Position numbers and translations under genes: made by a program. 64,000 nt of DNA, taken from the NCBI RefSeq assembly GCF_038967635.1, contig NZ_CP152413.1:3720001-3784000 (forward strand), read 5' to 3'. Source of the DNA: Bradyrhizobium sp. B124 (lineage in GTDB: Bacteria; Pseudomonadota; Alphaproteobacteria; Rhizobiales; Xanthobacteraceae). Below are positions 1-64,000 of the stretch, in pieces (the first letter of the stretch is position 1; the number at the start of each line of letters is the position of its first letter). Under the pieces are notes generated by a model, which saw only the letters and a program-made list of their open reading frames with translations, searched no databases and was not told the origin of the DNA.

Positions 1-330
1 GCCTCGCGGTTACGTTGCGCGTCCTGCTTCACGAAACGAGGAACTCGCACTCGGCACTCGGTCAGCTCGGTTCACTCGACCGCTCAACTACCGACACATC
101 AATGGCCTTTGATCCGTCTAACCAGCTGTCGCACGGCGGCCTTGTTTTCGCCGCTGTCGGCCGCCCCGGTTGCGCAGCTTGATGATGTGCCATGAGCAAA
201 CAGGTGCCGTTCGACGAATGGTGGGGCGCACCGGTCTTGGTTGATGCCACCCGCAACATCTTAACCGCAAAGACCTCGTGCTGACCGCTGCCAATCAAGA
301 TGGTGGTGCATATGTAGACCCAGCACTCGA
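1..330. other. No recognisable gene
   Basis: Short open frames occur on both strands, but none has a convincing start, ribosome binding site or known motif. The stretch may be the 5' part of the decayed SEC-C gene that follows. Confidence 0.4.
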
Positions 331-683
331 TGAGGCTTATCTCAGCTTATCGAAGGGGACTTTTATGCGCGCCTTCAGGGTGGAGAATGGCAACAGTGCC
401 CACTCGAAGCGCCGGAGCGCGCAGCTATTCGGCAAGTTGCGCGCGAGGTCCTCAAAACACTGAAGCCGGGTTACGGTAAGAACCCGTCTCACCAAGCAGA
501 TGTTATTGCGGGTGGGATGTCCTTGGTCGTGGGCGAGCCGAGCACGTTACAGCTGGAGATGCATAAGGCAGGGAGAGAACTGGCGACTAAGAGACCGGCT
601 GCGAGTACGAAATCGGTCGAAACCAGCCTTGCACTTGTGGCAGCGGAAGAAAGTTCAAGCACCATCACGGGCCCCTCACCTGA
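331..683 (+). pseudogene. SEC-C motif protein, C-terminal remnant (frameshifted)
   Basis: One frame is open from about 331 to beyond 600 and reads like protein (GGEWQQCPLEAPERAAI, then an alanine- and lysine-rich stretch). The typical SEC-C zinc-binding tail appears only in another frame at 600-683 (EIGRNQPCTCGSGRKFKHHHG, then TGA). SEC-C motifs have the form GRNDPCPCGSGKKxKxCHG, so the CxC and SG are kept and the last Cys is replaced by His. No start codon is seen and a TGA closes the frame upstream. I read this as the decayed 3' end of a SEC-C protein with a frameshift near 595. The function of the parent protein is not recognisable. The motif call is fairly sure; the join is inferred. Confidence 0.55.
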
Positions 684-902
684 AGCTCCGGACGAAAGAC
701 GACCAAGCTGAAGCGTACCGACCTCACATGGCGAAACGCGGGATCAGCACCGGCCGCCGCCAACTGCGCAGATGATGTACTGCACCGCCCTGGTGCCGGA
801 AGCCATTGCAAAAGGCCTCCACCGGATCTACCGGCAGAGGCCTGGCGGGTGGATGGCGTGAGGCTGAAACTGTCAGGTGTCACCCCAAGGACCCGAGTTC
901 GC

Positions 903-1130
903 TTAGTTCGACGTGCAGACCTTGACGGTCTTCATGCCAGTTTCAGCTTCAGCCCTGGTCTTGTAAACAGTGTCACCGCTCACAACGGCCGTTTCCGTGG
1001 TGGTGGGCTTCGTTTCAGTGATCGTGCACTTCTTGGTCTTGGCGTCTTGCACAACATAAAAGCCTTCAGCAAAGGCAGGCGCAGCGACTGCCGTCATGAG
1101 CGCGGCGGCAACAAGGGTCTTCAACTTCAT
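903..1130 (-). CDS. Small secreted protein (75 aa), unknown function
   Basis: The frame runs on upstream, but the start at 1130 is chosen because a strong GGAGGA site precedes it and the protein then begins with a clean signal peptide: MKLKT, an alanine-rich core, and AFA-EG as a likely cleavage site near residue 21. The mature part is about 54 residues, rich in Thr and Lys, with two cysteines (in KKCTITET and KVCTSN) that could pair in the periplasm. Small exported proteins of this style with similar repeated Lys/Thr patches are frequent in Bradyrhizobium. The role is unknown. It stands alone between decayed stretches. The coding call is good because of the signal peptide, site and start together. 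Confidence 0.8.
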   Translation of the reverse strand: MKLKTLVAAALMTAVAAPAFAEGFYVVQDAKTKKCTITETKPTTTETAVVSGDTVYKTRAEAETGMKTVKVCTSN

Positions 1131-1571
1131 TCCGTCCTCCTCCAGTAGCGCAGGCTTCAGCCTGTCTGCGAAACAACAAAGAAAATTGCCACTTGTTCCT
1201 GACGCTCGGAACAGCGCGAGGACCTCCGCGTTGAGCTTCGAACTTGCAATTGGAGAAGAGCGAATGGATGGCCGTGTAGAGGCGAGGATTGTCGGTTTGG
1301 CTATCGCGGCCGTATACGTTTGCTTAATGCTCGCTGCCCTGGGCTCTGCATAGGAGCGATCAATTGGGCACCGGCTAGCTACCGCTTCCTGCGCCCTTCT
1401 GTTCGCGACGATGCTCATGCTATGCAGCCATTGGTTTGTGGGCAGTCGCGCATCCAGCCTCACGTTCCAGCCAGTTGCTTTTCGCGGCATGCGCTAGCCG
1501 CGTCTAATTGCTGCCGTCACGGCCGATTAGGGCGCCCGTTAGTTGATTATTTAGGTGGTCGTATAAAATGG
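1131..1571. other. Intergenic, no gene seen
   Basis: It holds the leader of the small secreted protein gene on the minus strand. Open frames here overlap on both strands and none shows a start site or motif. Confidence 0.4.
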
Positions 1572-1872
1572 ATGCTGGTGGTGCTTGTTGGCGGTATCAC
1601 GCCGGTTAACGCTGATCTTGAGAAGTTCTCCGACTGCCTTACTGCTGAAGAGCAAATGCGTAGGCATTATGCAGACGCGTTTGAGGCATGGGACCGCTCC
1701 GCTGCATCGATTCGAGCGGCACCGAGACTATGCAAGGGCGCGGGATATGCAGGCAAAACGCTTGCTGTCCAATTCCGGCACGTGCGTTCCACACGGTTCG
1801 GGCGAAACCATGTCAACGACTGCAAACTCACAGCAGCCCACACCGCCGGCCGCGTCGCCCACGACCCGTTAA
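1572..1872 (+). pseudogene. Small exported protein, frameshifted
   Basis: From ATG 1572 the frame gives a short hydrophobic start (MLVVLVGGITPVNA) followed by DLEKFSDCLTAEEQMRRHY and AFEAWDR, which reads as ordinary protein. It then becomes arginine/alanine noise. A second frame takes over at about 1710 (FERHRDYARARDMQAKRLLS, then a Ser/Thr/Pro-rich tail) and ends at TAA 1870-1872. The two pieces join with a single-base shift between 1700 and 1712. The protein family is not recognised. It is either a recently broken gene or a sequence error. The tail is low in complexity. Confidence 0.4.
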
Positions 1873-3302
1873 GTTAAAGGTGTCGGGCGCTGTGTGAGGT
1901 GGGTGCATTGGCGAGAGACGGCGTTGTCGTTCCCCTCTTAAGTTGATTCCTTTGCAGGGTTTCAATTTCAGTTTCGATCTTGCGGGGGTTTCATTCGCCG
2001 CTTCGCTTCGATGAGCAGCGCCTCAAGGTCCGCGAGTCGTTTTCGTCCTGTATCGCGCTCGATCCGCCGCAGTTATCGGTGAACGCGTCTTTATGCATCG
2101 TGCTTCTCAAGGTTGGCGGGCCTCTTGACCCGTCTTCGCACGGAAGGCTCAAGATTTCCCGGGAGCACTGATACGCGGACCTGTCGAACGCATCCGCTCC
2201 CTCGCATGGGACGCACCCGGCGACCGCCAGCTACTGCTACCGTCATAAAACCCCGTCTCCCTACTCAGCTGTTGCGCGGTCAAGCAGGTTCTTCACGCTC
2301 AATAGCATCATCTGAGCATCCACGCGAGTAATAGATGCTCGCTCCCTGGGCTTGCGAAGGCGCAATGCCGCGCCGCGAGATCCACTCCGAATACACAAGC
2401 GCGGTGTCTACCAAATCCGTCCGACGTCTGAGACGTTCGAAGCTTACATGGTTTTTGATTAACATAAGCGATGACGGTGAGCGCCAAAGGTGGACGTTCA
2501 AGATAACGGGCTGTTCCGGAAAAGGGCACTCATCGACTTCCAAAAGAGCGGCGATGATATCGCCGCGGCCATCAAGCAACTTGGATAGTCCCAGAAGGCG
2601 CGAGAAGACCGGGTCAGGCTGCGCGGAGCATGATCCGGAAAAGTGGATACCGCTTTTCTCGGGACAAAGGCGAAGCGTTTGCCGGCGATCATGCTCAAAT
2701 AACGAGCTGTTTCGCGATTGCGCCCTCGCGTTTCTTTAGCGCCTCAACAAGCCGACGCCCGAGAACCGCTGGCGGGCTCGTCAAACGTAAGGTCCTTCTG
2801 GCAGCATTTCGGTGATCGTGCCGAACGGATGCTCGACCGTCTCCCGACGCTGACGCATGGCTTGTGGGTTTGCATCGAGGCGCTCAGCGAAAGGGTAGCA
2901 AAATTCAGGAGGGGGATTATTCGAGAGCCATATCTTCGATCGAGAGGCCCGGCAGTCTCGCGTTGATCCAAATTTATCCGAAGGTCTTTGGCCGCGTCGC
3001 CGCTTATCGCGAGACGAAACACGCCATCTTCAGTCGAAATCTCTAGGACATCGGATTAGTCGTCCCTTGAACATCCCAGTTTAGTTGCAGACTTCACAAG
3101 CAAGCGGATCGCCAAGTTCCGGAGGCATTCAACAGAGACAGAGATGGTTGAATTGAGTGCCAAGCGACGGGCCTCAGATTTTGGCGGCCCAAAGACTTAT
3201 GGTCGCGGACTTTAGCGGTCAATCCAATTAGGTACAACTTCCCTATGCGACTGAACCTGTTCAGCAGACCCTATAGCGATGGAAACGCGAGCTTGGGATC
3301 GT
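1873..3302. other. Long non-coding or decayed stretch
   Basis: About 1.4 kb hold no frame I can support. All open frames are short and lack start sites and known motifs. The only recognisable element is the palindromic repeat at 2626-2696. Confidence 0.5.
2626..2696. repeat. Rhizobiales palindromic intergenic repeat
   Basis: The unit begins GAGCATGATCCGGAAAAGTG (2626-2645) and ends with GATCATGCTC (2687-2696), the inverse of its first ten bases, so it can fold into a long hairpin. Elements starting GAGCATGATCCGGAAAAGTGG and ending GATCATGCTC are, from memory, abundant between genes in Bradyrhizobium and Rhodopseudomonas. The centre of this copy differs from the form I remember. Confidence 0.7.
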
Positions 3303-3827
3303 TCAGCTGGCTCGCGAGCGATCAATCCGCGCTACGCATGCGCGGTCGCTTCGGGCACGGTGAAAAGCCGCACGCAGCATGTTTCCGGCCTGAACAGCCA
3401 CCCTTCTTGCCGTCTTCCAAACTGCAAGAGATTCGACCATGTCCATCATGGTTCGCCAATACCGATATCCCCACGCAAAAGCAGGTATCGACAGCAGCTT
3501 CTCCTTATTCAGCTGGAACAGCCGCTCCACGAGAGTGAGCTTCAAGACTTCCGCTGCAATAAAAGTGACAGCTCCCGGGGAAAAATGCCCGGTCCCGATC
3601 AAATAGGCGCTCAAAGGTTTTGCTGGCTCGAGGATGATCACCGGTACCGCAAAAAGGGCAAGCGAAGGATACGGCGGCAATGAAGCAACCCGGACCCGTA
3701 CGCGTTCCATCAGCCTCTGTCTAGCCATCCACGCTGTGATCGGCCGCGTCACATAGGAAAAGACGGCGTCGACGATGAAGTAGACGATCGCGAATATAAA
3801 AACCGGTGTGTTCCAAAGGCGGGTCAT
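3303..3827 (-). CDS. Membrane protein of unknown function (174 aa)
   Basis: It starts at ATG 3827 with GGAGG five bases upstream. Residues about 5-30 (TPVFIFAIVYFIVDAVFSYV) and about 55-68 (LALFAVPVIILEP) are hydrophobic. A further short segment near 75-100 (YLIGTGHFSPGAVTFIAAE) is followed by a basic, cytoplasmic-looking tail. Proteins of this shape are common in rhizobia, but I know no function for them. The start codon overlaps (ATGA) the stop of an upstream minus-strand frame that is open from about 4090 to 3824 and lacks a clear start codon. That frame could be a decayed partner once translationally coupled to this gene. The last about 20 residues are Arg/Ser-rich and may be readthrough into decayed sequence. 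Confidence 0.65.
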   Translation of the reverse strand: MTRLWNTPVFIFAIVYFIVDAVFSYVTRPITAWMARQRLMERVRVRVASLPPYPSLALFAVPVIILEPAKPLSAYLIGTGHFSPGAVTFIAAEVLKLTLVERLFQLNKEKLLSIPAFAWGYRYWRTMMDMVESLAVWKTARRVAVQAGNMLRAAFHRARSDRACVARIDRSRAS

Positions 3828-4438
3828 GACACCTCCGGCGTATCAAAGCGCGCCTCGAGGATGTGTTCCTGGAAGCCGGCGAGTAAATGAGGGAACCGGG
3901 AGCAGTCCTGGGCACGGAGGAGCCGAAACGAAGTCTCCAGACCATCAGAACCATCGCGCGCAGCAGGCACACCGCAGTCGATTCCGGACGTTGAACAGCG
4001 CCAAGTCCCGGGCCTCCCTTCGACCTGCAGCTGAGCCTTGAAAACAAAATGGGCTTGGGAGGTGAGGCGGCATCGCTCCGACGGTCTTCACTTGGTCGCA
4101 GGGAGCGTACTTCGAGCGTCGTCAGGGGCACTCGGGCATCGTGACCTTCTCCAGTTAATGAGGATGGCCATTCTCAATCGGGTAACCTTCCGAAATTTTT
4201 GTCCGCATTTAAACCATTGGCGACGTAATTGGGTCCGATGGTTCGTGGGCAACGTCTCGGAATTAAAAAAGCAACGCTTAAGCCTGCACCTAACCGAGAC
4301 AAAGCCCGGCTGGCAGAGCCCATGCGATCGCGCAGCACAAAATAAGCAGACTGACCAAAGAGCGAATGGATAGCGGCGTGATTAATGCATTCGCTGGACG
4401 GCCGCCGGAACACTTCAAAGCGGCAATTTGGCCGCATA
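3828..4438. other. Gene-poor stretch with a possible decayed upstream partner
   Basis: On the minus strand one frame is open from about 4090 down to TGA 3824-3826 and reads plausibly at its end (LETSFRLLRAQDCSRFPHLL, then a Glu-rich finish), but it has no ATG and I recognise no family. The rest, 4100-4438, shows nothing. Confidence 0.35.
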
Positions 4439-5305
4439 TCACATAAACGCCGCTTCTCTGTTTGTGGTTGCATGTTTGTAGGTCCCAAGTTCTTGGGTAG
4501 TTATCCGTTCTTCAGTGACTACGGAAAATCTGACCAGCCGTGCCGGGCCGAATGTTGTGGAAATGGCGACATCGGCGGCATCGCGGCCTCGTGCAATGAC
4601 AATGCGACCAATTCGTGGATGATTATGCCGAGCGTCGAACGTGTACCAGCGGTCGCCAAGATAGACTTCAAACCAGGCACTGAAGTCCATTGGAGCTGGA
4701 TCTTTAGGCACCCCGATGTCGCCAAGATAGCCGGTGCAATATCGGGCGGGAATGTTCATACACCGACAAAGCGTGATCGCCAGATGGGCGAAATCTCGGC
4801 ATACGCCTCTGCACTCTTCATGACCTTCCGCCGCCGTCCGATCGCAACGAGCATGGTGATATCCGAACTCCATCCGGTCATGTACATAATCACAGATGGC
4901 TTGAACCCGTTGCAAGCCACTAGCGATGTTACCGAATTGGGACCAAGCAAAACTGCTGAGTTTCTCCGTATCGCAATAGCGGCTGCCGAGCAGATATATC
5001 AACGTGCCATCTGGAAGTTGACCGACTCCAATTTGCGGCGCGTCAGGCGCGAGATCATCCGGTCGTCCGCTGTCTGCAATGATGAAGCGGTTGCGGATCT
5101 CAATGAGGCCAGCCGGAGCCCTCAACCGGGTACACTCGTTGCCAAAACTGTCGCGATAATTGCGATAGCTAACGTTAGGAGACAAGTACATTTTGTGTTC
5201 GGTCAACAAGTCACGGTGCCTGGAAGGGTGAATGCTGAGCATGAGCACCATCGGCACGTCTCGATCGCAGTTGAAAGCTATGTCGTAGCCAGCCTCGATT
5301 TCCAT
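4439..5305 (-). CDS. Transglutaminase-like domain protein
   Basis: At 288 aa it has the architecture of bacterial transglutaminase-like cysteine peptidases: an N-terminal beta domain (GYDIAFNCDRDVPMVLMLSI) and then the papain-like core. The nucleophile is the Cys in RGVCRDFAHLAI, followed by the typical NIPARYCTGYL strand. In most family members the catalytic His sits in a HAW motif. Here the aligned stretch reads MDFSAWFEVYLGDRWYTFD, with Ser where His is expected, while the Asp (TFDARHN) is present. I believe a whole subfamily in rhizobia shares this Ser, but cannot check. It is probably cytoplasmic, as no signal peptide is seen. It is divergent from a second transglutaminase-like gene at 5435, and the two share a 129-bp control region. 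Its substrate is unknown. Confidence 0.85.
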   Translation of the reverse strand: MEIEAGYDIAFNCDRDVPMVLMLSIHPSRHRDLLTEHKMYLSPNVSYRNYRDSFGNECTRLRAPAGLIEIRNRFIIADSGRPDDLAPDAPQIGVGQLPDGTLIYLLGSRYCDTEKLSSFAWSQFGNIASGLQRVQAICDYVHDRMEFGYHHARCDRTAAEGHEECRGVCRDFAHLAITLCRCMNIPARYCTGYLGDIGVPKDPAPMDFSAWFEVYLGDRWYTFDARHNHPRIGRIVIARGRDAADVAISTTFGPARLVRFSVVTEERITTQELGTYKHATTNREAAFM

Positions 5306-5434
5306 GGTCTCTGCCTCATTGCATTGGTGCAGGCAATAAAACGGCCAAAGGCTCCAAGTTCCTGTACTTAGACGGTGAAAATAAAGTTCCCGGTGGTAGA
5401 AGCTGAGTTAGAGTGCAGCAGGCGGCGCGCTCAC

Positions 5435-6301
5435 ATGACCATATTCACAGTCCACCACACGACGATATACCGTTATCAAAATCCCGTTCGGCCGGGTCGG
5501 CATCAGCTTCTATTTCGGCCTCGGGATAGCTTCGATCAGCGATTGATCAGTTACAGGCTCGCCGTTTCACCTGAGGCAGCCGAGACGCGATGGATCCACG
5601 ACGCGTTTGGGAACTGCCTGACGCTGTTTGATTTTGACAGCAAAACAACTCTGCTGCGTTTCGAGACTGAAATCCGGGTCGATCACACGCCTGAGAAATC
5701 GCCGGACTTCCGCATCGAGGATTACGCAAGAACGCACCCCTTCGAATACGACAAGGAAGAGTTACCCGATCTTCTCCCCTACATACGTGGTCACCATGCA
5801 GATGCAGCTATCGACGCATGGCTGGACAAATTTGTGACCCGAACAGCCCCGATCCCCACTGGCAAGCTCCTGATGACCTTGAACGAGGCTGTGGCGCAAA
5901 GCTTTTCGTATAAGCGTCGATCCTCTCGCGGAACGCAAACACCTGCCGAAACCATCATGAGGCAGGAAGGCACTTGCCGTGACTTCGCACTTCTCATGAT
6001 GGAAGCTGCTCGCAGTCTTGGTTTCGCGGCTCGCTTCGTAACTGGCTATGTCTATTTACACGACCGGGACGGCCCTCTGCGTCTCGGAGGCGGGTCGACA
6101 CACGTGTGGTGTCAGATCTACGTGCCTGGGTCGGGTTGGGTCGAATTCGATCCCACAAACGGCATTGTAGGCAACCGCGATCTTATTAGAGTCGGGGTAT
6201 CCCGGACGCCTGCGCAAGCAGTCCCACTTTCAGGAAGCTTTTGGGGCGACGCTGAGGACGAATTGGAAATGGAAGTCTCGGTGAATGTCAAAACTGGCTG
6301 A
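5435..6301 (+). CDS. Transglutaminase-like domain protein with intact triad
   Basis: The frame opens at 5375, but ATG 5435 is preferred because family members begin with a similar strand (MTIFTVHHTTIYRY, N-terminal beta region of the transglutaminase-N type). The core has the nucleophile Cys in EGTCRDFALLMMEAARSLG, the His in STHVWCQIYVPG and the Asp in VEFDPTN, so the triad is complete. The 288-residue length is normal. No signal peptide is seen. It lies divergent to the other transglutaminase-like gene, an arrangement I associate with rhizobial genomes; the two may act on one unknown peptide or isopeptide substrate. The ribosome binding site before 5435 is weak. Confidence 0.85.
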   Translation: MTIFTVHHTTIYRYQNPVRPGRHQLLFRPRDSFDQRLISYRLAVSPEAAETRWIHDAFGNCLTLFDFDSKTTLLRFETEIRVDHTPEKSPDFRIEDYARTHPFEYDKEELPDLLPYIRGHHADAAIDAWLDKFVTRTAPIPTGKLLMTLNEAVAQSFSYKRRSSRGTQTPAETIMRQEGTCRDFALLMMEAARSLGFAARFVTGYVYLHDRDGPLRLGGGSTHVWCQIYVPGSGWVEFDPTNGIVGNRDLIRVGVSRTPAQAVPLSGSFWGDAEDELEMEVSVNVKTG

Positions 6302-6363
6302 TGTGCGCCACGTTGCTCCCGAGAGACTATAATGTTTCAGCCAGCCGGACAGTTCTTGTACGC

Positions 6364-6609
6364 TTAATATCCAACCGGCGGAGCCATACTTGAGTAGCGA
6401 CACTTGAGCAAGGACTCGGGCGTTCTGAAGTCAAGGCCCTTGCGTGCGGCGCTGTTGTAAGGCAGCGACGAGTTTCACGATACCGACTAGTCGAGAGAGT
6501 TGATAGATCAGTCTTTCGCAGGATGCGGCGCATTTCGCCCGATGGCATTCTCGAGGCCGCCCCTCTGCCAGGATGCGTGGAGATCGCAGAAGAAGTTCTC
6601 GTCACCTTT
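6364..6609 (-). pseudogene. IS30-family transposase, C-terminal remnant
   Basis: Three minus-strand frames carry consecutive pieces of the end of an IS30 transposase: DENFFCDLHASWQRGGLENA (family: FCDPHASWQKGGIENAIGR), then RRILRKTDLSTLS (family: RRFLPRKTDLATLS), then YNSAARKGLDFRTPESLLKC (family: YNxTPRKCLDYRTPAE). A TGA and at least one further shift separate them. It holds the catalytic Glu region but no ends. No terminal inverted repeats were seen next to it, so it is a fragment of an old insertion. Confidence 0.8.
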
Positions 6610-6949
6610 TATCCGCGGCTAGCTGCTAGTGGGTGGTAGGCCGCCCGGCTCTTACAGTTGGCCCTATCCCCGGGATAGGATCAGCGGCAAATCTTGAAAC
6701 GGTCGTCGCGCTTGAGAGACGATGCTCGATCGAGAAATATGGCAATCGGTGGACATCACTGACCATTCCAACTGACCAACGTCCCGCATGTGTTGGAACC
6801 AGTGATCAGTGTTGTGTTAGGTTTTAGATTGCCGATTGGTACCCCAAGAAATCACCTGGCAAGAGACTGTGCGCTTTTTCACAAGACGCTGGACGAGACG
6901 TGCACCAGCTGATTCGACAATTGCGCATTGCAAGATCGCGCGCTCCAGC

Positions 6950-7274
6950 GATGTCATTCGGACGTCCGGCCACTTGATACCAAGTTGGGGAAACGCCTGC
7001 CCCTTCAATCTGCGTTCAATCAAGGTCACGGCGTAGTGGGTAACGTCGATTCCGATCCACTTCCGCTTCAGCCTTCCGCAGCTTCAACCATCGTGCCGCA
7101 GCCGCAGGATGGATCTAGGATCGTATCACCTTCATTAGAGGCCGCAGCGATGATCCTTTCCAATAATCCTGTCGGTTTTTGTGTCGGACAACCGAGACGC
7201 TCTTGGTGTGCCCGCAAGCCTGAATTGAGTCGTTTAAAGCGAACTTTGAGTCGGCTGGCGGCCCGTTCGTGCAA
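6950..7274 (-). pseudogene. DNA methyltransferase (adenine or N4-cytosine type), C-terminal remnant
   Basis: The minus strand reads NSGLRAHQERLGCPTQKPTG and LLERIIAAASNEGDTILDP, then SCGCGTM. This matches the YPTQKP...LLERII...DPFCGCGTT signature of DpnA/type III-like site-specific methyltransferases (SAM-binding motif I in the permuted order). After a frameshift near 7066 the sequence goes on as WIGIDVTHYAVTLIERRL, another family hallmark. The N-terminal half with the catalytic DPPY motif is absent and the motif Phe is Ser, so it is inactive. Confidence 0.8.
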
Positions 7275-7299
7275 CGCTGGTCACGTCCCTTGTTCCGCG

Positions 7300-7845
7300 T
7301 CAAAGCTGAAACGCGACGCTGCCCCGGGCAAATAGACCATCAGCGACGAGCCAATGATCAGGAATGACGACCCGTCTTCCAGATGTCTTGAGCGTTGGCG
7401 TAGCGACGCCAAGTTGCGGACTCCTCGTCCTGTCGTGCCCGACGGCTGTAGCCATGGCAAGGACGTTCTGATTTAAGAAAAACTCCGTAGCACCGATCGT
7501 GAGAGCGAGATTGGCGCTGACCCGATTAGGAAACTTACGCCCCTTGTCGCCTCCCAGCCCTGCCCAGCCGAACCATCGCAACGGAGTCTCGGTCGCGATT
7601 AGCATCCAGAATTCGCGAAGTCGATCCACCCCCCTCTTTGGCGGATTGCCTGCAATAATGGCTGAGTTGATCGCGCCAAAAATGTTGGCGACGCCGAGGC
7701 CGCCGGGCACGCGGTGCAGCCAGGCATGCAGCGCCGAGCAGAGATCCTGGCCGAGCGCGCCTCCTCCTTGCAGCACCAAGGCCACGCACTCGAACGGCAG
7801 TTGGCGCTGGCTCGATTCCACCTTCGCACTGGTCCGGAAATTCAT
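7300..7845 (-). pseudogene. Patatin-like phospholipase remnant
   Basis: The start reads ECVALVLQGGGALG, the oxyanion-loop glycine motif of patatins, and a later segment reads GAINSAIIAGNPPKRGVDRL, the strand after the nucleophile elbow. The section between them (expected to hold G-I-S-I-G with the catalytic Ser) is scrambled by compensating frameshifts and reads VANIFGAIN, so the serine is lost. After about residue 110 the frame no longer resembles the family and the catalytic Asp region is missing. Rhizobial homologues are about 350-400 residues, so this 181-codon frame is a dead fragment. Confidence 0.7.
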
Positions 7846-7882
7846 GGTTTGCTCCGGCGTCGCAGGATTGGAATTACCAGGG

Positions 7883-8113
7883 CTAAAGGGACCAAAGGTC
7901 CTCCTGGCGCTGGCATTCGCCTTCGTTTAGCCGCTGCGCCACATCTTCCGCCATTGCCGGCGTCGGAAGAGATGCGATCAACCTTCCATCCTTGCCTACG
8001 ATCACGTTTTCCACCATGGCTACTGGGGATTCGTTGGACAGGAGAAGATAACGATCGTGACCATGTCGGATGGTAGAAAATCGAACGCCCGCCTCACCTG
8101 CTCGACCAACCAT
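7883..8113 (-). CDS. Small hypothetical protein (76 aa)
   Basis: The frame reads as normal protein (RYLLLSNESPVAMVENVIVG, then KDGRLIASL and MAEDVAQRLNEGE) and resembles small rhizobial proteins of unknown function. It has no membrane segment or Cys motif. The start is uncertain: ATG 8113 lies in a poor context, and the family-like part begins about ten residues later. It sits among pseudogenes and may itself be decaying. Confidence 0.4.
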   Translation of the reverse strand: MVGRAGEAGVRFSTIRHGHDRYLLLSNESPVAMVENVIVGKDGRLIASLPTPAMAEDVAQRLNEGECQRQEDLWSL

Positions 8114-8161
8114 GACAATGCTGAATCATGACTTATCCTCCGCAACGTCGCCCGTTCCCGG

Positions 8162-8311
8162 TCACTCCGGTACCAGCACGTCAAAAGTGTTAAGGGTGAC
8201 GGAGACCATGCAATAAAGGCCGACGAGATAGGATAACTCTGCCGCACCCTTCTCACCGAATTCCTTTTCGGCCGCTCTGGAAGTCAATTCCGGCACGACC
8301 CCGCCGTTTAC
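8162..8311 (-). pseudogene. Carboxymuconolactone decarboxylase family, C-terminal remnant
   Basis: The minus strand reads EKEFGEKGAAELSYLVGLYC, then MVSVTLNTFDVLVPE and TGA at 8162-8164. This is the C-terminal helix and end of an AhpD-like/carboxymuconolactone decarboxylase protein (family pattern: GEQGVVELVGLIGYYTLVSMTLNAFEVPLPE). Upstream the reading frame runs into the DUF763 remnant on the other strand and a TAG, so the N-terminal part with the CxxC/His site is gone. Confidence 0.7.
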
Positions 8312-9003
8312 CAGCCGTCTGGTCGCAAAAGTCGACAGGGCCGCCGTCCAGGACGGCTTCCACCTCTATCTGCACGGGTTCTTCGTGACCGACGATGCGA
8401 GTGGACCATCGTGCAGCAGGGCATGAATGGGGACAAGAAGCAGGCGCGCCGCTACCATTGGCATTCCGAAAACCTGAAGAGCTTCGTAGACAAGCCGCAC
8501 AGCGCGATCGAGGCGAGATCGTCAACTTGACGGACAAGCGTGCGGAAATCTCGCGCGCCAGGCAACTCGACCTCTTGGACGATTTGGGTCCGGATCGCAT
8601 CGTTTCCGAGTTGGCGGCTCTTACGGGCGAGGTGCCAGCACAACCTTTGCTGCCCCACCTCATCATGCCGGCGCATCACGACGCGCGATCGAGCGACGTT
8701 TTTACGCGGCGGCTGCACGGCACGCTCGCCGCTGCGGCCGAGCGGGGGCCGGTCGACTTTCCAGACCTGCTGCTGACGCCCGGCGTCGGTGCGCGCACGG
8801 TGCGCTCGCTCGCGATGGTGGCGGAGGTCGTGCACGGGGCGCCCTATCGCTTCCGGGATCCGGCGCGGTTCTCGCTGGCGCACGGCGGCAAGGACCGGCA
8901 TTCCTACCCGGTCCCCATCAAGGTCTACGACGAGACCATCCGTGTCATGAAGTCGGCCGTCCCGAACGTAATCAGCGACCGAAAAAATCAACAAAAACAA
9001 TAA
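8305..9003 (+). pseudogene. DUF763 protein, truncated and frameshifted
   Basis: Three frames in series encode a DUF763 protein: SRLVAKVDRAAVQDGFHLYL (about 8313-8395), WTIVQQGMNGDKKQARRYHW (about 8402-8508), and GEIVNLTDKRAEISRARQLD onward to LLLTPGVGARTVRSLAMVAE and KDRHSYPVPIKVYDETIRVM, ending at 9003. Shifts lie near 8400 and 8508. The DUF763 start is missing (it would lie in what is now the decarboxylase remnant), and the C-terminal about 40 residues after MKSAV are replaced by an unrelated tail. Members are linked in the literature to nucleic acid metabolism by their helix-hairpin-helix-like LLLTPGVGARTVRSLA segment, which is still visible. Confidence 0.8.
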
Positions 9004-9016
9004 AGCTCGATCCTGA

Positions 9017-9071
9017 TTGACCACCGTTATCGTTGTTTGTTCACGGGGTTTCGGTGGTCAATCGGTGGTCA
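9017..9071. repeat. Inverted plus direct 9-10 bp repeat
   Basis: TTGACCACCG (9017-9026) is inverted as CGGTGGTCAA (9052-9061), and CGGTGGTCA is repeated directly at 9063-9071. It lies just after the truncated DUF763 end and before the ligase remnant. It may be a recombination junction or a hairpin. Confidence 0.5.
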
Positions 9072-9256
9072 GCGCATGATCGCACCTATCGCGACGGGCC
9101 GTCTTAGAGCTCTCCATTGGTAATGGAAAGCTTCGACAGTCCAATCCTGCCTCGCAACTGACCGTCCAAGTTAACCGTTGCCCTGCGTCAAAGCATACCG
9201 GTACTTTCCTCGTCCCCCCGCCCTAGCGACTTCCCTCAAGTTGGATTCGACGAAGC

Positions 9257-9505
9257 AAGTGGGACGGCATCTATCTCGGTCGGCGCAAGGAAGGCGACCT
9301 GGTCTACTTCGGCAAAGTTGACTACGGCTTCGATAAGGTCTCCGCAGCCGATCTGCAAAGGCCGCTGAAGCCGCTGATCAGGAGGACGCAGCCCTACGCG
9401 AAGCGGATCGCCCACAAGGGTATCTGGGTGGAGTGAAGCTCTCGCCTCGGGCCAAGTGGGCGGAAGGAAAGGTGAGACACCCGTTTAGGGGTTGCGCGAC
9501 GATCG
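9257..9505 (+). pseudogene. ATP-dependent DNA ligase (LigD type), C-terminal remnant
   Basis: The frame KWDGIYLGRRKEGDLVYFGK continues VDYGFDKVSAADLQ and RRTQPYAKRIAHKGIWVE to TGA 9434-9436. This is the OB-fold end of the ligase domain of LigD-like DNA ligases (family: LYAGKVGTGF...L...P...RKARWVEP). After the stop another frame continues the same protein as RAKWAEGKVRHPF, also typical of the family C-terminus. Only about 80 residues survive; the adenylation site is absent. It ends about 100 bp before the intact gene block that begins at 9635. Confidence 0.8.
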
Positions 9506-9634
9506 TTGATCACGCAAGCCTGCCCGGTGCTATCCTGCTATCCCGCTTCTACCAGGAGCCTACCTGATCGGTTTCACCGGCCGCGGTGCCTTCGTGAACA
9601 CTCGATCCACGATGGACAGAGCTCCGCCGCCAGG

Positions 9635-10381
9635 TCAGGAAAACAAATTTCCTGCCTTCTGGCGAAGCGTGCTCATGGAATCGGCGTAAGGAAGCGCGCC
9701 GTAACTCACACGGGCGACGCCAAGTTTCGCGAGCTCATCGTTCGACGGCACGCCATCCATCACCATGACGTTGACCGGAATCGGCGTCTCAGAGGCGAGC
9801 CGGCGAATATGGTCGGGCACGCTGACGCCCGGTACGAAGAAACCCGACGCGCCCGCGTTCGCATAGGCCTTTCCGCGCCTCAAAGCCTCTTCGACATCGT
9901 CTCCGTTTCCGAGATAGACGTCCGTGCGCGCGTTGATGAAGAGCGGAATGCCTTTGCGATCGGCCACATCGCGAATAGCCGAGATGCGGCTCGCCTGGCG
10001 ATCGACGCCGTAAAGTCCCTTTCCTTTGACCACCCGGTCTTCGAAGTTGATCCCGACGATTCCGAGATCGAGAATTCTCTCGATGTTCTGGGCCAACCCG
10101 CCGTTGTCTTCGCTGTAGCCACCCTCGAAGTCCATCGTGACCGGTTTGTCGATGGTGGCGACGATTCGGGAGACGATCTGTTCCGCCATGGCGATAGGAA
10201 GGTCCTCACCGTCCTTGAAGCCCTGCGCGGCGGCGACAGCCCAGCTGCTGGTCGCGATCGCCTTCGCGCCGGCGTCGGCGATGGCCTTCGCGCTGCCCGC
10301 ATCCCAGGCGTTGTACAGAACCATCGGTCGTCCCTTGACGTGAAGCGCTGCGAACACTTTCGCTTTCTCGATCTGGCTCAT
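9635..10381 (-). CDS. Isocitrate lyase/PEP mutase-superfamily enzyme
   Basis: The 248-aa protein has the (beta/alpha)8 fold sequence of the superfamily: LYNAWDAGSAKAIADAG at the start, MDFEGGY and GINFEDRV with the Mg-binding acidic residues, then INARTDVYL and SGFFVPGV. The KKCG catalytic loop of isocitrate lyase is not present (the corresponding region reads VVKGKGLYGVD), so it is not a glyoxylate-cycle enzyme. Relatives cleave or form C-C or C-P bonds in 2-oxo acids (oxaloacetate hydrolase, methylisocitrate lyase-like, PEP mutase-like). It lies 30 bp downstream of the MFS exporter gene on the same strand and is probably in its operon, so under the same TetR operators. Its substrate is unknown. 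Confidence 0.85.
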   Translation of the reverse strand: MSQIEKAKVFAALHVKGRPMVLYNAWDAGSAKAIADAGAKAIATSSWAVAAAQGFKDGEDLPIAMAEQIVSRIVATIDKPVTMDFEGGYSEDNGGLAQNIERILDLGIVGINFEDRVVKGKGLYGVDRQASRISAIRDVADRKGIPLFINARTDVYLGNGDDVEEALRRGKAYANAGASGFFVPGVSVPDHIRRLASETPIPVNVMVMDGVPSNDELAKLGVARVSYGALPYADSMSTLRQKAGNLFS

Positions 10382-10411
10382 GTTCCTATCCTGTCTTGCT
10401 TTGGTTGCGGG

Positions 10412-11611
10412 TTATCGAGCGGCGAAGGCCGGTGCTTCGGCGCGCTCGGCTTTCTTGTCGGAAGAAGCTCCCGCCGCGATCAGGCGATGGACGATCTCGG
10501 CAACGATCAGCGCGCCGACGTAGAGAACCATGCTGATCCATCCGATGCTTTGCGCACCGATCAACGTCAAGCTAGCGCCGCCGATGACACCTGCGGAAGC
10601 AACGCCGACGTAGGTGGCCGACGTATTGAGGCCGAGCACGATCGGGACAGCCGTTGGCATGATGGACACCAGCCGATGCTGCTGTGCCGCGAGTTGGCCC
10701 CAGCTTGTCGCGCCGTGGACTACGACGGCGACGATGGCCGTGGCGAGAGCGGCGCTGGTCCAGGACAGCGTCGCCGTGACCGCGATCAGTGCGACCGACA
10801 TGACGACCAGGACTTTTCGCGTGCCGATCGTATCGACCAGCCGGCCTCCGACGAGGTTCATCACGGTACCCGATACGCCCCACAGAACCAGCAGGAGGCC
10901 GAGGATCAGCGTATTGCCGTGCGTAACGCGCCCGAAGATGACCGCAAAATACGTGTAGAGGGCGAAGTTGCCGGCCTGGAAGAAGAACGTGGTGAGGAGC
11001 GTCAGCCCGATGCGGCGATCCGCGAACGGCGCCAGGCGCTGCTTCAGCGAGATCGACGGCGGCGTCGGGATGTCCTTCAGCGACACTGTGATGCCCAGAG
11101 CCGCGACGACGCTGATCGCCGAAACGAACACCATCGTCCAGCGCCAATCGGCAAGTCCGCCGATCAGCGTGCCGATCGGCGAACCGAGAGCGGTCGAGAA
11201 GGTGAGCCCGGCGATCACGATGGAGAGCGCGAAGCCCCGCTTTTCCGGCGGCATCAGGCTGGCGCCGGACCCGGTGGCGGTCGGCGCGTAGATGGCGGCT
11301 CCCAGCCCCGCGAGCGCGCGAGCGACCAGTGCGAAAGCGAAGTTAGGCGCCCAAGCGGTCGCAAGGTTGGCGAAAATGAAGATCCCAAGACCGGAGAGCA
11401 TCAGTTTCTTGCGCTCGACATGCGCGAAGACGGCCGCAGCCGTCGGCGACAGCAGCGCGTAGGCGATCGCATAGACGGTAGTGAGCTGCCCAGCGGCGCC
11501 CACGCTCACCTGGAAGGACTGCGATATCTCGGGCAGCACGCCCGCGACGACGAAACTATCGGTTCCGAGGGCGAACATGCCCAGCGCTAGAATTACAAGG
11601 CGGCGGTCCAT
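10412..11611 (-). CDS. MFS drug/metabolite exporter (DHA1, 12 TM)
   Basis: The 399-aa protein has the DHA1 pattern: TM1 with ALGTDSFVVAGVLPEIS (motif D2-like), then GAAGQLTTVYAIAYALLSP, an ARALAGLGAAIYAPTA stretch in TM4 and the exporter motif C region in TM5 (ALGSPIGTLIGGLADWRWTM). Twelve hydrophobic segments can be counted, so it lies in the inner membrane. Relatives of the AraJ/CmlA/NepI group export sugars, purines or drugs. It is divergent from a tetR gene (11875) with three 22-bp operators between them, which strongly suggests direct TetR control. The PEP-mutase-like gene follows. Confidence 0.9.
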   Translation of the reverse strand: MDRRLVILALGMFALGTDSFVVAGVLPEISQSFQVSVGAAGQLTTVYAIAYALLSPTAAAVFAHVERKKLMLSGLGIFIFANLATAWAPNFAFALVARALAGLGAAIYAPTATGSGASLMPPEKRGFALSIVIAGLTFSTALGSPIGTLIGGLADWRWTMVFVSAISVVAALGITVSLKDIPTPPSISLKQRLAPFADRRIGLTLLTTFFFQAGNFALYTYFAVIFGRVTHGNTLILGLLLVLWGVSGTVMNLVGGRLVDTIGTRKVLVVMSVALIAVTATLSWTSAALATAIVAVVVHGATSWGQLAAQQHRLVSIMPTAVPIVLGLNTSATYVGVASAGVIGGASLTLIGAQSIGWISMVLYVGALIVAEIVHRLIAAGASSDKKAERAEAPAFAAR

Positions 11612-11685
11612 GGCGAAGCTCCTGCGGGTTCGAGCGCCGGGATGCGGCGGGATCCAGATCGAGAAGGCCAGCGGCCGCCCGACTT

Positions 11686-11707
11686 ATCTATCTGGTGATA
11701 GATAGAT
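11686..11707. promoter_or_regulatory. TetR-type operator 1
   Basis: ATCTATCT-ggtgat-AGATAGAT: both half-sites are perfect inverse copies. It lies 75 bp upstream of the MFS start (11611). Confidence 0.75.
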
Positions 11708-11740
11708 TGCTTGTAATTCGCTCGCCGCGGTCCTGTCAAC

Positions 11741-11762
11741 ATCTATCTATCGATAGGCAGAT
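11741..11762. promoter_or_regulatory. TetR-type operator 2
   Basis: ATCTATCT-atcgat-AGGCAGAT matches the 22-bp consensus in 14 of 16 half-site bases. It is placed between operators 1 and 3 in the MFS/tetR divergent region. Confidence 0.7.
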
Positions 11763-11837
11763 AATTAATGATAGCTTCATTCTGCCCCGGCGCAGCCACG
11801 GGTTCCTGGAACCAAGCTTGCGATTCGGCCTCCATTG

Positions 11838-11859
11838 AGCTATCTATCGAAAGGTAGAC
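11838..11859. promoter_or_regulatory. TetR-type operator 3
   Basis: AGCTATCT-atcgaa-AGGTAGAC lies 15 bp upstream of the tetR ATG at 11875, just before its AGGAG site. This suggests autorepression. Confidence 0.7.
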
Positions 11860-11874
11860 GCAGGAGCGAGCCAC

Positions 11875-12399
11875 ATGAGCGACATGAAGACGGCGATCTT
11901 GGACGCGGCCGAAAAGCGGATTCAGGCAGGCGGATTCGGTGGATTCAGCTTTCGGGAGATCGCCGAGGACGTCGGCATCAAGAGCTCGAGCGTCCACTAC
12001 CACTTTCCCACGAAGGAAGACCTCGCTGCCGAGGTCGTCCGCCGTTGGGCCGATCGCACCTCCGGCAATATCGATAGGGAGTTCGCGAAAGACCCGAATC
12101 CGAAACGCGTCTGGGCCAAGGCGTTCCGCGGAACGGCGTTCTCGAAAGCCCACATGTGTCCGTGCACGATCCTCGGCGCGTCCTCGCAGGATCTGCCGAA
12201 GCCCGTCGCTGCCGAAGTGAAGCGGTTCTTCAAGATGTGCCAGGACAAGATGCTCGCCCAAGGCATGTCCGCGGACGACGCCAGCGAATTCCTGTCCACG
12301 ATTATCGGCGCGCTGGTCGTCGCGAACGCGCTGCGCGACAGCGGGGAGTACGATCGCGCGACTGCGACTTTTCGGGTCGAGGAAAAGACTGCGGCCTGA
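11875..12399 (+). CDS. TetR-family transcriptional repressor (copy 1)
   Basis: The 174-aa protein has an N-terminal helix-turn-helix (FSFREIAEDVGIKSSSVHYH, then FPTKEDL, residues about 22-50). The start at 11875 has AGGAG upstream. The ligand domain carries a cysteine-rich stretch (HMCPCTILGAS) and a second MC (KMCQDK). The Cys near residue 95 after a conserved FRG...F lies where thiol-sensing TetR proteins of the NemR group carry a reactive Cys, so electrophile sensing is possible but unproven. It is paralogous to the protein at 17464, with near-identical recognition helices (IKSSSVHYHFPTKE in both), so the two should bind the same operators. Its own operator lies 15 bp upstream. Confidence 0.9.
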   Translation: MSDMKTAILDAAEKRIQAGGFGGFSFREIAEDVGIKSSSVHYHFPTKEDLAAEVVRRWADRTSGNIDREFAKDPNPKRVWAKAFRGTAFSKAHMCPCTILGASSQDLPKPVAAEVKRFFKMCQDKMLAQGMSADDASEFLSTIIGALVVANALRDSGEYDRATATFRVEEKTAA

Positions 12400-12410
12400 C
12401 GTCCATCGGT

Positions 12411-12435
12411 CCGACGATCGTCTTGCGATCGTCGG
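12411..12435. terminator. Hairpin between convergent tetR and operon end
   Basis: CCGACGATCG-tcttg-CGATCGTCGG is a perfect 10-bp stem with a 5-base loop. It lies 12 bp after the tetR stop and before the end of the convergent operon (12553). It has no T-run, so it may terminate in both directions only weakly. Confidence 0.6.
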
Positions 12436-12552
12436 GTCTCGACGGTGACGACGCATAGGAAGCCTCCAGCGTGACGGGAAGGGGCGCCGATGCCGGTCGT
12501 GGCGGCGCTCGCGTGGTCGTTCGGCGGCGATCGATTGCCGCGCCTTCCGAAA

Positions 12553-12930
12553 TCACGATCCGGTCGGCCCTATGATGTTCGACAAGAAGGTCGCTCCATA
12601 TTGGTGGAGGATGGACCTCACACGATCGTCGGGGGCGCCGTAGACTGAAAAGCGTGACGGGCTACAGGCTTCCGCGAAGCGTTCGGAGAAGGCGCGACCG
12701 AAGTTGTCCGCGTGCGCGATCAGGCCGTCCGAATCTCTGTAGCGTTCGTAGATGTGACAAATCGATCGATCCGCGTTCAGCGAATATCGATATTCGACGG
12801 TGCCCGGTTCGTCTTCCATCGTCGCCATGAGATCGCGCGCGACGGAGACGAACTCTTCTGTCTTTCCCGGATTGATCTTGACCTCGTAGATCCAAAAGAT
12901 CTGCTCCGGAGGAGCAAACTTCTTGCTCAT
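12553..12930 (-). CDS. Quinol/antibiotic-biosynthesis monooxygenase domain protein
   Basis: The 125-aa protein has a single ABM ferredoxin-like domain: WIYEVKINPGKTEEFVSVAR, EDEPGTVEYRYSL, HIYERYRDSDGLIAH and FSERFAEA. Small proteins of this family (YgiN-like) oxidise quinols or polyketide-like aromatics without cofactor, or help remove reactive products. It is the last gene of the minus-strand operon that starts at 17049, and lies 24 bp after the oxidoreductase gene. AGGAG-like sequence precedes the start. The C-terminal about 20 residues extend beyond the domain. Confidence 0.85.
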   Translation of the reverse strand: MSKKFAPPEQIFWIYEVKINPGKTEEFVSVARDLMATMEDEPGTVEYRYSLNADRSICHIYERYRDSDGLIAHADNFGRAFSERFAEACSPSRFSVYGAPDDRVRSILHQYGATFLSNIIGPTGS

Positions 12931-12954
12931 TTCTTTTCTCCTTCGAAGAGGGAC

Positions 12955-13935
12955 TCAGCGGTTCGGACGAAAGATCACTTTTCCCCGAAGCTTCGAGGCA
13001 AGTGCGAGCGCCTCGACGTATTGATCGAGCCCGAACTCGCCGACGGTCGGCAACGCGATGGCGCCCGACGCGACGAGCGGCGCCAACTCCGCGTACATAC
13101 CCTCCAGCCTTTCCACGTTCCCGGGCACCTTGAGCCAGTTCATGATCCAGAAGCCGTGCAGCGATTGGCCGTTGAAGATGATCGGCACGTTGTTGATCGG
13201 AGACAGTTCGCCGCTCATGCCGCTCCAGATGACGAGTTTGCCGTAGAGGCCGAGGCGATCGAGCAGGCGCTGAGTCGTCGCGCCACCGACACCATCGAGC
13301 ACGAGCGGAAACTTCGATAGCCCTGTCGCCTTTGCGATGCGCGCTGGAAGATCCGGACTGTCGACTAGGACGACGTCGCCACCGAGCGCCTTCAGTTCGT
13401 CGACCAGTTCGGGGCGGCGGACCAGATTGACCGTACGATAGCCGCGCCCCTTGGCGATCGGGATGATCGCGCGGCCGACGGCCGAATTCGCAGCCGTCGA
13501 GATCAGCCAGTCGCCTGGCTTGAGCGTCACGAAGTCGGTCAGCAGCAGCAGCGCGGTCACCGGATTCATACCGAGCATCGAAAGCTGGTTGACGTCGCCG
13601 TCCGGAAGCGGTCGAAGCCCGGACGCATCCGTCTTCAATCTGGTGACCCAGGCTTTCCCGTTGATCGGAACCAGCGTGCGATCCCCGACCTTCAGATGCT
13701 TGACGTTTGGACCGACCGCCGCGACACGACCGACCCCCGTGCAGCCTACGAAGTGCGGCAACGGCGGTAATTCGCCGTAGATGCCGGCGATGATGTACTG
13801 GTCGGTCGGCTCGATCGGCGAAGCTTCCACGTCGATGATGATCTCGTTCGCTCCCGGAGGGGACGGGTCCGGAAGCTCGACGAGCTTCAGCACATCGGCG
13901 GGAGCTCCGTAGCCGGTAAGTTGAAGACCTTTCAT
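12955..13935 (-). CDS. Zinc-independent MDR alcohol dehydrogenase/quinone oxidoreductase-like protein
   Basis: The frame opens at 13998, but ATG 13935 follows a GAGGAG site and matches the family start (MKGLQLTGYGAPADVLKLVE). The 326 residues have the GroES-like N-domain (PIEPTDQYIIAGIYG, PHFVGCTGVGRVAAVG) and a Rossmann domain in which the usual AxGGVG is AANSAVGRAI. It lacks the Cys/His zinc ligands, as in NADPH:quinone or trans-2-enoyl-CoA reductases (MECR/Etr1-like), which the NSAVG motif resembles. Expected reaction: NAD(P)H-dependent reduction of an enone or quinone. It is in the middle of the TetR-controlled operon. Confidence 0.85.
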   Translation of the reverse strand: MKGLQLTGYGAPADVLKLVELPDPSPPGANEIIIDVEASPIEPTDQYIIAGIYGELPPLPHFVGCTGVGRVAAVGPNVKHLKVGDRTLVPINGKAWVTRLKTDASGLRPLPDGDVNQLSMLGMNPVTALLLLTDFVTLKPGDWLISTAANSAVGRAIIPIAKGRGYRTVNLVRRPELVDELKALGGDVVLVDSPDLPARIAKATGLSKFPLVLDGVGGATTQRLLDRLGLYGKLVIWSGMSGELSPINNVPIIFNGQSLHGFWIMNWLKVPGNVERLEGMYAELAPLVASGAIALPTVGEFGLDQYVEALALASKLRGKVIFRPNR

Positions 13936-14040
13936 GACAAATCTCCTCGCTGGGGATGCGTGCGAGAGACGGAACGTTGTCTCCCGCACCGGGATCAACA
14001 GGCCGTAGCGATACGAACACCGCCAGGCCTTGGCCGCCGC

Positions 14041-14541
14041 TTACTTGCTTAAGATCTGCGCATCGAAGGCAACGTCCTGGACGAGGACGACGGTGCAATT
14101 CTCCGAGAAGCACTCGGTGATATGGGGTTCACCGCCCTTCTGGAACCAATAGGATCCGGCACTCAGATGCTTGATCTCGCTGCCGGGGCGGTAGTTCGCC
14201 ATGACGCCGGAAATCACGACCGCGTAGTAATCGCCGGTGTGGGTGTGTAGCGCGCTCTTGAAGCCCTTCGGAAACTTGGTGATCGTGGCGTGAGGTCCCG
14301 AAGCCACCTTGCCGTAGGCGTCCGACACCATGATGTCCCTGTTGGAATGATCGTCGGGACGGCGGGGTCCGTAGGCGGCAAATCCAGAATCCGCGAAGGT
14401 CATATCTTCGAATGGGATTTCGAGCGAGTTGGTCGCCTCGGGCAGTTTCGCAGTCTGCTCGGAAGCCAAGGCAGGGGCGCTGAAAAGCGAGGTGGCAGTA
14501 GCGGCGACGACCAGCGCGTTTCGGATGAAAGTGTTTGTCAT
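14041..14541 (-). CDS. Exported cupin-domain protein
   Basis: The start at 14541 has AAGGAG upstream and gives a clear signal peptide (MTNTFIRNALVVAATATSLF, then SAPALA-SEQ), so the protein should be periplasmic. The mature about 143 residues hold one beta-barrel cupin: GPHATITKFPKGFKSALHTH (motif 1, with His-x-His), DYYAVVISGVM, and the motif 2 region SYWFQKGGEPHITECFSENC. The HxH pair, with a later His, could bind a metal as in ChrR-like and DUF4437 cupins. It is unusual in being exported while its operon partners are cytoplasmic enzymes. Function unknown. Confidence 0.8.
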   Translation of the reverse strand: MTNTFIRNALVVAATATSLFSAPALASEQTAKLPEATNSLEIPFEDMTFADSGFAAYGPRRPDDHSNRDIMVSDAYGKVASGPHATITKFPKGFKSALHTHTGDYYAVVISGVMANYRPGSEIKHLSAGSYWFQKGGEPHITECFSENCTVVLVQDVAFDAQILSK

Positions 14542-14662
14542 GACGGTATCTCCTTTGGGTGAGGGGCCGCAAAATTGCAGCCTGGCTCGGGTGGCAAGAG
14601 AGGCGGAAGCTGACGAGACAGTCCGAAGATGGGCTTGCGAGAAGCGATGCGTTCGCCGGGGA

Positions 14663-15373
14663 TCAATGGCCCGCAGTCCGACCTCCATCCACGTAGTGAA
14701 TCTCGCCGGTCACGTAGTCGGCATCCTCTAGATAGTTGATGGCCCGCACGACATCCTCGATCTTGCCGTTGCGGTTGAGCGGCGAGAAAGACTTCAGATC
14801 ATCCGGGTTCGATCCATCGTGAAGCGGCGTGATGACGATACCGAGCGAGATGGTGTTGACGCGGATGTTGCTGGAAGCGAGCTCCATCGCGAGTCCTCGC
14901 GTGGCGGCGACGCCGGCACCCTTCGTCAGCGAGGCGAGGACGGCCGGCACGGTCTGGAGCGCATGCTCAACGAGGCTCGTCGAGATCTGGACGATGTGAC
15001 CTCCGCCCTGCCTCTTCATAGCGGGCACCGCGGCCTGCGTTGCGAAGAACACGCTGTCGAGGTTGGTCGACATCACGCGTCGGTAGAGATCCTCGGAGAT
15101 GCCCTCGATCGGACCGGGACGCCATATGCCGGCGTTGTTGATCAGCGTGTCGACGCGGCCGAAGCGTTCGAGCGCGGTCCGGACGACTTTCCTGGCGATC
15201 TCCGGTTCGCCGACGTCGCCGGCGACGGTGACGTAGTCGGGGTCGCTCGAAGGCGCGATCGACCTTGAATTTCCGACCGCACGCCAACCTCGTTCCCGAT
15301 AGGCCTTCACGAAGGCCTCGCCGAGTCCCTGCGACGCGCCGGTCACCACGACGACTTTGCGTTCAGTTGCCAT
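14663..15373 (-). CDS. Short-chain dehydrogenase/reductase lacking the catalytic Tyr
   Basis: The 236-aa SDR has TGASQGLG (cofactor loop), NNAG and the Ser region QISTSL, and ends with ADYVTGEIHYVDGG. At the YxxxK site it reads ASLTK: the Lys is present but the Tyr position is Ala. The same pattern (LASLTKGGLNAAT) occurs, as I remember, in a branch of SDR proteins, so it may be a real subfamily with altered chemistry or a non-catalytic role. Its ATG is preceded by a weak AAGG-like site. It is a cytoplasmic member of the operon 17049 to 12553. Confidence 0.85.
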   Translation of the reverse strand: MATERKVVVVTGASQGLGEAFVKAYRERGWRAVGNSRSIAPSSDPDYVTVAGDVGEPEIARKVVRTALERFGRVDTLINNAGIWRPGPIEGISEDLYRRVMSTNLDSVFFATQAAVPAMKRQGGGHIVQISTSLVEHALQTVPAVLASLTKGAGVAATRGLAMELASSNIRVNTISLGIVITPLHDGSNPDDLKSFSPLNRNGKIEDVVRAINYLEDADYVTGEIHYVDGGRTAGH

Positions 15374-15438
15374 ATGTCACTTGCCTTGCTGTAGGGGCCC
15401 GCCGTGAGCGGGCGCTCTCGGATCCACCTCGAAAGTCG

Positions 15439-16308
15439 TCAAGCGACCTTCAGCTTCTTGAGCTGATCCAGACCGATGCCGGCGATCACCTGTTCCTGTA
15501 TCGGCTGGATTGCGGAGTTGGCCGCATCGGCGCCGAACGCCAGGCCGACGACCACGCGTTCGGGACGCTTGCCGCGGGGCGTCCCGACCAGCTTGGCGAT
15601 CGCTTCCGCCGTGTCGTGCGGATTCGGAGCGTCGGGGCCGGAGAACACGCCGCCGAGGAAATCGACGAGCTTGCCGGGAAGAGCGGCGACCTCGCCGTAC
15701 TTGTCGGCCCGACCGGGGTCGGAGGGCTTCTGAACCGCCGCCCACAGATTCGTCGGGAACGGACCAGGCTGCACCAGCACGACGTCGATTCCCAGTTGCG
15801 AAAGTTCGTATCGGTAGCCCTCGGTCAGGGCTTCCACGGCGTGCTTGGAGGCACCGTAGAGACCGTAGAAGGGCAGCGTCAGCCGGCCCAGGATCGAACC
15901 GACGTTGACGATCAGGCCGGATTTGTTCGCCTGCATCTGCGGCACGACCGCCCGGATCATGCGCTGGACGCCGAACACGTTCACCTCGAACATCTCGCGC
16001 ACCTGTTCCGGAGTGAAGGCCTCCGCGAGACCTCCCGAGGCGATGCCCGCGTTGTTGACGAGTACGTCCAGCCTGCCGTCGGTCTTGCCCAACAGCGTCT
16101 TCACGGCGGCATCGACGCTCGCGTTGTTCGTGACGTCGAGCTCAAGGGTCTCGATGCCCTTCGCCTGCAGTTCTTTCGCCACTTCGCGATTGCGCCCGTC
16201 CATATCCCGCATGGTCGCGAATACGCGATGACCACCGGCGGCCAACGTATTTGCGAGGTCTTTGCCGAAACCGTTCGACGTTCCGGTGATGAGGATGGTA
16301 TCAGACAT
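15439..16308 (-). CDS. Short-chain dehydrogenase/reductase (classical)
   Basis: The 289-aa SDR has a full set of motifs: TGTSNGFG, DVTN, NNAGIASGG, NVGSILG (Ser) and YGASK (Tyr and Lys). This oxidoreductase group is used for small alcohols and ketones, probably NADP-dependent given the ATMRD segment after strand 2. The C-terminus is longer than average. It lies second in the operon, 45 bp after the cysteine hydrolase gene. It is related to the SDR at 21445 (both begin MSDTILITG), suggesting an old duplication in the module. Confidence 0.9.
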   Translation of the reverse strand: MSDTILITGTSNGFGKDLANTLAAGGHRVFATMRDMDGRNREVAKELQAKGIETLELDVTNNASVDAAVKTLLGKTDGRLDVLVNNAGIASGGLAEAFTPEQVREMFEVNVFGVQRMIRAVVPQMQANKSGLIVNVGSILGRLTLPFYGLYGASKHAVEALTEGYRYELSQLGIDVVLVQPGPFPTNLWAAVQKPSDPGRADKYGEVAALPGKLVDFLGGVFSGPDAPNPHDTAEAIAKLVGTPRGKRPERVVVGLAFGADAANSAIQPIQEQVIAGIGLDQLKKLKVA

Positions 16309-16353
16309 GGTCGTTCTTTCTCTTCAGCTTTTCGATTTCGCAGGATTTCGGGA

Positions 16354-17049
16354 TCAGGCCGCGGCCTTCATGCGCTGCAGGGCTTCGTCGGTCGTCCAGA
16401 CCGCGTTCGCCATGAAGCGGTAGTTCACCATCGCCGCCGTGTAGCCGTCGCCTTCCTCGTTCACGCCGGCGGCCACCGCATCGCGGACCATCGCGACCTC
16501 GAAGCCCGCCTCGATGACGTCGCGCATGTGCGACTCCAGACAGATGTTCGCGACGGGACCCGCCATGATCACTTGTTCGACACGGCGCATGCGCAGCTGC
16601 TTGATCACGTCGTTCGACTCGCACCCGAAGACCTTGTGCGGCGACGTGTTGCAGGTGTGCCCGTCCAGCAGGTACTTCTTGAACGGTTCGTAGTAGTCCG
16701 CCCTCGAGCCCTTGAAGCCCTCGAGATCGACCGGGTCCTTGCGGCCGCAAAAGCCGATGCCGCCGAGATAGTGGCCGATCGCTCCGGGCGGCACTGTCCA
16801 CTGCAGGTCCGTCGGGTAGTACCAGTGCGGCGAGTGCACAATGAAGTAGCCGAGCTCCTGCGCGGTCTTGAGAAGCCTCTCCAGGTTGCCGACGACGTTG
16901 CGCTTCTTCAGCGCATCCTCGATCAGCGCGTAGTAGGTCCCCGACCCCTTCTCTTCGAGGAATTCATTCTGAATGTCGGCGAGGACGAGAGCGACGCGCC
17001 TCTTCTCGCCGAGCCTCATCTCCGGATTGCGATGGGTAAATTCGAGCAT
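16354..17049 (-). CDS. Isochorismatase-family cysteine hydrolase
   Basis: The start at 17049 (MLEFTHRN) is taken because GGAG lies six bases upstream; the frame is open to 17082. The 231 residues show the fold of the family: the catalytic Asp in VLADIQNEFLEE, a long insert with YYEPFKKY that may supply the Lys, and the nucleophile Cys in GPVANICLESHMRD preceded by the cis-peptide-like segment. It ends with MVRDAVAAG. Such enzymes hydrolyse C-N or ether bonds (nicotinamide, N-carbamoylsarcosine, biuret). This protein is longer than the simplest members. It is the first gene of the six-gene operon, with two operators (17086, 17129) upstream. Confidence 0.85.
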   Translation of the reverse strand: MLEFTHRNPEMRLGEKRRVALVLADIQNEFLEEKGSGTYYALIEDALKKRNVVGNLERLLKTAQELGYFIVHSPHWYYPTDLQWTVPPGAIGHYLGGIGFCGRKDPVDLEGFKGSRADYYEPFKKYLLDGHTCNTSPHKVFGCESNDVIKQLRMRRVEQVIMAGPVANICLESHMRDVIEAGFEVAMVRDAVAAGVNEEGDGYTAAMVNYRFMANAVWTTDEALQRMKAAA

Positions 17050-17085
17050 CTTCATCTCCGATGGGGGAAACCGGTGCGGCAATCC

Positions 17086-17107
17086 ATCTATCTATCAACA
17101 GGTAGGT
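17086..17107. promoter_or_regulatory. TetR-type operator 4
   Basis: ATCTATCT-atcaac-AGGTAGGT lies 36 bp upstream of the cysteine-hydrolase start, so it can block the operon promoter. Confidence 0.7.
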
Positions 17108-17128
17108 GTTTTTCACCGAGCGGTCAAC

Positions 17129-17150
17129 GGCTATCTACCGATAGAGAGTC
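17129..17150. promoter_or_regulatory. TetR-type operator 5
   Basis: GGCTATCT-accgat-AGAGAGTC keeps the CTATCT and AGAG cores. It starts 43 bp from operator 4, about four helical turns, so both lie on one face of the DNA. Confidence 0.6.
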
Positions 17151-17430
17151 GAAACTTGCGTGACGCAGGCGGGCTTACGTTTGGGCGCGGAGGCGAGGTT
17201 TTAATTCCGTCGCCACAGGAGCTTCTCCATTGTCTCCATTCGCCGCATCTTGGGAGCTGATTGAAACCGGAGAAGTCTCAGGGTTCTTGTCTCCCGGCGC
17301 CCGATTTGAACGACCAAACCGTTCCATGAACCGGGGAGTGACGGCGCCCCGGAGCGTGTTCTGATCGCCGGACTGCCGCGTCCCTATCGCTTGATAGACA
17401 AAAAGCTTGCGACGGGGCCTGGAACAATGT
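17151..17430. other. Intergenic between divergent operon and tetR copy 2
   Basis: No gene is seen. It should hold the promoter of the second tetR gene and possibly that of the operon. I could not fix -35/-10 boxes with confidence. Confidence 0.4.
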
Positions 17431-17452
17431 ATCTATCTATCGAAAGATAGAT
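17431..17452. promoter_or_regulatory. TetR-type operator 6 (perfect)
   Basis: ATCTATCT-atcgaa-AGATAGAT has both half-sites complete. It lies 11 bp before the ATG of tetR copy 2 (17464), abutting the GGGAG site, which suggests autorepression. Confidence 0.8.
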
Positions 17453-17463
17453 GGGAGTGTGCC

Positions 17464-17985
17464 ATGAGCAGCATCGCAGAGTCCATCTTGGACGCAGCCG
17501 AGCGTCGAATGCGCGGCGGCGGCTTCAACGGCTTCAGCTTCCGGGAAGTCGCGGACGATGTCGGCATCAAGAGTTCGAGCGTGCACTATCATTTCCCCAC
17601 GAAGGAGAAGCTCGCCGCAGCGGTCGTGCACAGATATGCCGACCGGCTAGGCGAGCGGATAGACAGAGAACTGGCGGGCGGCGTCGATCCCTACGACGTG
17701 CTGACGAACGCCTTCCGGGGCACCGTTCTCTCGGCCAATAGGATGTGTCCGGTAACGGTTCTTGGAGCCGGATCGCTGGGTCTGCCGGAAGAGGTCGCGG
17801 CGGAGGTAAGGCGCTTCTTCAGGATGTGCCTGGGCAAGCTGGTCGGCGCAGGACTCCTGCCGGACGAGGCGACCGAACTCCTTGCGATCATCACCGGCGG
17901 GATGGTCGTATCGGCGGCTTTGAACGACTCCACGACGTACGATCGAGCCACCGTGAAGTTGTGGCGGTCGCATCGGGCCATTTGA
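17464..17985 (+). CDS. TetR-family transcriptional repressor (copy 2)
   Basis: A frame opens at 17407, but ATG 17464 follows GGGAG and gives a start matching copy 1 (MSSIAESILDAAERRMRGGG). The 173 residues carry the same HTH as copy 1 (FSFREVADDVGIKSSSVHYH, then FPTKEKL) and a similar ligand domain, with Cys in RMCPVTVLGAG and RMCLGK. Copy 1 has two Cys in the first motif; here the second is Val, so the two proteins may sense differently while sharing operators. The C-terminus YDRATVKLWRSHRAI is close to copy 1 as well. It should bind the eight operators in this module. Confidence 0.9.
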   Translation: MSSIAESILDAAERRMRGGGFNGFSFREVADDVGIKSSSVHYHFPTKEKLAAAVVHRYADRLGERIDRELAGGVDPYDVLTNAFRGTVLSANRMCPVTVLGAGSLGLPEEVAAEVRRFFRMCLGKLVGAGLLPDEATELLAIITGGMVVSAALNDSTTYDRATVKLWRSHRAI

Positions 17986-18496
17986 AGCCCGACGTTCCTC
18001 GCCACCATCCCGCTGCGGGGCTACGGAGCGCGCATCGATCGCATCGCGCGCGATCCATGTCGTCGGCGAGAGCGGCCCTCCGAACGCGGATCGGCAGGAG
18101 TTCAATAGCCAATAGCTCCACGCGACGAAGGTCGCTCTGCGCCCGTTCCTGCCGACGACCGGTATCTTCATCGCAGCGGCCTCCACGACGCGCGGCCGAG
18201 TAGCGCAATTTACCTCTATGTCGTCATAGGTCCCCAGTCTTGGCCGCACACGTTCGCGGCCGCCGATCGTCCGGACTTGACGGACCGCGGTCTTGGCGAC
18301 GGTCGCAGCGGGAATGCATCCAACCGATTGTTTTCGTTCCCACATCCTTCATTGTCGTTTTTGTTTTGCAAAAACCCGTAAGAGGTCAAAAGGCTCGGAA
18401 TTCGTCGCTAGATCAGGTAGTTTGACACCATCGCGGAAGAGCCGGCGGCGTCTTAGCCGCCAGGCGGGTTTTACCGATTAGGTTGGATGACACGCG
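17986..18496. other. Intergenic, nothing recognised
   Basis: About 510 bp separate tetR copy 2 and the STAND regulator. Base composition drops toward A/T near 18330-18420, consistent with a promoter for the latter. No repeat of the 22-bp operator is present. Confidence 0.4.
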
Positions 18497-21247
18497 ATGC
18501 ATGGCGAAGATGATCAGCACCGCGATACCGAATGGGTCGGTTTCGGTCCATTCGTTTTGCATCTCAAGCAGCGCGTGCTCACCCAGAACGGAAAGCCGCT
18601 GCCCCTCAACACGCGCGCGGTCGAACTGCTCGCGGCACTGCTCGAGCGGCCCGGCTCCATCTGCACCAAGGACGAATTGCTGGAGCGTATCTGGCGCGAT
18701 CGCACAGTTGCCGAAGTGAACCTGCGCGTGACGGTGGCCGCCTTGCGCAAGTGCTTGGCGGAAGGCGGAACGAACGAAGCGTATGTCGTAAGCACGGCCG
18801 GGCATGGCTATGCCTTCTCGCGCGACGTTCATCTCGAATACTGGCCGCCGCGGCCGAGCGGGCGCGCGCCCGCTCCGGCCGGACCGCCGCGGGCAGTTCA
18901 CGGTCAACTACCGCTTCTGCTGAAGCCCGTCATCGGGCGCGAAGCGGCCGCTGCGAAGATCGTGGACCTGTTGGGCCGAAGCCGCTTGGTGAGCATCGTC
19001 GGCGCTGCGGGGATCGGAAAGACCACCGTCGCGATCGTCGTTTCCTCCGACGTCTCCGAAATCGCGGAACAGGTCTGCTTCGTCGACCTCGCGCCGATCC
19101 GCGACTCGAACCTCGTCCTGACCCGTATCGCATCGGGCCTCACCTTGGACCAGACCGGGGGCGATCCCCTCCGGACGATTCTCGAAAAGACCGCGGGAAA
19201 AAAGGTGCTGATCGTTCTGGACAATTGCGAGCACATGCTGGGATCGATCGCCGAGGCCGCGGCCGCAATTCTGCAGAACGTGCCCGGGGCAAGGATCCTC
19301 GCGACCACCCGTGAACCGTTGTACGTGGAAGGCGAAGTGGTCCATCGGCTCGAAGGTCTGCCTTATCCGGAAGTAAGTTTCGCCGGAAGCGCGGAGGAGG
19401 CCTTGCGCTACGCCGCCGTGGAGCTTCTCGTCGAGAGGATCCGATCGTCCGATCCGGATTTCATTTTGACGGACGAACTTGCGGCGCCGGCGGCCGAAAT
19501 CTGCCGTCGCCTCGACGGCATCGCACTGGCGGTGCAGCTTGCCGCCGGCAGGGTCGGGACCTTCGGTCTGCCGGAGGTGGCCTCGCGGCTCGACGATCGT
19601 TTCGCGTTTCTCAGTCGCGGTTTGCGGACGGCGCTTCCGAGGCATCAGACGCTCGAAGGTGCTATCAGCTGGAGTTTCGAACTGCTGGACGCGAACGAAC
19701 GAATCGTCTGCGCACGCCTCTCGACCTTCAGCGGAGAGTTCGACCTGGATTCGGCGATCGACGTGGCGGGATGGGCGCCCCTCTCTCCTCGGGAGGTATC
19801 TACCATCATCGCCGGTCTCGTCGAGAAGTCGCTCATCGTCTTCGTATCCGACCCGACCCGATCGCATTACGTGTTCCTGGAAACCATCCGCGCCTTCGCG
19901 CGAGAGCGGCTTCCCCTGATCGATCCGGACAACGTGCTGGTCAGGAAGTTGGGGCAGCGCCTCATCGCGGATTGCGACCGGTTCGGCGATCTGATCCGAT
20001 CGGGACACGTGGTCGAGGCGACAGCGTTCGCGAGGCGTCGCATGGACGATCTGCGGTATGCGATCGGCAAAGCGTTCGCGATGGGAGACACCGCGTTCCA
20101 GTCGTCGTTGCTGGTGAAGTTCGCTCCGTTGATGCTCCACTTGGGATACATGTTCGAGTTCACCGACTGGAGCCGGCGGACCCTCGATTCCCTGACCGGC
20201 GCAGCGGAGCGCCTCCCGCTTCTGATGCCGTACGCCCGCGCTTTGGGCCTTTCGCGCCCCGATCTCGCAGTACAGATCGCGCTGTATCGCGAGGCGGTCG
20301 AAATCGCCGAGACTCTCGGTGACACCGACAGCGAGTTGAAGGCGCGATGGGGCCTTTCCTATCTGTCGGGCCCCGGGTACAGCCCGGAGAAGTGTCTGGA
20401 GGCGGGCCGTGCCTTCCAGGATCGAGCGCGGGCTTTGGGCGACGTGTCGGCGGGCTTCGTCGCCCAGACGCTGCAAGGCTGGGCGCTTCACGATCTCGGC
20501 GAGTTCGGTGCTTCCATGGAAGCGCATCGACGCGTGGTCGATTCCTATCCGGCCGAGATGAGCGCTGCCGACGCCAACCGCTTCGGACTTATCCACCGAG
20601 CCGTCTCGATGTGCGATCTCAGCGAATGCTGCTGGCAAGTCGGACAATTGGACGAAGCCGAAGAATGGAATCGGAAAGCGATCGCGGAGGCCGGAGATCA
20701 TCTCCCGACGCTCTTCATTCCGCTGTCCCAGCTGTTCTGCAGAACGCTCTACGTCAGCTCTGACTGGGCCGACATCACCGGTCAATTCGAGGTACTGAGC
20801 GGACGCTTCAATGTGGGTGCGCGATGGAAGGGGTGGATCCGGAATCTCAAGGCGATCATCGAGATCCACCGCTACCGCACGGAATCCTCGCTCGCCGGAA
20901 TCGAGAGCGATCTGCTCGCCGGCGATTGGCAGACCTTGACCAATCGGAATAACTGGATCCTGGTGCCGGTCCTTCAAAGCTGCCTCATTCTCGGCAAGAC
21001 CGACCTGGTCGCGAATCTCGCCGGCAAGCTTGCCACCGAACTCGAAGCGATGCAGTGCCGGTGGTTCCTGCCGGAGGCCCTGCGGCTTAAAGCCGTCGCG
21101 CTCGCGCAACGGGATGACCCTGCCGCCGAGGCCTGCTTCGACGAAGCGCGCGCTTGGGCAGCGAAGCTCGGAGCATCCAGCTTCGCCCGGTACATCGAGG
21201 CCTCCTACAAGCAGTATCGGAACGGGCCCGTGCCGAAGGTTTCATAG
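18497..21247 (+). CDS. Winged-helix STAND ATPase transcription regulator
   Basis: The 916-aa protein has an OmpR/PhoB-type winged helix at residues about 12-110 (LNTRAVELLAALLERPGSIC, then VNLRVTVAALRKCL), and then a STAND NTPase: GREAAAAKIVDLL, Walker A VGAAGIGKTT (about 169-178), Walker B KVLIVLDNCEH (about 236-246), an ARILATTREPL sensor, and a winged-helix region around LDGIALAVQLAAG. The C-terminal about 400 residues look helical and TPR-like. It probably oligomerises on ligand binding and controls nearby genes, as in MalT-like or SARP/AfsR-like proteins. It is not preceded by the TetR operator. The next genes on the same strand are a degenerate SDR and an AraC regulator, possible targets or partners. 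Confidence 0.85.
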   Translation: MHGEDDQHRDTEWVGFGPFVLHLKQRVLTQNGKPLPLNTRAVELLAALLERPGSICTKDELLERIWRDRTVAEVNLRVTVAALRKCLAEGGTNEAYVVSTAGHGYAFSRDVHLEYWPPRPSGRAPAPAGPPRAVHGQLPLLLKPVIGREAAAAKIVDLLGRSRLVSIVGAAGIGKTTVAIVVSSDVSEIAEQVCFVDLAPIRDSNLVLTRIASGLTLDQTGGDPLRTILEKTAGKKVLIVLDNCEHMLGSIAEAAAAILQNVPGARILATTREPLYVEGEVVHRLEGLPYPEVSFAGSAEEALRYAAVELLVERIRSSDPDFILTDELAAPAAEICRRLDGIALAVQLAAGRVGTFGLPEVASRLDDRFAFLSRGLRTALPRHQTLEGAISWSFELLDANERIVCARLSTFSGEFDLDSAIDVAGWAPLSPREVSTIIAGLVEKSLIVFVSDPTRSHYVFLETIRAFARERLPLIDPDNVLVRKLGQRLIADCDRFGDLIRSGHVVEATAFARRRMDDLRYAIGKAFAMGDTAFQSSLLVKFAPLMLHLGYMFEFTDWSRRTLDSLTGAAERLPLLMPYARALGLSRPDLAVQIALYREAVEIAETLGDTDSELKARWGLSYLSGPGYSPEKCLEAGRAFQDRARALGDVSAGFVAQTLQGWALHDLGEFGASMEAHRRVVDSYPAEMSAADANRFGLIHRAVSMCDLSECCWQVGQLDEAEEWNRKAIAEAGDHLPTLFIPLSQLFCRTLYVSSDWADITGQFEVLSGRFNVGARWKGWIRNLKAIIEIHRYRTESSLAGIESDLLAGDWQTLTNRNNWILVPVLQSCLILGKTDLVANLAGKLATELEAMQCRWFLPEALRLKAVALAQRDDPAAEACFDEARAWAAKLGASSFARYIEASYKQYRNGPVPKVS

Positions 21248-21444
21248 CGGGCCCGCCCAGGTCTGCCTGTCGCCCAACGATCGAAAGTTGATCTAGACCC
21301 ACCGCTCCCGTATCTGGTGCGACCGCATCGAACGTCAAATTCGGATCGACCATCCAAGAACGCCGCCGGAACGGGGACGATATTGAGCCCCAAACCGACG
21401 CCGCCGCTCGCACGCGGCTGAGGACGGGACGAGGAAGACGGTCG

Positions 21445-22245
21445 ATGTCCGACACCATTCTCATCACCGGAGCGGAATCCGGCTTCGGGGAGGAGATCGC
21501 GTTCGGCCTGGCCGAATCCGGTCACGAGGTGATCGCTACCGCGCGTACGCAGGACGTGGCGGACGCGCTGCAGACGAAGGCCCGAACGCGGCGCATCACG
21601 CTCAAATCCCACAAACTGAACGTCCGCAACGCTACCGACATAGACGCTATCCTGCCGCTCGATTTCGGTATCCTTGTCAATAACATCGCTCGGGGCGAAG
21701 GCGGCCCGATCTCGGAAATTCCCTTGGAGATCCTGCACAGCCTTTTCGAGACCAACGTATTCGGGCCGCTCGCCTTGATCCAGAAGGTCGTGCGGAAGTG
21801 GGTCGCCGCCGGCACGCGCGGCAAGATCGTCTTCGTTTCCTCGGTCGCGAGTCTCGAGTTTCCCCCGGTTATCGCGCCTTTCGCTTCCGGCACGCATGCC
21901 TTGGAAGTGATCTCCCGCGCCCTTCATCACGAACTGAAGCCGTTCGGGATACAAGTACAGACGATCAACCCGGGACCGGCCGTCACCAGGTTCGACGAGG
22001 GAATGATCGCGAATGCCTTCGGTTGGCTCGACGACTCGAGAAACTTCACCAAGCAAGCCTCGCTGCGAGCTGAAGCGGATGCCATCGCGGATGCCGAAGC
22101 TCTCCAGGTCGATCCGGACCAGATGATCAGGCGAATGGTCGAGATCATTCCGGCGCGGACGGGACGCTACCGCAACGTCTATCCCGAAGAGATGCGAAAG
22201 CACGTCGAAATCGGCACGTCCGAGGCCTTCGATCTCGAAATATGA
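21445..22245 (+). CDS. SDR-fold protein without catalytic Tyr and Lys
   Basis: The 266-aa protein begins MSDTILITGAESGFGEEIAF, close to the SDR at 16308, and has a Rossmann fold with VNNIARGEG (NNAG altered to NNIA), a Ser-containing strand (FVSSVASLEF) and the loop NPGPAVTRF. The active-site YxxxK is FASGT: Tyr is Phe and Lys is Thr. It should therefore be unable to do standard SDR chemistry. It may be a regulator or binding protein using the NAD(P) fold, or a gene losing function while staying open. It lies between the STAND regulator and an AraC gene on the same strand. Confidence 0.8.
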   Translation: MSDTILITGAESGFGEEIAFGLAESGHEVIATARTQDVADALQTKARTRRITLKSHKLNVRNATDIDAILPLDFGILVNNIARGEGGPISEIPLEILHSLFETNVFGPLALIQKVVRKWVAAGTRGKIVFVSSVASLEFPPVIAPFASGTHALEVISRALHHELKPFGIQVQTINPGPAVTRFDEGMIANAFGWLDDSRNFTKQASLRAEADAIADAEALQVDPDQMIRRMVEIIPARTGRYRNVYPEEMRKHVEIGTSEAFDLEI

Positions 22246-22288
22246 CGCTCGCCATCGCCGCCGCCCTCGGCGCGATAACGACAAATAA

Positions 22289-22304
22289 CGAGCGTTAACG
22301 CTCG
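22289..22304. repeat. 16-bp perfect palindrome CGAGCGTTAACGCTCG
   Basis: It lies 43 bp after the SDR stop and 64 bp before the AraC start. It may be a terminator stem or an operator. It shows no likeness to the TetR operator. Confidence 0.45.
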
Positions 22305-22368
22305 AAAACTCGCCTTGCGCCGGCAAAGGAGCATCTTGGGCCCGCAACCGTTATTCGAGAGGTTGGGG

Positions 22369-22971
22369 ATGTCCGTCTCGCTTGCCGCTATTCAATCCAG
22401 CGAACGGACGAAGCAAGCCGCTGCGGCCGTCCTGCTCGAAGAAGCCTTGAAGCTCCTGGACCGCGACCTGCCGGGAGCCCGGCAACGGATCGAGGACGCC
22501 CGCAGGCTCGTCGCCAATCCAAGGCAAAGCTGCGGCAAGAACGGTCATCTCGCCGATTGGCAGATCCTGCGCGCCCGGAAGTACATCGGCGAGAACCTGC
22601 ACGCGCGCATACGGATCGGGACGGTGGCCCGCATAGTCAACCTCAGCCCGAGCTACTTCTCGCGAGCCTTCAAGACGAGTGAAGGAGTGCCGTTTTCCGA
22701 TTTCGTCCTGATGTCGAGAATCGGCTTGGCTAAGCAGCTTCTGGCCACGACGCACCGGTCCATCGCCCAGATCGCCCTGGAATGCGGCTTGGCCGACCAG
22801 TCCCACCTCACGCGGATCTTCAACCGGTTCGTCGGCGTGCCGCCGCGAGCCTGGCGATGCCGCAGCGTCGCGGACGCCGGTAGACGAGCACGCGGAGCCG
22901 GCGCCAACCCGGCGGACGGGATCGGGTGGCCGGACATGCGAAGTCCTGCCCCGAACCATCAAACGGGTTGA
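22369..22971 (+). CDS. AraC-family transcription regulator (short)
   Basis: The frame opens at 22315, but ATG 22369 (MSVSLAAIQSSERTKQAA) has a GAGAGG-like site. The 200-residue protein has a short N-terminal helical part without the usual cupin sensor, and then a two-HTH AraC domain: RIGTVARIVNLSPSYFSRAF, VPFSDFVLMSRIGLAKQLL and SIAQIALECGLADQSHLTRI, then FNRFVGVPP. The first N-terminal about 60 residues are Ala/Leu/Arg-rich. It is likely an activator or repressor of the module. It lies on the + strand, 62 bp before the first of the two operators ahead of the RND pump. Confidence 0.85.
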   Translation: MSVSLAAIQSSERTKQAAAAVLLEEALKLLDRDLPGARQRIEDARRLVANPRQSCGKNGHLADWQILRARKYIGENLHARIRIGTVARIVNLSPSYFSRAFKTSEGVPFSDFVLMSRIGLAKQLLATTHRSIAQIALECGLADQSHLTRIFNRFVGVPPRAWRCRSVADAGRRARGAGANPADGIGWPDMRSPAPNHQTG

Positions 22972-23032
22972 AATCCTCGCCTTAAAAAGAAAACGAACAT
23001 GAAATCATATGGTTGGCGTAGCATCACATTTT

Positions 23033-23054
23033 TTCTGTCTACCGATAGATAGAC
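23033..23054. promoter_or_regulatory. TetR-type operator 7
   Basis: TTCTGTCT-accgat-AGATAGAC lies 67 bp upstream of the RND adaptor start. It shares its 6-bp centre with operator 5. Confidence 0.65.
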
Positions 23055-23085
23055 GTTGACAGGACTGGGTGCCTCGAGTACCTTT

Positions 23086-23107
23086 GTGCATCTACTGATA
23101 GATAGAT
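23086..23107. promoter_or_regulatory. TetR-type operator 8
   Basis: GTGCATCT-actgat-AGATAGAT has the right half perfect and the left half conserved only in its inner ATCT. It lies 13 bp before the adaptor ATG. Confidence 0.6.
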
Positions 23108-23120
23108 AACGGAGATCGTT

Positions 23121-24317
23121 ATGACCCAAGTCGCCGCCAGCCATTCTTTCCGCAGAGCCAGCATCAAGGTCTGGCTCACCACAGCCGCTGCACTGGGCAT
23201 TTTCGGCGCCGGCGTCGTCTTCGGGCCCGGATTGTTGGCTCCATCGGCCAAGGCGGCCGCGCCGACCGCCCCGACTGTGACCGTCAGCACGCCCGCCGAA
23301 CGCGACGTCGAGAAGCGGCTGCAGCTGCTGGGCCAGTTCTCGGCGGTGCAGCAGGTCGAGCTTCGCCCTCAGGTCGGCGGCACGCTGACGAAGATCAGCT
23401 TCAAGGATGGCGACATCGTCCGCGAAGGCGATGTCCTGTTCGAGATCGACCCGACCCCCTATCAGATCAAGCTGGACGAGGCCAAGGCACAGGTCGAGAC
23501 GGCTCGCGCCCAGCTCGAATTGGCCATTCAGCAACTGGGCCGTGCCGATACATTGAAGCAGAGCGGCTTCGGAACGGTCGAGAATGCCGACCAGCGGCTG
23601 GCCCAAAAGCGCGCGGCGCAGGCCTCTCTCGATGATGCGCAGGCCGCGGTGCGCGACGCGCAGTTCGATCTGGATCATACCCGCGTGACGGCGCCCTTCA
23701 CCGGACGCATCGGCACGCACCTCGTCTCGATCGGCAACCTGGTCGCCGGCAGCCGGGCCGCCACCAGCCCGACCACCTTGCTCGCGACGCTGGTTTCGGT
23801 CGACAACATCTATCTGAACTTCGACCTGAGCGAGTCGGACTACGCGACCTTCCAGCAGGCGCACCTGCAGCAGCAGGGACCCCTGGCCGACAAGGTCCAG
23901 GTTTCCATCAACGGCGGCAGTTTCGATCGCAACGGTACGCTGGACTTCATCGACAATGCGCTCGACCGCTCGAGCGGCACGATCCACGGACGCGCGACGA
24001 TCAAGAACACCGATGGCCTGCTGACTCCTGGCGCATTCGCAAGGGTTCGCATCGCGATCTCGAAGGCGGTCCCCACGCTCCTCGTTCCGGACGCGTCGGT
24101 TCTGCCGGACCAGTCCGAACACGTCGTCCTGACCGTCGGTGCGGACGGCACCGTCAAGCCGAAGAAGGTCGAGCTCGGCGATCTGCGGGACGGGCTTCGC
24201 GTGATCACCTCCGGCCTGACCTCATCCGACCGCGTCGTCGTTGCCGGCATTCCGATTGCCAAGCCCGGCGCGAAGGTTATCGCCGAGAACGCCTCGAAGC
24301 AGCTTGCTTCCGACTGA
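23121..24317 (+). CDS. RND efflux periplasmic adaptor (MFP/HlyD type)
   Basis: The 398-aa protein has an N-terminal signal/anchor (residues about 15-45, VWLTTAAALGIFGAGVVFGP), then the biotinyl-lipoyl half (ELRPQVGGTLTKISFKDGDI), a helical hairpin (ETARAQLELAIQQLGRADTL, AQAAVRDAQFDLDHTRVTAP) and a beta-barrel ending with SSDRVVVAGIPIAKPGAKV. It links an inner-membrane RND permease (24675) with an outer-membrane channel; no channel gene is in the window. It is preceded by two TetR operators, so repressed together with the MFS pump. A GGAG-like site lies upstream of its ATG. Confidence 0.95.
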   Translation: MTQVAASHSFRRASIKVWLTTAAALGIFGAGVVFGPGLLAPSAKAAAPTAPTVTVSTPAERDVEKRLQLLGQFSAVQQVELRPQVGGTLTKISFKDGDIVREGDVLFEIDPTPYQIKLDEAKAQVETARAQLELAIQQLGRADTLKQSGFGTVENADQRLAQKRAAQASLDDAQAAVRDAQFDLDHTRVTAPFTGRIGTHLVSIGNLVAGSRAATSPTTLLATLVSVDNIYLNFDLSESDYATFQQAHLQQQGPLADKVQVSINGGSFDRNGTLDFIDNALDRSSGTIHGRATIKNTDGLLTPGAFARVRIAISKAVPTLLVPDASVLPDQSEHVVLTVGADGTVKPKKVELGDLRDGLRVITSGLTSSDRVVVAGIPIAKPGAKVIAENASKQLASD

Positions 24318-24328
24318 GGGGGACCGAC

Positions 24329-24580
24329 ATGAGCGCCTGCTTCGAAGAACCGACGATCGACGAACTGCTCGGCGACGGCCTGACGCAAAGCCTGATGCAG
24401 GCGGACCGGGTGGACGTCGCCGCCCTCAGGGTCATGCTGCACGAAGTAACCTTTTCTCGAAAGGCGGCAGTTGGTGAGAATGACCGGATCAATGGGAGGG
24501 TCGCGCCTTCCTGGACCCCGGAAGCGTGGCCCGCAGTGCGCTCTCATCGCCCCTGGGCCGTCGCGGCGAACCCGACATAG
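24329..24580 (+). CDS. Small conserved-looking protein (83 aa)
   Basis: The first half (EEPTIDELLGDGLTQSLMQA, then DRVDVAALRVMLHEV) resembles small rhizobial proteins with an EEPTIDELL...ADRVDP pattern that I know as hypothetical. The start has GGGGG-A upstream and lies 11 bp after the adaptor stop. The tail after about residue 50 (rich in Trp, Pro and Arg) looks like decayed or non-conserved sequence. The gene lies inside the pump operon, and its stop falls in a strong hairpin. A regulatory or assembly role is possible but only guessed from position. Confidence 0.5.
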   Translation: MSACFEEPTIDELLGDGLTQSLMQADRVDVAALRVMLHEVTFSRKAAVGENDRINGRVAPSWTPEAWPAVRSHRPWAVAANPT

Positions 24581-24594
24581 GTCGGGTCGCCGCG
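24562..24594. terminator. Hairpin between adaptor and permease genes
   Basis: CGCGGCGAACCCGAC / GTCGGGTCGCCGCG can pair over 14 bp with one bulge and a 4-base loop. It covers the stop codon of the small gene. It has no T-run. It may tune permease expression or protect mRNA ends. Confidence 0.55.
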
Positions 24595-24674
24595 CTCCGC
24601 CGGATCCTGAGTTCGTTCATTCGTCGCTTCCGTTCGTCGACGCAATCTCATTCTGCTGACAAGGCTGAATCGCC

Positions 24675-27600
24675 ATGAAACTCTCTCATTTCTTCATCGA
24701 GCATCCGCGGTTCGCCGCAGTCATCAGCATCTTCCTCACGATATTCGGCGCCGCCGCCGCTTTCCTGCTGCCGGTCGCGCAATATCCCGACATCGTTCCG
24801 CCGACCATCCAGATCACCACGGTCTACCCCGGCGCATCGGCCGACGTGGTGGCCCGCACGGTGGCCACGCCGCTCGAACAGGCGATCAACGGCGTCGAGA
24901 ACATGGACTACATAACGAGCCAGTCGACAGGCAACGGCGCGCTCGCGATTTCCGTGGTCTTCAAGATCGGCTCGGATCCGAACACCGACCTGGTTCTCAC
25001 GCAGAACCGCGTGCAAGACACGCTGTCGCGCCTGCCGCAGGAAGTCCAAGCGCAGGGCGTGCAGGTGAAGAAGACGATCGACGCGCTGCTGCTCGGCGTC
25101 CACGTCTATTCGCCGGACGGTTCGCGCAGCCCCGAATACATGTCGAACTATATGCTCAAGATCCGGGACGAGATCGCTCGCCTCCCCGGCGTGTCCGATT
25201 TCCAGATCTTCGGCCAGCGCGACTACGCGATGCGCATCTGGATCGATCCGGACAAGGCCGCCGCCGACAACATCAGCGCAAACGAGATCCTGGCCGCGCT
25301 TCGCGCGCAGAACGCTCAGGTTTCCGCCGGCGTGCTCAACGCGCCGCCGATCACGACGACCGACGCGGCGTACCAGATCAACGTGCAGGCGCTCGGCCGC
25401 CTCACGACTCCGGAGCAGTTCGGCAACATTATCGTCAAGTCCGACAGTCGGGGACGCGTCACCCGCATCCACGACATCGGCCGCGTCGAGCTCGGCTCGG
25501 CCGACTACGGCTCCATTGCCTACGCCGACAAGTATCCGTCGACGCCCTGGTTTCCCAAAGCCACGCCGGGTGCGAACGTCGTGCAGGTCGAGAACGCCAT
25601 TTGGTCGAAGATGGCCGAGCTTAAGAAGAGCTTCCCGCCTGGTCTCGACTACATCCGGATCTACGACCCGACGACGTTCGTGAGCCAGTCGATCGCGGAA
25701 GTGGTCAAGACGATCTTCATCGCGATCGCTCTCGTCGTCGGCGTCGTCTTTCTGTTCCTGCAAACATGGCGCGCGACGATCATCCCCGTGATCGCCATTC
25801 CCGTCTCCCTGGTCGGCTGCTTCACGGTCCTCGCCATCTTCGGCATCTCGATCAACAACCTCTCGATGTTCGGCCTGATCTTGGCAGTCGGCATCGTCGT
25901 CGACGACGCCATCGTCGTTGTCGAGAACGTCGAACGCAACATAGCGGCGGGCATGTCCCCGCGAGAGGCGGCACACAAGACCATGGACGAGGTCTCGACC
26001 GCGCTGATCGCCATCGCGTTGACGCTGTGCGCGGTGTTCATCCCGTCGGCCTTCATCAGCGGCATCTCCGGCCTGTTCTTCACCCAGTTCGCAGCGACGA
26101 TCGCCGCCTCGACGATCATTTCGGTCATCGTCTCGCTGACGTTGAGCCCGGCACTGTGCGCGGTGCTGCTGAAGCCGCATGCCGCGCATGCCAAGCCGCG
26201 CGGCATCAGCCGGATCGTGCAGGCCGCATTCGGACGTTTCAACGCAGGCTTCGAGTGGGCGTCATCGAGTTACGGCCGGGTCACGGGGCGCATCATCAGA
26301 GCGAGCGCCGTCGTCGGCGTCGTCTATCTTGGCCTGATCGGCTTGACCGGCTTCCAGATGTCCCGAATGCCCACCGGCTTCATCCCGAGCCAGGACATCG
26401 GATATCAGGCCGTCATCGTGTTCCTGCCCCCGGGATCAAGCCTTCAACGAACCGATGCGGTCGTACGCGAAGTCAACGACATCGTCCTGAAGGAGGTGCC
26501 GGGCCCGACCCATACCTCACCCGTAGCCGGTCTCGATGTCACCACCGGCACGATCGCGCCGAACGTCGGAACCGTCTTCTACGGTCTGCCGTCCCTGTAC
26601 GGATACCACATTCCGGGCGTCAACGCGGCGACCATGCTACCGAAGGTCCGCGCCGCATTGGCCGGCATCAAGGACGCGGTTGTCATCGTCGTGAATCCGC
26701 CGCCCGTCCAAGGCCTCGGCTCCGCCGGCGGTTTCAAGCTGATGGTCGAGGATCGCGGCGATCATACCCCGCAGGAGCTTGCCTCGGCGACCAACACGCT
26801 GGTCGCGGCTGCCAACAAGGACCCGGCCTTCGCCGGCGTGTTCACGCTCTACAACGCCGGCGCGCCCTCGCTGTTCGCCGATATCGACCGGGAGAAGGCC
26901 GAGAAGGTCGGGCTCACGCCGACCGACGTCTTCTCGACGCTCCAGCTTTATCTCGGCTCTCAATACGTGAACGACTTCAACTATCTCAACCGCACCTATC
27001 AGGTGCTCGCCCAGGCGGACGAGGCGTTGCGCAAGACGCCGGAAGACATCGGGCGCCTGAAGGTCCGAAACGCGAGCAACGAGATGGTGCCGATAGGCTC
27101 GGTCGCCAACTTCCAGCACCAGACCGCGCCGTATCGTCAGCCGCGCTACAATCTCTACCCGGCCGCCGACGTCCTCGGTACCGCAGCGCCCGGCGTCGCG
27201 TCCGGCACCGCTGCGGCCCGGATGGAGGCGCTCGCCAAGGAAGTGTTGCCGGCCGGTTTCGCGATGGAATGGACCGAACTGTCTCACCAGCAGGAAAAGC
27301 AGGGCATCCCTACGATCGCGATCTTCGGCGCGTCCGCTCTCTTCGTCTTCCTGGTCTTGGCCGCTCAGTACGAAAGCTGGAAGATGCCGTTGGCCATCGT
27401 GCTGATCGTGCCGATGTGTCTGTTGGCGTCCGCGACCGGCCTCGCCTTCCGAGGCATGCCGATCGACATCCTCGCCCAGATCGGCTTCGTCGTGCTGGTT
27501 GGATTGGCGGCGAAGAACGCGATCCTGATCGTGGAGTTCGCCAGGCAGCGGCAGGACCATGACGGCGATACGGCGGAACAGGCCGCGACGGAAGCGGCAC

Positions 27601-27857
27601 GCATCAGACTCCGCCCGATCCTGATGACTTCGGCTGCGTTCATTCTCGGTGTCTTTCCCCTCGCGGTAGCGACCGGCGCCGGATCCGAGATGCGGCAATC
27701 CATAGGCACCGCCGTGTTCGCCGGAATGATCGGCGTCACGATCTTCGGTCTGATGTTCACGCCGGCCTTCTATACTTTCATCCGCGATTTCGGCTCTGGA
27801 AAGAAGCCGATTGCTGAACCCAAGACCGCTCACGATCATATTGAAAAGCCCGTCTGA
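24675..27857 (+). CDS. RND multidrug efflux permease (HAE1, AcrB-like)
   Basis: The 1060-aa length and motifs fit AcrB-type transporters: MKLSHFFIEHPRFAAVISIF start, ATPLEQAINGVENMDYITSQ in the porter domain, GIVVDDAIVVVENVERN in TM4 with the two proton-relay Asp, AAHKTMDEVSTALIAIALTL, and LAAKNAILIVEFARQ in TM10 with the relay Lys. It should form a trimer in the inner membrane and use the proton gradient. It is likely transcribed with the adaptor at 23121 although a hairpin and a small gene lie between. The substrate probably comes from the compound sensed by the TetR proteins. Confidence 0.95.
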   Translation: MKLSHFFIEHPRFAAVISIFLTIFGAAAAFLLPVAQYPDIVPPTIQITTVYPGASADVVARTVATPLEQAINGVENMDYITSQSTGNGALAISVVFKIGSDPNTDLVLTQNRVQDTLSRLPQEVQAQGVQVKKTIDALLLGVHVYSPDGSRSPEYMSNYMLKIRDEIARLPGVSDFQIFGQRDYAMRIWIDPDKAAADNISANEILAALRAQNAQVSAGVLNAPPITTTDAAYQINVQALGRLTTPEQFGNIIVKSDSRGRVTRIHDIGRVELGSADYGSIAYADKYPSTPWFPKATPGANVVQVENAIWSKMAELKKSFPPGLDYIRIYDPTTFVSQSIAEVVKTIFIAIALVVGVVFLFLQTWRATIIPVIAIPVSLVGCFTVLAIFGISINNLSMFGLILAVGIVVDDAIVVVENVERNIAAGMSPREAAHKTMDEVSTALIAIALTLCAVFIPSAFISGISGLFFTQFAATIAASTIISVIVSLTLSPALCAVLLKPHAAHAKPRGISRIVQAAFGRFNAGFEWASSSYGRVTGRIIRASAVVGVVYLGLIGLTGFQMSRMPTGFIPSQDIGYQAVIVFLPPGSSLQRTDAVVREVNDIVLKEVPGPTHTSPVAGLDVTTGTIAPNVGTVFYGLPSLYGYHIPGVNAATMLPKVRAALAGIKDAVVIVVNPPPVQGLGSAGGFKLMVEDRGDHTPQELASATNTLVAAANKDPAFAGVFTLYNAGAPSLFADIDREKAEKVGLTPTDVFSTLQLYLGSQYVNDFNYLNRTYQVLAQADEALRKTPEDIGRLKVRNASNEMVPIGSVANFQHQTAPYRQPRYNLYPAADVLGTAAPGVASGTAAARMEALAKEVLPAGFAMEWTELSHQQEKQGIPTIAIFGASALFVFLVLAAQYESWKMPLAIVLIVPMCLLASATGLAFRGMPIDILAQIGFVVLVGLAAKNAILIVEFARQRQDHDGDTAEQAATEAARIRLRPILMTSAAFILGVFPLAVATGAGSEMRQSIGTAVFAGMIGVTIFGLMFTPAFYTFIRDFGSGKKPIAEPKTAHDHIEKPV

Positions 27858-27871
27858 CAAAATGGTCCGCC

Positions 27872-27891
27872 CGCTGGACGTTTCCAGCGGT
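27872..27891. terminator. Hairpin after RND permease gene
   Basis: CCGCTGGA-cgtt-TCCAGCGG is a perfect 8-bp stem, 15 bp after the permease stop. No T-run follows. It may be a weak terminator before the monooxygenase gene. Confidence 0.55.
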
Positions 27892-27917
27892 TAGGAGCGA
27901 AAACCAAGGAGGCATCG

Positions 27918-28595
27918 ATGTTCTCAGTGATCTTCGAAGTTCATCCCAAATCGGACCAGTGGGATGGCTATCTCGGCGTCGCTAAGATGCTCCGGCCGGA
28001 GTTGGAGCAGGTCGACGGCTTCATCGAGAACGTCCGCTACAAGAGCCTCACGCGGCCGGGCTGGCTCTTGTCGCTCTCCGGATGGCGGGACGAGAAATCC
28101 GTCGTGCGGTGGCGGACCGCGCAGCGGCATCATATCGCTCAAGAAAGGGGACGGTCTGAGATCCTGCGCGATTATCATCTTCGGGTCGGTGAGATCACGC
28201 GGGACACCCAGGTGCCGACCGGCCACACGATCGCCGAGCAACGTCTCGACGAAACAGAAGTGGGAGAAGGCACGACGGTGACTTTCATCGACGCCAAATG
28301 GCCGAGCGGCATCGTCGGACCGCCGGACGAGCCGGCGATTGCCGATCACCTCGGCCTGAATCCCGAGGCCGCCGGCTTGCTGAAGTGGGAGGTCTTCGAT
28401 GCCGTCCTCACGCCTGGCGATGTTATCCTGATGATGGTGTGGAAGGCGAAAGACGATGCCACCGCGTTCTCGGCGTCGGTCAAGCTCCCGCCAGGCGCGC
28501 GTTTGCGGCAGGTCCGCGTAGTGCGGGACTACGGCATGTTCGATCGCAGGGAAGCTCCCCAATACTATCCGGAAGCCTCCCGACACGATGCATGA
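27918..28595 (+). CDS. ABM-domain monooxygenase-like protein (225 aa)
   Basis: The N-terminal half is a ferredoxin-like ABM domain (MFSVIFEVHPKSDQWDGYLG, then DGFIENVRYKSLTRPGWLLS) and shows the HHIAQERGR helix typical of the family with its conserved His. The C-terminal half (residues about 115-215, with DAVLTPGDVILMMVWKAKDD) reads like a second, diverged domain, so the protein is a tandem of two halves. GGAGG lies eight bases before the ATG. Single-domain relatives act on quinols and aromatics. It lies downstream of the pump and may be transcribed with it. The operon at 12553 codes another ABM protein. Confidence 0.85.
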   Translation: MFSVIFEVHPKSDQWDGYLGVAKMLRPELEQVDGFIENVRYKSLTRPGWLLSLSGWRDEKSVVRWRTAQRHHIAQERGRSEILRDYHLRVGEITRDTQVPTGHTIAEQRLDETEVGEGTTVTFIDAKWPSGIVGPPDEPAIADHLGLNPEAAGLLKWEVFDAVLTPGDVILMMVWKAKDDATAFSASVKLPPGARLRQVRVVRDYGMFDRREAPQYYPEASRHDA

Positions 28596-28808
28596 CGCGT
28601 CCCGGAGCCCTGTCGGGATGCGCTCCGCCTGCACGCGGTCCCGAACTAGCCGTCGACGAACCTCATGGGACCGAGGAAGTCCATCTTGCCGACGCCACCA
28701 GCGGCCCCGAATGAGCCCATCGGCTCGGTCGGCCATCCGCGCTGAAGCCATGCGCCGTTTCTCTACCTGCTTGCGACGCCCCACCCGAAGACGAGTTTCA
28801 AACCCCTC

Positions 28809-30017
28809 ATGAAATCGAAGATCTTCTATGGCTGGCGCGTCGTCGCGGCCTGCTTCATCGTCGCCTGCTTTTCGTGGGGCCTCGGACTTTTCGGATCGAG
28901 CGTCTATTTGCAGGCGGTGACGACGGCGCACGGTTGGTCCATCTCCCAGGTCTCTTCCGCCATAACGGTGTTTCTCTTGGTCAGCGCGGCCGGTCAGAGC
29001 GCGCTGGGTCGGAGTATCGCTCGTCACGGGCCTCGGCCCGCACTCCTCGTCGGCACGGTCTGCATGTGCTGCGGGGTCGTCGCGATCAGCCTGGTGGACC
29101 GTCCCTGGCAACTCTATCCGTGTTTCGTATTCCTCGGCATCGGCTGGGCGACCCTCTCGACGACCGGTATCTCCGCAACGGTGGCACCGTGGTTCGAGCG
29201 CTATCAGGGCCGCTCAATAACCCTCGCGATCATGGGCGCCAGTTTCGGCGCGATCCTAGGAGTTCCTGCTCTCCTCTATACCGTCGACCGGCTGGGTCTG
29301 CGCGCAGGTTTATGCACGGCAGGCGTCTTCACCGCTGTCGTGCTCCTTCCACTCATCGCAGGCGTTCTTCGTTATCGCGGTCCGGCGGATCTAGGATTGG
29401 CGCGAGACGGCGGGGTCCCTGGAGCGGACGGTGCGCCCGAACGCGCCAAGCACATTGCAACGCCTGAGAACCGTCGCCGTCTTCTTTGGAGCACGACGCT
29501 GGCTTTCGCCCTGACGTTGCTCGCGCAGATCGGCTTCATCGCTCATCACGTCGCATTGGCCGACCAGTTTCTCGGCAAGTTCGGCGCCGGCCTCTTGGTC
29601 AGCGCGACGGGTGCGGTAACGCTGTTCGGCCGGCTGTATTTAGCAAAGATAGTCGACGGTGCGCCGGTCCGGCGGCTCGCCTGCGAAGCCATGATCGCTC
29701 AATTGGGCGCCCTCCTCGCGATCGGCCTTTTCCCTTCGGCGACGACCCTGATCGTCGGGAGCCTGATCTACGGTTTCGCGATCGGACATGTGACAACCCT
29801 CAGCCCGATCGTCGTCCGCCGTGAATTCGGCGCCGAGGCCTTCGCCAAGGTGTACGGAACGGCTGCTACGTTCATCCAGTTCTTCTCGGCCTGCGGACCA
29901 GCCTTCATAGGATATCTCCATGAGCGGCTGGGAAGCTACCCCCCGGTACTGCTCGTCTCCGCGGGTATCACCGCGCTGGGCTGCGCTTCGCTATACCTCG
30001 GCCCGAAGAGAGAGTGA
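28809..30017 (+). CDS. MFS transporter (monocarboxylate/oxalate-formate type)
   Basis: The 402-aa protein begins FYGWRVVAACFIVACFSWGL, the start typical of MCT/OFA-type MFS proteins, and has GWSISQVSSAITVFLL, a TM4 GIGWATLSTTGISATVAPWF and the central loop with ERAKHIATPENRRRLLW. Twelve membrane segments are apparent. Relatives carry small carboxylates or aromatic acids, so it could import the compound handled by the catabolic operon or export an acid product. It is not preceded by the TetR operator and lies 213 bp after the ABM gene. The ATG at 28809 has only a weak site. Confidence 0.85.
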   Translation: MKSKIFYGWRVVAACFIVACFSWGLGLFGSSVYLQAVTTAHGWSISQVSSAITVFLLVSAAGQSALGRSIARHGPRPALLVGTVCMCCGVVAISLVDRPWQLYPCFVFLGIGWATLSTTGISATVAPWFERYQGRSITLAIMGASFGAILGVPALLYTVDRLGLRAGLCTAGVFTAVVLLPLIAGVLRYRGPADLGLARDGGVPGADGAPERAKHIATPENRRRLLWSTTLAFALTLLAQIGFIAHHVALADQFLGKFGAGLLVSATGAVTLFGRLYLAKIVDGAPVRRLACEAMIAQLGALLAIGLFPSATTLIVGSLIYGFAIGHVTTLSPIVVRREFGAEAFAKVYGTAATFIQFFSACGPAFIGYLHERLGSYPPVLLVSAGITALGCASLYLGPKRE

Positions 30018-31075
30018 TAAGCGGTTCCAGACCGTCCTATCGCCATCGGCTCGTCCTCTTGCGAACTGATAGCGATCCACGCCGCAAGGATTCCCCGGTT
30101 TACGCAGCGGCCTTCGAACGGGGGAGCCCATTCACCGTCTGCGACTATACGATCTCACTCCTTGGTGAGCCTGCAATGAATGTGCTAAACGTTGCGGGTG
30201 CGGTGCCTCTCAAGGGTGCCACACAAAAACAGACCGCCGGTCCGAAAAACTAATAAAATCAACGCCCCATGGGATTGCTGCAAGCGTTCAATTCTGTCTG
30301 GCAGCACCATCTTTTCAATAGCTTAGCTGACATCCCGCTCTCCTGACACCGTCGCCGGAAGCACCCCGGAAGCACGGCGGTCAGTTCTTGGAAGGGCCGA
30401 GGCGCCTCGACAGGCCGGCGAGAAGGAACACTGCTGTCAGAGCGGGCTGGACACCTTCCTGCGGTCCATCAGCCTAAAATCGCGCTGCGCTACGTAAGAG
30501 CTGACTGATAAGCGATCCGGGCGCGGAAGCGTCGAGGCCGCTTATTTCACTCGGCTCACGCCGATCTGCACGCTTGATGAGGCCGCGGTACTCTATATCG
30601 CAGGCTTCCTGCAGCGTGACGGGATCGTCCTCGTTGACGGCGATCTTGTGTCCTTTCGTGAGAAGTCCCGCAACATCCTAGCTAGACCAAGATCAAAGGG
30701 CGTGGAACATGGCCCGCTGGCGCTGATCGGCTCGCGCACGAAGCTTATGCAGCATTGGGCTGATCGGAGCGACCACTGGCTCGATCCGAAGAAGGTGATG
30801 CCGCGCAGGCCTAAATCACTTAAAAGCCCGCTACCGGGTCGCCTGCGCCGTCTAAATTCATAGTGCCGGGGTCGTTGAACGCGGACGCAGCGACCGCGAA
30901 TTCTGTTGTCGAGCGTTCGAGTCGCGGGAGGCTATCGCCTTTGTCCATACCGACCAAACCTACGATATCTCGTCGATCCTTCGCCCGAGAGTGGCGTCAC
31001 ATCGCCCTTGGTGAAGCCGAAATGTCTTCATCAATTGCGCTTGATCGGCACGAGCGGGCCGGCTCGATGCGTCCC
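30018..31075. other. Decayed stretch at the end of the GC-rich module
   Basis: There is no intact gene. A plus-strand frame open from 30504 to 30863 reads as protein (TRLTPICTLDEAAVLYIAGF, DGDLVSFREKSRN, then MQHWADRSDHWLDPKK), but it has no start codon and no family I recognise. A CTGATAAG half-repeat lies at 30505-30512. The rest shows nothing. Confidence 0.45.
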
Positions 31076-31215
31076 TCAAGAAACTTCGACGATGTTTTTG
31101 CCGAGGAATTTGCGAGCGGCCGATAGGCCTCGTCATCCGTATGGCACCTGACGTTGATCGAAGGCGCATCTACGTGCCCGCTATCGTCAAGAATAGAGAT
31201 GCGGTATTCTCTCAT
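31076..31215 (-). pseudogene. Small hypothetical protein, frameshifted
   Basis: MREYRISILDDSGHVDAPSI and CHTDDEA start a small protein of a type common in Bradyrhizobium (start MREYR, later DEEA). After DEA the right continuation (AARKFLGKNIVEVS, TGA 31076-31078) is in another frame, so one base has been lost or gained near 31120. No function is known for the family. Confidence 0.5.
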
Positions 31216-31456
31216 GGCCGTCGCACCACGCCGCAAAAGATGCGCCGGGAAGTCGCCAGAGCCTCGGCTTTTCGGGTACCTATGATCTACCCCTGCTCAG
31301 CGTCTGTGGGGCATTGACCGGCAGTCTGCTACAAACTGCACTACCCGAACAACAGATCGGTTGCCTGACGGCTGCGCACTTCAAAAAACAAATGAAGCGC
31401 CTATATGAACGCTATCCCCGAACCATCCGGCGGCCTGCTTGTCCCAACAACTATCG

Positions 31457-32074
31457 ATGTTCGACGTGCCGGCATCTTGTCCGCAAGGGCTCCGTTACAC
31501 CGCTGATTTTGTACCGCCGGTTTCCGAGTCGGAGCTGATCGAGCGGATTCGAGAGTTGCCGCTTCAGCCCTTCCAGTTCGGGCAGTTCGAGGGTAAGAGG
31601 CGAGTTGCCTGATTCGGATTTCGGTACGATTACTCGTCACGACGAATGGAGGAAGCCGAACCGATACCATCTTGGCTCCATTACACCGTGGCGGCCGTCG
31701 AAAGGTTCGGCGGTCCGCCAACCAAGATCGGACAGGTGCTGTGTACGGAATATGACGTCGGCGTCGGGATCGGCTGGCATCGCGACAAGCCGCAATTCGA
31801 CCGGATATTCGGACTGTCGTTGGGATCTGCGTGCAAGTTTCGATTTCGGCGTAATGCCGGCGAGCGATGGGAACGATTCACATTGGAGGCGGAGCCCCGG
31901 TCTCTCTACCTGATGTCCGGCGCAGCTAGGCAGAACTGGGAACACAGTATTCCGGCTGTCGAGTCGCCACGCTACTCGATCACGTTACGCACGATGGTCG
32001 AGGTCCGCGGAAACCGATGTGAAACGGCATCATTTGATGATCAGCGATCCTATCGGGCGCTAATCATGGCATGA
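31457..32074 (+). pseudogene. alkB: AlkB-type 2-oxoglutarate/Fe(II) dioxygenase with in-frame TGA
   Basis: From ATG 31457 the frame gives a full-length AlkB-like DNA/RNA dealkylase: MFDVPASCPQGLRYTADFVP, ELIERIRELPLQPFQF, FEGKRRVA, then TGA (31610-31612, codon 52), then FGFRYDYSSRRMEEAEPIPS and onward. Family members read KRRVVSFGWRYDF, so the TGA stands for a Ser (TCA). The rest is intact: GWHRDKPQF with the HxD iron ligands, WEHSIP with the second His, and RYSITLRTM with the 2-oxoglutarate-binding Arg. A start at 31646 would give a 142-aa protein lacking the substrate lid. Either the gene is freshly dead or the stop is a sequence error. Confidence 0.75.
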
Positions 32075-32889
32075 GATCGAGCGCGCGCCATGTATTCTGG
32101 TGGCAGAGCCCTTGCTGATATTCGGGCAGTCGCCTTGTCGTTGAACTCGTTATAGTGATCGAACTGCAGCTGTTCGTCGCGCAGATGAGGCGCTGCGCCC
32201 GACGAATAACGCCGATTTGGCAGCGCTCCAAATCGGATCCCGACACGACCATCAAACTGGATAATTGCCCAGTGTAAGGCGCCTCACAACGACGTATAGC
32301 GCTTTAGCTTTTTAGTGCGTTCGGAGGGTGTTCGCATTTGCGGCGATTTCAACAGGTTGCCAAGCTTCGTCAAGAAATAATGGTTCGTTTCGAGCGCAAC
32401 GGGGGCCTTTGAAGGGCTCGCCCTTAGAATTGTGCCGAGTTCAAGTTCCGCACCCGAAAATCAGTCCAAAGGCTTAGCGGTTGTGAGCGCGCACCCCGAA
32501 TAGGCGCTTCAGTCGGTTGATCAAGAAGGACGGAGCCTGGACAGAATGAATTTGGTAGCTGCAGCTGGCGAGGTGTCCGGTCGAATTCGAACAGGTCCAG
32601 CGATGCGACCACGACGCAAATACACTTCGCCGGCGAAACCGCGGCGTTGACGGAAATCGGGTAGTTGGCGCGCCTGCGCTACGGCCAGTCATTCAATGAG
32701 CCGCATAAATGCGGAAAACCTCATTTGAGGACGCTTATCCAGGCCAGTTTGTATCTGCCCGGAAAAACACTTGTCGAGATCGATGCTATGCGCAGGCTCT
32801 CTATATCCCTATCCCCTAAGCCAGGCTTTCCGAGTTGTTTTATTACATCTATCATATAATATCGCCAACCGATCCGGGAGGAAGGTGCG
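32075..32889. other. Intergenic, nothing recognised
   Basis: About 815 bp hold no supported gene on either strand. Short minus-strand frames around 32424-32692 read like protein in parts but match no family I know. The last about 60 bp are A/T-rich and probably hold the promoter of the molybdopterin oxidoreductase. Confidence 0.45.
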
Positions 32890-35205
32890 ATGCCGAACGC
32901 AGGGTGGAAGAAAACCGCTTGCAACATCTGCTACGTCAATTGCGGGGTCGAGGTCCTTCTCGAGGAGGATCGCATCGTTAAGGTGCGGGGCGATCGCGAT
33001 AATCCGAAGTCGCAAGGCTACCTCTGCAACAAGGCGGCACGCATTCCCTTCTATGCTCATCATCGAGACCGGTTGACGACGCCATTGCGGCGGCGTCCCG
33101 ATGGAGGCTTTGACGCCATCGATTGGGATACTGCGATCACCGAGATCGCAACCCGGCTACAGGATGTCGTCGACCGCCACGGCGGCAAGAGCATCGCTCT
33201 CTATGGTGGTGGCGGTCAGGGCAATCATGCCGGCGGCGCCTACGCGACTGGCTTCCTACGCGCACTCGGCTCGCGCCACGTGTTCAACGCGCTGTCACAG
33301 GAGAAGACCGGCGATTTCTGGGTCAACGGTCATCTGTTCGGCAGCCAGACCTGCCACACTGCAGAGGACGTGCATCACTGCGATCTCCTCTTCGTGATCG
33401 GCGCCAACCCCTGGATCGCTCACGGCTTCCCTAACGCGCGCGATCATCTGAATCAGATAAGGAAGGACCCAGCCCGCAAGCTGATCGTGATTGATCCGCG
33501 CCGTACCGAGACCGCCGAGATGGCCGACTTGCACCTCGCCGTGCGACCCGGGACGGATGCGTTCTTGCTGGGAGCGATCCTCGCCACCCTGCTGCGACGC
33601 GACACGCTGGATCATGAATTCATCGCCGCGCATACGACGGGCTTCGCCGAGGTGGAGGCCGCTCTGCTCGGCATTCCTGTCATGGAGTGGGCCGCGGCAG
33701 CTGACATTCCGCTCGACCAGATCGAACGCTGCGCCGACATGATCGGCGCGGCCAAGGCGATGACGGTCCGTGTCGAGCTCGGCATACAGCAGGGCGTCAA
33801 TTCGACCCTCAACTCCTATCTGGAAAAGCTCCTGATCATGCTGACCGGAAGCTTCGGCAGGCCAGGCACTAACCAGCTCCATAGCTGGCTCATGCCGCTA
33901 TGGGGCAACTCGCCGAACCAGAAATTTGCCGCGACCGATACCGAAGTGATCGGCGGGCTTTTGCCGCCAAACATCTTTCCACAGGCGGTGCTCAACGACC
34001 ATCCCGACCGCCTGCGTGCGGTGTGGATCGACAGCTCCAACCCGGCGAACACCGCGGCGAATACGGCCGAAGTGGAAAGGGCGCTTGGTGCGCTTGACCT
34101 CTGCGTCGTCGTCGATGTGGCCATGACCGAAACGGCCCGGCTCGCCCATTACGTGCTGCCTGCTGCGTCGCAGTATGAGAAGACCGAGTTCACGCTGTTC
34201 AATTTCGAATTCCCGAAGAACTTCTTCCACGTCCGGTCAGGTGCGGTGCCAACGCTGCAAGGCACCCTGCCCGAGCCAGAAATCTATACGCGCCTCGCTC
34301 GCGCGCTCGGTCTCCTGCCCGGTGACAACGCGCTGGCACCCCTTCGCGAAGCCGCCTTCCATTCACGACCCGCGTTCGCCCAGGCATTTCGCGCCTTCAT
34401 AGCTGCCAATCCGCAAAGCTCCGCAGTCGGCGCGCTCGTTCTCTACCATACGCTAGGGGCCACCTTGCCGGACGGTACCGCGGCCGCGGCGCCGCTCTGG
34501 CAGGCGGCGCAGGCCTGTGCCAAGCGCTCACCCGTCGCGGTGCGGCGCGCGCTCGGACCTCGCGGCGAGGTACCGGACGCCGGTCTTGGCGACGCCTTGT
34601 TCGATGCCATCGTCAGCGCGCGGAGCGGCGTCGCCATCACCGAACATGGTTATGAAGACGTGTGGTCGCTGATCAGCCATCCCGATCGCAAGGTGCATCT
34701 TGCCATTGCACCACTCCTCGAATGGCTCGGCGCACTCGATCCGGCGACGACGCAGAGACCTAAAGACTATCCGTTCGTGCTCGCCGCTGGCCAAAGGCGC
34801 ATGTTCAATGCCAATCAGATCTTCCGCGACCCAGCTTGGCGGCGTGACGATCCCGATGGCGCACTGTTGATCAATAAGCGTGACCTCGACGAGCTCGGCG
34901 CGATCGACGGCGAGTGGGTCGCCGTGCAGTCGCCGGCCGGCCGGGTCGTGGTCCGTTGCAAGGCGGATGACAGCTTGCGCCAGGGCCAGCTCGCGCTGCC
35001 GCATGGCTACGGCCAGAGCTACCCGACCCGCGATGGCCAACGGCTCAGCAACGGCCCCCGCGTAAACGCCCTAACCGACAGCGGCAATTGCGATCCGATC
35101 GCGGCGACGCCGTACCACAAGCATGTTGCGGTTCGATTGGAGCGGCTCCCGGAAAGTGAAGCCACCGCCTTCGAGGAACGCTCGCGGCGTATTCACGATG
35201 GCTGA
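32890..35205 (+). CDS. Molybdopterin-dependent oxidoreductase (formate dehydrogenase/reductase family)
   Basis: The 771-aa protein has a 4Fe-4S site at Cys11, Cys14, Cys18 and Cys46 (ACNICYVNCG...GYLCNKAAR), followed by molybdopterin domains: GFDAIDWDTAITEIATRL, LFVIGANPWIAHGFPNARDH, LIVIDPRRTETAEMADLHLA and the C-terminal dinucleotide-binding barrel (FVLAAGQRRMFNANQIFR, LALPHGYGQSYPTRDGQRLS). There is no Tat signal, so it is cytoplasmic. No small subunit or electron-transfer partner lies nearby, so it appears as an orphan catalytic subunit. The start is secure (GGAGGAAGG seven bases upstream). Substrate is unassigned; formate dehydrogenase H-like or assimilatory types are the nearest by architecture. 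Confidence 0.9.
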   Translation: MPNAGWKKTACNICYVNCGVEVLLEEDRIVKVRGDRDNPKSQGYLCNKAARIPFYAHHRDRLTTPLRRRPDGGFDAIDWDTAITEIATRLQDVVDRHGGKSIALYGGGGQGNHAGGAYATGFLRALGSRHVFNALSQEKTGDFWVNGHLFGSQTCHTAEDVHHCDLLFVIGANPWIAHGFPNARDHLNQIRKDPARKLIVIDPRRTETAEMADLHLAVRPGTDAFLLGAILATLLRRDTLDHEFIAAHTTGFAEVEAALLGIPVMEWAAAADIPLDQIERCADMIGAAKAMTVRVELGIQQGVNSTLNSYLEKLLIMLTGSFGRPGTNQLHSWLMPLWGNSPNQKFAATDTEVIGGLLPPNIFPQAVLNDHPDRLRAVWIDSSNPANTAANTAEVERALGALDLCVVVDVAMTETARLAHYVLPAASQYEKTEFTLFNFEFPKNFFHVRSGAVPTLQGTLPEPEIYTRLARALGLLPGDNALAPLREAAFHSRPAFAQAFRAFIAANPQSSAVGALVLYHTLGATLPDGTAAAAPLWQAAQACAKRSPVAVRRALGPRGEVPDAGLGDALFDAIVSARSGVAITEHGYEDVWSLISHPDRKVHLAIAPLLEWLGALDPATTQRPKDYPFVLAAGQRRMFNANQIFRDPAWRRDDPDGALLINKRDLDELGAIDGEWVAVQSPAGRVVVRCKADDSLRQGQLALPHGYGQSYPTRDGQRLSNGPRVNALTDSGNCDPIAATPYHKHVAVRLERLPESEATAFEERSRRIHDG

Positions 35206-35283
35206 AAACTTCGGGCCCAATCCGAGACTCTCCGAATGGGCGCCATCGATCGGCTCAGTCAGATTTTGGATCATCGACAGATG

Positions 35284-35317
35284 AACTGATAAGTTTTTGT
35301 ATGAAAGCTTATCGGTT
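35284..35317. repeat. CTGATAAG palindrome, copy 1
   Basis: AACTGATAAG (35284-35293) is inverted as CTTATCGGTT (35308-35317) with one mismatch. The inner part (TTTTTGTATGAAAG) is not conserved. It belongs to a family also seen at 47517 and 62028. Confidence 0.6.
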
Positions 35318-35511
35318 CTGTCGGAGCCTAGAGTTTATCCAGTTTGGCAGTGACTCTTGCTGGAGGGAGAGAATCTAGAAAAAGAATTGCTCATCTGCTG
35401 CGGCTCAGGTCCCCTCGCTAGGGAAGTAGAGCCCAATCTCCAGTGCTCTCCGTATCACGTAAGCCATTGCAATTAGCCCGAATCCCACCCACCTAGGGCA
35501 ATCGGCTGACC

Positions 35512-35685
35512 TTAAAGCCTCTGGATTTCGTCCGGGGGATGGCTCGTCTGCAAGCCCTCACGGGCCAACGCCGTCCTCATCACGGCGGCAAAACTCCTGC
35601 GCTCGTCGGGCAAGCCTTCGGCCAGGGGAACGGTCAAGGGCCGCCCCCGGGTAAGACGCTTGGCGAACGACAGGCCCTCGGCCCC
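35512..35685 (-). pseudogene. Unidentified protein remnant
   Basis: The minus strand is open from 35685 to the TAA at 35512-35514 and reads as protein (GLSFAKRLTRGRPLTVPLAE, GLPDERRSFAAVMRTALARE), with a TGA just upstream and no clear start. I do not recognise the family. Confidence 0.35.
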
Positions 35686-35867
35686 TCAGCTCGATAATTC
35701 AGCCCCGACTTCTAGGCTGCATAGGATGGGCGGAAGTTGTCAAAAAGAGAGGCCAAACTAGGACCAGACAAGAATAGGTTGTCATACCGGAACTTATTCT
35801 TGTTCTAGTTGTTGTTTTGTCGGGCCCCCAAAGCAGGGGCACCGAAGATGAAACAGTTAGCAGCCAA

Positions 35868-36119
35868 ATGATCAAATCACTGTCAGCCCTTGCGGTACTC
35901 TCGCTTCTGGGAGCGTCGGTGATAGCATTGCCAAGTTTTGCATTGAAAGTGCAAACGAAGGAGGTCGTGGTGCTGGCCAAGGGCGACCGGCTCGAGACGC
36001 GAGCTGCGGCCTCGAATTGCTCTACACAGGTCTGGCCGGATTTCGCCCCATCCTGTTTGCGAGACGCGGGCTCTGGAGGGAAGATTCTGGAAGCCCGTCT
36101 TGTGACCGCCCGCCGATAG
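35868..36119 (+). CDS. Small secreted protein (83 aa)
   Basis: ATG 35868 (MIKSLSALAVLSLLGASVIA) starts a signal peptide with probable cleavage near ALPSFA. The mature part has two cysteines (ASNCSTQVWPDFAPSCL) and ends LVTARR. A family with this pattern (CS.QVWPDF...SCL) is frequent in Bradyrhizobium and of unknown function. The Cys pair probably forms a disulphide in the periplasm. An earlier ATG at 35817 would place 17 residues before the signal peptide and is less likely. The ribosome binding site is weak. Confidence 0.75.
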   Translation: MIKSLSALAVLSLLGASVIALPSFALKVQTKEVVVLAKGDRLETRAAASNCSTQVWPDFAPSCLRDAGSGGKILEARLVTARR

Positions 36120-36545
36120 TGCCGGTCCATCATTTCACTGACGCATAGGATACTTCATGACTTGTTGCGCACAACAGGGCGACGTCGAGATCAGTCGGCT
36201 TCACAAACGGGGCGATCTGCAAGGAAATCAGTGAACGGCTTGCCATCAGTATGAAACGAACGCTCGCTGGAATGCCGCCGCATTTGATGATGCTCCTCAG
36301 ACGATTGCGAGATCAGCCTCTCTCATCCGTGCCCCGCCTAATTCGGTCGAGCCGTCCGTCAGAGTATCGATGTGACGCGCTGTCGGGCGCTGTGAACTAT
36401 AGCTCGCTATCCTTGCTCGGAAGGCGCAGCAATGGCTGAAGCGGTGCCGCTCGGTAGCCGCTAAGTGGCCAAGCAAGTTCCGTTCGGTGTTCGCAGACAA
36501 ATCTGAGCAACTCTTTTGGCTCCCTGTGAGAGAGTGACACTATAA
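36120..36545. other. Intergenic; possible NepR-like remnant
   Basis: A plus-strand frame around 36205-36300 reads CKEISERLAISMKRTLAGMP, PHLMMLLRRLRDQ, a two-helix pattern that recalls short helical proteins such as the anti-sigma factor NepR. No start site is found and the rest is noise. This is only a weak hint. Confidence 0.25.
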
Positions 36546-37736
36546 ATGTCGACAGATCTGACTCCGGTGCCAAATGTACTCGTCGTGGAAGATGAGATGA
36601 TCCTGCGCATGCGCGCAGTCGACATCGTGGAGGATGCCGGGTTTTGTCCCATTGAGGCCGTCAACGCCGATGAAGCAATATCGATTCTTGAGTCCCGATC
36701 GGACATCTCGCTGCTATTCACCGACATCCAGATGCCCGGCAGCATTGACGGCCTGAGACTCGCCCACGCCGTGCACGAACGCTGGCCCTCGATCAAGATC
36801 ATACTGGTTTCTGGTCAAATGAAGCCATCTGACACGGCAAGGCCAGAGAACAGCCGCTTCTTCGGCAAACCGCTTAGCGTCGAGCAAATGATTACCGAGT
36901 TGCAGGCGATGGTGGGCGCGGGTGCGCTAAGCATCGTTCCGAACGCAACCGATTTGCCGGCGGATCAGGCGCCACACGCCATGGAGACGGTTGATCCCTC
37001 GTCCCGATCCGCGCAGGAGACCGTCCTCTCAGCGGAGAACGACAGCCTTCGCATCCTGCTCGAACAAGCCGAAATAGATGCGCAGGCCCTACTGATTCAG
37101 GCTGGGATCGAAGCCGAGCAGCGCGACGCCGCTGACAAACTGCAAAAGCTGATCCTCGGGGAACTTCACCATCGCGTGAAGAATACTCTCGCCATGGTCA
37201 GCGCGATCGCGTCCCAGAGCTTCCGTGGAGCGCCCAGTATTGAGCACGGACAGAAGGCAATGGAAGGCAGGTTGATCGCATTGGGGCGGGCTCACGACCT
37301 ACTGATGCAGGTCAGTTGGGCAAATGCGAGCCTTACTCACACGCTAAGCAGTGCGACAGAGCCTTATGATAGTCATGGAGACCGACGCTTCCATTTCAAC
37401 GGACCGGATATCAGGATTACCTCCGTAGCAGTCATCGCACTTGCGATGACGTTTAACGAGTTGTGTACCAACACTACCAAATTTGGAGCTCTGTCCGTCC
37501 CCACAGGCCGCGTGGAAATCGTATGGACGATCGACGAGCTGAAGCGAAGAATCCGCCTTGTTTGGACGGAAAGAGACGGTCCGACGGTCGAGCCTCCAGC
37601 CCGACGAAGCTTCGGCACGAGAATGATGGGATCTCTCGGCCAACAATTGAACGGCCAGGTGCAACTCGCCTATGAACCGAGTGGATTCATCTACTCGTTG
37701 GATGTGCCAATGAGCTCGGTCGCGGCACTCCGGTGA
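36546..37736 (+). CDS. Response-regulator/HWE histidine kinase hybrid
   Basis: The 396-aa protein begins with a receiver domain (VLVVEDEMILRMRAVDIVED; phospho-accepting Asp60 in FTDIQMPG; Lys108 in FFGKPL), then a linker with a coiled-coil-like stretch (residues about 155-200), and then an HWE/HisKA_2 kinase: ILGELHHRVKNTLAMVSAIA (phospho-His209), the N box MTFNELCTNTTKFGALS, the diagnostic W-x-E in LVWTERDGP and the G box FGTRMM. It has no membrane segment, so it is a soluble kinase. In alphaproteobacteria HWE kinases often feed the general stress response (PhyR/NepR/EcfG) or light and chemotaxis systems. The REC-first order suggests it is a node in a phosphorelay. Confidence 0.9.
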   Translation: MSTDLTPVPNVLVVEDEMILRMRAVDIVEDAGFCPIEAVNADEAISILESRSDISLLFTDIQMPGSIDGLRLAHAVHERWPSIKIILVSGQMKPSDTARPENSRFFGKPLSVEQMITELQAMVGAGALSIVPNATDLPADQAPHAMETVDPSSRSAQETVLSAENDSLRILLEQAEIDAQALLIQAGIEAEQRDAADKLQKLILGELHHRVKNTLAMVSAIASQSFRGAPSIEHGQKAMEGRLIALGRAHDLLMQVSWANASLTHTLSSATEPYDSHGDRRFHFNGPDIRITSVAVIALAMTFNELCTNTTKFGALSVPTGRVEIVWTIDELKRRIRLVWTERDGPTVEPPARRSFGTRMMGSLGQQLNGQVQLAYEPSGFIYSLDVPMSSVAALR

Positions 37737-38002
37737 ATATTGCCATTTTCCTCTTCTGGGCCCGCGCGTCAGTTGGCGCAGTGCGGCGATTTGTCCAGGG
37801 ACGAGGGTAGGCCGGAAGTCAGAGGCGACTTAGTAGCAATCGTCGTGAATGACCTTGGCTGATTGTTCATTGAGAACATCAGGCTCGTGTTCGCCCGCCG
37901 TAATAGACTGCATGCGCGCACCTGAGCGCCACATCGCAACATTCAGGAACCTAACGACGCCTCGGTATTTAATTACTCACGAACCTCACCTTAGGAGCTG
38001 TC

Positions 38003-38416
38003 ATGATTTGCCGTTTAGCTGCCGCCGCTGTTGCTGTTGCGGTCCTATTTCCCATTACGACCCAGGCGCAGGGTGTCCCTGGAGGCGTCGAGCGGGGCGC
38101 GCGGGATGGTGAGCGAGCGGCAGGCCCCGTCGGTGCGGTTGTCGGTGGAGCAGTCGGCGGCGTGGTGGGCGGCGTAGCGGGGATCCTTGGTGTTGATCAG
38201 CGTCCTCGCTTTCATTCTTACGTTGTCGAACAGAGACGTCCCTCATACCAGTATCGCGAAGATGTAAGAGTTGGAGCGGTTCTTCCAGAAGAGGGCGTTA
38301 GCTACTATGATGTACCGGCCGAGTATGGCGCCCGTGATTATCGCTATACGGTGGTGAATGGTCGCACCGTGTTGGTCGAACCGCGAACACGCCGGATCGT
38401 CGAGATTGTCGAATAA
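38003..38416 (+). CDS. DUF1236-type secreted protein
   Basis: The 137-aa protein has a signal peptide (MICRLAAAAVAVAVLFPITT, then QAQG), a glycine/valine-rich stretch (residues about 45-70, VGAVVGGAVGGVVGGVAGIL) and the C-terminal DUF1236 pattern (VGAVLPEEGVSYYDVPAEYG, YRYTVVNGRTVLVEPRTRRI). The glycine-rich part resembles glycine zipper segments that associate with membranes. The family is found in Bradyrhizobium and relatives and lacks a known function. It is followed by a good terminator (38425-38448). A GGAG site precedes the start. Confidence 0.85.
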   Translation: MICRLAAAAVAVAVLFPITTQAQGVPGGVERGARDGERAAGPVGAVVGGAVGGVVGGVAGILGVDQRPRFHSYVVEQRRPSYQYREDVRVGAVLPEEGVSYYDVPAEYGARDYRYTVVNGRTVLVEPRTRRIVEIVE

Positions 38417-38424
38417 CAACCATA

Positions 38425-38448
38425 GGCCGTCTTTCGAGACGGCCTTTT
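38425..38448 (+). terminator. Intrinsic terminator after DUF1236 gene
   Basis: GGCCGTCT-ttcg-AGACGGCC followed by TTTT: an 8-bp GC-rich stem with a UUCG-type tetraloop, 8 bp after the stop codon. Confidence 0.85.
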
Positions 38449-38566
38449 CGTTTGTCGACCAATAAGGCTACCGGGCACTTTGCTCATGTACTTTAGGCAA
38501 TACGAATGCCGCGCTCGAACGCCCATTCGTCAAATCATTCCGTAACAACCGAAGCTGGGCCAGCAG

Positions 38567-40564
38567 ATGATGTCTGTGACCAGGCAGCCGTTCAAAGCAC
38601 GTACGACTGAAGAGCTTGTGTCCTTGCTCGGCACGGTGGCCGTTGCGATCCTGGCTGTCATCATCGTTGCGATGCTCTATTTCGGGCGCGAAATCTTCGT
38701 CCCGATCGCATTGGCAATTCTCCTCAGCTTTGTCTTGGCACCGGTGGTTCTAATATTGCAGCGAATCCATGTGCCGCGCGGACTGGCGGTCGTGAGCGTA
38801 GCTCTGCTCGCCTTCGCGCTCATTTTTACGATGGGAAGCCTTCTCGCTACGCAATTGACGCAGCTCGCTGGAGATCTCCCACGTTATCAATCGACGATCA
38901 GCGAAAAGATCCAGTCCTTTCGAGATACAAGAGCCGGGAGAGGCACGCTTGAACGCGCCTCCGACATGTTGAAAGATCTCAGTAAGGAGATCGATAGGCC
39001 GAAAGAGCCCGCGACTTCGCGGGGACTGAGCTCCTCAATAGTCAATCCCAGTGCCCCGCAAGCCCCCGTTCCGGTGGAAGTACGCCAGCCCGATCCCGGT
39101 GCGCTGGAGAACCTGCGGACTTTGATCTCTCCGCTTATTCATCCTCTCGCAACTACCGGCATCATCATCATCTTCGTGATCTTCATACTTCTTCAACGCG
39201 AGGATCTCCGTAATCGGCTCATTCGGCTGGCTGGCTCCTACGACCTGCAACGAACCACAGCGGCGCTGGACGACGCAGCGACACGCCTTAGCCGGCTGTT
39301 CCTGACCCAGCTCATTCTAAACAGCGCATTTGGCGTGGTGATTGGGTTGGGCTTATGGATCATAGGCACACCAAGCGCGATCCTGTGGGGCATTTTAGCG
39401 GCAGTCCTTCGTTTCGTGCCTTATATCGGCGCCGTAATCGCGGCCGCGTTCCCGCTTGCTCTGGCAGTAGCCGTCGATCCCGGCTGGTCAATGCTGCTAT
39501 GGACGCTCGCGCTCTTTTTTACTGTCGAGCCGGTCGTGGGCCACGTCATCGAGCCAATGGTCTATGGCCATAGTACAGGGCTTTCCCCGGTAGCCGTGGT
39601 TGCGGCGGCGACGTTCTGGACCGCACTTTGGGGACCGATTGGGCTCGTTCTCGCCACGCCTTTGACGGTATGCCTTGTCGTGCTTGGGCGCCATGTAGAA
39701 CGCTTGGAGTTTCTTGACGTCATGTTCGGGGACCGTCCGGCGCTTTCTCCACCCGAAATCTTCTATCAGCGCATGCTGGCTGGCGACCCGGCAGAGGCTG
39801 CCGAAAAAGCCGAACAATTCCTAAAAGAACGTTCTTTGGCCTCATACTATGACGAGGTAGCCTTGAGGGGCTTGCAGCTGGCGCAAATTGACGCCACGCG
39901 GGGAGCGCTGGACCCGGAGCGTCTCACGAAGATTCGTGATGCCGTCGCGGAGTTTGCCAGCGACGTTGCCGATCAAGATGACAGAACGCCGGCGAAGCTT
40001 AATGTAACCACCGATGCAGAAGCCTCGTCTGCAGTAGAAAGCGTCGCGGAAAATGCGGCCCACGAAAACCTACCCATTATTAGTAAGGAAAACCTGCCGT
40101 CCAATTGGCTCGGTGAGTACCCCGTTCTTTGCTTGGCTGGACGCAGCCTTATCGATGAAGCGGCCGCGATAATGCTCGCTCAGCTTTCGACTGCACACGG
40201 TCTCACAGCACGGGTTGAAGGGGCGGACGCGCTCTCAAGTGCCAACGTTTTCCGACTTGATGGTACAGGCGTTGTGATCGTCTGCCTGGTCTATCTCGAT
40301 TCGAGCGGACCGGCGCATATGCGGTATTCGGTTCGGCGCCTAAGGCGGAAGCTGCCGAAGGCCCTTATAATCCTGGGCTGTTGGGTCAAGGACATCGATC
40401 CAGACGCGCTGGAAGCGTTGCGCGACAACGCCAAAGCCGATCTCGTAGCCGCCAGCCTAGGTGATACTGTCAAGCTTTGCATCGAGGCTACGGGGGTGGC
40501 GGACCAGAACATCGCGGCCTCCACGCAGGAGAAATCCACTACCGCCGCCGCTATGATCGCTTGA
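38567..40564 (+). CDS. AI-2E-family transporter with C-terminal cytoplasmic domain
   Basis: The 665-aa protein has the PerM/AI-2E permease core (residues about 18-390): FGREIFVPIALAILLSFVLA, the long periplasmic-type helical region, LTQLILNSAFGVVIGLGLWI, and FVPYIGAVIAAAFPLALAVA with VEPMVYGHSTGLSPVAV-type ending (here IEPMVYGHSTGLSPVAV). About 275 residues follow that ordinary members lack: a charged linker, then a globular part (YPVLCLAGRSLIDEAAAIML, VVIVCLVYLDSSG) with the layout of a B12-binding-like or Rossmann-type domain. Such long versions are, as I recall, typical of Bradyrhizobium. Function unknown; AI-2 export has not been shown for this branch. ATG 38567 or 38570 could be the start. 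Confidence 0.85.
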   Translation: MMSVTRQPFKARTTEELVSLLGTVAVAILAVIIVAMLYFGREIFVPIALAILLSFVLAPVVLILQRIHVPRGLAVVSVALLAFALIFTMGSLLATQLTQLAGDLPRYQSTISEKIQSFRDTRAGRGTLERASDMLKDLSKEIDRPKEPATSRGLSSSIVNPSAPQAPVPVEVRQPDPGALENLRTLISPLIHPLATTGIIIIFVIFILLQREDLRNRLIRLAGSYDLQRTTAALDDAATRLSRLFLTQLILNSAFGVVIGLGLWIIGTPSAILWGILAAVLRFVPYIGAVIAAAFPLALAVAVDPGWSMLLWTLALFFTVEPVVGHVIEPMVYGHSTGLSPVAVVAAATFWTALWGPIGLVLATPLTVCLVVLGRHVERLEFLDVMFGDRPALSPPEIFYQRMLAGDPAEAAEKAEQFLKERSLASYYDEVALRGLQLAQIDATRGALDPERLTKIRDAVAEFASDVADQDDRTPAKLNVTTDAEASSAVESVAENAAHENLPIISKENLPSNWLGEYPVLCLAGRSLIDEAAAIMLAQLSTAHGLTARVEGADALSSANVFRLDGTGVVIVCLVYLDSSGPAHMRYSVRRLRRKLPKALIILGCWVKDIDPDALEALRDNAKADLVAASLGDTVKLCIEATGVADQNIAASTQEKSTTAAAMIA

Positions 40565-40874
40565 GATCGAAGAAGATTTGCAGTCGGCGACTTGTGACAT
40601 TTTTACGTTCCCGGCGAAAACCGACCACGGTGCACGCGTAGCGAAGCGTAGGCCGCCATCTTCGGGGCACGACTTTGCGGTTACGCTGGCGCCTTCATCG
40701 CGCCGCGCTTTTGCGCGGACCCGGTGGGCTCCCCACCATATGGACCACCGTGATTCCGCTTAGATCATTCGCACAGCTTCATTGACGGCTTTCACCCAGA
40801 TCACAAGTTTGGCTTTCGCATAGTGAGCGTTATGGAACGGGGTCACATACATATCGCCGTTGAGAGCTTCAAAC
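40565..40874. other. Intergenic, nothing recognised
   Basis: About 310 bp lie between the convergent permease and the small membrane protein. No clear hairpin terminator was found and no gene is seen. Confidence 0.4.
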
Positions 40875-41234
40875 CTAGCGACCAGCAATTGTCCATCCAG
40901 CCCAAATCAAAAGAACAGTCCCCAACAAGAAAACGGAAAACATCGCAATAGCAGGAACTCGTATATTCCACCGTGCTGGATTTGTCTCGGCTTCACCTCG
41001 GTCAAGCTGGTTTAATGTTCCGTTTAGAGCCATCAGCGTCCAGAAGCCAAACACGATTGAGACCGCAAAACAAACCCACGATGCTTTCAACGTACCGGGC
41101 ACCACGATGGGTTGGTCTTTCGGGGTGAACTTCTCGGCAAAAGTAATCGTGAACGCCAACAACCCCGCTGCAACCGTAATCAATTGACCGGTCAGAGCAT
41201 TAGACGCTTTGAGCCCCTCAATTCCGTTCGCCAT
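40875..41234 (-). CDS. Small membrane protein (119 aa)
   Basis: A frame opens at 41276, but ATG 41234 (MANGIEGLKASNALTGQLIT) is preferred: GAGG lies upstream and it starts just after the stop of the gene at 41242. There are three hydrophobic stretches (LITVAAGLLAFTITFAE, ASWVCFAVSIVFGFWTLMAL and AIAMFSVFLLGTVLLIWAGW), so it is an inner-membrane protein. I do not recognise the family. It is probably cotranscribed with the upstream soluble protein as a two-gene operon. Confidence 0.65.
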   Translation of the reverse strand: MANGIEGLKASNALTGQLITVAAGLLAFTITFAEKFTPKDQPIVVPGTLKASWVCFAVSIVFGFWTLMALNGTLNQLDRGEAETNPARWNIRVPAIAMFSVFLLGTVLLIWAGWTIAGR

Positions 41235-41241
41235 GTGAGCC

Positions 41242-41592
41242 TCAACAGATCGGCCAGATTGGGCAAAAGACATCACGGGCCGACTTCAGGGTTTGCAAGT
41301 CTAACTCGTTCTGCTGGACCGGATATCCTGGCAAGCGATAACGGGCGCTAGTCATCTCGTCGACCAGTGTCATCATAGCTTCGCTGGCTACTCGTGTGGC
41401 ACCCCGGGCATATTGGTCTTGGAACGATTTCTTCGCCTGTGCAGCCGCCAAGATCTTCTGGGCCGCGTCATCTGTCATTTGCTTGAGTTCGGTCACGGTC
41501 GTACCGTCGAACACAAGACCATGCTGCAGCGCTCTTGCTTGAGCCACCTGAAACAGCTGATCAGCAAGCTGTGAACTGGTCGGAAGTGCCAT
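41242..41592 (-). CDS. Hypothetical helical protein (116 aa)
   Basis: It reads as an alpha-helical protein (MALPTSSQLADQLFQVAQAR, ELKQMTDDAAQKILAAAQAK, ATRVASEAMMTLVDEMTSA), with a short C-terminus ending in CPIWPIC. No membrane segment or motif is seen. It precedes the small membrane protein by 7 bp on the same strand. The two may form a partner pair, but I know of no function. Confidence 0.6.
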   Translation of the reverse strand: MALPTSSQLADQLFQVAQARALQHGLVFDGTTVTELKQMTDDAAQKILAAAQAKKSFQDQYARGATRVASEAMMTLVDEMTSARYRLPGYPVQQNELDLQTLKSARDVFCPIWPIC

Positions 41593-41886
41593 GTTTGCAA
41601 CCCCGCCTGACTTTTAGATACGATCCTAAAATCGTAACTTTCGACGATCTCGTCGCGAATAGCTGCTAAAAAGATAATCCATTCTCGAACGCGCAAAATT
41701 GCAAAACTGGATCAGCGGAACTTGTGTAGATTGTATCATCACTTTTGCTCAACCGCAATCCGAGACAATGACGAGATGAGCAAGGACCGCCAGAACGAGC
41801 TTTGCGGGACGGCACCCACACCTTGGTGATGGCATGGCGAAGACTGTCATCGCGTCGCGTTCTGCGTTGCCCTCCTTGACAAATAG
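41593..41886. other. Intergenic, nothing recognised
   Basis: It holds the leader of the two-gene operon and the end region of the cyclase gene. No feature is supported. Confidence 0.4.
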
Positions 41887-44800
41887 TTAGGAGATCGCTG
41901 CGAGGTTTAGAACGCGAGCAGTTTCGATAAGATCCGCAGTTCCGAACCCCTCAACCATCTGGCCATGGAGCAGCTTCAATCGTTCTATGCCGCTACGATG
42001 GTTGCGACCGGTGGCGACCGAAACGAGGCTGAGCAGCGCTCGCAACTCCAAGGCGTGCGCTCCCAGTTCGCGCGCAAGTTCGACGGCGGTAACGAAGTGA
42101 CTCGAAGCGTCTTCACTTTCGCCGTTCAGCGCAAGCAAAACCTCGCCCCGAAGCCTATGCAACTCGGGTTCGCAAAAAAGGGTTTTGTTTGATGCGGTTA
42201 TTGCAAGTGCCTCGTCAAGTAATTTCAGTGCATTGTCCGCTTCACCTTTCGCTACTAGCGTCTCGGCAAATAGCATCAAGCCATACGGCCGGATGAGCTC
42301 AGCACCAGTCGCACGATAGTCGGCAAGCCCCTGTTCGATCTCGCCGGCGCCTTCTGACAAGCGACCCAACTTGCCCACCGCCCAACCCCGTAGAATCCGG
42401 CCCCAGGCGCTCCAATACGGGAAGCGATAAGTTTGCCCGACCTGAATCGTGCGTTCGGCAGCTTCAAGCGTCTCATTTGGTTCGCCTCGCGCCTGCCTGA
42501 TGGAGGCATCGAAGCTCAGCGCGAAGCCGAGGCTGTGAGGATGATCGAGCTGAACGGCGCGATCGATCGCCTGCGCGCTGTCCTTGACGGCGCTGTCGGC
42601 CAAACCGACAAACCATTCGGTCCATGCGAGATTGCATTGCGCGAGAACGGCTGGGTCCGAGCCGTACTCGAACCGGTGATGGTGATGCTGATCTGGATCG
42701 TAGAGTTGAAGGGCTTCCTCCAGAGTTTTCTTGGCGACGTCGAATTTTCCCAGGTAGAAAAGTGTAAGCCCGAGCGGTCGCTTGGCCTGCAACAACAGGC
42801 CACGGTCATCCGCCCGTTCTGCTCGTTCTATCAACCGCACCCCGAACCCGTGCGCTTTCTCGAGTTGGCCGCGGACGATGCAGAACATCATGAGACCATA
42901 GAGGGCCCTGAAGAGCAGGTGATGTTCGCCGAGCCCTTCGCTGAGTTCGTAGGCGCGGGTAAAAACCTCCTCTACTTGGGGCGCGGCGTTGCCCTGAGTG
43001 GCGAGAAGCTGAGAACCTCGATCTACCTCAAGCAACAGTTCCCTGCGCGCCCGCTCGGGCGTGTCGGGCAGACGGCGGAGGATGGCAAGAGCGTTCGCGA
43101 AATGACTTGCAGCCTCGACGTTCGCCGAGCGCTCGGCGGCTTTTTTCCCGGCCGCCTCCCATTGCGATATGGCCGCCTCCGCGAGATTAGCTGCAGCATA
43201 ATGCTGCGCCAGCACTTCCGGTGTCGCCGCGACAATTTCTCGAAACTGAGTAGAGAGAACATCAGCGATCTTGCGATGCATCAGCCGACGCTCGCTCTTG
43301 AGCAGGGAGTCGTAGGCCGCATCCTGGATAAGTGCATGCCGGAAGGAATATTTGGCATGCACGGGAACTCCATGCTGCTGGATAAAGCCCTCGTGGAGTA
43401 ACTCGGCAAGTTGCTCCCGCAGACTGTGCTGGCTCTCGCCGGTTACCGCGCCGAGAACCTCGCTATCGAAGGTCCGACCGAGGGTGGCCGCAACCTGAGC
43501 CAACGGCTTTGCGACCTTTAGACGATCAAGCCGAGCCACTAGTGAGCCCCGCAGCGTAGACGGAATGCTGTCGACGACGGCCGTCAATAGAGCAGGATCT
43601 CCTTGAGCCGACGAGAGAGTTTCTGCGAGCACCGTTTTGGTCAACTCCTCGACAAATAGCGGAATACCGCCAGTCTTAGCAACGATGTGCTCCACGATGT
43701 TTGCGGGTAACGGTGTCGCGCCCGCAACCTGTTCAACCAACGTCCTGGCCTCACTCGCGGAGAGATGTCGTAGCCCGAGACGCGTGCCTTGCGATTCCAG
43801 CAACCATTCGGCCCTAAATTCGGGACGAAATGTGAATATGGCCATCGCGCGCCAGTCCGAGATTTGCTGCACAATGCGCTCGAGCAGACTACTGGTCGAA
43901 GCGTCTGCCCAGTGCAGGTCCTCGACGATGAAGAGGATCGGTAGTTGCTCGGATTGCCTTAGAAGCCATTGTGCAAGTAGATCGAGGAGAAGCTCTCGGC
44001 GCTGCGAAGGTGAAACTTCCCTCAACGACAGCGGTACAGGTAACTCCAAAAGCTCGGAAACCAGTGGAACCGCCTCAGGTGTGATCGAGTCCAATCCCGC
44101 GAAAGCACGCTGAACGTTAGCGATCTTATCTTCGACATCAGCGAGACCATCCAAATTTACCACGCGGCGGATCATCTCAATGATGGGATAGAAGGCGCTC
44201 TCCCTATTATAGGCCGAACAATAGCAGGTAAACGGCAGAAACGCCGAGCCGTCGAGCATGTCTCTGAAATTGCGCACTAGTCGCGTTTTCCCCGCACCGG
44301 CTTCGCCTGTGATGAGAACCAGCTGGCCTTCACCGCTCATGGCTTGAATGAAACGGTCGCGCAAAAGCGCCACTTCCTCGCTACGCCCAATCATCTTCTG
44401 TCCGCCGCGAGCGGCGTCGAAGGCAGGATCGGCACGTTCGCCGACTACCTCAAAGAGATTCATCGTCCCATGAGTGCCGCGGATCTCCTGTGGACCAAGG
44501 TCTCGCAGATTAAACCGACCACCGATCAATTGTGCGGTCGCATCCGTTATCACCAGGCTATCTGGCGCGGCAAGTTGCTGCAGTCTAGCGGCAATATTTG
44601 GCGTCTCGCCGAGGATGCCCATGGTTTCGAACGTATCCGATGATCTCAGGTCGCCGGCAATGACGATGCCGGTGTGCATACCCATGCGCATATGGATAGG
44701 CGGAGCGCCGGACGATTCTTGCCTGTTCAGCTGTCTCATGCCCTCGAGCAGCGATAGTGCCGCGCGCACCGCTCTTATCGGATCGTCTTCATGAGCAAGC

Positions 44801-45219
44801 GGGAAGCCGAAACACACAAGTATCCCGTCGCCGATGTAACGAACGATAGTGCCGTCAAATTGGCGGACCGCGTTCGCGCAGGTGTCGCGATACTTGTAAA
44901 TGACGTCTTTGAATTCCTCATCGTCGAGACAGACCGAGAGGTCAGTCGAACCGACCATATCGATGAAGAGCACCGTTACCTGACGCCGTTCAGGCCGCTG
45001 ATCACGGTCAGCGGCGCGCGAGGCGGCAGCCACTTGATGCTCAACCAATCGCTGAATCGGCGAATGCTCAGCGAGCGGCGCACCGCACCCGCCGCAGAAA
45101 CGGAATTCGGGTGGGCTTTCGAAGCCACACGCTTCACAACGCAAACTCAGCTTCGCGCCGCAACCTGGGCAAAAACGGGCATTCTTCGGAGCTGAGCAGC
45201 CGCAAGCAGGACAATGCAT
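41887..45219 (-). CDS. Class III adenylate/guanylate cyclase fused to AAA ATPase and TPR domain
   Basis: The 1110-aa protein has, in order: two zinc ribbons (CPACG...CPGCG at residues 3-21; CEACG...CGGCG at 28-46), a class III cyclase domain (RRQVTVLFIDMVGSTDLS with metal Asp87, YIGDGILVCFG with Asp131, MGILGETPNIAARLQQLA), an AAA/STAND ATPase (GRSEEVALLRDRF, Walker A GEAGAGKT at about 303-310, Walker B ILFIVEDLHWADAS) and a long TPR-like helical tail. The pattern is common in rhizobia (many paralogues in Bradyrhizobium). The cyclase has both catalytic metal Asp residues, so cAMP synthesis is plausible. No membrane segments are seen. Confidence 0.9.
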   Translation of the reverse strand: MHCPACGCSAPKNARFCPGCGAKLSLRCEACGFESPPEFRFCGGCGAPLAEHSPIQRLVEHQVAAASRAADRDQRPERRQVTVLFIDMVGSTDLSVCLDDEEFKDVIYKYRDTCANAVRQFDGTIVRYIGDGILVCFGFPLAHEDDPIRAVRAALSLLEGMRQLNRQESSGAPPIHMRMGMHTGIVIAGDLRSSDTFETMGILGETPNIAARLQQLAAPDSLVITDATAQLIGGRFNLRDLGPQEIRGTHGTMNLFEVVGERADPAFDAARGGQKMIGRSEEVALLRDRFIQAMSGEGQLVLITGEAGAGKTRLVRNFRDMLDGSAFLPFTCYCSAYNRESAFYPIIEMIRRVVNLDGLADVEDKIANVQRAFAGLDSITPEAVPLVSELLELPVPLSLREVSPSQRRELLLDLLAQWLLRQSEQLPILFIVEDLHWADASTSSLLERIVQQISDWRAMAIFTFRPEFRAEWLLESQGTRLGLRHLSASEARTLVEQVAGATPLPANIVEHIVAKTGGIPLFVEELTKTVLAETLSSAQGDPALLTAVVDSIPSTLRGSLVARLDRLKVAKPLAQVAATLGRTFDSEVLGAVTGESQHSLREQLAELLHEGFIQQHGVPVHAKYSFRHALIQDAAYDSLLKSERRLMHRKIADVLSTQFREIVAATPEVLAQHYAAANLAEAAISQWEAAGKKAAERSANVEAASHFANALAILRRLPDTPERARRELLLEVDRGSQLLATQGNAAPQVEEVFTRAYELSEGLGEHHLLFRALYGLMMFCIVRGQLEKAHGFGVRLIERAERADDRGLLLQAKRPLGLTLFYLGKFDVAKKTLEEALQLYDPDQHHHHRFEYGSDPAVLAQCNLAWTEWFVGLADSAVKDSAQAIDRAVQLDHPHSLGFALSFDASIRQARGEPNETLEAAERTIQVGQTYRFPYWSAWGRILRGWAVGKLGRLSEGAGEIEQGLADYRATGAELIRPYGLMLFAETLVAKGEADNALKLLDEALAITASNKTLFCEPELHRLRGEVLLALNGESEDASSHFVTAVELARELGAHALELRALLSLVSVATGRNHRSGIERLKLLHGQMVEGFGTADLIETARVLNLAAIS

Positions 45220-45327
45220 ACGGGTGACTGCTGGTTGCTATTGAAATAGTATTATGTCAGCTTAGCATCCCTGGCTTGTCCTAGATAGGCCCGTCAATAT
45301 TTATCAGTCGCAGCGAGATGGGACGTC
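45220..45327. promoter_or_regulatory. Divergent control region, cyclase and radical-SAM cassette
   Basis: This 108-bp A/T-rich stretch lies between divergently transcribed genes and should hold both promoters. Exact -35/-10 boxes were not resolved. Confidence 0.4.
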
Positions 45328-46371
45328 ATGGCACCCATACAAAATCCGTTTGCGCTCAAGAAGCCGCTAAAGCTTTCAATCTGCTATACGGAGACCTGCA
45401 ATCTCTCCTGCCAGCACTGCTACGCGGATTGCGCGCCCGAAAAAGCCGCCTCAGAGCTGCGTAGCGAAGAGTGGGCTCGTTTTTTAGACGAGATTGCGGA
45501 CTTGGGCGTGATCTATCTCTACATCGAAGGCGGCGAGCCATTTCACCGCCCGGATTTCCTACCCTTTCTCACCTCAGCATCGAGCCGCTTCCTCACTGAG
45601 GTGCGCACCAATGGGACACTTATCTCTCGAGAGCTTGCCCGAAAGCTGAAGGAGATCCGCGTCGGCATTGTGCTTGTCGACATTCTTCACCCGAGCGCTG
45701 AGGTCCATGACGAACTGACTGGAACGCCCGGGAGTCACCAGCGCACCTGCGACGGCGTTAGATATATGCTTGACGCCGGCATCGAAGTGCAAACTCTCAC
45801 AATCCTCAATCGGAGGAATTTTACTGACCTTCAAGCTTACATTGACCTGGCTGACAGGCTAGGCGTGAAGACTGCGGGCGTGTTGCGGCCATATCCGCTC
45901 GGCCGATTAAAGTATCGCTGGAATGAGTTTTCTCTGTCGCTCGACGAGATGCATGCCGCACTGGACGCGCTCCGGTTGCCGTCGGGGATGAAGCTTATGC
46001 AGTCTTGGCACCCACACAATGGCAACTCATGCTGGCAAATGGCCGCCGTGAACGCGTTTGGGGATTCGATCGGCTGTGCTTATCTTCGTGAGTACGTGAA
46101 CTACGGCAACATCCGACAAGTTTCCTTCATGACGACATGGGATCATCCGCTGTATCGTGAGCTGAGATCCGGCCACGTCAAGGATAGCTGCCCTAGCTGT
46201 GCGTCAAGTCAAGGATCACATGGCGGATGTCGCGCGACAGCTTATGCATTTCACGGCGCCTGGGACGCGCCAGATCCATTCGACAAAGTATTGAACAAGG
46301 GAGTGGACCTCCGTGTCATACCCGAGTGGCTACTACAATCGCACCCCAAACCTCCGAGTGCGCCCCGTTAG
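45328..46371 (+). CDS. Radical SAM/SPASM-type RiPP maturase
   Basis: The 347-aa protein has the radical SAM cluster motif CxxxCxxC at Cys24, Cys28 and Cys31 (ETCNLSCQHCYADC), the SAM-binding GGEP in YIEGGEPFHR, and a C-terminal set of cysteines at 235, 250, 288, 291 and 301 (CPSCASSQGSHGGC) that fits SPASM/twitch auxiliary Fe-S clusters. Such enzymes install bonds in peptides with the help of a PqqD-like recognition protein, which is encoded next in the operon. The exact reaction cannot be told from sequence. The enzyme is expected in the cytoplasm. It overlaps the downstream gene by 59 bp, so the two are tightly coupled. Confidence 0.9.
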   Translation: MAPIQNPFALKKPLKLSICYTETCNLSCQHCYADCAPEKAASELRSEEWARFLDEIADLGVIYLYIEGGEPFHRPDFLPFLTSASSRFLTEVRTNGTLISRELARKLKEIRVGIVLVDILHPSAEVHDELTGTPGSHQRTCDGVRYMLDAGIEVQTLTILNRRNFTDLQAYIDLADRLGVKTAGVLRPYPLGRLKYRWNEFSLSLDEMHAALDALRLPSGMKLMQSWHPHNGNSCWQMAAVNAFGDSIGCAYLREYVNYGNIRQVSFMTTWDHPLYRELRSGHVKDSCPSCASSQGSHGGCRATAYAFHGAWDAPDPFDKVLNKGVDLRVIPEWLLQSHPKPPSAPR

Positions 46372-46609
46372 CGAGATGAAGAGTTGCGTTGTGTTTCGGC
46401 CCGATCCACCGAAGCTATTTATGCTCAACCTCAACGCGTGGTTCATTCTTGAGCTTTGCGACGGCCGCACCACGGAACAACTCACCGAAGGATATTGCAA
46501 CCAAGTCGCCTCGCAAATGTCGGAAGTTGATGCGCGAGAAAACCTTGAGAACGGCCTTCAGAAACTACGAGAACAGGGATTGATTGAGTTTTCAGATCAG
46601 AAGCATTGA
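46313..46609 (+). CDS. PqqD-like RiPP recognition element
   Basis: The 98-aa protein is of the size and pattern of PqqD-like recognition proteins: a beta-hairpin (NLRVRPVSEMKSCVVF), LFMLNLNAWFILELCDGRTT and a helical end (ARENLENGLQKLREQGLIEF). The start is GTG 46313, inside the radical-SAM gene, because the N-terminal strands needed for the fold lie before the first ATG (46376). PqqD-type proteins bind a leader peptide and bring it to the radical SAM enzyme. Its presence supports the RiPP reading of the cassette. Confidence 0.75.
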   Translation: MSYPSGYYNRTPNLRVRPVSEMKSCVVFRPDPPKLFMLNLNAWFILELCDGRTTEQLTEGYCNQVASQMSEVDARENLENGLQKLREQGLIEFSDQKH

Positions 46610-46620
46610 GGAGCTTTAGC

Positions 46621-47157
46621 ATGAATAACATCGATCCATTAGGGCTAGCCTCCAGTCTAATCGCCGGCGAAAAATTGACTCCGCCCACTGTTACGTCAAT
46701 CGAACCAGAGGTACGATCGGGCGGGTTCTTTCCTTTCTGCGACTTAATCAAACATGGCGAAGGTCAGCAGGAGATTGAGGACCTTCTCAATGAAAGCGTC
46801 TTGCTTGGGTCCCTTGTGATTGAATGGGGCTACGACGTCCCATTCAACAAGCACGTTGATTTCAAAAAGTGGCTGATTGCCAACGAAAGCAAGCTCGACG
46901 ACGTGACTCCAGACGGCATTACATACCGCGGAACGTATGCTGTTTCTGCATCAAGCGAGAAGGGCAGTGGACTTTACCGAACGATCTGGGCGTTCAGGAC
47001 GCTTCGAGCACTTGAAGTATTTAATGACGAGATGCACTCCGCTTCCGACTTCTCTAGGTTGATTCACGATCTCTGCGACTACCGCGACCGTGATCGTGGC
47101 GCTGCCAATAGCCAGCAGATCTATCAACCGGTGCGCTGCGCAGACCGATTGGGATAA
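46621..47157 (+). CDS. Unknown protein of the radical-SAM cassette (178 aa)
   Basis: ATG 46621 follows a GAGGAG site 11 bp after the PqqD-like gene. The protein has an acidic first part (MNNIDPLGLASSLIAGEKLT, EPEVRSGGFFPFCDLI) and a second part with WGYDVPFNKHVDFKKWL, YRGTYAVSASSEKGSGLYRT and IWAFRTLRALEVFNDEM, which looks like a folded alpha/beta domain. It has three cysteines (in FPFCDL, HDLCDY and PVRCAD). No signal peptide or membrane segment is seen. I do not know its family. It could be the modified substrate with a large leader, or a further enzyme or quality-control protein. Confidence 0.7.
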   Translation: MNNIDPLGLASSLIAGEKLTPPTVTSIEPEVRSGGFFPFCDLIKHGEGQQEIEDLLNESVLLGSLVIEWGYDVPFNKHVDFKKWLIANESKLDDVTPDGITYRGTYAVSASSEKGSGLYRTIWAFRTLRALEVFNDEMHSASDFSRLIHDLCDYRDRDRGAANSQQIYQPVRCADRLG

Positions 47158-47516
47158 ATCGATCGGCGGCGAAGTGGATTGCCTCGAGAGGCGCCGCGCT
47201 CGCGAGATGTTGCGGCAGCAATATTGCCGAGCGTTTGAGCGACTTGACGAGCCCCCAGCGCGACCACGCGCCGTGGGCTCGGTGCTGATCTTCTGATGTT
47301 GATCCATAACCCCGACGCGAGCGCACGTGCTCCCTCTTCCAAAGGCAGTATCCTAAGATCTGCTCAACGGATCGCATGCGAATTTCGCGTATCCGATGTT
47401 ATGGCATAAATCGGCCAAAGAACGGCAGGCCGCCGAACAAAGTCCCGCCCGGTTTCTCGAAATCCGGCCAGCCGCCCCGCGACACCAGAGATCTGCCCGA
47501 CTGATGCGCTCTTGCC
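47158..47516. other. Intergenic with a possible remnant
   Basis: A plus-strand stretch around 47160-47297 reads VDCLERRRAREMLRQQYCRA, FERLDEPPARP and could be the end of a decayed gene. No family was recognised. The rest shows nothing. Confidence 0.35.
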
Positions 47517-47550
47517 AACTGATAAGCTTTGCGACCAAAGCTTATCAGCT
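47517..47550. repeat. CTGATAAG palindrome, copy 2
   Basis: AACTGATAAGCTTT (47517-47530) is inverted as AAAGCTTATCAGCT (47537-47550): 13 of 14 pairs match around a 6-base loop. It is the best copy of the family. It lies between the radical-SAM cassette and the defence island. Confidence 0.7.
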
Positions 47551-47642
47551 AGTGAAATGACAACACTCGTCGGTCTCCTTGTCAGTCAGGCTAACGACTT
47601 CGCTTGCGGCTAATCCTTGCATGCATCGATGCGATGACGCGC

Positions 47643-50600
47643 TCAAGTCAAACCCTCGGCTAGTCGCGCCTGCAAATCCGCTCCCACCCGCTTGAAACCT
47701 AGTAGCCGAGCGACCGTTCTGATAAGCTCCTCGTCTTCACCTCCGCCGTTATCCTCACGGGCTATCTTGAACGCGGCTTGTATTTCCAGAACAGAGATGC
47801 ACGCAGCCTTGAGAGTTGCACCGCTTTCCGCAGAGCGGTCGCGAACCGGAGGCGCATCCGACTGACCTCGTGTGTACCAGAATACTCCATCGGTAAGCAG
47901 ATCGACACTTCCCGTTCGGGCAACCGACAGAGCGGTTTCAGTCGCGGTCAATATTCGCGATCCCGCCTTCTCCTTGCCGAAGCAGGAGGCTATGCGCCGA
48001 GCGACTTCTTCCACATGGATCGGTCCTTCGGCGTCCACGATCTTTCGAGCCAAATTCGCCAACGTGGAAACAGGCGCCTCATGCGGCTCGTTCGAAGTGC
48101 TGACGCGAAAGACCGCGCGCTGATACGGAGGCATCTGCCTAACAACGACCTCGGGAACAAAAATCGGCGCAGCTTCCCCTTCGGTTGGTTCTGTCGATCG
48201 CGCCTGATTTGCTCCCTCCACTCGCAGTCCCTGGCCGGCCCTTTCCCGCGCTTCCGAGAGCGCCGTGCGCAGTCGTTCTATCTCAAAGTAGCGATTATAG
48301 AACCAGTCGGTACTCCAAATACGGTGGAAGCTCCAACCGAGGTGTTCAAGCACGTCCTGACGTAGGCGGTCACGCTCTCTGGCCCAAAGAGCGCTATGGT
48401 ACGTTGCGCCATCACACTCGACGGCGAGGATGTAGCTACCCGGCCTATCAGGGTGGCGAATCCCCAGATCGATTCGGAAACCAGCAGATCCAACCTGCGC
48501 GTCTGCGAGGAAGCCGTACCCCCGGATCACGTCAGCAACATCTTCCTCGAAAGGTGAATCTGCGTCGAGGCCCGTCGGCGAGTCTACTTCCGAGCGTCCA
48601 TTCTTCGCAAAATCAAGAAAGCGCTTGAGGATTCGCGGACCTTCTCTCGAGGTACGATTCAAATCAATGTCGCCAGGATCGAAGGATGCAAACACCTCGC
48701 AGCGGATCCGAGCGCGGGTGAACAACACATTGAGACGTCGTTCGCCGCCTTCGCCGTTAACCGGACCGAACGACATGCTGTTCAACCTTGCGCCGGCGAT
48801 AACAGGGCCGTATCCAACACTTACAAGAATGACGTCACGCTCATCGCCCTGCACGTTCTCGATGTTCTTGACGAACAGATCCTCCGATTGTCCCTCACGC
48901 AGAAATTGATCTAGCGTAGCATCTTGGCGACGACGAAGCTCCAAAAGCTCCGTGATCAGATTTCGCTGCGCAAACGAAAACGTGACTACTCCGAGGGACT
49001 GTGATGGATTTGCTCTCGCGTGCTCCGCTATTCGGTCAACGATTGAGTCGCCTTCTTTGCGGTTATCCCGCTTTCCGCCCTTGTCGTAAACGCCGTCGAC
49101 CCGGGTGAAGCACAGGCCGTAGGCCGGATCTTTCTGTAGGGGTGATGGCGGCAGAACGAGATCATTGTCGTAAAACTCTCGATTCGAAACCTCGATAAGC
49201 GATGGATCACGTGATCGATAATGCCATTTCAGCATTCTACCGGCGAGGCCGCGTGCCTCGCAAAGAGTGAGGATACTCTCCATACTGCCAATCGTTGCCG
49301 CGCCTTCCAGCAAGTCTGGGCCGACGTATTCATCATCGCCTTCTTTGTCATCCTCTTCGTCCGACAACACCCGATCGAAGAAAGAAGATGGCGGCAGCTG
49401 CTTCTTGTCGCCTACTACGACGATCTGCGTAGCTCGCGCGATCGCTCCAAGCGCATCCTCTGGGCGGACTTGCGAAGCCTCATCGATAACCAGAAGGTCA
49501 AACGAGATCGTGCCCGGCGGCAAGTATTGAGCGACAGATATTGGGCTCATCAACAAAACGGGCTTAATTCGTTGTATCGCCGTGCCAGCCTTCTCAACCA
49601 ATCGTCGCAGCGCCATATGGCCGCGCTTTTTACCGATCTCCCCACGAAGGACCTTCATTTCGCCCATGGCGCCTTGAGGCACTTGCGCGAGATGGCCGGC
49701 TAGGATGGTAGTGACATTATCCCGGAGCTGCTGACGCTCTAGGGCCGCGAAGGTGCCAACCAGATCATGACGTCTCTCCAGGCCAATGCCACGAAGGACG
49801 GGATTCTGTTCTAGAGCGATCTTCCAGAGGCGTTCGGCACGGGCGTAGCGCAATTCGATTGCTGCGGCGGCTCCATCTATCTCCCCAGATCGCATCCGCT
49901 CCTCAAGTCTGGACAATCCCGCTGAAGCGAGCGCCTCGCGACATCGCGCTATTTTGGTCCACGACGCATATCGATCAGTCCCGGCGGCCATCGCGCCAAA
50001 GCGTGCCGCGACGGCACCGAGGTCGGTATGCTCAAGGCCGAGATCACCGAAACTAGCGAGATTTAGATCGAGCAGTTTCACAATGGCTTGCAACGCCGAG
50101 CGTGCAGCTTGCGCCGCCTCTCGCAATGCCCGTCGCATCGCAGTTAGGACATCAACCTTAGCAGCTAGTGCGATCGACTTGTCCGAACGCACGGAAATTG
50201 GGGCCTCGGAAAGTCTCTCACACCATTCCGCGATGGTGGCCAGTTTCCCGAAGTCGGATTTCTCTCCACGCCAGGCATCGCCGAGAATATGACCGCAATA
50301 TTCACGATCGTTTTCCCATTCCGACCTCAGCGAGGCCACCGCGGTCAACTGGTCGATCTGCGCAACTCTCTCGGTCGCGGTTTTGGGTAAACCTCCGCGC
50401 AATAGGCCGGCAAGTTCTCGTGATGCGCCTCGATAGCGGCCACCCCAGCGGGCGAAAAATGAACGGATACCCGCCGCGAGCGAAGCGCGTAGGTGGTTGG
50501 AAGAAACGCTGAAAGCGGTTTCAACGAATACTTCTGACGCTTGATCGAGCGCCTGCCGCCACGCCATGCCGGCTCGCAAGGCTTGGTGGAGGCGAGGAAT

Positions 50601-52343
50601 GTCCGGCGCGTCGAGCACCTTCTGCGCAATGTCGGCCGTGTTATGGGGTAGTCCTTCGAGCCGCCCTAGTACATTGGCCAACGGAGCAACAGCATCGAGG
50701 GCTGTGGTACTAGGCAAAGCAAGCGTGTCGACGGGCACGCGCAATGACGTGGCAAGCGAGGTCACAGCAACCTGCGCTGCGGTCAGCGTAGCGGTCAGAC
50801 GAGCTAGATCCACCGGCTGAAGATCAAGGTTGCCTGTGCCCTCGAAGAGATGAGGGGTTGCTCGTCCCTCTTCCCCGAGGAGCGCGCCATATTCCTCGAT
50901 CGTCGTCAGCAAATCGATCTCTTGCTGCCGCGACATCGAAATTAGGCTTTCGACCTCCAGACTTGGAGGCGAGATGCCCTTCCCGATAAACTGGGATTGC
51001 CGACCAAGCACACTATAAGCTGTCTCTCCGGTGACTCCGATCGGGCGGTGTAACGCTTCTGCAAGATTATTCAGTCGGTCGCGGCTTTCCCTCAAGGCCG
51101 TTGGCGCCCTCGGTACTCCTGGCACGACACTGGCTTGCGCTAAGGTGCGCGCCAGTTCGCCAAGGACAGTCTTCTTATTTGCGCTTCTCGAATGCAGCTC
51201 AAGGCATACATCAAGTAGCCCGACCTTCACGAGGCGATCGTGCACCACGGAGAGTGCAGCCATCTTTTCGGCAAGAAATAGGACTCGCTTACCTTCCTTG
51301 GCCGCCGCCGCAATGATGTTCGTAATTGTCTGAGATTTGCCTGTTCCGGGCGGCCCCTGAACGACCAGATTGCGTCCCGTTCGCACCTCCTCGATCACCT
51401 TGGCTTGCGACGCATCCGCATCGACCACGTGGAAAAGCTTTTCAGGCGGCAGGACCTCGTCTAGTTTCTCATTTGAGGTAAATAGCGGCTCCTCGCGTTC
51501 AAAGCCCTGGTAGAGTAAACCACGAGTCAGCGCATGGTTTGCCAGTGCGTCGTCAGGCCACGCCTCAATAGCCAGATCGCGATACATTAGTAGCTTGCTG
51601 AAACTGAAAAATCCCAACTGCATGGCGTTGGGGTCGAGTTTCCAGCGCTCCCGCGAGCTTGTGACTAATTGCACTTCAGAAAAATAGTCGGACGGTTTCC
51701 AGTCCTCTTCGATTTCAAGTTCGGGAAGCTCGATTCCGAAATCGTCCCTCAACCGCTGCTGGAGCGGTAGGTTCGTGACAACGTCTTCGTCCCTCACGCG
51801 CACGTCGAATGTAGACGTCCTGGCATTACGCACGAGTTCGACGGGAAGGAGAACAAGCGGTGCTTCACGGGGTAAGCTCGACGCCTTGTCCTCGTACCAG
51901 GTCAGAAAGCCCAACGCGAGGTATAGGACATTGACGCCGGATTCCTCCTCCGCCGTTTGGGCTTCCCGCGCTATCTTCAGCAGCTTTTTCTGCAGGGCAT
52001 CAGGGCCGAGTCGCGTTTCAAGCCATGAATCGGTGTGGCGATCTTCGTCAGCCCCTTGCTGCATAACGTCAACAAGGACGACTTCGCGGCTATCGTCGAC
52101 CTTATCTTTCCCGAGCGCGAAGAAGCGCATGGTCTTGCCGCCGGAAAGCAAGGAATGAACATCATCGGAACGCTCGTTCACAATGTTCAGTACGTTACCG
52201 CGCGTGTTCGCGCGATTGACATGAACAAGGCGATTGCGAGTCCCCGTCTCGACTAGTCTGCGCCGCGTATCATCAAACAGCTTTATTACAGCCGACCGGG
52301 TTTCCTGATCCTCGCCTTCCGGCCGCGTGCCGACGCTCCCCAA
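47643..52343 (-). CDS. DUF4011-helicase-Vsr anti-phage protein (Hhe-like)
   Basis: The 1566-aa protein combines a DUF4011 N-terminus (LVETGTRNRLVHVNRANTRG), an SF1 helicase (Walker A QGPPGTGKSQT at about 331-341; DEASQV at about 954; GDKKQLPP; WHYRSRDPSLIEVSN; later QGDERDVILVSVGYGP), a Vsr/PD-(D/E)XK-like nuclease (SPFEEDVADVIRGYGF, FRIDLGIRHP, LAVECDGATYHS at about 1261-1310) and a DUF3320-like tail (ARKIVDAEGPIHVEEVARRI). This architecture is known as the single-gene defence system Hhe (DUF4011-helicase-Vsr). It probably recognises and degrades foreign DNA in the cytoplasm. It lies in a run of nuclease-type genes and is on the same strand as the HsdR-N-like gene upstream. Confidence 0.9.
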   Translation of the reverse strand: MGSVGTRPEGEDQETRSAVIKLFDDTRRRLVETGTRNRLVHVNRANTRGNVLNIVNERSDDVHSLLSGGKTMRFFALGKDKVDDSREVVLVDVMQQGADEDRHTDSWLETRLGPDALQKKLLKIAREAQTAEEESGVNVLYLALGFLTWYEDKASSLPREAPLVLLPVELVRNARTSTFDVRVRDEDVVTNLPLQQRLRDDFGIELPELEIEEDWKPSDYFSEVQLVTSSRERWKLDPNAMQLGFFSFSKLLMYRDLAIEAWPDDALANHALTRGLLYQGFEREEPLFTSNEKLDEVLPPEKLFHVVDADASQAKVIEEVRTGRNLVVQGPPGTGKSQTITNIIAAAAKEGKRVLFLAEKMAALSVVHDRLVKVGLLDVCLELHSRSANKKTVLGELARTLAQASVVPGVPRAPTALRESRDRLNNLAEALHRPIGVTGETAYSVLGRQSQFIGKGISPPSLEVESLISMSRQQEIDLLTTIEEYGALLGEEGRATPHLFEGTGNLDLQPVDLARLTATLTAAQVAVTSLATSLRVPVDTLALPSTTALDAVAPLANVLGRLEGLPHNTADIAQKVLDAPDIPRLHQALRAGMAWRQALDQASEVFVETAFSVSSNHLRASLAAGIRSFFARWGGRYRGASRELAGLLRGGLPKTATERVAQIDQLTAVASLRSEWENDREYCGHILGDAWRGEKSDFGKLATIAEWCERLSEAPISVRSDKSIALAAKVDVLTAMRRALREAAQAARSALQAIVKLLDLNLASFGDLGLEHTDLGAVAARFGAMAAGTDRYASWTKIARCREALASAGLSRLEERMRSGEIDGAAAAIELRYARAERLWKIALEQNPVLRGIGLERRHDLVGTFAALERQQLRDNVTTILAGHLAQVPQGAMGEMKVLRGEIGKKRGHMALRRLVEKAGTAIQRIKPVLLMSPISVAQYLPPGTISFDLLVIDEASQVRPEDALGAIARATQIVVVGDKKQLPPSSFFDRVLSDEEDDKEGDDEYVGPDLLEGAATIGSMESILTLCEARGLAGRMLKWHYRSRDPSLIEVSNREFYDNDLVLPPSPLQKDPAYGLCFTRVDGVYDKGGKRDNRKEGDSIVDRIAEHARANPSQSLGVVTFSFAQRNLITELLELRRRQDATLDQFLREGQSEDLFVKNIENVQGDERDVILVSVGYGPVIAGARLNSMSFGPVNGEGGERRLNVLFTRARIRCEVFASFDPGDIDLNRTSREGPRILKRFLDFAKNGRSEVDSPTGLDADSPFEEDVADVIRGYGFLADAQVGSAGFRIDLGIRHPDRPGSYILAVECDGATYHSALWARERDRLRQDVLEHLGWSFHRIWSTDWFYNRYFEIERLRTALSEARERAGQGLRVEGANQARSTEPTEGEAAPIFVPEVVVRQMPPYQRAVFRVSTSNEPHEAPVSTLANLARKIVDAEGPIHVEEVARRIASCFGKEKAGSRILTATETALSVARTGSVDLLTDGVFWYTRGQSDAPPVRDRSAESGATLKAACISVLEIQAAFKIAREDNGGGEDEELIRTVARLLGFKRVGADLQARLAEGLT

Positions 52344-52742
52344 GCTAATCGCCCCCCTTGTAAGTCACTCCGGAAACTGGTCTGGCACGTGAAAGCTCAT
52401 CTCTGCCGCACCGCACATCTCGAGCCGGCCGGGACCGCGCTTTGCAAATGTTGCGTCGCCTTACGCTCGCCATACCATCGTCTTGATCCCAGTTCCCCTT
52501 CTGGTTGCGAATGACTATAGCGAGAAATGCGGCGCGTCACCTCCCTTCCGCCGGAAATTAGACCAAAGGCCGATTTGGATAGGCTCTCTGGGTCTCCGTA
52601 TCCGGGATGCTACCGAGGTTTATGTTCGTGCGGTCCACGAGCTTGAAATTCGTAACGATGCTACAGCTGACCTAATTGATCGAGCGCCTGGACAGGTTGG
52701 TCACACTGGCGAGCAGCCCCTTGGCGTGCGCCAGTCCAATGG
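52344..52742. other. Intergenic, nothing recognised
   Basis: About 400 bp lie between the two minus-strand nuclease genes. A plus-strand 87-codon frame (52483-52746) lacks any motif and is probably chance. The promoter of the helicase gene may lie here. Confidence 0.4.
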
Positions 52743-53555
52743 CTAAACAGCAGGCGGCGCTTCCGTGACGGGAGGTGTTGGTGGGGCAACTGCCGCTTTG
52801 GTCCCAACGTCATCCTTTTCTCGCTCGGCCGTTTTCTGGAGCTTCCTCACGTAGGCTGCTGCGGCTCCGGCCTCCTCGCTGTCGATCAGTTCACGCTTCA
52901 CGATTTCATTTTCTAGCAGCGAAGATAGATATTCCGGTTCCAGCCTAATGCCAGATAACCGACGAACCTCCTTACGGATGGCTTCTACCATCTTGTCGGT
53001 TCGCAACACGGCTGCGACCGTATATTTGCTGCTCGTCTGCTTTTCATTCAGCAGCTCCGTCAGCGCATCCTTCGAATACCCCTCGGAACTGAGGCTACCG
53101 AAACAACTGATGATATCGTCATTCTTGCAGTCGCAAGCCAAGACGTCGATCTCGAATACCAGCGTCTTCTCAATTGGCTTCCCGAATCTCAGATTATACA
53201 GGCGCCACATCGCTCCGTTTGAGAGAACTACCCAAGAGACACCCTCGTTCGCCGCGTAGTCAATGGCTTGCTTGACGTGAGCGTCCTTGAGCTCAACGCC
53301 GATCGCTTTTGCCTCGATCAAGAAGCGCTTCTTGCCATCGACTGTCACGACGCGGTCAACATAAGTCCCGCGGATCGCGTGCTCGCTCGAGACTTCCTTG
53401 TATTTGTCGTAGCCCAAGGCATCGGAAAGAAAATCTGTAATAATCGTGACCGTGTCAGCTTCACCGATATCTCGCTGCTTCGCAGCCGCGAGCACTTTTT
53501 GGTATTTCTTGAGTTGCGTTGATAAGCGTGCGGAAACTTTCGCCGAAATTCCCAT
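52743..53555 (-). CDS. HsdR N-terminal-type nuclease domain protein
   Basis: The 270-aa protein has the N-terminal fold of type I restriction R subunits (HSDR_N): ITDFLSDALGYDKYKEVSSE, the nuclease core with Asp67 (GTYVDRVV) and Glu81-x-Lys83 (FLIEAKAIGVEL), then HVKQAIDYAANEGVSWVVLS and GAMWRLYNLRFGKPIEKTLV. A helical middle and a Pro/Ala-rich tail (TKAAVAPPTPPVTEAPPAV) follow. It lacks the helicase part of HsdR, so it is a free-standing version of the nuclease domain, as found often in defence islands. It may work with the downstream Hhe-like protein, but independent function is equally possible. Confidence 0.85.
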   Translation of the reverse strand: MGISAKVSARLSTQLKKYQKVLAAAKQRDIGEADTVTIITDFLSDALGYDKYKEVSSEHAIRGTYVDRVVTVDGKKRFLIEAKAIGVELKDAHVKQAIDYAANEGVSWVVLSNGAMWRLYNLRFGKPIEKTLVFEIDVLACDCKNDDIISCFGSLSSEGYSKDALTELLNEKQTSSKYTVAAVLRTDKMVEAIRKEVRRLSGIRLEPEYLSSLLENEIVKRELIDSEEAGAAAAYVRKLQKTAEREKDDVGTKAAVAPPTPPVTEAPPAV

Positions 53556-53953
53556 ATGTCACCCGCAAAGCACTATTGAAAGCGGTTAGGATTCCGGGAA
53601 TTGGCCGCTCGCGCAAGAGTTTAGTTAGCCAACCCGTGCCACTACGGTCCCAATTGAGCCATTTCTTCGCCTTTGGTCCAATCGCGACCAAAACAACAGA
53701 CGCCTTGTAGGTGGTCCAGGAAATGGTCGTCGTTCTTCCGATCAGGCGCGTCGAAAACTAATTACCCTACAAAGGCCACCATTCTCGCTCTGTGATCAGC
53801 ACATTCTGACATCTGTCCTGTACACAGATCGATACGTATGTCGGACGCGCCCATTACTCCCGACAGACCTTCCTGGGGATCATTTGGAGTTGCTATTGAC
53901 CATCGGCCCACCTTCATTCACAATAGAACGAATAGTGAACAGGAATTGCTGAG
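53556..53953. other. Intergenic between divergent nuclease genes
   Basis: A minus-strand frame (53461-53691) reads partly like protein (GPKAKKWLNWDRSGTGWLTK) and overlaps the start of the HsdR-N-like gene in another frame, but has no motif. Promoters for both neighbours should lie here. None was resolved. Confidence 0.35.
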
Positions 53954-55234
53954 ATGGCTGGGCACCTTCATGAACCGCACGTCGTCTGCCCGAAGTGCAG
54001 TCATCCGATCCCGCTGACTGAGTCGCTCGCGGCTCCCCTGCTGGAAGCAGAGCGACGCGACCTTCAGAGGAAGCTTGTCGCGAAAGAGGCTGAGTTTGCT
54101 CGCAGAGCTGACGAACTTCGCCAACAACAGAACGAAGTCGCGCAGGCAAGAGCCGGCGTTGATGAGCAGGTTAAGCAGCGTCTCGATGCCGAACGCAAGC
54201 AAGTTGTCGCCGCTGAGGCCAAGAAGGCGCGCGAACAGATGGCGGACGATTTGCGAGCGATGGAGCAACGCCTGGCTGAGAATGAACAACTGCTAAACGC
54301 GCGCAACATAAAGCTCGCTGAAGCGCAGCAAGCTCAGGCCGACGCGCTTCGGAAGCAGCGCGAACTAGACGAAAAGACACGCGAGCTGGAGGTCACGATT
54401 GAGAAGCGCGTCCAGGCTAGCCAAGCCGATCTCGTCGCCAGGGCACGCCAAGATGTGACCGATGAACTAAAGTCGCAAGTATCGCAGAAAGACGCTCAAA
54501 TCGACTCTTTGGGACGCACGGTCGAGGAATTGAAACGTAAGCTTGAGCAAGGCTCGCAACAGACGCAGGGCGAGGCCTTTGAGCTTGAGCTTGAGAATCT
54601 ACTCCGGGGCAAATTTCCGCTGGATCTCATTGAGCCGGTAGCCAAGGGCGAGACTGGCGGCGACATCGTTCACACGATCAACGGCCAGATCGGATCACCG
54701 GCCGGCACCATCCTTTGGGAGCTAAAGAACACAAAGAATTGGTCGGATAGCTGGCTGCCGAAACTGCGCGACAACAAGCGCGCAGCTAAAGCCGACGTAG
54801 CGCTCATTGTCTCTACCGCTCTGCCCAAAGGCGTGGAATCCTTCGACTTGATTGATGGGGTCTACGTAGCCCATCCGCGGTGTGCGGTGCCGGTCGCTCT
54901 GACCCTGCGTCAGGGTCTCTTGGAGATCGCCACCGCACGCACAACGCAGGCTGGTCAGCAATCGAAGGCTGATCAGGTCTACCAATATCTGACCGGTTCC
55001 CGGTTCAAGCAGCGAATCGAAGCCATCGTCGAGCGCTTCAAAGACATGCGAGAAGACATCGACAAAGAGCGCAAGTTCATGGTGAAGGCCTGGGCTAAGC
55101 GAGAGGCTCAGGTCAGCGCCATGATCGAGTCGACGGTTGGCATGGTTGGCGATCTTCACGGTATTATGGGGCAAGCAATGCCGGAGATCGACGCTATCGA
55201 CGAACCTCCGATGTTAGAGGGAAAGGCCGCCTAA
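53954..55234 (+). CDS. DUF2130 coiled-coil protein with PD-(D/E)XK-like domain
   Basis: The 426-aa protein has an N-terminal CPKC element (VVCPKCSHPIPLTE), a long Glu/Lys/Ala/Gln-rich coiled coil (residues about 30-200) and then the DUF2130 core: QGEAFELELENLLRGKFPLD, AKGETGGDIVHTINGQ and GTILWELKNTKNWSDSWLPK, which has the D-x(n)-ExK look of a nuclease-like fold. It ends with helices (FKDMREDIDKERKFMVKAWA). Family members are widespread and linked to mobile and defence regions, without known function. It is 97 bp before and on the same strand as the PD-(D/E)XK gene, so cotranscription is likely. Confidence 0.85.
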   Translation: MAGHLHEPHVVCPKCSHPIPLTESLAAPLLEAERRDLQRKLVAKEAEFARRADELRQQQNEVAQARAGVDEQVKQRLDAERKQVVAAEAKKAREQMADDLRAMEQRLAENEQLLNARNIKLAEAQQAQADALRKQRELDEKTRELEVTIEKRVQASQADLVARARQDVTDELKSQVSQKDAQIDSLGRTVEELKRKLEQGSQQTQGEAFELELENLLRGKFPLDLIEPVAKGETGGDIVHTINGQIGSPAGTILWELKNTKNWSDSWLPKLRDNKRAAKADVALIVSTALPKGVESFDLIDGVYVAHPRCAVPVALTLRQGLLEIATARTTQAGQQSKADQVYQYLTGSRFKQRIEAIVERFKDMREDIDKERKFMVKAWAKREAQVSAMIESTVGMVGDLHGIMGQAMPEIDAIDEPPMLEGKAA

Positions 55235-55331
55235 GCGGCCTCAGCTTGCCATTCGCCCAATAATCAATTTTAGCCCCACGGATTTGCCATCTTCGGTCGA
55301 GCGAGTAGAATCATTCGACAGGGGATTTTCG

Positions 55332-56543
55332 ATGACCGCAATGAATGTCGGCGGCTTGCAGCAAACTGCTTCAGGTGCGCATTCCAATCATCTAGAAACT
55401 AAGCTACTCGGCCTACTCAAAGACCTGGATAGATTTCAGTCTCAGCCGTGGTTCGCACGCGGCTTCAATATCTTTGAGGCCGTTGGCCTGCATCGCCAGG
55501 AAATCAAGCATTCCAATTTCTTGTCATTTCTGCTCTCACCCCAGCTAGGCCATGGCCTAAAAGACACATTCCTTAAGCGACTGGTGCAGCGAACCGCAGA
55601 GAAGGGGGCCGTAGATCCCTCGATCAGCCTGCTGAAGATTGCGCTTTGTGATTTCTCGGACGCGATTGTCTCTCGCGAATGGCGGAACATCGATGTACTG
55701 GTTGAATCGAAGGCCAACCAGTTCTTGTTCGTGATCGAGAACAAGATCGACGCAACAGAGGGAAATAAGCAACTCGAAACTTATGAAGCGACCATCTGCT
55801 CTGAGTATCCCGATCACACCCGACTGTTCTGCTACTTGACGCCCGATGGTGTACCCGCAACTCGCGACAGTTGGTCTGCGATCAGCTATTCGGACGTCGC
55901 TGAGGCATTGCAAGACGCACGATCGCGGCTCCCTAACCTCACTAGTCACGCCGGCATAGTGATCGATCACTATCTCGATTTTGTTAGGAGAAACATTGTG
56001 CCAGACCAAGCGCTAATTGACGAGTGTCGCCGCCTTTATTTACTGCACAAGGACGCACTGGACCTAATAATCGAGCACGGGCAGATAAACTCCTTCAGCT
56101 CGGCCGCAGGCACCTTTTTTCAGAAGCATCCGGAGTTGGAAAAATTTACTGTACGCCCCGCTGGGGCAGCGTTTTTGCCTAGGTCTTTATTGCCGCACAT
56201 ACCGCCGCTAGAAGGCACCAATTGGTGGGGTCAAGCTCGTCCGTTTGCGCTCTGGTTCAATTTCTATCAAGAGAGAATTGGCATCGTGATCGAAGTGGGC
56301 CCCTTCAGCACGGATCAATTCAATCGAGAGACTCTCGTTAGGCGCCTTCAAGAGCATTTCGAGAGCAAGTCCAAGATCTATCCGAAGTTCACGAGGGTTT
56401 ATAGCCGATATCAAAAGCTAACGGATGACGAAACGAGTGACGCGGAGGTGCTCCTAGCGCGAATGGAAACACTGTACAAAGACACGGTCGAAAAGCATCT
56501 TGCGCCTATTACGGCTATCGTTTCTGACTTCTTTGGAATGTAG
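55332..56543 (+). CDS. PD-(D/E)XK nuclease superfamily protein (PDDEXK_4)
   Basis: The start at 55332 has AGGGGA upstream. The 403-aa protein has the typical N-terminal helical stretch with EIKHSNFLSFLLSPQLGHGL (His60), an Asp121 in WRNIDVLVE and Glu136-x-Lys138 in FLFVIENKIDATEG, then LETYEATICSEY, matching the PDDEXK_4 pattern. The middle (VIDHYLDFVRR) and the end are more variable. Homologues are found in defence islands and as phage-exclusion or restriction effectors; most have no tested role. It lies in tandem with the DUF2130 gene and ends 190 bp from the convergent protease gene. Confidence 0.85.
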   Translation: MTAMNVGGLQQTASGAHSNHLETKLLGLLKDLDRFQSQPWFARGFNIFEAVGLHRQEIKHSNFLSFLLSPQLGHGLKDTFLKRLVQRTAEKGAVDPSISLLKIALCDFSDAIVSREWRNIDVLVESKANQFLFVIENKIDATEGNKQLETYEATICSEYPDHTRLFCYLTPDGVPATRDSWSAISYSDVAEALQDARSRLPNLTSHAGIVIDHYLDFVRRNIVPDQALIDECRRLYLLHKDALDLIIEHGQINSFSSAAGTFFQKHPELEKFTVRPAGAAFLPRSLLPHIPPLEGTNWWGQARPFALWFNFYQERIGIVIEVGPFSTDQFNRETLVRRLQEHFESKSKIYPKFTRVYSRYQKLTDDETSDAEVLLARMETLYKDTVEKHLAPITAIVSDFFGM

Positions 56544-56732
56544 CTCGATCAATACGCGCCCGACGAACAGAGCTGACGGCTTACACTCTGAAGGTCGGGC
56601 GTAGACGTTGCAAAGGGTGCGACACTGCGCGCAACGCAGTTCGCTCCCGATGGCACAAACCGTTCAGCAGCCTTCGAGTTTGCAAGGCCACTAAAGCCCG
56701 TAACAAACCGATAGAACGCCAGACGAACCAAG

Positions 56733-57905
56733 TCAGTACTTGACGCCCGGAAGATACCGCTCCAAGCGGGTCGGCGTTAGCTTGCCATCCGCATGGTAAC
56801 CGACGAGATCTACTTGCCCGTCGTAATCGGTATCGTGAAAGGATATGTCCCACTTCTGATCGCGATTGCGATCCTCGATCGAGATGTCGGCCTTACCGTC
56901 GAAATTAGTGTCGACATAGGCAGCGATCGGTTTCGAAATATCGTCCGGGGTGACGAACGAGTAGTCTACTTTGCCATCGCAATTTGTGTCGTACTGCACG
57001 AGCAGCGCCACATTCTTTCGGTCGCGGCCCTCGTAGATCTTTTTCGTCTTGCAGGCCACAGGTGCCTTGGCGATAGTTTGCCCCTCCTTGCCGAGAAATG
57101 CTTGGACGTCGGCGATCGAGACGGCGAAATTGAGCGCCTCGCCCTTGGCTTTAAATGTATTGACGCCGATCAGCTTGCCATCGTCCGAGAGCAACGGTCC
57201 GCCGGAATTGCCGGGGTTGATGGGCGTCTGCGTCTGGATCACGCTGGCTTTATGATTTCCCTCTTCGTCTTTCCAAGGGTAGTCCTTGCGATATTGGCTG
57301 ACGAAGCCTTTGGTATAGGTCCACGCCTCGCCGGTCGGATGGCCAATGGCATGCACATCGGCGCCGACCTGAATGTCAGCCTCTGATCCAAGCGCGATGG
57401 GCTTGAGGTCACGCGGAGTGGCAGAGATGTGAAGGAGAGCCAGATCGCGTGTCGGATCAACCTTAACGACGTCCGCGATCTCGATATCGGCCTCCGAGGG
57501 CTTGGCTCCCTCGGTCGTCGGCTTGAACAGAAGCGCGACTTTGTTGAACCCTTTGACGACGTGCCAGTTGGTGAGGATGCTGTCGCCAAGCCCGATATAG
57601 CTTCCCGATCCAAGGCTGGTATCGGTCACGATGATGACGACGGACGGCGAGAGGGCTCGGTAGATTTCGGAGTCATGGCGGCCGCGGCCTGTGTAGGGCG
57701 CATCACCAACCCGAGCCTTCGCGTACTTCGCAAGAACAGAGCCCGAGAGGCCGCCAAGATCATAAAGTTCAAGGACGCTATCGACTGCGGTTATGTTAGC
57801 GTTGTCGGGAGAGGCCGGCAGGGCCTGGCCGAGGCCGTCGGACTGGGCCATGGCGGTTTGCGCAAGGGCGGCGGCAATGACCAGAGACAACGCGAAACGC
57901 TTCAT
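56733..57905 (-). CDS. Exported trypsin-like serine protease with calcium-loop repeats
   Basis: From ATG 57905 the 390-aa protein starts with a signal peptide (MKRFALSLVIAAALAQTAMA-QSDG). The S1-type protease has His115 (LTNWHVVKG), Asp154 (TRDLALLHIS) and Ser234 (INPGNSGGPLLS). The C-terminus (306-366) has four repeats of the type DTNCDGKVDYSF, DTNFDGKADISI, DRNRDQKWDISF and DTDYDGQVDLVG, resembling EF-hand or dockerin-like calcium loops; these could bind calcium or anchor the protein. It should be periplasmic or secreted. It is divergent from the CHAT gene, the start codons sharing the bases CATG (57903-57906), so they are controlled together. Confidence 0.9.
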   Translation of the reverse strand: MKRFALSLVIAAALAQTAMAQSDGLGQALPASPDNANITAVDSVLELYDLGGLSGSVLAKYAKARVGDAPYTGRGRHDSEIYRALSPSVVIIVTDTSLGSGSYIGLGDSILTNWHVVKGFNKVALLFKPTTEGAKPSEADIEIADVVKVDPTRDLALLHISATPRDLKPIALGSEADIQVGADVHAIGHPTGEAWTYTKGFVSQYRKDYPWKDEEGNHKASVIQTQTPINPGNSGGPLLSDDGKLIGVNTFKAKGEALNFAVSIADVQAFLGKEGQTIAKAPVACKTKKIYEGRDRKNVALLVQYDTNCDGKVDYSFVTPDDISKPIAAYVDTNFDGKADISIEDRNRDQKWDISFHDTDYDGQVDLVGYHADGKLTPTRLERYLPGVKY

Positions 57906-60900
57906 GTCAGGCTCCTCTACCCGGCTGCGGGCAGCGGGAGTCATATTGCTATGCACCACCCTTCAGCTCATTCCCGCGACGCGTGTATTTTCCCAGTCTC
58001 TACCGGATTTTGAAAGCCGAAAACAGGCGGCTTACCAGAAATTTCATCATGGCCACGTCCGGGAAGCCGGCGTCGAGATTATTGGGCTTGTCAAGGAAAC
58101 GCCGGACAAGGCCGTCAAGGCTGGTCTGCTGCGCGACTTGACCGAAATCTGCACCACCGCTTACGAACTGAAATGTGCGCTGGATGCGGAGACTGCAGCG
58201 TATCAGATAGCCAACTCAGAAGCGTCGCTGAAGCCGATGCTTCCAGGTTTGTTTGCGTATCTCTTGCAGGCTTATGTCTGGGCGGACGATGCCGACGCAC
58301 TGAAGATGCTATTTAAGGACAACCGAGTCGCTTTTAACCCGGTCGCGACGCCCTACCCGTCGGCCATCGCCAACGTCGCAGCTATGAACTATTTCTTGCG
58401 ATTGAACAACTACCGACTGGCTGAGAAAGCCTATTCCACGGCGGTGATCAGCCTGTTGCTCACCGACCCTAAGGACAAATACAATATCTGCAAGACCCTG
58501 GTCGACCTGTTGGAAGGGTTGATTTCGCAGCAAGACATTGTCAGCGCGCACACTCTGGCGCGCATCATTGATCCATACATCAATGCCAACTTGAACCACG
58601 AAGGGCCCGTATTCGCGGCTTACGTGCATATTTTGTCTCAGTTGCTTGCCATGACGAACCGTTCCAAAAAGGTTCTGCCTGCGTTGGAACAGGCGATCCA
58701 GCTGAATGAGCGGCTGGACATCAACGAGGGCACAAAACTTTACCGAAATTCGACGAGCAATAGTCTCGGCTCTTTGTTGCTCTTGCTCGATGGCACACTT
58801 GTCGAAGCCGAGGCGCTACATGCCCGGCATCCGCTACAATCGCAACGAGAGGCCATCGTTGCCCGAGGCACTTTTGACACTCTGCAGGAGTTTTACTTCG
58901 CGCTGTCAGATGTGCTGATCACAAGCCTGCGGGATTCTTCAAAGGCGGCGATCTGGAAGCAGCATTTCTCATCGCTTCCAGCGAAGTGGAATCTCACGGG
59001 TTATCTCGCCGAGAACATCGAATCGTATCGTCATTTTGCGCTCGGGCTCATCACGTCGGCGACCTCGAGGTCAGATGCGGCGGTTTTGATACAAACTGCG
59101 GCGCGAGAACGGATCGAGGTGTTTGAAGGCTTTCTGACTCATCGGACCGAGGGCTTCCAACTTCCGACGATCACGGATCTGCTCGTCATTCAGCTTGCGC
59201 TCACATCGATCACCGAGTTCCCTCCGGTCGACGCAGCGGATCTAGCGCTGAAAGGCAGCGAGATGCTGACGCGATCGCTTCGACATCAGACCAGCGATTT
59301 TGCTGTCCTCATTGGCGCTCAAAAGAGCGAGCGCGCGCGCGACGCGGTCCGATCATACTATCTCTTGCTGCAGCAAAAGCGACAATGGGAATTCGATCAG
59401 ATCAAGCTTCTCTTGCAAGGAGACAAGCGCGACGCTGGCTATATGATCACCACCTATTCGCGCCTGCGTCGAACGATCTCTGATCTGGCCGAAATGTTCG
59501 CGAAAGAAGCAGCCTACTCTGAGGTAGTTGGATATCCGACAACGGCGCAGATTCAAAATGCCCTCGAGCCAAACGAGGTCCTTTTGACGTTCGTTCCGAC
59601 GCTTAAGGGCATCGGCCGCCTCTGCATTTCCAAGACGGCCGCGCTGTTTAAGAGATCTGACGTCGACCCGCTGGAAGCCGCTCAGGACGCCAAATTGCTG
59701 CGGCTAGCTCTCACACAAGAGCGAGCGGCAGAAGAGACACTTGACAGCCAATATCCGGCACTATCAGCAGTGCGACTGAGTCGACTTTTATTTGAGGGAC
59801 TAGAATCGTGCGCAACGCCTGGGTCTCTGGTCAACATCGCTCTTCCCGATGAACTAACCGGCATCCCCCTCGCGGCCTTGCTTGAAGAGGAGCCACCGAA
59901 GCGAGGTGATGCTTACGATCTGCTGGAGGCGCACTGGCTAGGCAGAAAATTTCAATTCGCGACCACGATCTCGGCTCGGCATTTTCTTGGGACGCGCGGC
60001 TCGATTGTGCATCAACACGCGCCGTTACCATATCTCGGAGTTGGTAACCCATCGCTCATTCAGCTCGCCGGCGCAGCGGACGGCAAGGTTGTCTCCACAT
60101 CGCGAGGAGTTTTTGGAGAGCTCGCACCTCTGCCGGAAACGGCCGATGAAATCAGGAGCGTCGCAACGTTGTTACAGGCCTCGAAGACAGCCGTGCTGTT
60201 GGGGCCTGGCGCAACCGAGGAGCACTTTCGTTCGAAAGACCTGGGAAAATACGACATCATACATTTCGCGACGCACGGCCTGCTGCGCGACGATCTGCCG
60301 GGTTTGAACGAGGCCGCACTTGTCTTCACGCCGAGCGACACGTCGGACAGCTTCGATGACGGGCTGCTGACCGCGTCAGAGATCACGCGGCTACCACTTG
60401 ATGCGCGCCTCGTCGTATTATCGGCGTGCAATACGGCGCGGATAGACCCGTCGGCCGCCAGTATTGGCATTACAGACCTCGCGGCCGCCTTTTCGGTTGC
60501 CGGAGCGCCGACTTTGCTGGCGTCGCTCTGGACGGTCGAATCGAATGCTGCGCATGATGTGATTGTTGAATTCTTCACGGCATGGAACAAGGAACGCAGA
60601 AAGAGCGCGTCAGCGGCGTTGTCGGATGGCATTGCGAGCTATTTGGCAAAGGCCGACCGCGCGCATCATCATCCGCGCTTCTGGGCGCCCTTCATCGTGT
60701 TCGGCTATGGCGCCGGCTTGCCGAACGATAGCGCGCAACCGTTGACTGATGGCTTTTCCTACGAGCCTTTGCCAAATCAGGAAGCTGGCGAAATCATGGA
60801 TGCCAAGCCCATGGCCGACCGCTTGATCCTGTCAATCATGGACGACTGGGATGGGCACACGATGGCCAGCACGATCACCGAGGTTACAGAGGGCGCCTCT

Positions 60901-61890
60901 CGGTTCGCGATCCTACGCTCACATGACATTGGCGCCGGCACGCTGCTCGTCGACCAGTCTCGCCTCTTTGCCTTTGGCTACAAGCCCGCGGAGCACCCGT
61001 ACCCGATCGTCAGGCAATTTACTGCGGACGGCTCGCAGATGTGGGAAAGGCGCTGGGAGAATGCGATTGACGGAATGCCGATGGGATCAGTCAAGGTTGG
61101 GAGCAACATCGTCATGCTTGCGGCATCGACCTTCACGGATCCCAAGGTGGACCGGGTCGCCCACCTGATCGCGATCAATTCAGAAGGCAACGAGGCATTT
61201 AGAAAAGATCTCAAAGTCGGCCAATCGGAATTCCTCGTTGGAAAATGGGCTGTGCTCACGAACTGGGGGAAGAACCTTGCGTTGGTCATCAATTCAAGGA
61301 GCTTTGGCCAGTTCGGCTCGCGTGAGCCGCTGTTCGGCCTGCCTTCCCTTTGCGACGGCCCGGTTCGAACCACCGTCTACGTTATCGATCCCGGCAGCTT
61401 CGAAATCACCAACCAGGTCAGTTTCGACGATTTTCAGGCATCGGCAGCGACGGACGGCCCGTCGGGTCTGATCGTTGGCGGCGAAGCGCGCGGTGCCTGT
61501 GATGACGGTGGCAAGGCGGCTCTCGTCCGCGTCACAGCCGAACTCGCGACTTCTGAAATATGGAGGGATGACGACGTCTTCCCTTCCAGTGTGCAGTCGA
61601 TCGTAGCTGCAAAGGGTCGAAGCCTTTTTGCCGTCAAACGGCAGCGGCCGATCGGAGTTCGGCGGGCCGGCGCTACAGCGCCGAACGCTGGATCGAAGCG
61701 ATGGGGCGATACTGGCGACGAGTTGTTGGAATTCTCAATTTTCCAGAGTGGCGACGACGGCAAACCCGTATCTCTCTACAATTCTTCATTTGGACTCAGT
61801 ACGTATGCGCAAGGCATCGTCCTCAATGGAGATAAGCCGATTATTTACGGCAGCCTCGGCGGGAGGGCTGCCATAACGAGCCAACGATAA
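57904..61890 (+). CDS. Exported CHAT-domain (caspase-like) protease, 1328 aa
   Basis: The start at 57904 gives a good signal peptide (MSGSSTRLRAAGVILLCTTL, then QLIPATRVFSQ). It lacks a clear ribosome site; a TTG start at 57946 after GGGAG is the alternative. Residues about 30-560 are helical and TPR-like. The CHAT protease follows: GLESCATPGSLVNIALPDEL, His791 in IIHFATHGLL and Cys842 in LSACNTARIDP, then GAPTLLASLWTVES. The last about 350 residues are beta-rich with repeated short motifs, possibly a propeller-like domain. CHAT proteins include caspase-like effectors, usually cytosolic (for example the gRAMP-linked Csx29), so an exported one is unusual. The divergent exported trypsin-like protease at 57905 may be its activator or target. 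Confidence 0.85.
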   Translation: MSGSSTRLRAAGVILLCTTLQLIPATRVFSQSLPDFESRKQAAYQKFHHGHVREAGVEIIGLVKETPDKAVKAGLLRDLTEICTTAYELKCALDAETAAYQIANSEASLKPMLPGLFAYLLQAYVWADDADALKMLFKDNRVAFNPVATPYPSAIANVAAMNYFLRLNNYRLAEKAYSTAVISLLLTDPKDKYNICKTLVDLLEGLISQQDIVSAHTLARIIDPYINANLNHEGPVFAAYVHILSQLLAMTNRSKKVLPALEQAIQLNERLDINEGTKLYRNSTSNSLGSLLLLLDGTLVEAEALHARHPLQSQREAIVARGTFDTLQEFYFALSDVLITSLRDSSKAAIWKQHFSSLPAKWNLTGYLAENIESYRHFALGLITSATSRSDAAVLIQTAARERIEVFEGFLTHRTEGFQLPTITDLLVIQLALTSITEFPPVDAADLALKGSEMLTRSLRHQTSDFAVLIGAQKSERARDAVRSYYLLLQQKRQWEFDQIKLLLQGDKRDAGYMITTYSRLRRTISDLAEMFAKEAAYSEVVGYPTTAQIQNALEPNEVLLTFVPTLKGIGRLCISKTAALFKRSDVDPLEAAQDAKLLRLALTQERAAEETLDSQYPALSAVRLSRLLFEGLESCATPGSLVNIALPDELTGIPLAALLEEEPPKRGDAYDLLEAHWLGRKFQFATTISARHFLGTRGSIVHQHAPLPYLGVGNPSLIQLAGAADGKVVSTSRGVFGELAPLPETADEIRSVATLLQASKTAVLLGPGATEEHFRSKDLGKYDIIHFATHGLLRDDLPGLNEAALVFTPSDTSDSFDDGLLTASEITRLPLDARLVVLSACNTARIDPSAASIGITDLAAAFSVAGAPTLLASLWTVESNAAHDVIVEFFTAWNKERRKSASAALSDGIASYLAKADRAHHHPRFWAPFIVFGYGAGLPNDSAQPLTDGFSYEPLPNQEAGEIMDAKPMADRLILSIMDDWDGHTMASTITEVTEGASRFAILRSHDIGAGTLLVDQSRLFAFGYKPAEHPYPIVRQFTADGSQMWERRWENAIDGMPMGSVKVGSNIVMLAASTFTDPKVDRVAHLIAINSEGNEAFRKDLKVGQSEFLVGKWAVLTNWGKNLALVINSRSFGQFGSREPLFGLPSLCDGPVRTTVYVIDPGSFEITNQVSFDDFQASAATDGPSGLIVGGEARGACDDGGKAALVRVTAELATSEIWRDDDVFPSSVQSIVAAKGRSLFAVKRQRPIGVRRAGATAPNAGSKRWGDTGDELLEFSIFQSGDDGKPVSLYNSSFGLSTYAQGIVLNGDKPIIYGSLGGRAAITSQR

Positions 61891-62245
61891 GGTCCACGGT
61901 CCTTCCTCCACCACGAGGCCGACCACAGTGACGTTGGAGATCCCCAGGATATCAACTCGTAGGGGTCACTAAAGAACCGGGCTGCGTCATCTTAATCTCG
62001 TGGACTGATTCAGATCACCCAACCGATAGCTGATAAGCTTTCAGCGATTTTCTTATCAGTCCGCACGCTGACCCCACTTGGGCCAACCCAATCAGAGCGC
62101 GGCGCCGTCGTGAATATTGTGGAGCGACGGAACTAACCGAGTCAGCACCGATGCAGATCGGCATAGCGAGTACGGTAAGATAGAGACGGCGGCGAGCGGC
62201 GATAAGCCGATCGCGCGCCGCGCCGCATGGAGATGTACGAAAGCA
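61891..62245. other. Intergenic with CTGATAAG palindrome
   Basis: About 355 bp hold the third copy of the short palindrome (62028-62061). No gene is seen. The promoter of the glycosylase gene probably lies in its second half. Confidence 0.45.
62028..62061. repeat. CTGATAAG palindrome, copy 3
   Basis: AGCTGATAAG (62028-62037) is inverted as CTTATCAGTC (62052-62061), 9 of 10 pairs. The inner sequence (CTTTCAGCGATTTT) differs from copies 1 and 2. Confidence 0.65.
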
Positions 62246-62927
62246 ATGATGGATTATCAATTACCAACGCCAGATGAGGTGATGGATTTTGGATCCGCTC
62301 ACAATGCGGCCGTGTGGACTAAACATAGGTTTCGCCTCTCAGATCCTTCGAACTTGGATGCAGTTTTGCGGGCATGCGCATCGCCACCCCGAAAGCTTTC
62401 CCGACGGCAGGTTTTTCAAATGGCCGACGCGAAACCGGAATGGGGGGGTGATAGCATCCATTGTTTGGGGATTTCCGCGCGGTTCGATGCCGGGCGGGAA
62501 ATGGCTTGGCTTTGCGAACGCATTTGAGTCATCCTCGCAGTTTGCTGAAGTCTTGGCCGGCTTCAGGACCACCCCGCAGTCGGCGACCACCACAATCGCA
62601 AGACTGAACAATCTGGTGACAGGACTAGGGTTCGCCACGACGACCAAGATGGCTTATTTTGCAAGACTGACGTTTCGGGAGGGACCGGCATTAATTTTCG
62701 ACGCCAACGTCATCAAAGCGATCATTGATCCCTTGACTCCTTGGGGAGGCGCATTTCCAAAAACGAGATCGTTGCTCGGTTCAACGAACTTCCACGCAAA
62801 AGGTGTACTGAGCTACAGCTGCTACGTCGAAGAAGCCTCAATTCTTGCGCGACTTCACAACGCGACGCCGGATGTGATCGAGGTGGCTCTCTTTCGTTCC
62901 GCAGCTCGAGCTGGCACCTGGTCCTGA
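62246..62927 (+). pseudogene. 8-oxoguanine-glycosylase-fold protein, frameshifted at a G7 run
   Basis: Frame 1 from ATG 62246 reads MMDYQLPTPDEVMDFGSAHN, WTKHRFRLSDPSNLDAV, FQMADAKPEWG. At seven consecutive G (62442-62448) the coding sense passes to another frame: GVIASIVWGFPRG, KWLGFANAFESSSQFAEVLA, ATTTIARLNNLVTGLGFATT, TKMAYFARLTFREGPALIFD, ending at 62927. LVTGLGFATTTKMAYF and ALIFDANVIKAI resemble the helix-hairpin-helix, the catalytic Lys and the Asp of OGG/HhH-GPD glycosylases. Removing one G (six instead of seven) restores one frame of about 225 residues. This may be a true frameshift, a phase-variable tract or a sequence error. Confidence 0.6.
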
Positions 62928-63128
62928 TTTCGACTCCGACCAAGGCAGGATCGCATTCGTAGGGCTCAAACTCGGAGGACCATCCGGACGAGATCGACGA
63001 CAAAGTTTCGAAGGCACCAATTCCTTTCAGAAGCGCTGGCAACTTGCAACTAAACCACTAGGCTTGCCACTTGAGAGGTGTACGAAAATTTCGATTGCAA
63101 ACAGAATTTTTTAATCGAGAGTTCGACG

Positions 63129-63872
63129 ATGAATGAAGCCCTCGAACTGGACTTGAACCAGTTGCCGCAATTGGACAATCAGTTCTTCGAAGAGGAGAAT
63201 GTTGACATTGTGGCACAAAAGCTGATTGGAGCGATCCTCATATTCGACGACGGCGAGGCCGGCCCAGTTGGGGGCAGCATTGTTGAGACCGAAGCGTACG
63301 ATGATCGTGATCCGACTTCTCATAGCTATTCCGACGACCATTACCCTCCAAAAAAGGGAAGTGAGGCGATGTTCTTGCCGGGCGGACATGCCTACGTTTT
63401 CGCTGCGTCACACGGGTTTTGCTTGAATTTCGTCGTCGGTCCGAAAGGGGTTGGGAGCGCAGTTTTGATTCGGGCACTGAAGCCCTTGCGCGGAAAGAAA
63501 GTCATGCGCATCAGACGTGGCCCTTATTGTCGTGACGCGATTGAAAATGAAGCGCTACTCTGTCACAGCCCCGTCACCTTATGCGAGGCTTTGGGTGTAT
63601 CTGACTATCAGAATGGCGCGTCGCTATTTGAGCTGCCATTCCGACTGTACGCGAGACAATGCGTTCCGCAGCTTATGTCTGGGCCGAGAGTTCGGGTTGC
63701 GTCGACGATAAGAAGGCTTCGTCCCAAACTGGCTGGTTCAGCAAGCGCTGCCGTGAATGCCAAAAGACGTTGGATTGATAAGGCTCATACGAAGTTCGTG
63801 AAGGAAAGAATTGAGCAACCCATCCTCACGAGCCTAGGTCGCACAACCGAAGAAACCGCGGAGAGAACGTAG
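63129..63872 (+). CDS. 3-methyladenine DNA glycosylase (AAG/MPG family)
   Basis: The start at 63129 (MNEALELDLNQLPQLDNQFF) is the second Met in the frame; the frame opens at 63078. The 247-aa protein has the AAG signature: IVETEAYDDRDPTSHSYSDD, a SEAMFLPGGHAYVFAASHGF stretch and CLNFVVGPKGVGSAVLIRAL, and then CHSPVTLCEALGVSDYQNGA. It excises alkylated purines, hypoxanthine and related bases from DNA. The end (KFVKERIEQPILTSLG) is longer than usual. It lies 201 bp after the OGG-fold gene and on the same strand, so the two glycosylases may be transcribed together. Confidence 0.85.
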   Translation: MNEALELDLNQLPQLDNQFFEEENVDIVAQKLIGAILIFDDGEAGPVGGSIVETEAYDDRDPTSHSYSDDHYPPKKGSEAMFLPGGHAYVFAASHGFCLNFVVGPKGVGSAVLIRALKPLRGKKVMRIRRGPYCRDAIENEALLCHSPVTLCEALGVSDYQNGASLFELPFRLYARQCVPQLMSGPRVRVASTIRRLRPKLAGSASAAVNAKRRWIDKAHTKFVKERIEQPILTSLGRTTEETAERT

Positions 63873-63950
63873 CGCGCACTTCGTCGCCGTTTTCCTCTAA
63901 ATCGTAGCTATGCAGCTCCGTTCGGACACGGCGTGCCTTGAGCGAGCTAA

Positions 63951-63964
63951 AACTGATAAGCTTT
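63951..63964. repeat. CTGATAAG repeat, half copy
   Basis: AACTGATAAGCTTT is identical to the left arm of copy 2 (47517-47530). The right arm is not found before the window ends (only GATCAGCT at about 63988-63995). Confidence 0.5.
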
Positions 63965-64000
63965 TATTGTGTTGCGTGCAGAACGTGATCAGCTAGAATC

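Follow-up and report, generated by a model that had tools for sequence, protein, structure and literature searches.

The 64,000-nucleotide stretch of DNA analysed here (the window) comes from Bradyrhizobium sp. B124, probably a soil bacterium, and carries eight copies of one predicted operator, placed before an MFS gene, two tetR genes, a six-gene operon and an RND operon. The evidence strongly supports the proposal that these form a single local TetR regulon served by one operator: operator and regulators lie together in the genome, and the operator is conserved next to the regulator across other orders and classes. We regard the cluster as probably a regulon under NemR-like thiol-switch repressors that responds to reactive electrophiles, which may come from plants.

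The cluster and its operator sites

The genes of the cluster are as follows:
10412..11611, minus strand, MFS exporter (MFS_1); best NCBIfam model Cmx/CmrA-like, below its cut-off
11875..12399, plus strand, TetR1, 174 aa, with Cys95 and Cys97
12553..12930, minus strand, small ABM-domain protein, last gene of the six-gene operon
12955..13935, minus strand, medium-chain dehydrogenase/reductase (MDR; ADH_N, ADH_zinc_N), in our reading quinone-reductase-like
14041..14544, minus strand, cupin protein with a signal-peptide-like N-terminus; start at MTNTF picked by eye
14663..15373, minus strand, short-chain dehydrogenase (SDR)
15439..16308, minus strand, short-chain dehydrogenase
16354..17049, minus strand, isochorismatase-family hydrolase, first gene of the six-gene operon; alternative start 17055
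17464..17985, plus strand, TetR2, 173 aa, 60% identical to TetR1; Cys95 kept, Val97
23121..24317, plus strand, RND periplasmic adaptor (RND_mfp above cut-off; nearest equivalog MexE, below its cut-off)
24675..27857, plus strand, RND transporter (ACR_tran)
27918..28595, plus strand, long ABM-domain protein closing the RND operon; in six other loci its homologues lie behind the operator

The operator sites are as follows:
O1, 11686..11707, MFS side of the MFS/tetR1 divergent region, 74 nt 5' of the MFS start codon
O2, 11741..11762, overlapping a weak sigma-70-like match (11736-11765)
O3, 11838..11859, 15 nt 5' of the tetR1 start
O4, 17086..17107, preceding the six-gene operon
O5, 17129..17150, weakest arms, leave-one-out score 18.3 bits
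O6, 17431..17452, 11 nt 5' of the tetR2 start
O7, 23033..23054, preceding the RND operon
O8, 23086..23107, 13 nt 5' of the adaptor start codon

The original prediction had placed eight 22-mers at these positions and only before these genes, and all were found there; by the gene calls every site is intergenic, though intergenic DNA makes up only 2625 of the 19605 bp concerned. Its 8+6+8 geometry holds for the sites and their positions, but not for the free N6 spacer, as the consensus of the eight sites is an uninterrupted palindrome, CTATCTAYCGATAGATAG. Spacer columns carry 0.94-1.30 bits of information and arm columns 0.80-2.00 bits, and because the spacer is conserved, the description ATCTATCT-N6-AGATAGAT understates the motif. 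Perfect arms are found in only two of the eight sites (11686 and 17431). A search with the 16 arm bases at up to three mismatches recovered seven sites (17129 was missed) and three shifted overlaps, where 0.07 chance matches were expected and none of 100 shuffles reached ten. The motif has an internal 4-base period, which accounts for the shifted three-mismatch matches. Consensus promoters in 9000-28900 were not above chance (2 found, 3.5 expected), the window gave no Rfam match at the gathering cut-off, and literature searches with the motif string gave in one case a paper on repeat-mining software and in the other no title on a TetR operator among the matches listed.

The operator in the genome and in related loci

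The whole genome was searched with patterns allowing mismatches, rather than by a matrix scan, and the reversed pattern served as control. At up to three mismatches the 22-mer matched 14 places, ten in the cluster (three being shifts) and four outside, against two for the reversed control; the four outside matches each carry three mismatches and score 1-11 bits, compared with leave-one-out matrix scores of 18-38 bits for the eight sites. An 18-mer at the same tolerance matched nine places, eight of them the sites of the cluster (reversed control 1-2). For the degenerate motif, a limit of one mismatch gave eight places, seven in the cluster and the eighth adjoining a third regulator of the family; the genome holds three members of this TetR subfamily (E 1e-12), and all eight places adjoin them. 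With two mismatches allowed, 17 places against 24 in the reversed control, which lumps all mismatch numbers, amount to noise. Matches to the operator thus gather nearly exclusively at the cluster and the third regulator.

Conservation was assessed in 79 related loci, drawn from the best 80 of 517 confirmed matches, mostly in Alpha- and Gammaproteobacteria and 36-94% identical. A matrix built from the eight sites was run over the 250 bp upstream of each regulator, with column-shuffled matrices as control, and predicted an operator in 67 of the 79 loci at 14 bits or more, in 57 at 18 and in 46 at 22, compared with 1, 0 and 0 of 395 controls. The contrast of 67/79 with 1/395 indicates that the operator belongs to this TetR subfamily. 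In other orders and classes, too, it stays next to the regulator, both in the 14-bit scan with shuffled controls and in a 12-bit scan run without them. The remainder of the loci gave 99 matrix matches in 1.39 Mb, overlapping shifts counted, against 2.4 in all per control matrix. Of the 45 loci with a match from residue 1 onwards, 34 have a gap of 7-18 nt between the end of the nearest site scoring 15 bits or more and the start codon that follows it. A 14-bit site upstream of the regulator was missing in 12 of the 79 loci, and two close relatives, L044 and L052 (copy at 10001), have no upstream site of 15 bits, L052 having one of 13.4. At least two family members occur within the fetched stretch at eight of the 79 loci, and at seven of these two or more copies each possess a separate site scoring 15 bits or more, the exception being L052.

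Within the genus, the 18-mer with at most two mismatches was present in 10 of 60 genomes and the reversed pattern in 8 of 60, so that operator presence in the genus says little alone and only co-localisation counts. Eight of the ten operator-bearing genomes also have the regulator, with sites within about 3 kb of one; they comprise the seven best regulator matches and G022, the tenth by E-value. The strict operator was missing in 13 of the 21 genus genomes with a regulator match, including G004 and G049, despite their better regulator match than that of G022, which has it.

Genes behind the sites in relatives encode SDR, GST, DJ-1, ABM, MFP/RND and MFS proteins and two kinds of DNA-base repair enzyme, Ogt and a Mug-type UDG; most of these names rest on one scanned representative per cluster, and the target count leaves out singletons without a Pfam hit. 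SDR-cluster genes occur at 34 of the 79 loci (37 sources less the members in the window, L042 and L043, the latter wrong-frame ORFs; an SDR fragment in L050 is not counted). A glyoxalase match falls below the Pfam cut-off, and an HhH-GPD gene in L059, beginning 336 nt from its site, is treated as weak. Other targets are unlike detoxification: a class-III aminotransferase, LuxR, ketopantoate reductase, PEP mutase and an alpha/beta hydrolase. When homologues of the window genes were taken at 40% identity and half coverage, the operator was upstream of the long ABM gene in 6/6 loci, isochorismatase in 4/4, MFS in 2/2 and the adaptor in 4/6.

The two repressors and the response they may control

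TetR proteins bind inverted repeats near their own promoters. TetR1 and TetR2 belong to the TetR/AcrR repressor family, as TetR_N (PF00440) scores 46.6 and 42.1 bits against a Pfam cut-off of 24, and the TetR1 model (pLDDT 92) has an all-helical TetR fold whose top fold matches are TetR structures. Cys95 is present in 53 of 53 family sequences and Cys97 in 51 of 53, down to 36% identity; the second of these is missing from TetR2. Among plasmids, TetR1 matched 91 records, all below 60% identity.

In the model we favour, dimers of TetR1 and of TetR2 would bind the eight sites close to the start codons, thereby repressing their own genes as well as the MFS pump, the six-gene enzyme operon and the RND operon. 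Cys95 would be modified by a reactive electrophile such as a quinone, an unsaturated carbonyl or a similar compound, possibly made by plants, and the modified repressors would leave the DNA, such that export and reduction or conjugation of the compound are induced together. That one signal controls both a chemical change and its export, as first proposed, is partly retained: the isochorismatase-like hydrolase, SDRs, MDR, ABM monooxygenase-type proteins and cupin, together with the invariant NemR-type cysteine, appear to fit an electrophile stress response better than single-substrate catabolism, and "catabolic" was the weaker part of that reading.

An extremely improbable reading is that the sites have no function and arose by chance or as microsatellite-like (ATCT)n/(GATA)n sequence; the internal period and its shifted matches would suit it, but the shuffles, the intergenic placement of all sites and their conservation next to homologues from other orders, where shuffled matrices found almost nothing, speak against it. 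It is rather unlikely that only one TetR reads the shared pump and enzyme sites while the other controls itself or another function, an account that overlaps the preferred model, so that their odds are not exclusive. The two proteins do fall in separate supported clades of the tree, and TetR2 is without Cys97; however, their DNA-reading stretches are nearly identical (FSFREIAEDVGIKSSSVHYHFPTK and FSFREVADDVGIKSSSVHYHFPTK), and a site of this one type stands 11-15 nt 5' of the start of each tetR gene.

Alternatively, the same regulon could answer to a non-covalent inducer, a flavonoid or other plant phenolic, with the cysteine being structural. The genistein-induced BjG30 locus of B. japonicum (PMC4070704) and AefR of P. 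fluorescens, reported to sense flavonoids and to repress mexEF-oprN (PMC11915855), argue for this, as does MexE as the nearest, below-cut-off equivalog of the adaptor. We nevertheless consider it unlikely, since the cysteine is invariant across the 53 sequences and the GST, DJ-1, UDG and Ogt targets of relatives suit reactive chemicals better.

The most interesting feature is that two divergent repressors share one predicted operator, which may mean more than one signal. The same site beside repressor relatives in many bacteria points to an uncharacterised chemical-stress response, and we found no functional account of this TetR subfamily in the literature. As a tentative extension of the electrophile model, possible rather than probable, two diverged thiol-switch paralogues on one operator could form a two-sensor gate in a chemical-defence regulon that is uncharacterised and widespread among Proteobacteria. 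The paralogues, which here differ in their cysteines (CxC versus CxV), would read one operator before pumps and detoxification enzymes, and in relatives also before the DNA-base repair genes. A single class of reactive molecules would then control export, detoxification and repair of the genome together. If true, the operator makes it possible to predict, from sequence alone, which genes a large TetR subfamily controls in bacteria ranging from rhizobia to marine Gammaproteobacteria. It would also link multidrug efflux pumps in plant-associated bacteria with reactive chemicals of plants rather than with antibiotics, and would provide a tractable example of two paralogous repressors with a common operator over long evolutionary times.

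Comparison with known systems

NemR of E. coli (nemRA-gloA, PDB 4yze) is likewise a TetR repressor with local control of detoxifying enzymes. TetR1 matches 4yze in fold (TM 0.82 by query length, about 15% identity), and in the sequence alignment the NemR sensor cysteine, number 106, occupies the position of the invariant Cys95. The profile match is distant and pairwise BLASTP with TetR1 not significant (E 0.68, 19%), showing no close sequence relation. The palindrome upstream of nemR, TAGACCGACTGGTCTA, presumably the NemR box, differs from CTATCTAYCGATAGATAG, and the neighbours of nemR are nemA and gloA, whereas the window has pumps and an SDR/ABM/isochorismatase operon; old-yellow-enzyme (nemA-type) and glyoxalase (gloA-type) domains were absent from the window genes scanned. 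The closest solved structures by profile and fold are 2g7s (Agrobacterium) and 3on4 (Legionella), in both of which a cysteine aligns with Cys95; they are named only as TetR-family regulators, and two papers that mention these codes have titles on subjects other than their function. A link to AcuR and DMSP was dropped, as 3bru, which we assume to be AcuR, is only a distant fold match.

XdpR, the TetR of an OYE-SDR operon, was set aside, its predicted box TCATGA-N6-TCATGA differing from the window operator (PMC5891007). DitR of Stenotrophomonas maltophilia represses MFS genes and is released by cysteine oxidation; its operator CATAC-N5-GTATG and two needed cysteines, Cys92 and Cys127, differ from the window (PMC9342713). 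AltR of Pantoea ananatis (thiosulfinate tolerance), a TetR needing Cys100 for thiosulfinate sensing, resembles our case by description of its operator and cysteine only: its box is a 22-bp inverted repeat, CAATCTAC-N6-GTAGATTG, 8+6+8 as in the window, with several boxes per cluster, but its half-sites are 4 bp closer (CTAC-N6-GTAG compared with CTAY-N10-RTAG), so the window sites are not AltR boxes, and one regulator is described where the window has two (PMC13178969). Finally, BjG30 / FrrA-FreCAB of Bradyrhizobium japonicum has an RND pump beside TetR genes, two of them in BjG30, as in the window; by its description, it differs in its other neighbours (PHB genes) and is induced by genistein (PMC4070704).

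Operator sites in the window and in the genome

The original prediction placed copies of a 22-bp operator at 11686, 11741, 11838, 17086, 17129, 17431, 23033 and 23086, and all eight sites are present, each of them intergenic according to the gene calls of this analysis. The features concerned are:

10412..11611, minus strand: MFS pump gene, preceded by an operator
11875..12399, plus strand: gene of the TetR-family regulator TetR1
12553..17049, minus strand: operator-preceded six-gene operon (isochorismatase-family hydrolase, two SDRs, cupin, MDR, small ABM protein)
17464..17985, plus strand: gene of the paralogous regulator TetR2
23121..28595, plus strand: operator-preceded RND operon (RND adaptor, RND transporter and, at 27918..28595, long ABM protein)

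Allowing up to three mismatches, the predicted pattern gave 10 matches in the window (expected 0.07), comprising seven of the eight sites and three shifted overlaps. Site 17129 has degenerate outer bases around a clear core, CTATCTACCGATAGAGAG, and one mismatch to the 18-mer. When the eight sites were stacked in both orientations, the spacer proved to be conserved (0.94-1.30 bits per column; arms 0.80-2.00), so that the proposed geometry of two 8-bp arms around a free 6-bp spacer has to be replaced by an unbroken palindrome, CTATCTAYCGATAGATAG, whose flanks are weaker.

Pattern searches of the genome (9,169,800 bp, one contig) showed the sites to be nearly exclusive to this cluster, with no spread of equally good matches over the genome. 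With up to three mismatches the 22-mer was found at four places outside the cluster, each with three mismatches (reversed control, 2), and these scored 1-11 bits on the matrix built from the window sites, compared to 18-38 bits for the true sites (leave-one-out). At the same tolerance the 18-mer matched nine places in total: all eight sites and a single further place with three mismatches. A degenerate motif for the family as a whole, with one mismatch or none, occurred at eight places, seven in the cluster and one at 2978730, about 100 bp upstream of a third regulator from this family. Site 23086 has two mismatches to this motif, a level at which noise starts (17 places; reversed control, 24). 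In the window, no site was found at the regulatory protein gene 18497-21247, the SDR gene at 21445 or the AraC gene at 22315. The first of these lies inside the cluster and encodes a large regulator with Trans_reg_C and weak NB-ARC/TPR matches; in another locus, L054, a Trans_reg_C protein (19034) lies behind an operator.

The regulators and their conserved operator

TetR1 (174 aa) and TetR2 (173 aa) share 60% identity over 163 residues and are nearly identical in the DNA-reading region. At an E value of 1e-12 or better, a family profile picked out exactly three regulators in the genome; a search with TetR1 alone, at E 1e-6, added a fourth match that spans 58 residues, all in the DNA-binding part. 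The third regulator (195 aa, CxC motif; locus L007, genome 2977371-2980730) carries its own pair of sites with ACCTACC-type arms, at L007 positions 1358 and 1449, and cross-talk with the window cluster is possible.

A family-alignment scan of the species-genome collection confirmed 517 relatives; the best 80 were retained and correspond to 79 distinct loci. A matrix built solely from the window sites located a site scoring 14 bits or more in the 250 bp upstream of the regulator in 67 of these 79 loci, compared to 1/395 for palindrome-preserving shuffled matrices. Beyond this zone there were 99 hits in 1.39 Mb, overlapping shifts counted; a shuffled matrix averaged 2.4 hits in all. Judged by these sequences, the operator belongs to the TetR1/TetR2 subfamily. 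Of the 45 loci where the match covers the full N-terminus, 34 have their closest site ending 7-18 nt short of the start codon, eight have it farther off, and three have no site of 15 bits; a repressor bound 7-18 nt ahead of the start codon would block initiation. Neighbouring sites are 50-65 bp apart in 57/67 pairs, a spacing that probably reflects divergent gene pairs with one operator copy per gene.

Within the genus, the strict 18-mer (up to two mismatches) was present in 10 of 60 genomes: the seven with the best regulator matches, G022 (ranked tenth), and two that lack a regulator match and had a single two-mismatch hit each. Since the reversed pattern also hit 8/60 genomes, the count alone is no evidence; co-localisation is, as in the other eight of these ten genomes no more than about 3 kb separates the sites from a regulator. 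In 13 of the 21 genus genomes whose regulator matches at E 1e-15 the strict site is absent, which speaks against a simple picture; a matrix hit of at least 12 bits, counted without a shuffled control, occurred in 24 of 30 genus loci examined.

In a tree of 32 family copies, a starred clade of seven holds TetR1 together with copies from Rhodospirillales, Rhizobiales and Reyranella records; TetR2 belongs to another starred clade, made up of four Bradyrhizobium copies. Support is lower at the deeper forks between the clades (90/71, 87/84). The duplication accordingly looks old. Among loci with a name, the two nearest (TetR1 92 and 94% identical) are from Bradyrhizobium. What sets the system apart is an operator shared by a broad subfamily, together with a pair of diverged paralogues that lie next to each other in 8/79 loci (best 80 of 517).

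Targets behind the operator

Elsewhere, targets were taken as ORFs starting within 350 nt of a site scoring 15 bits or more, and named from Pfam matches of representatives.

Targets behind operators in the 79 loci
SDR: 34 loci
GST: 10
Glyoxalase-like protein (Pfam match below cut-off): 10
ABM: 6
Cupin: 5
RND adaptor: 5, plus an AcrB-type gene in L051
MFS: 5 (L042, L043, L052, L096, L112)
Isochorismatase: 4
PEP mutase: 4
DJ-1/PfpI: 3
UDG-superfamily glycosylase (Mug-type by our own reading): 2
O6-methylguanine methyltransferase: 2
DUF7002: 2 (L046 3641-4300; L051 8467-9057)
Single cases: class-III aminotransferase, LuxR, ketopantoate reductase, alpha/beta hydrolase, luciferase-like monooxygenase

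Operators before the two kinds of DNA-base repair gene lie at L046 1465-1544 and 3516-3537, L047 8381-8453 and L054 9564-9585. The L051 DUF7002 protein has a faint, sub-threshold DarT match. In L053 (Rhizobium multihospitium), a good operator (11295-11316) lies about 158 nt upstream of a LuxR-type gene with an autoinducer-binding domain.

Homologues of the long ABM gene, whose product is 50% identical to a protein of L049, had an upstream operator in 6/6 loci, thus independently linking the RND operon to the regulon. In the same test the adaptor homologue had a site in 4/6 loci and the RND gene in 0/4, as expected for the second gene of an operon. A 357-bp gap (24318-24674) separates the adaptor and transporter genes, and the transporter is followed (27858-30017) by the ABM protein and a second MFS gene. 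Among ORFs of at least 150 aa as far as 34000, none downstream of the RND gene encodes an outer-membrane factor.

Putative mechanism and known systems

The best-supported model, drawn from sequence, is that TetR occupying the operators near gene starts would repress these genes, and that modification of Cys95 would relieve the repression. Cys95 is invariant in 53/53 aligned sequences; Cys97 is present in 51, TetR2 being among the two exceptions. Much of the target set (reductases, conjugation, DJ-1, ABM, efflux, alkyl-base repair) suggests reactive electrophiles as the trigger. The inducer may instead be a flavonoid or phenolic ligand, as has been reported for BjG30 of B. japonicum (PMC4070704) and AefR (PMC11915855).

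A TetR-operator regulon for efflux and detoxification is of a known kind. Among the open-access matches listed, no description of the operator was recognised in titles and abstract openings, nor was the variant with a conserved operator and two paralogues found described. The TetR1 model has a TetR fold (pLDDT 92), with 2g7s and 3on4 as the nearest solved structures, and E. coli NemR (4yze) also matched. The sensor cysteine of NemR aligns with Cys95, but its direct BLASTP match to TetR1 is not significant, indicating that TetR1 is a distant relative of NemR and not a NemR. Cysteine modification as the putative switch has the same logic as AltR, which responds to thiosulfinates and combines several inverted repeats in one cluster with one essential cysteine (PMC13178969).
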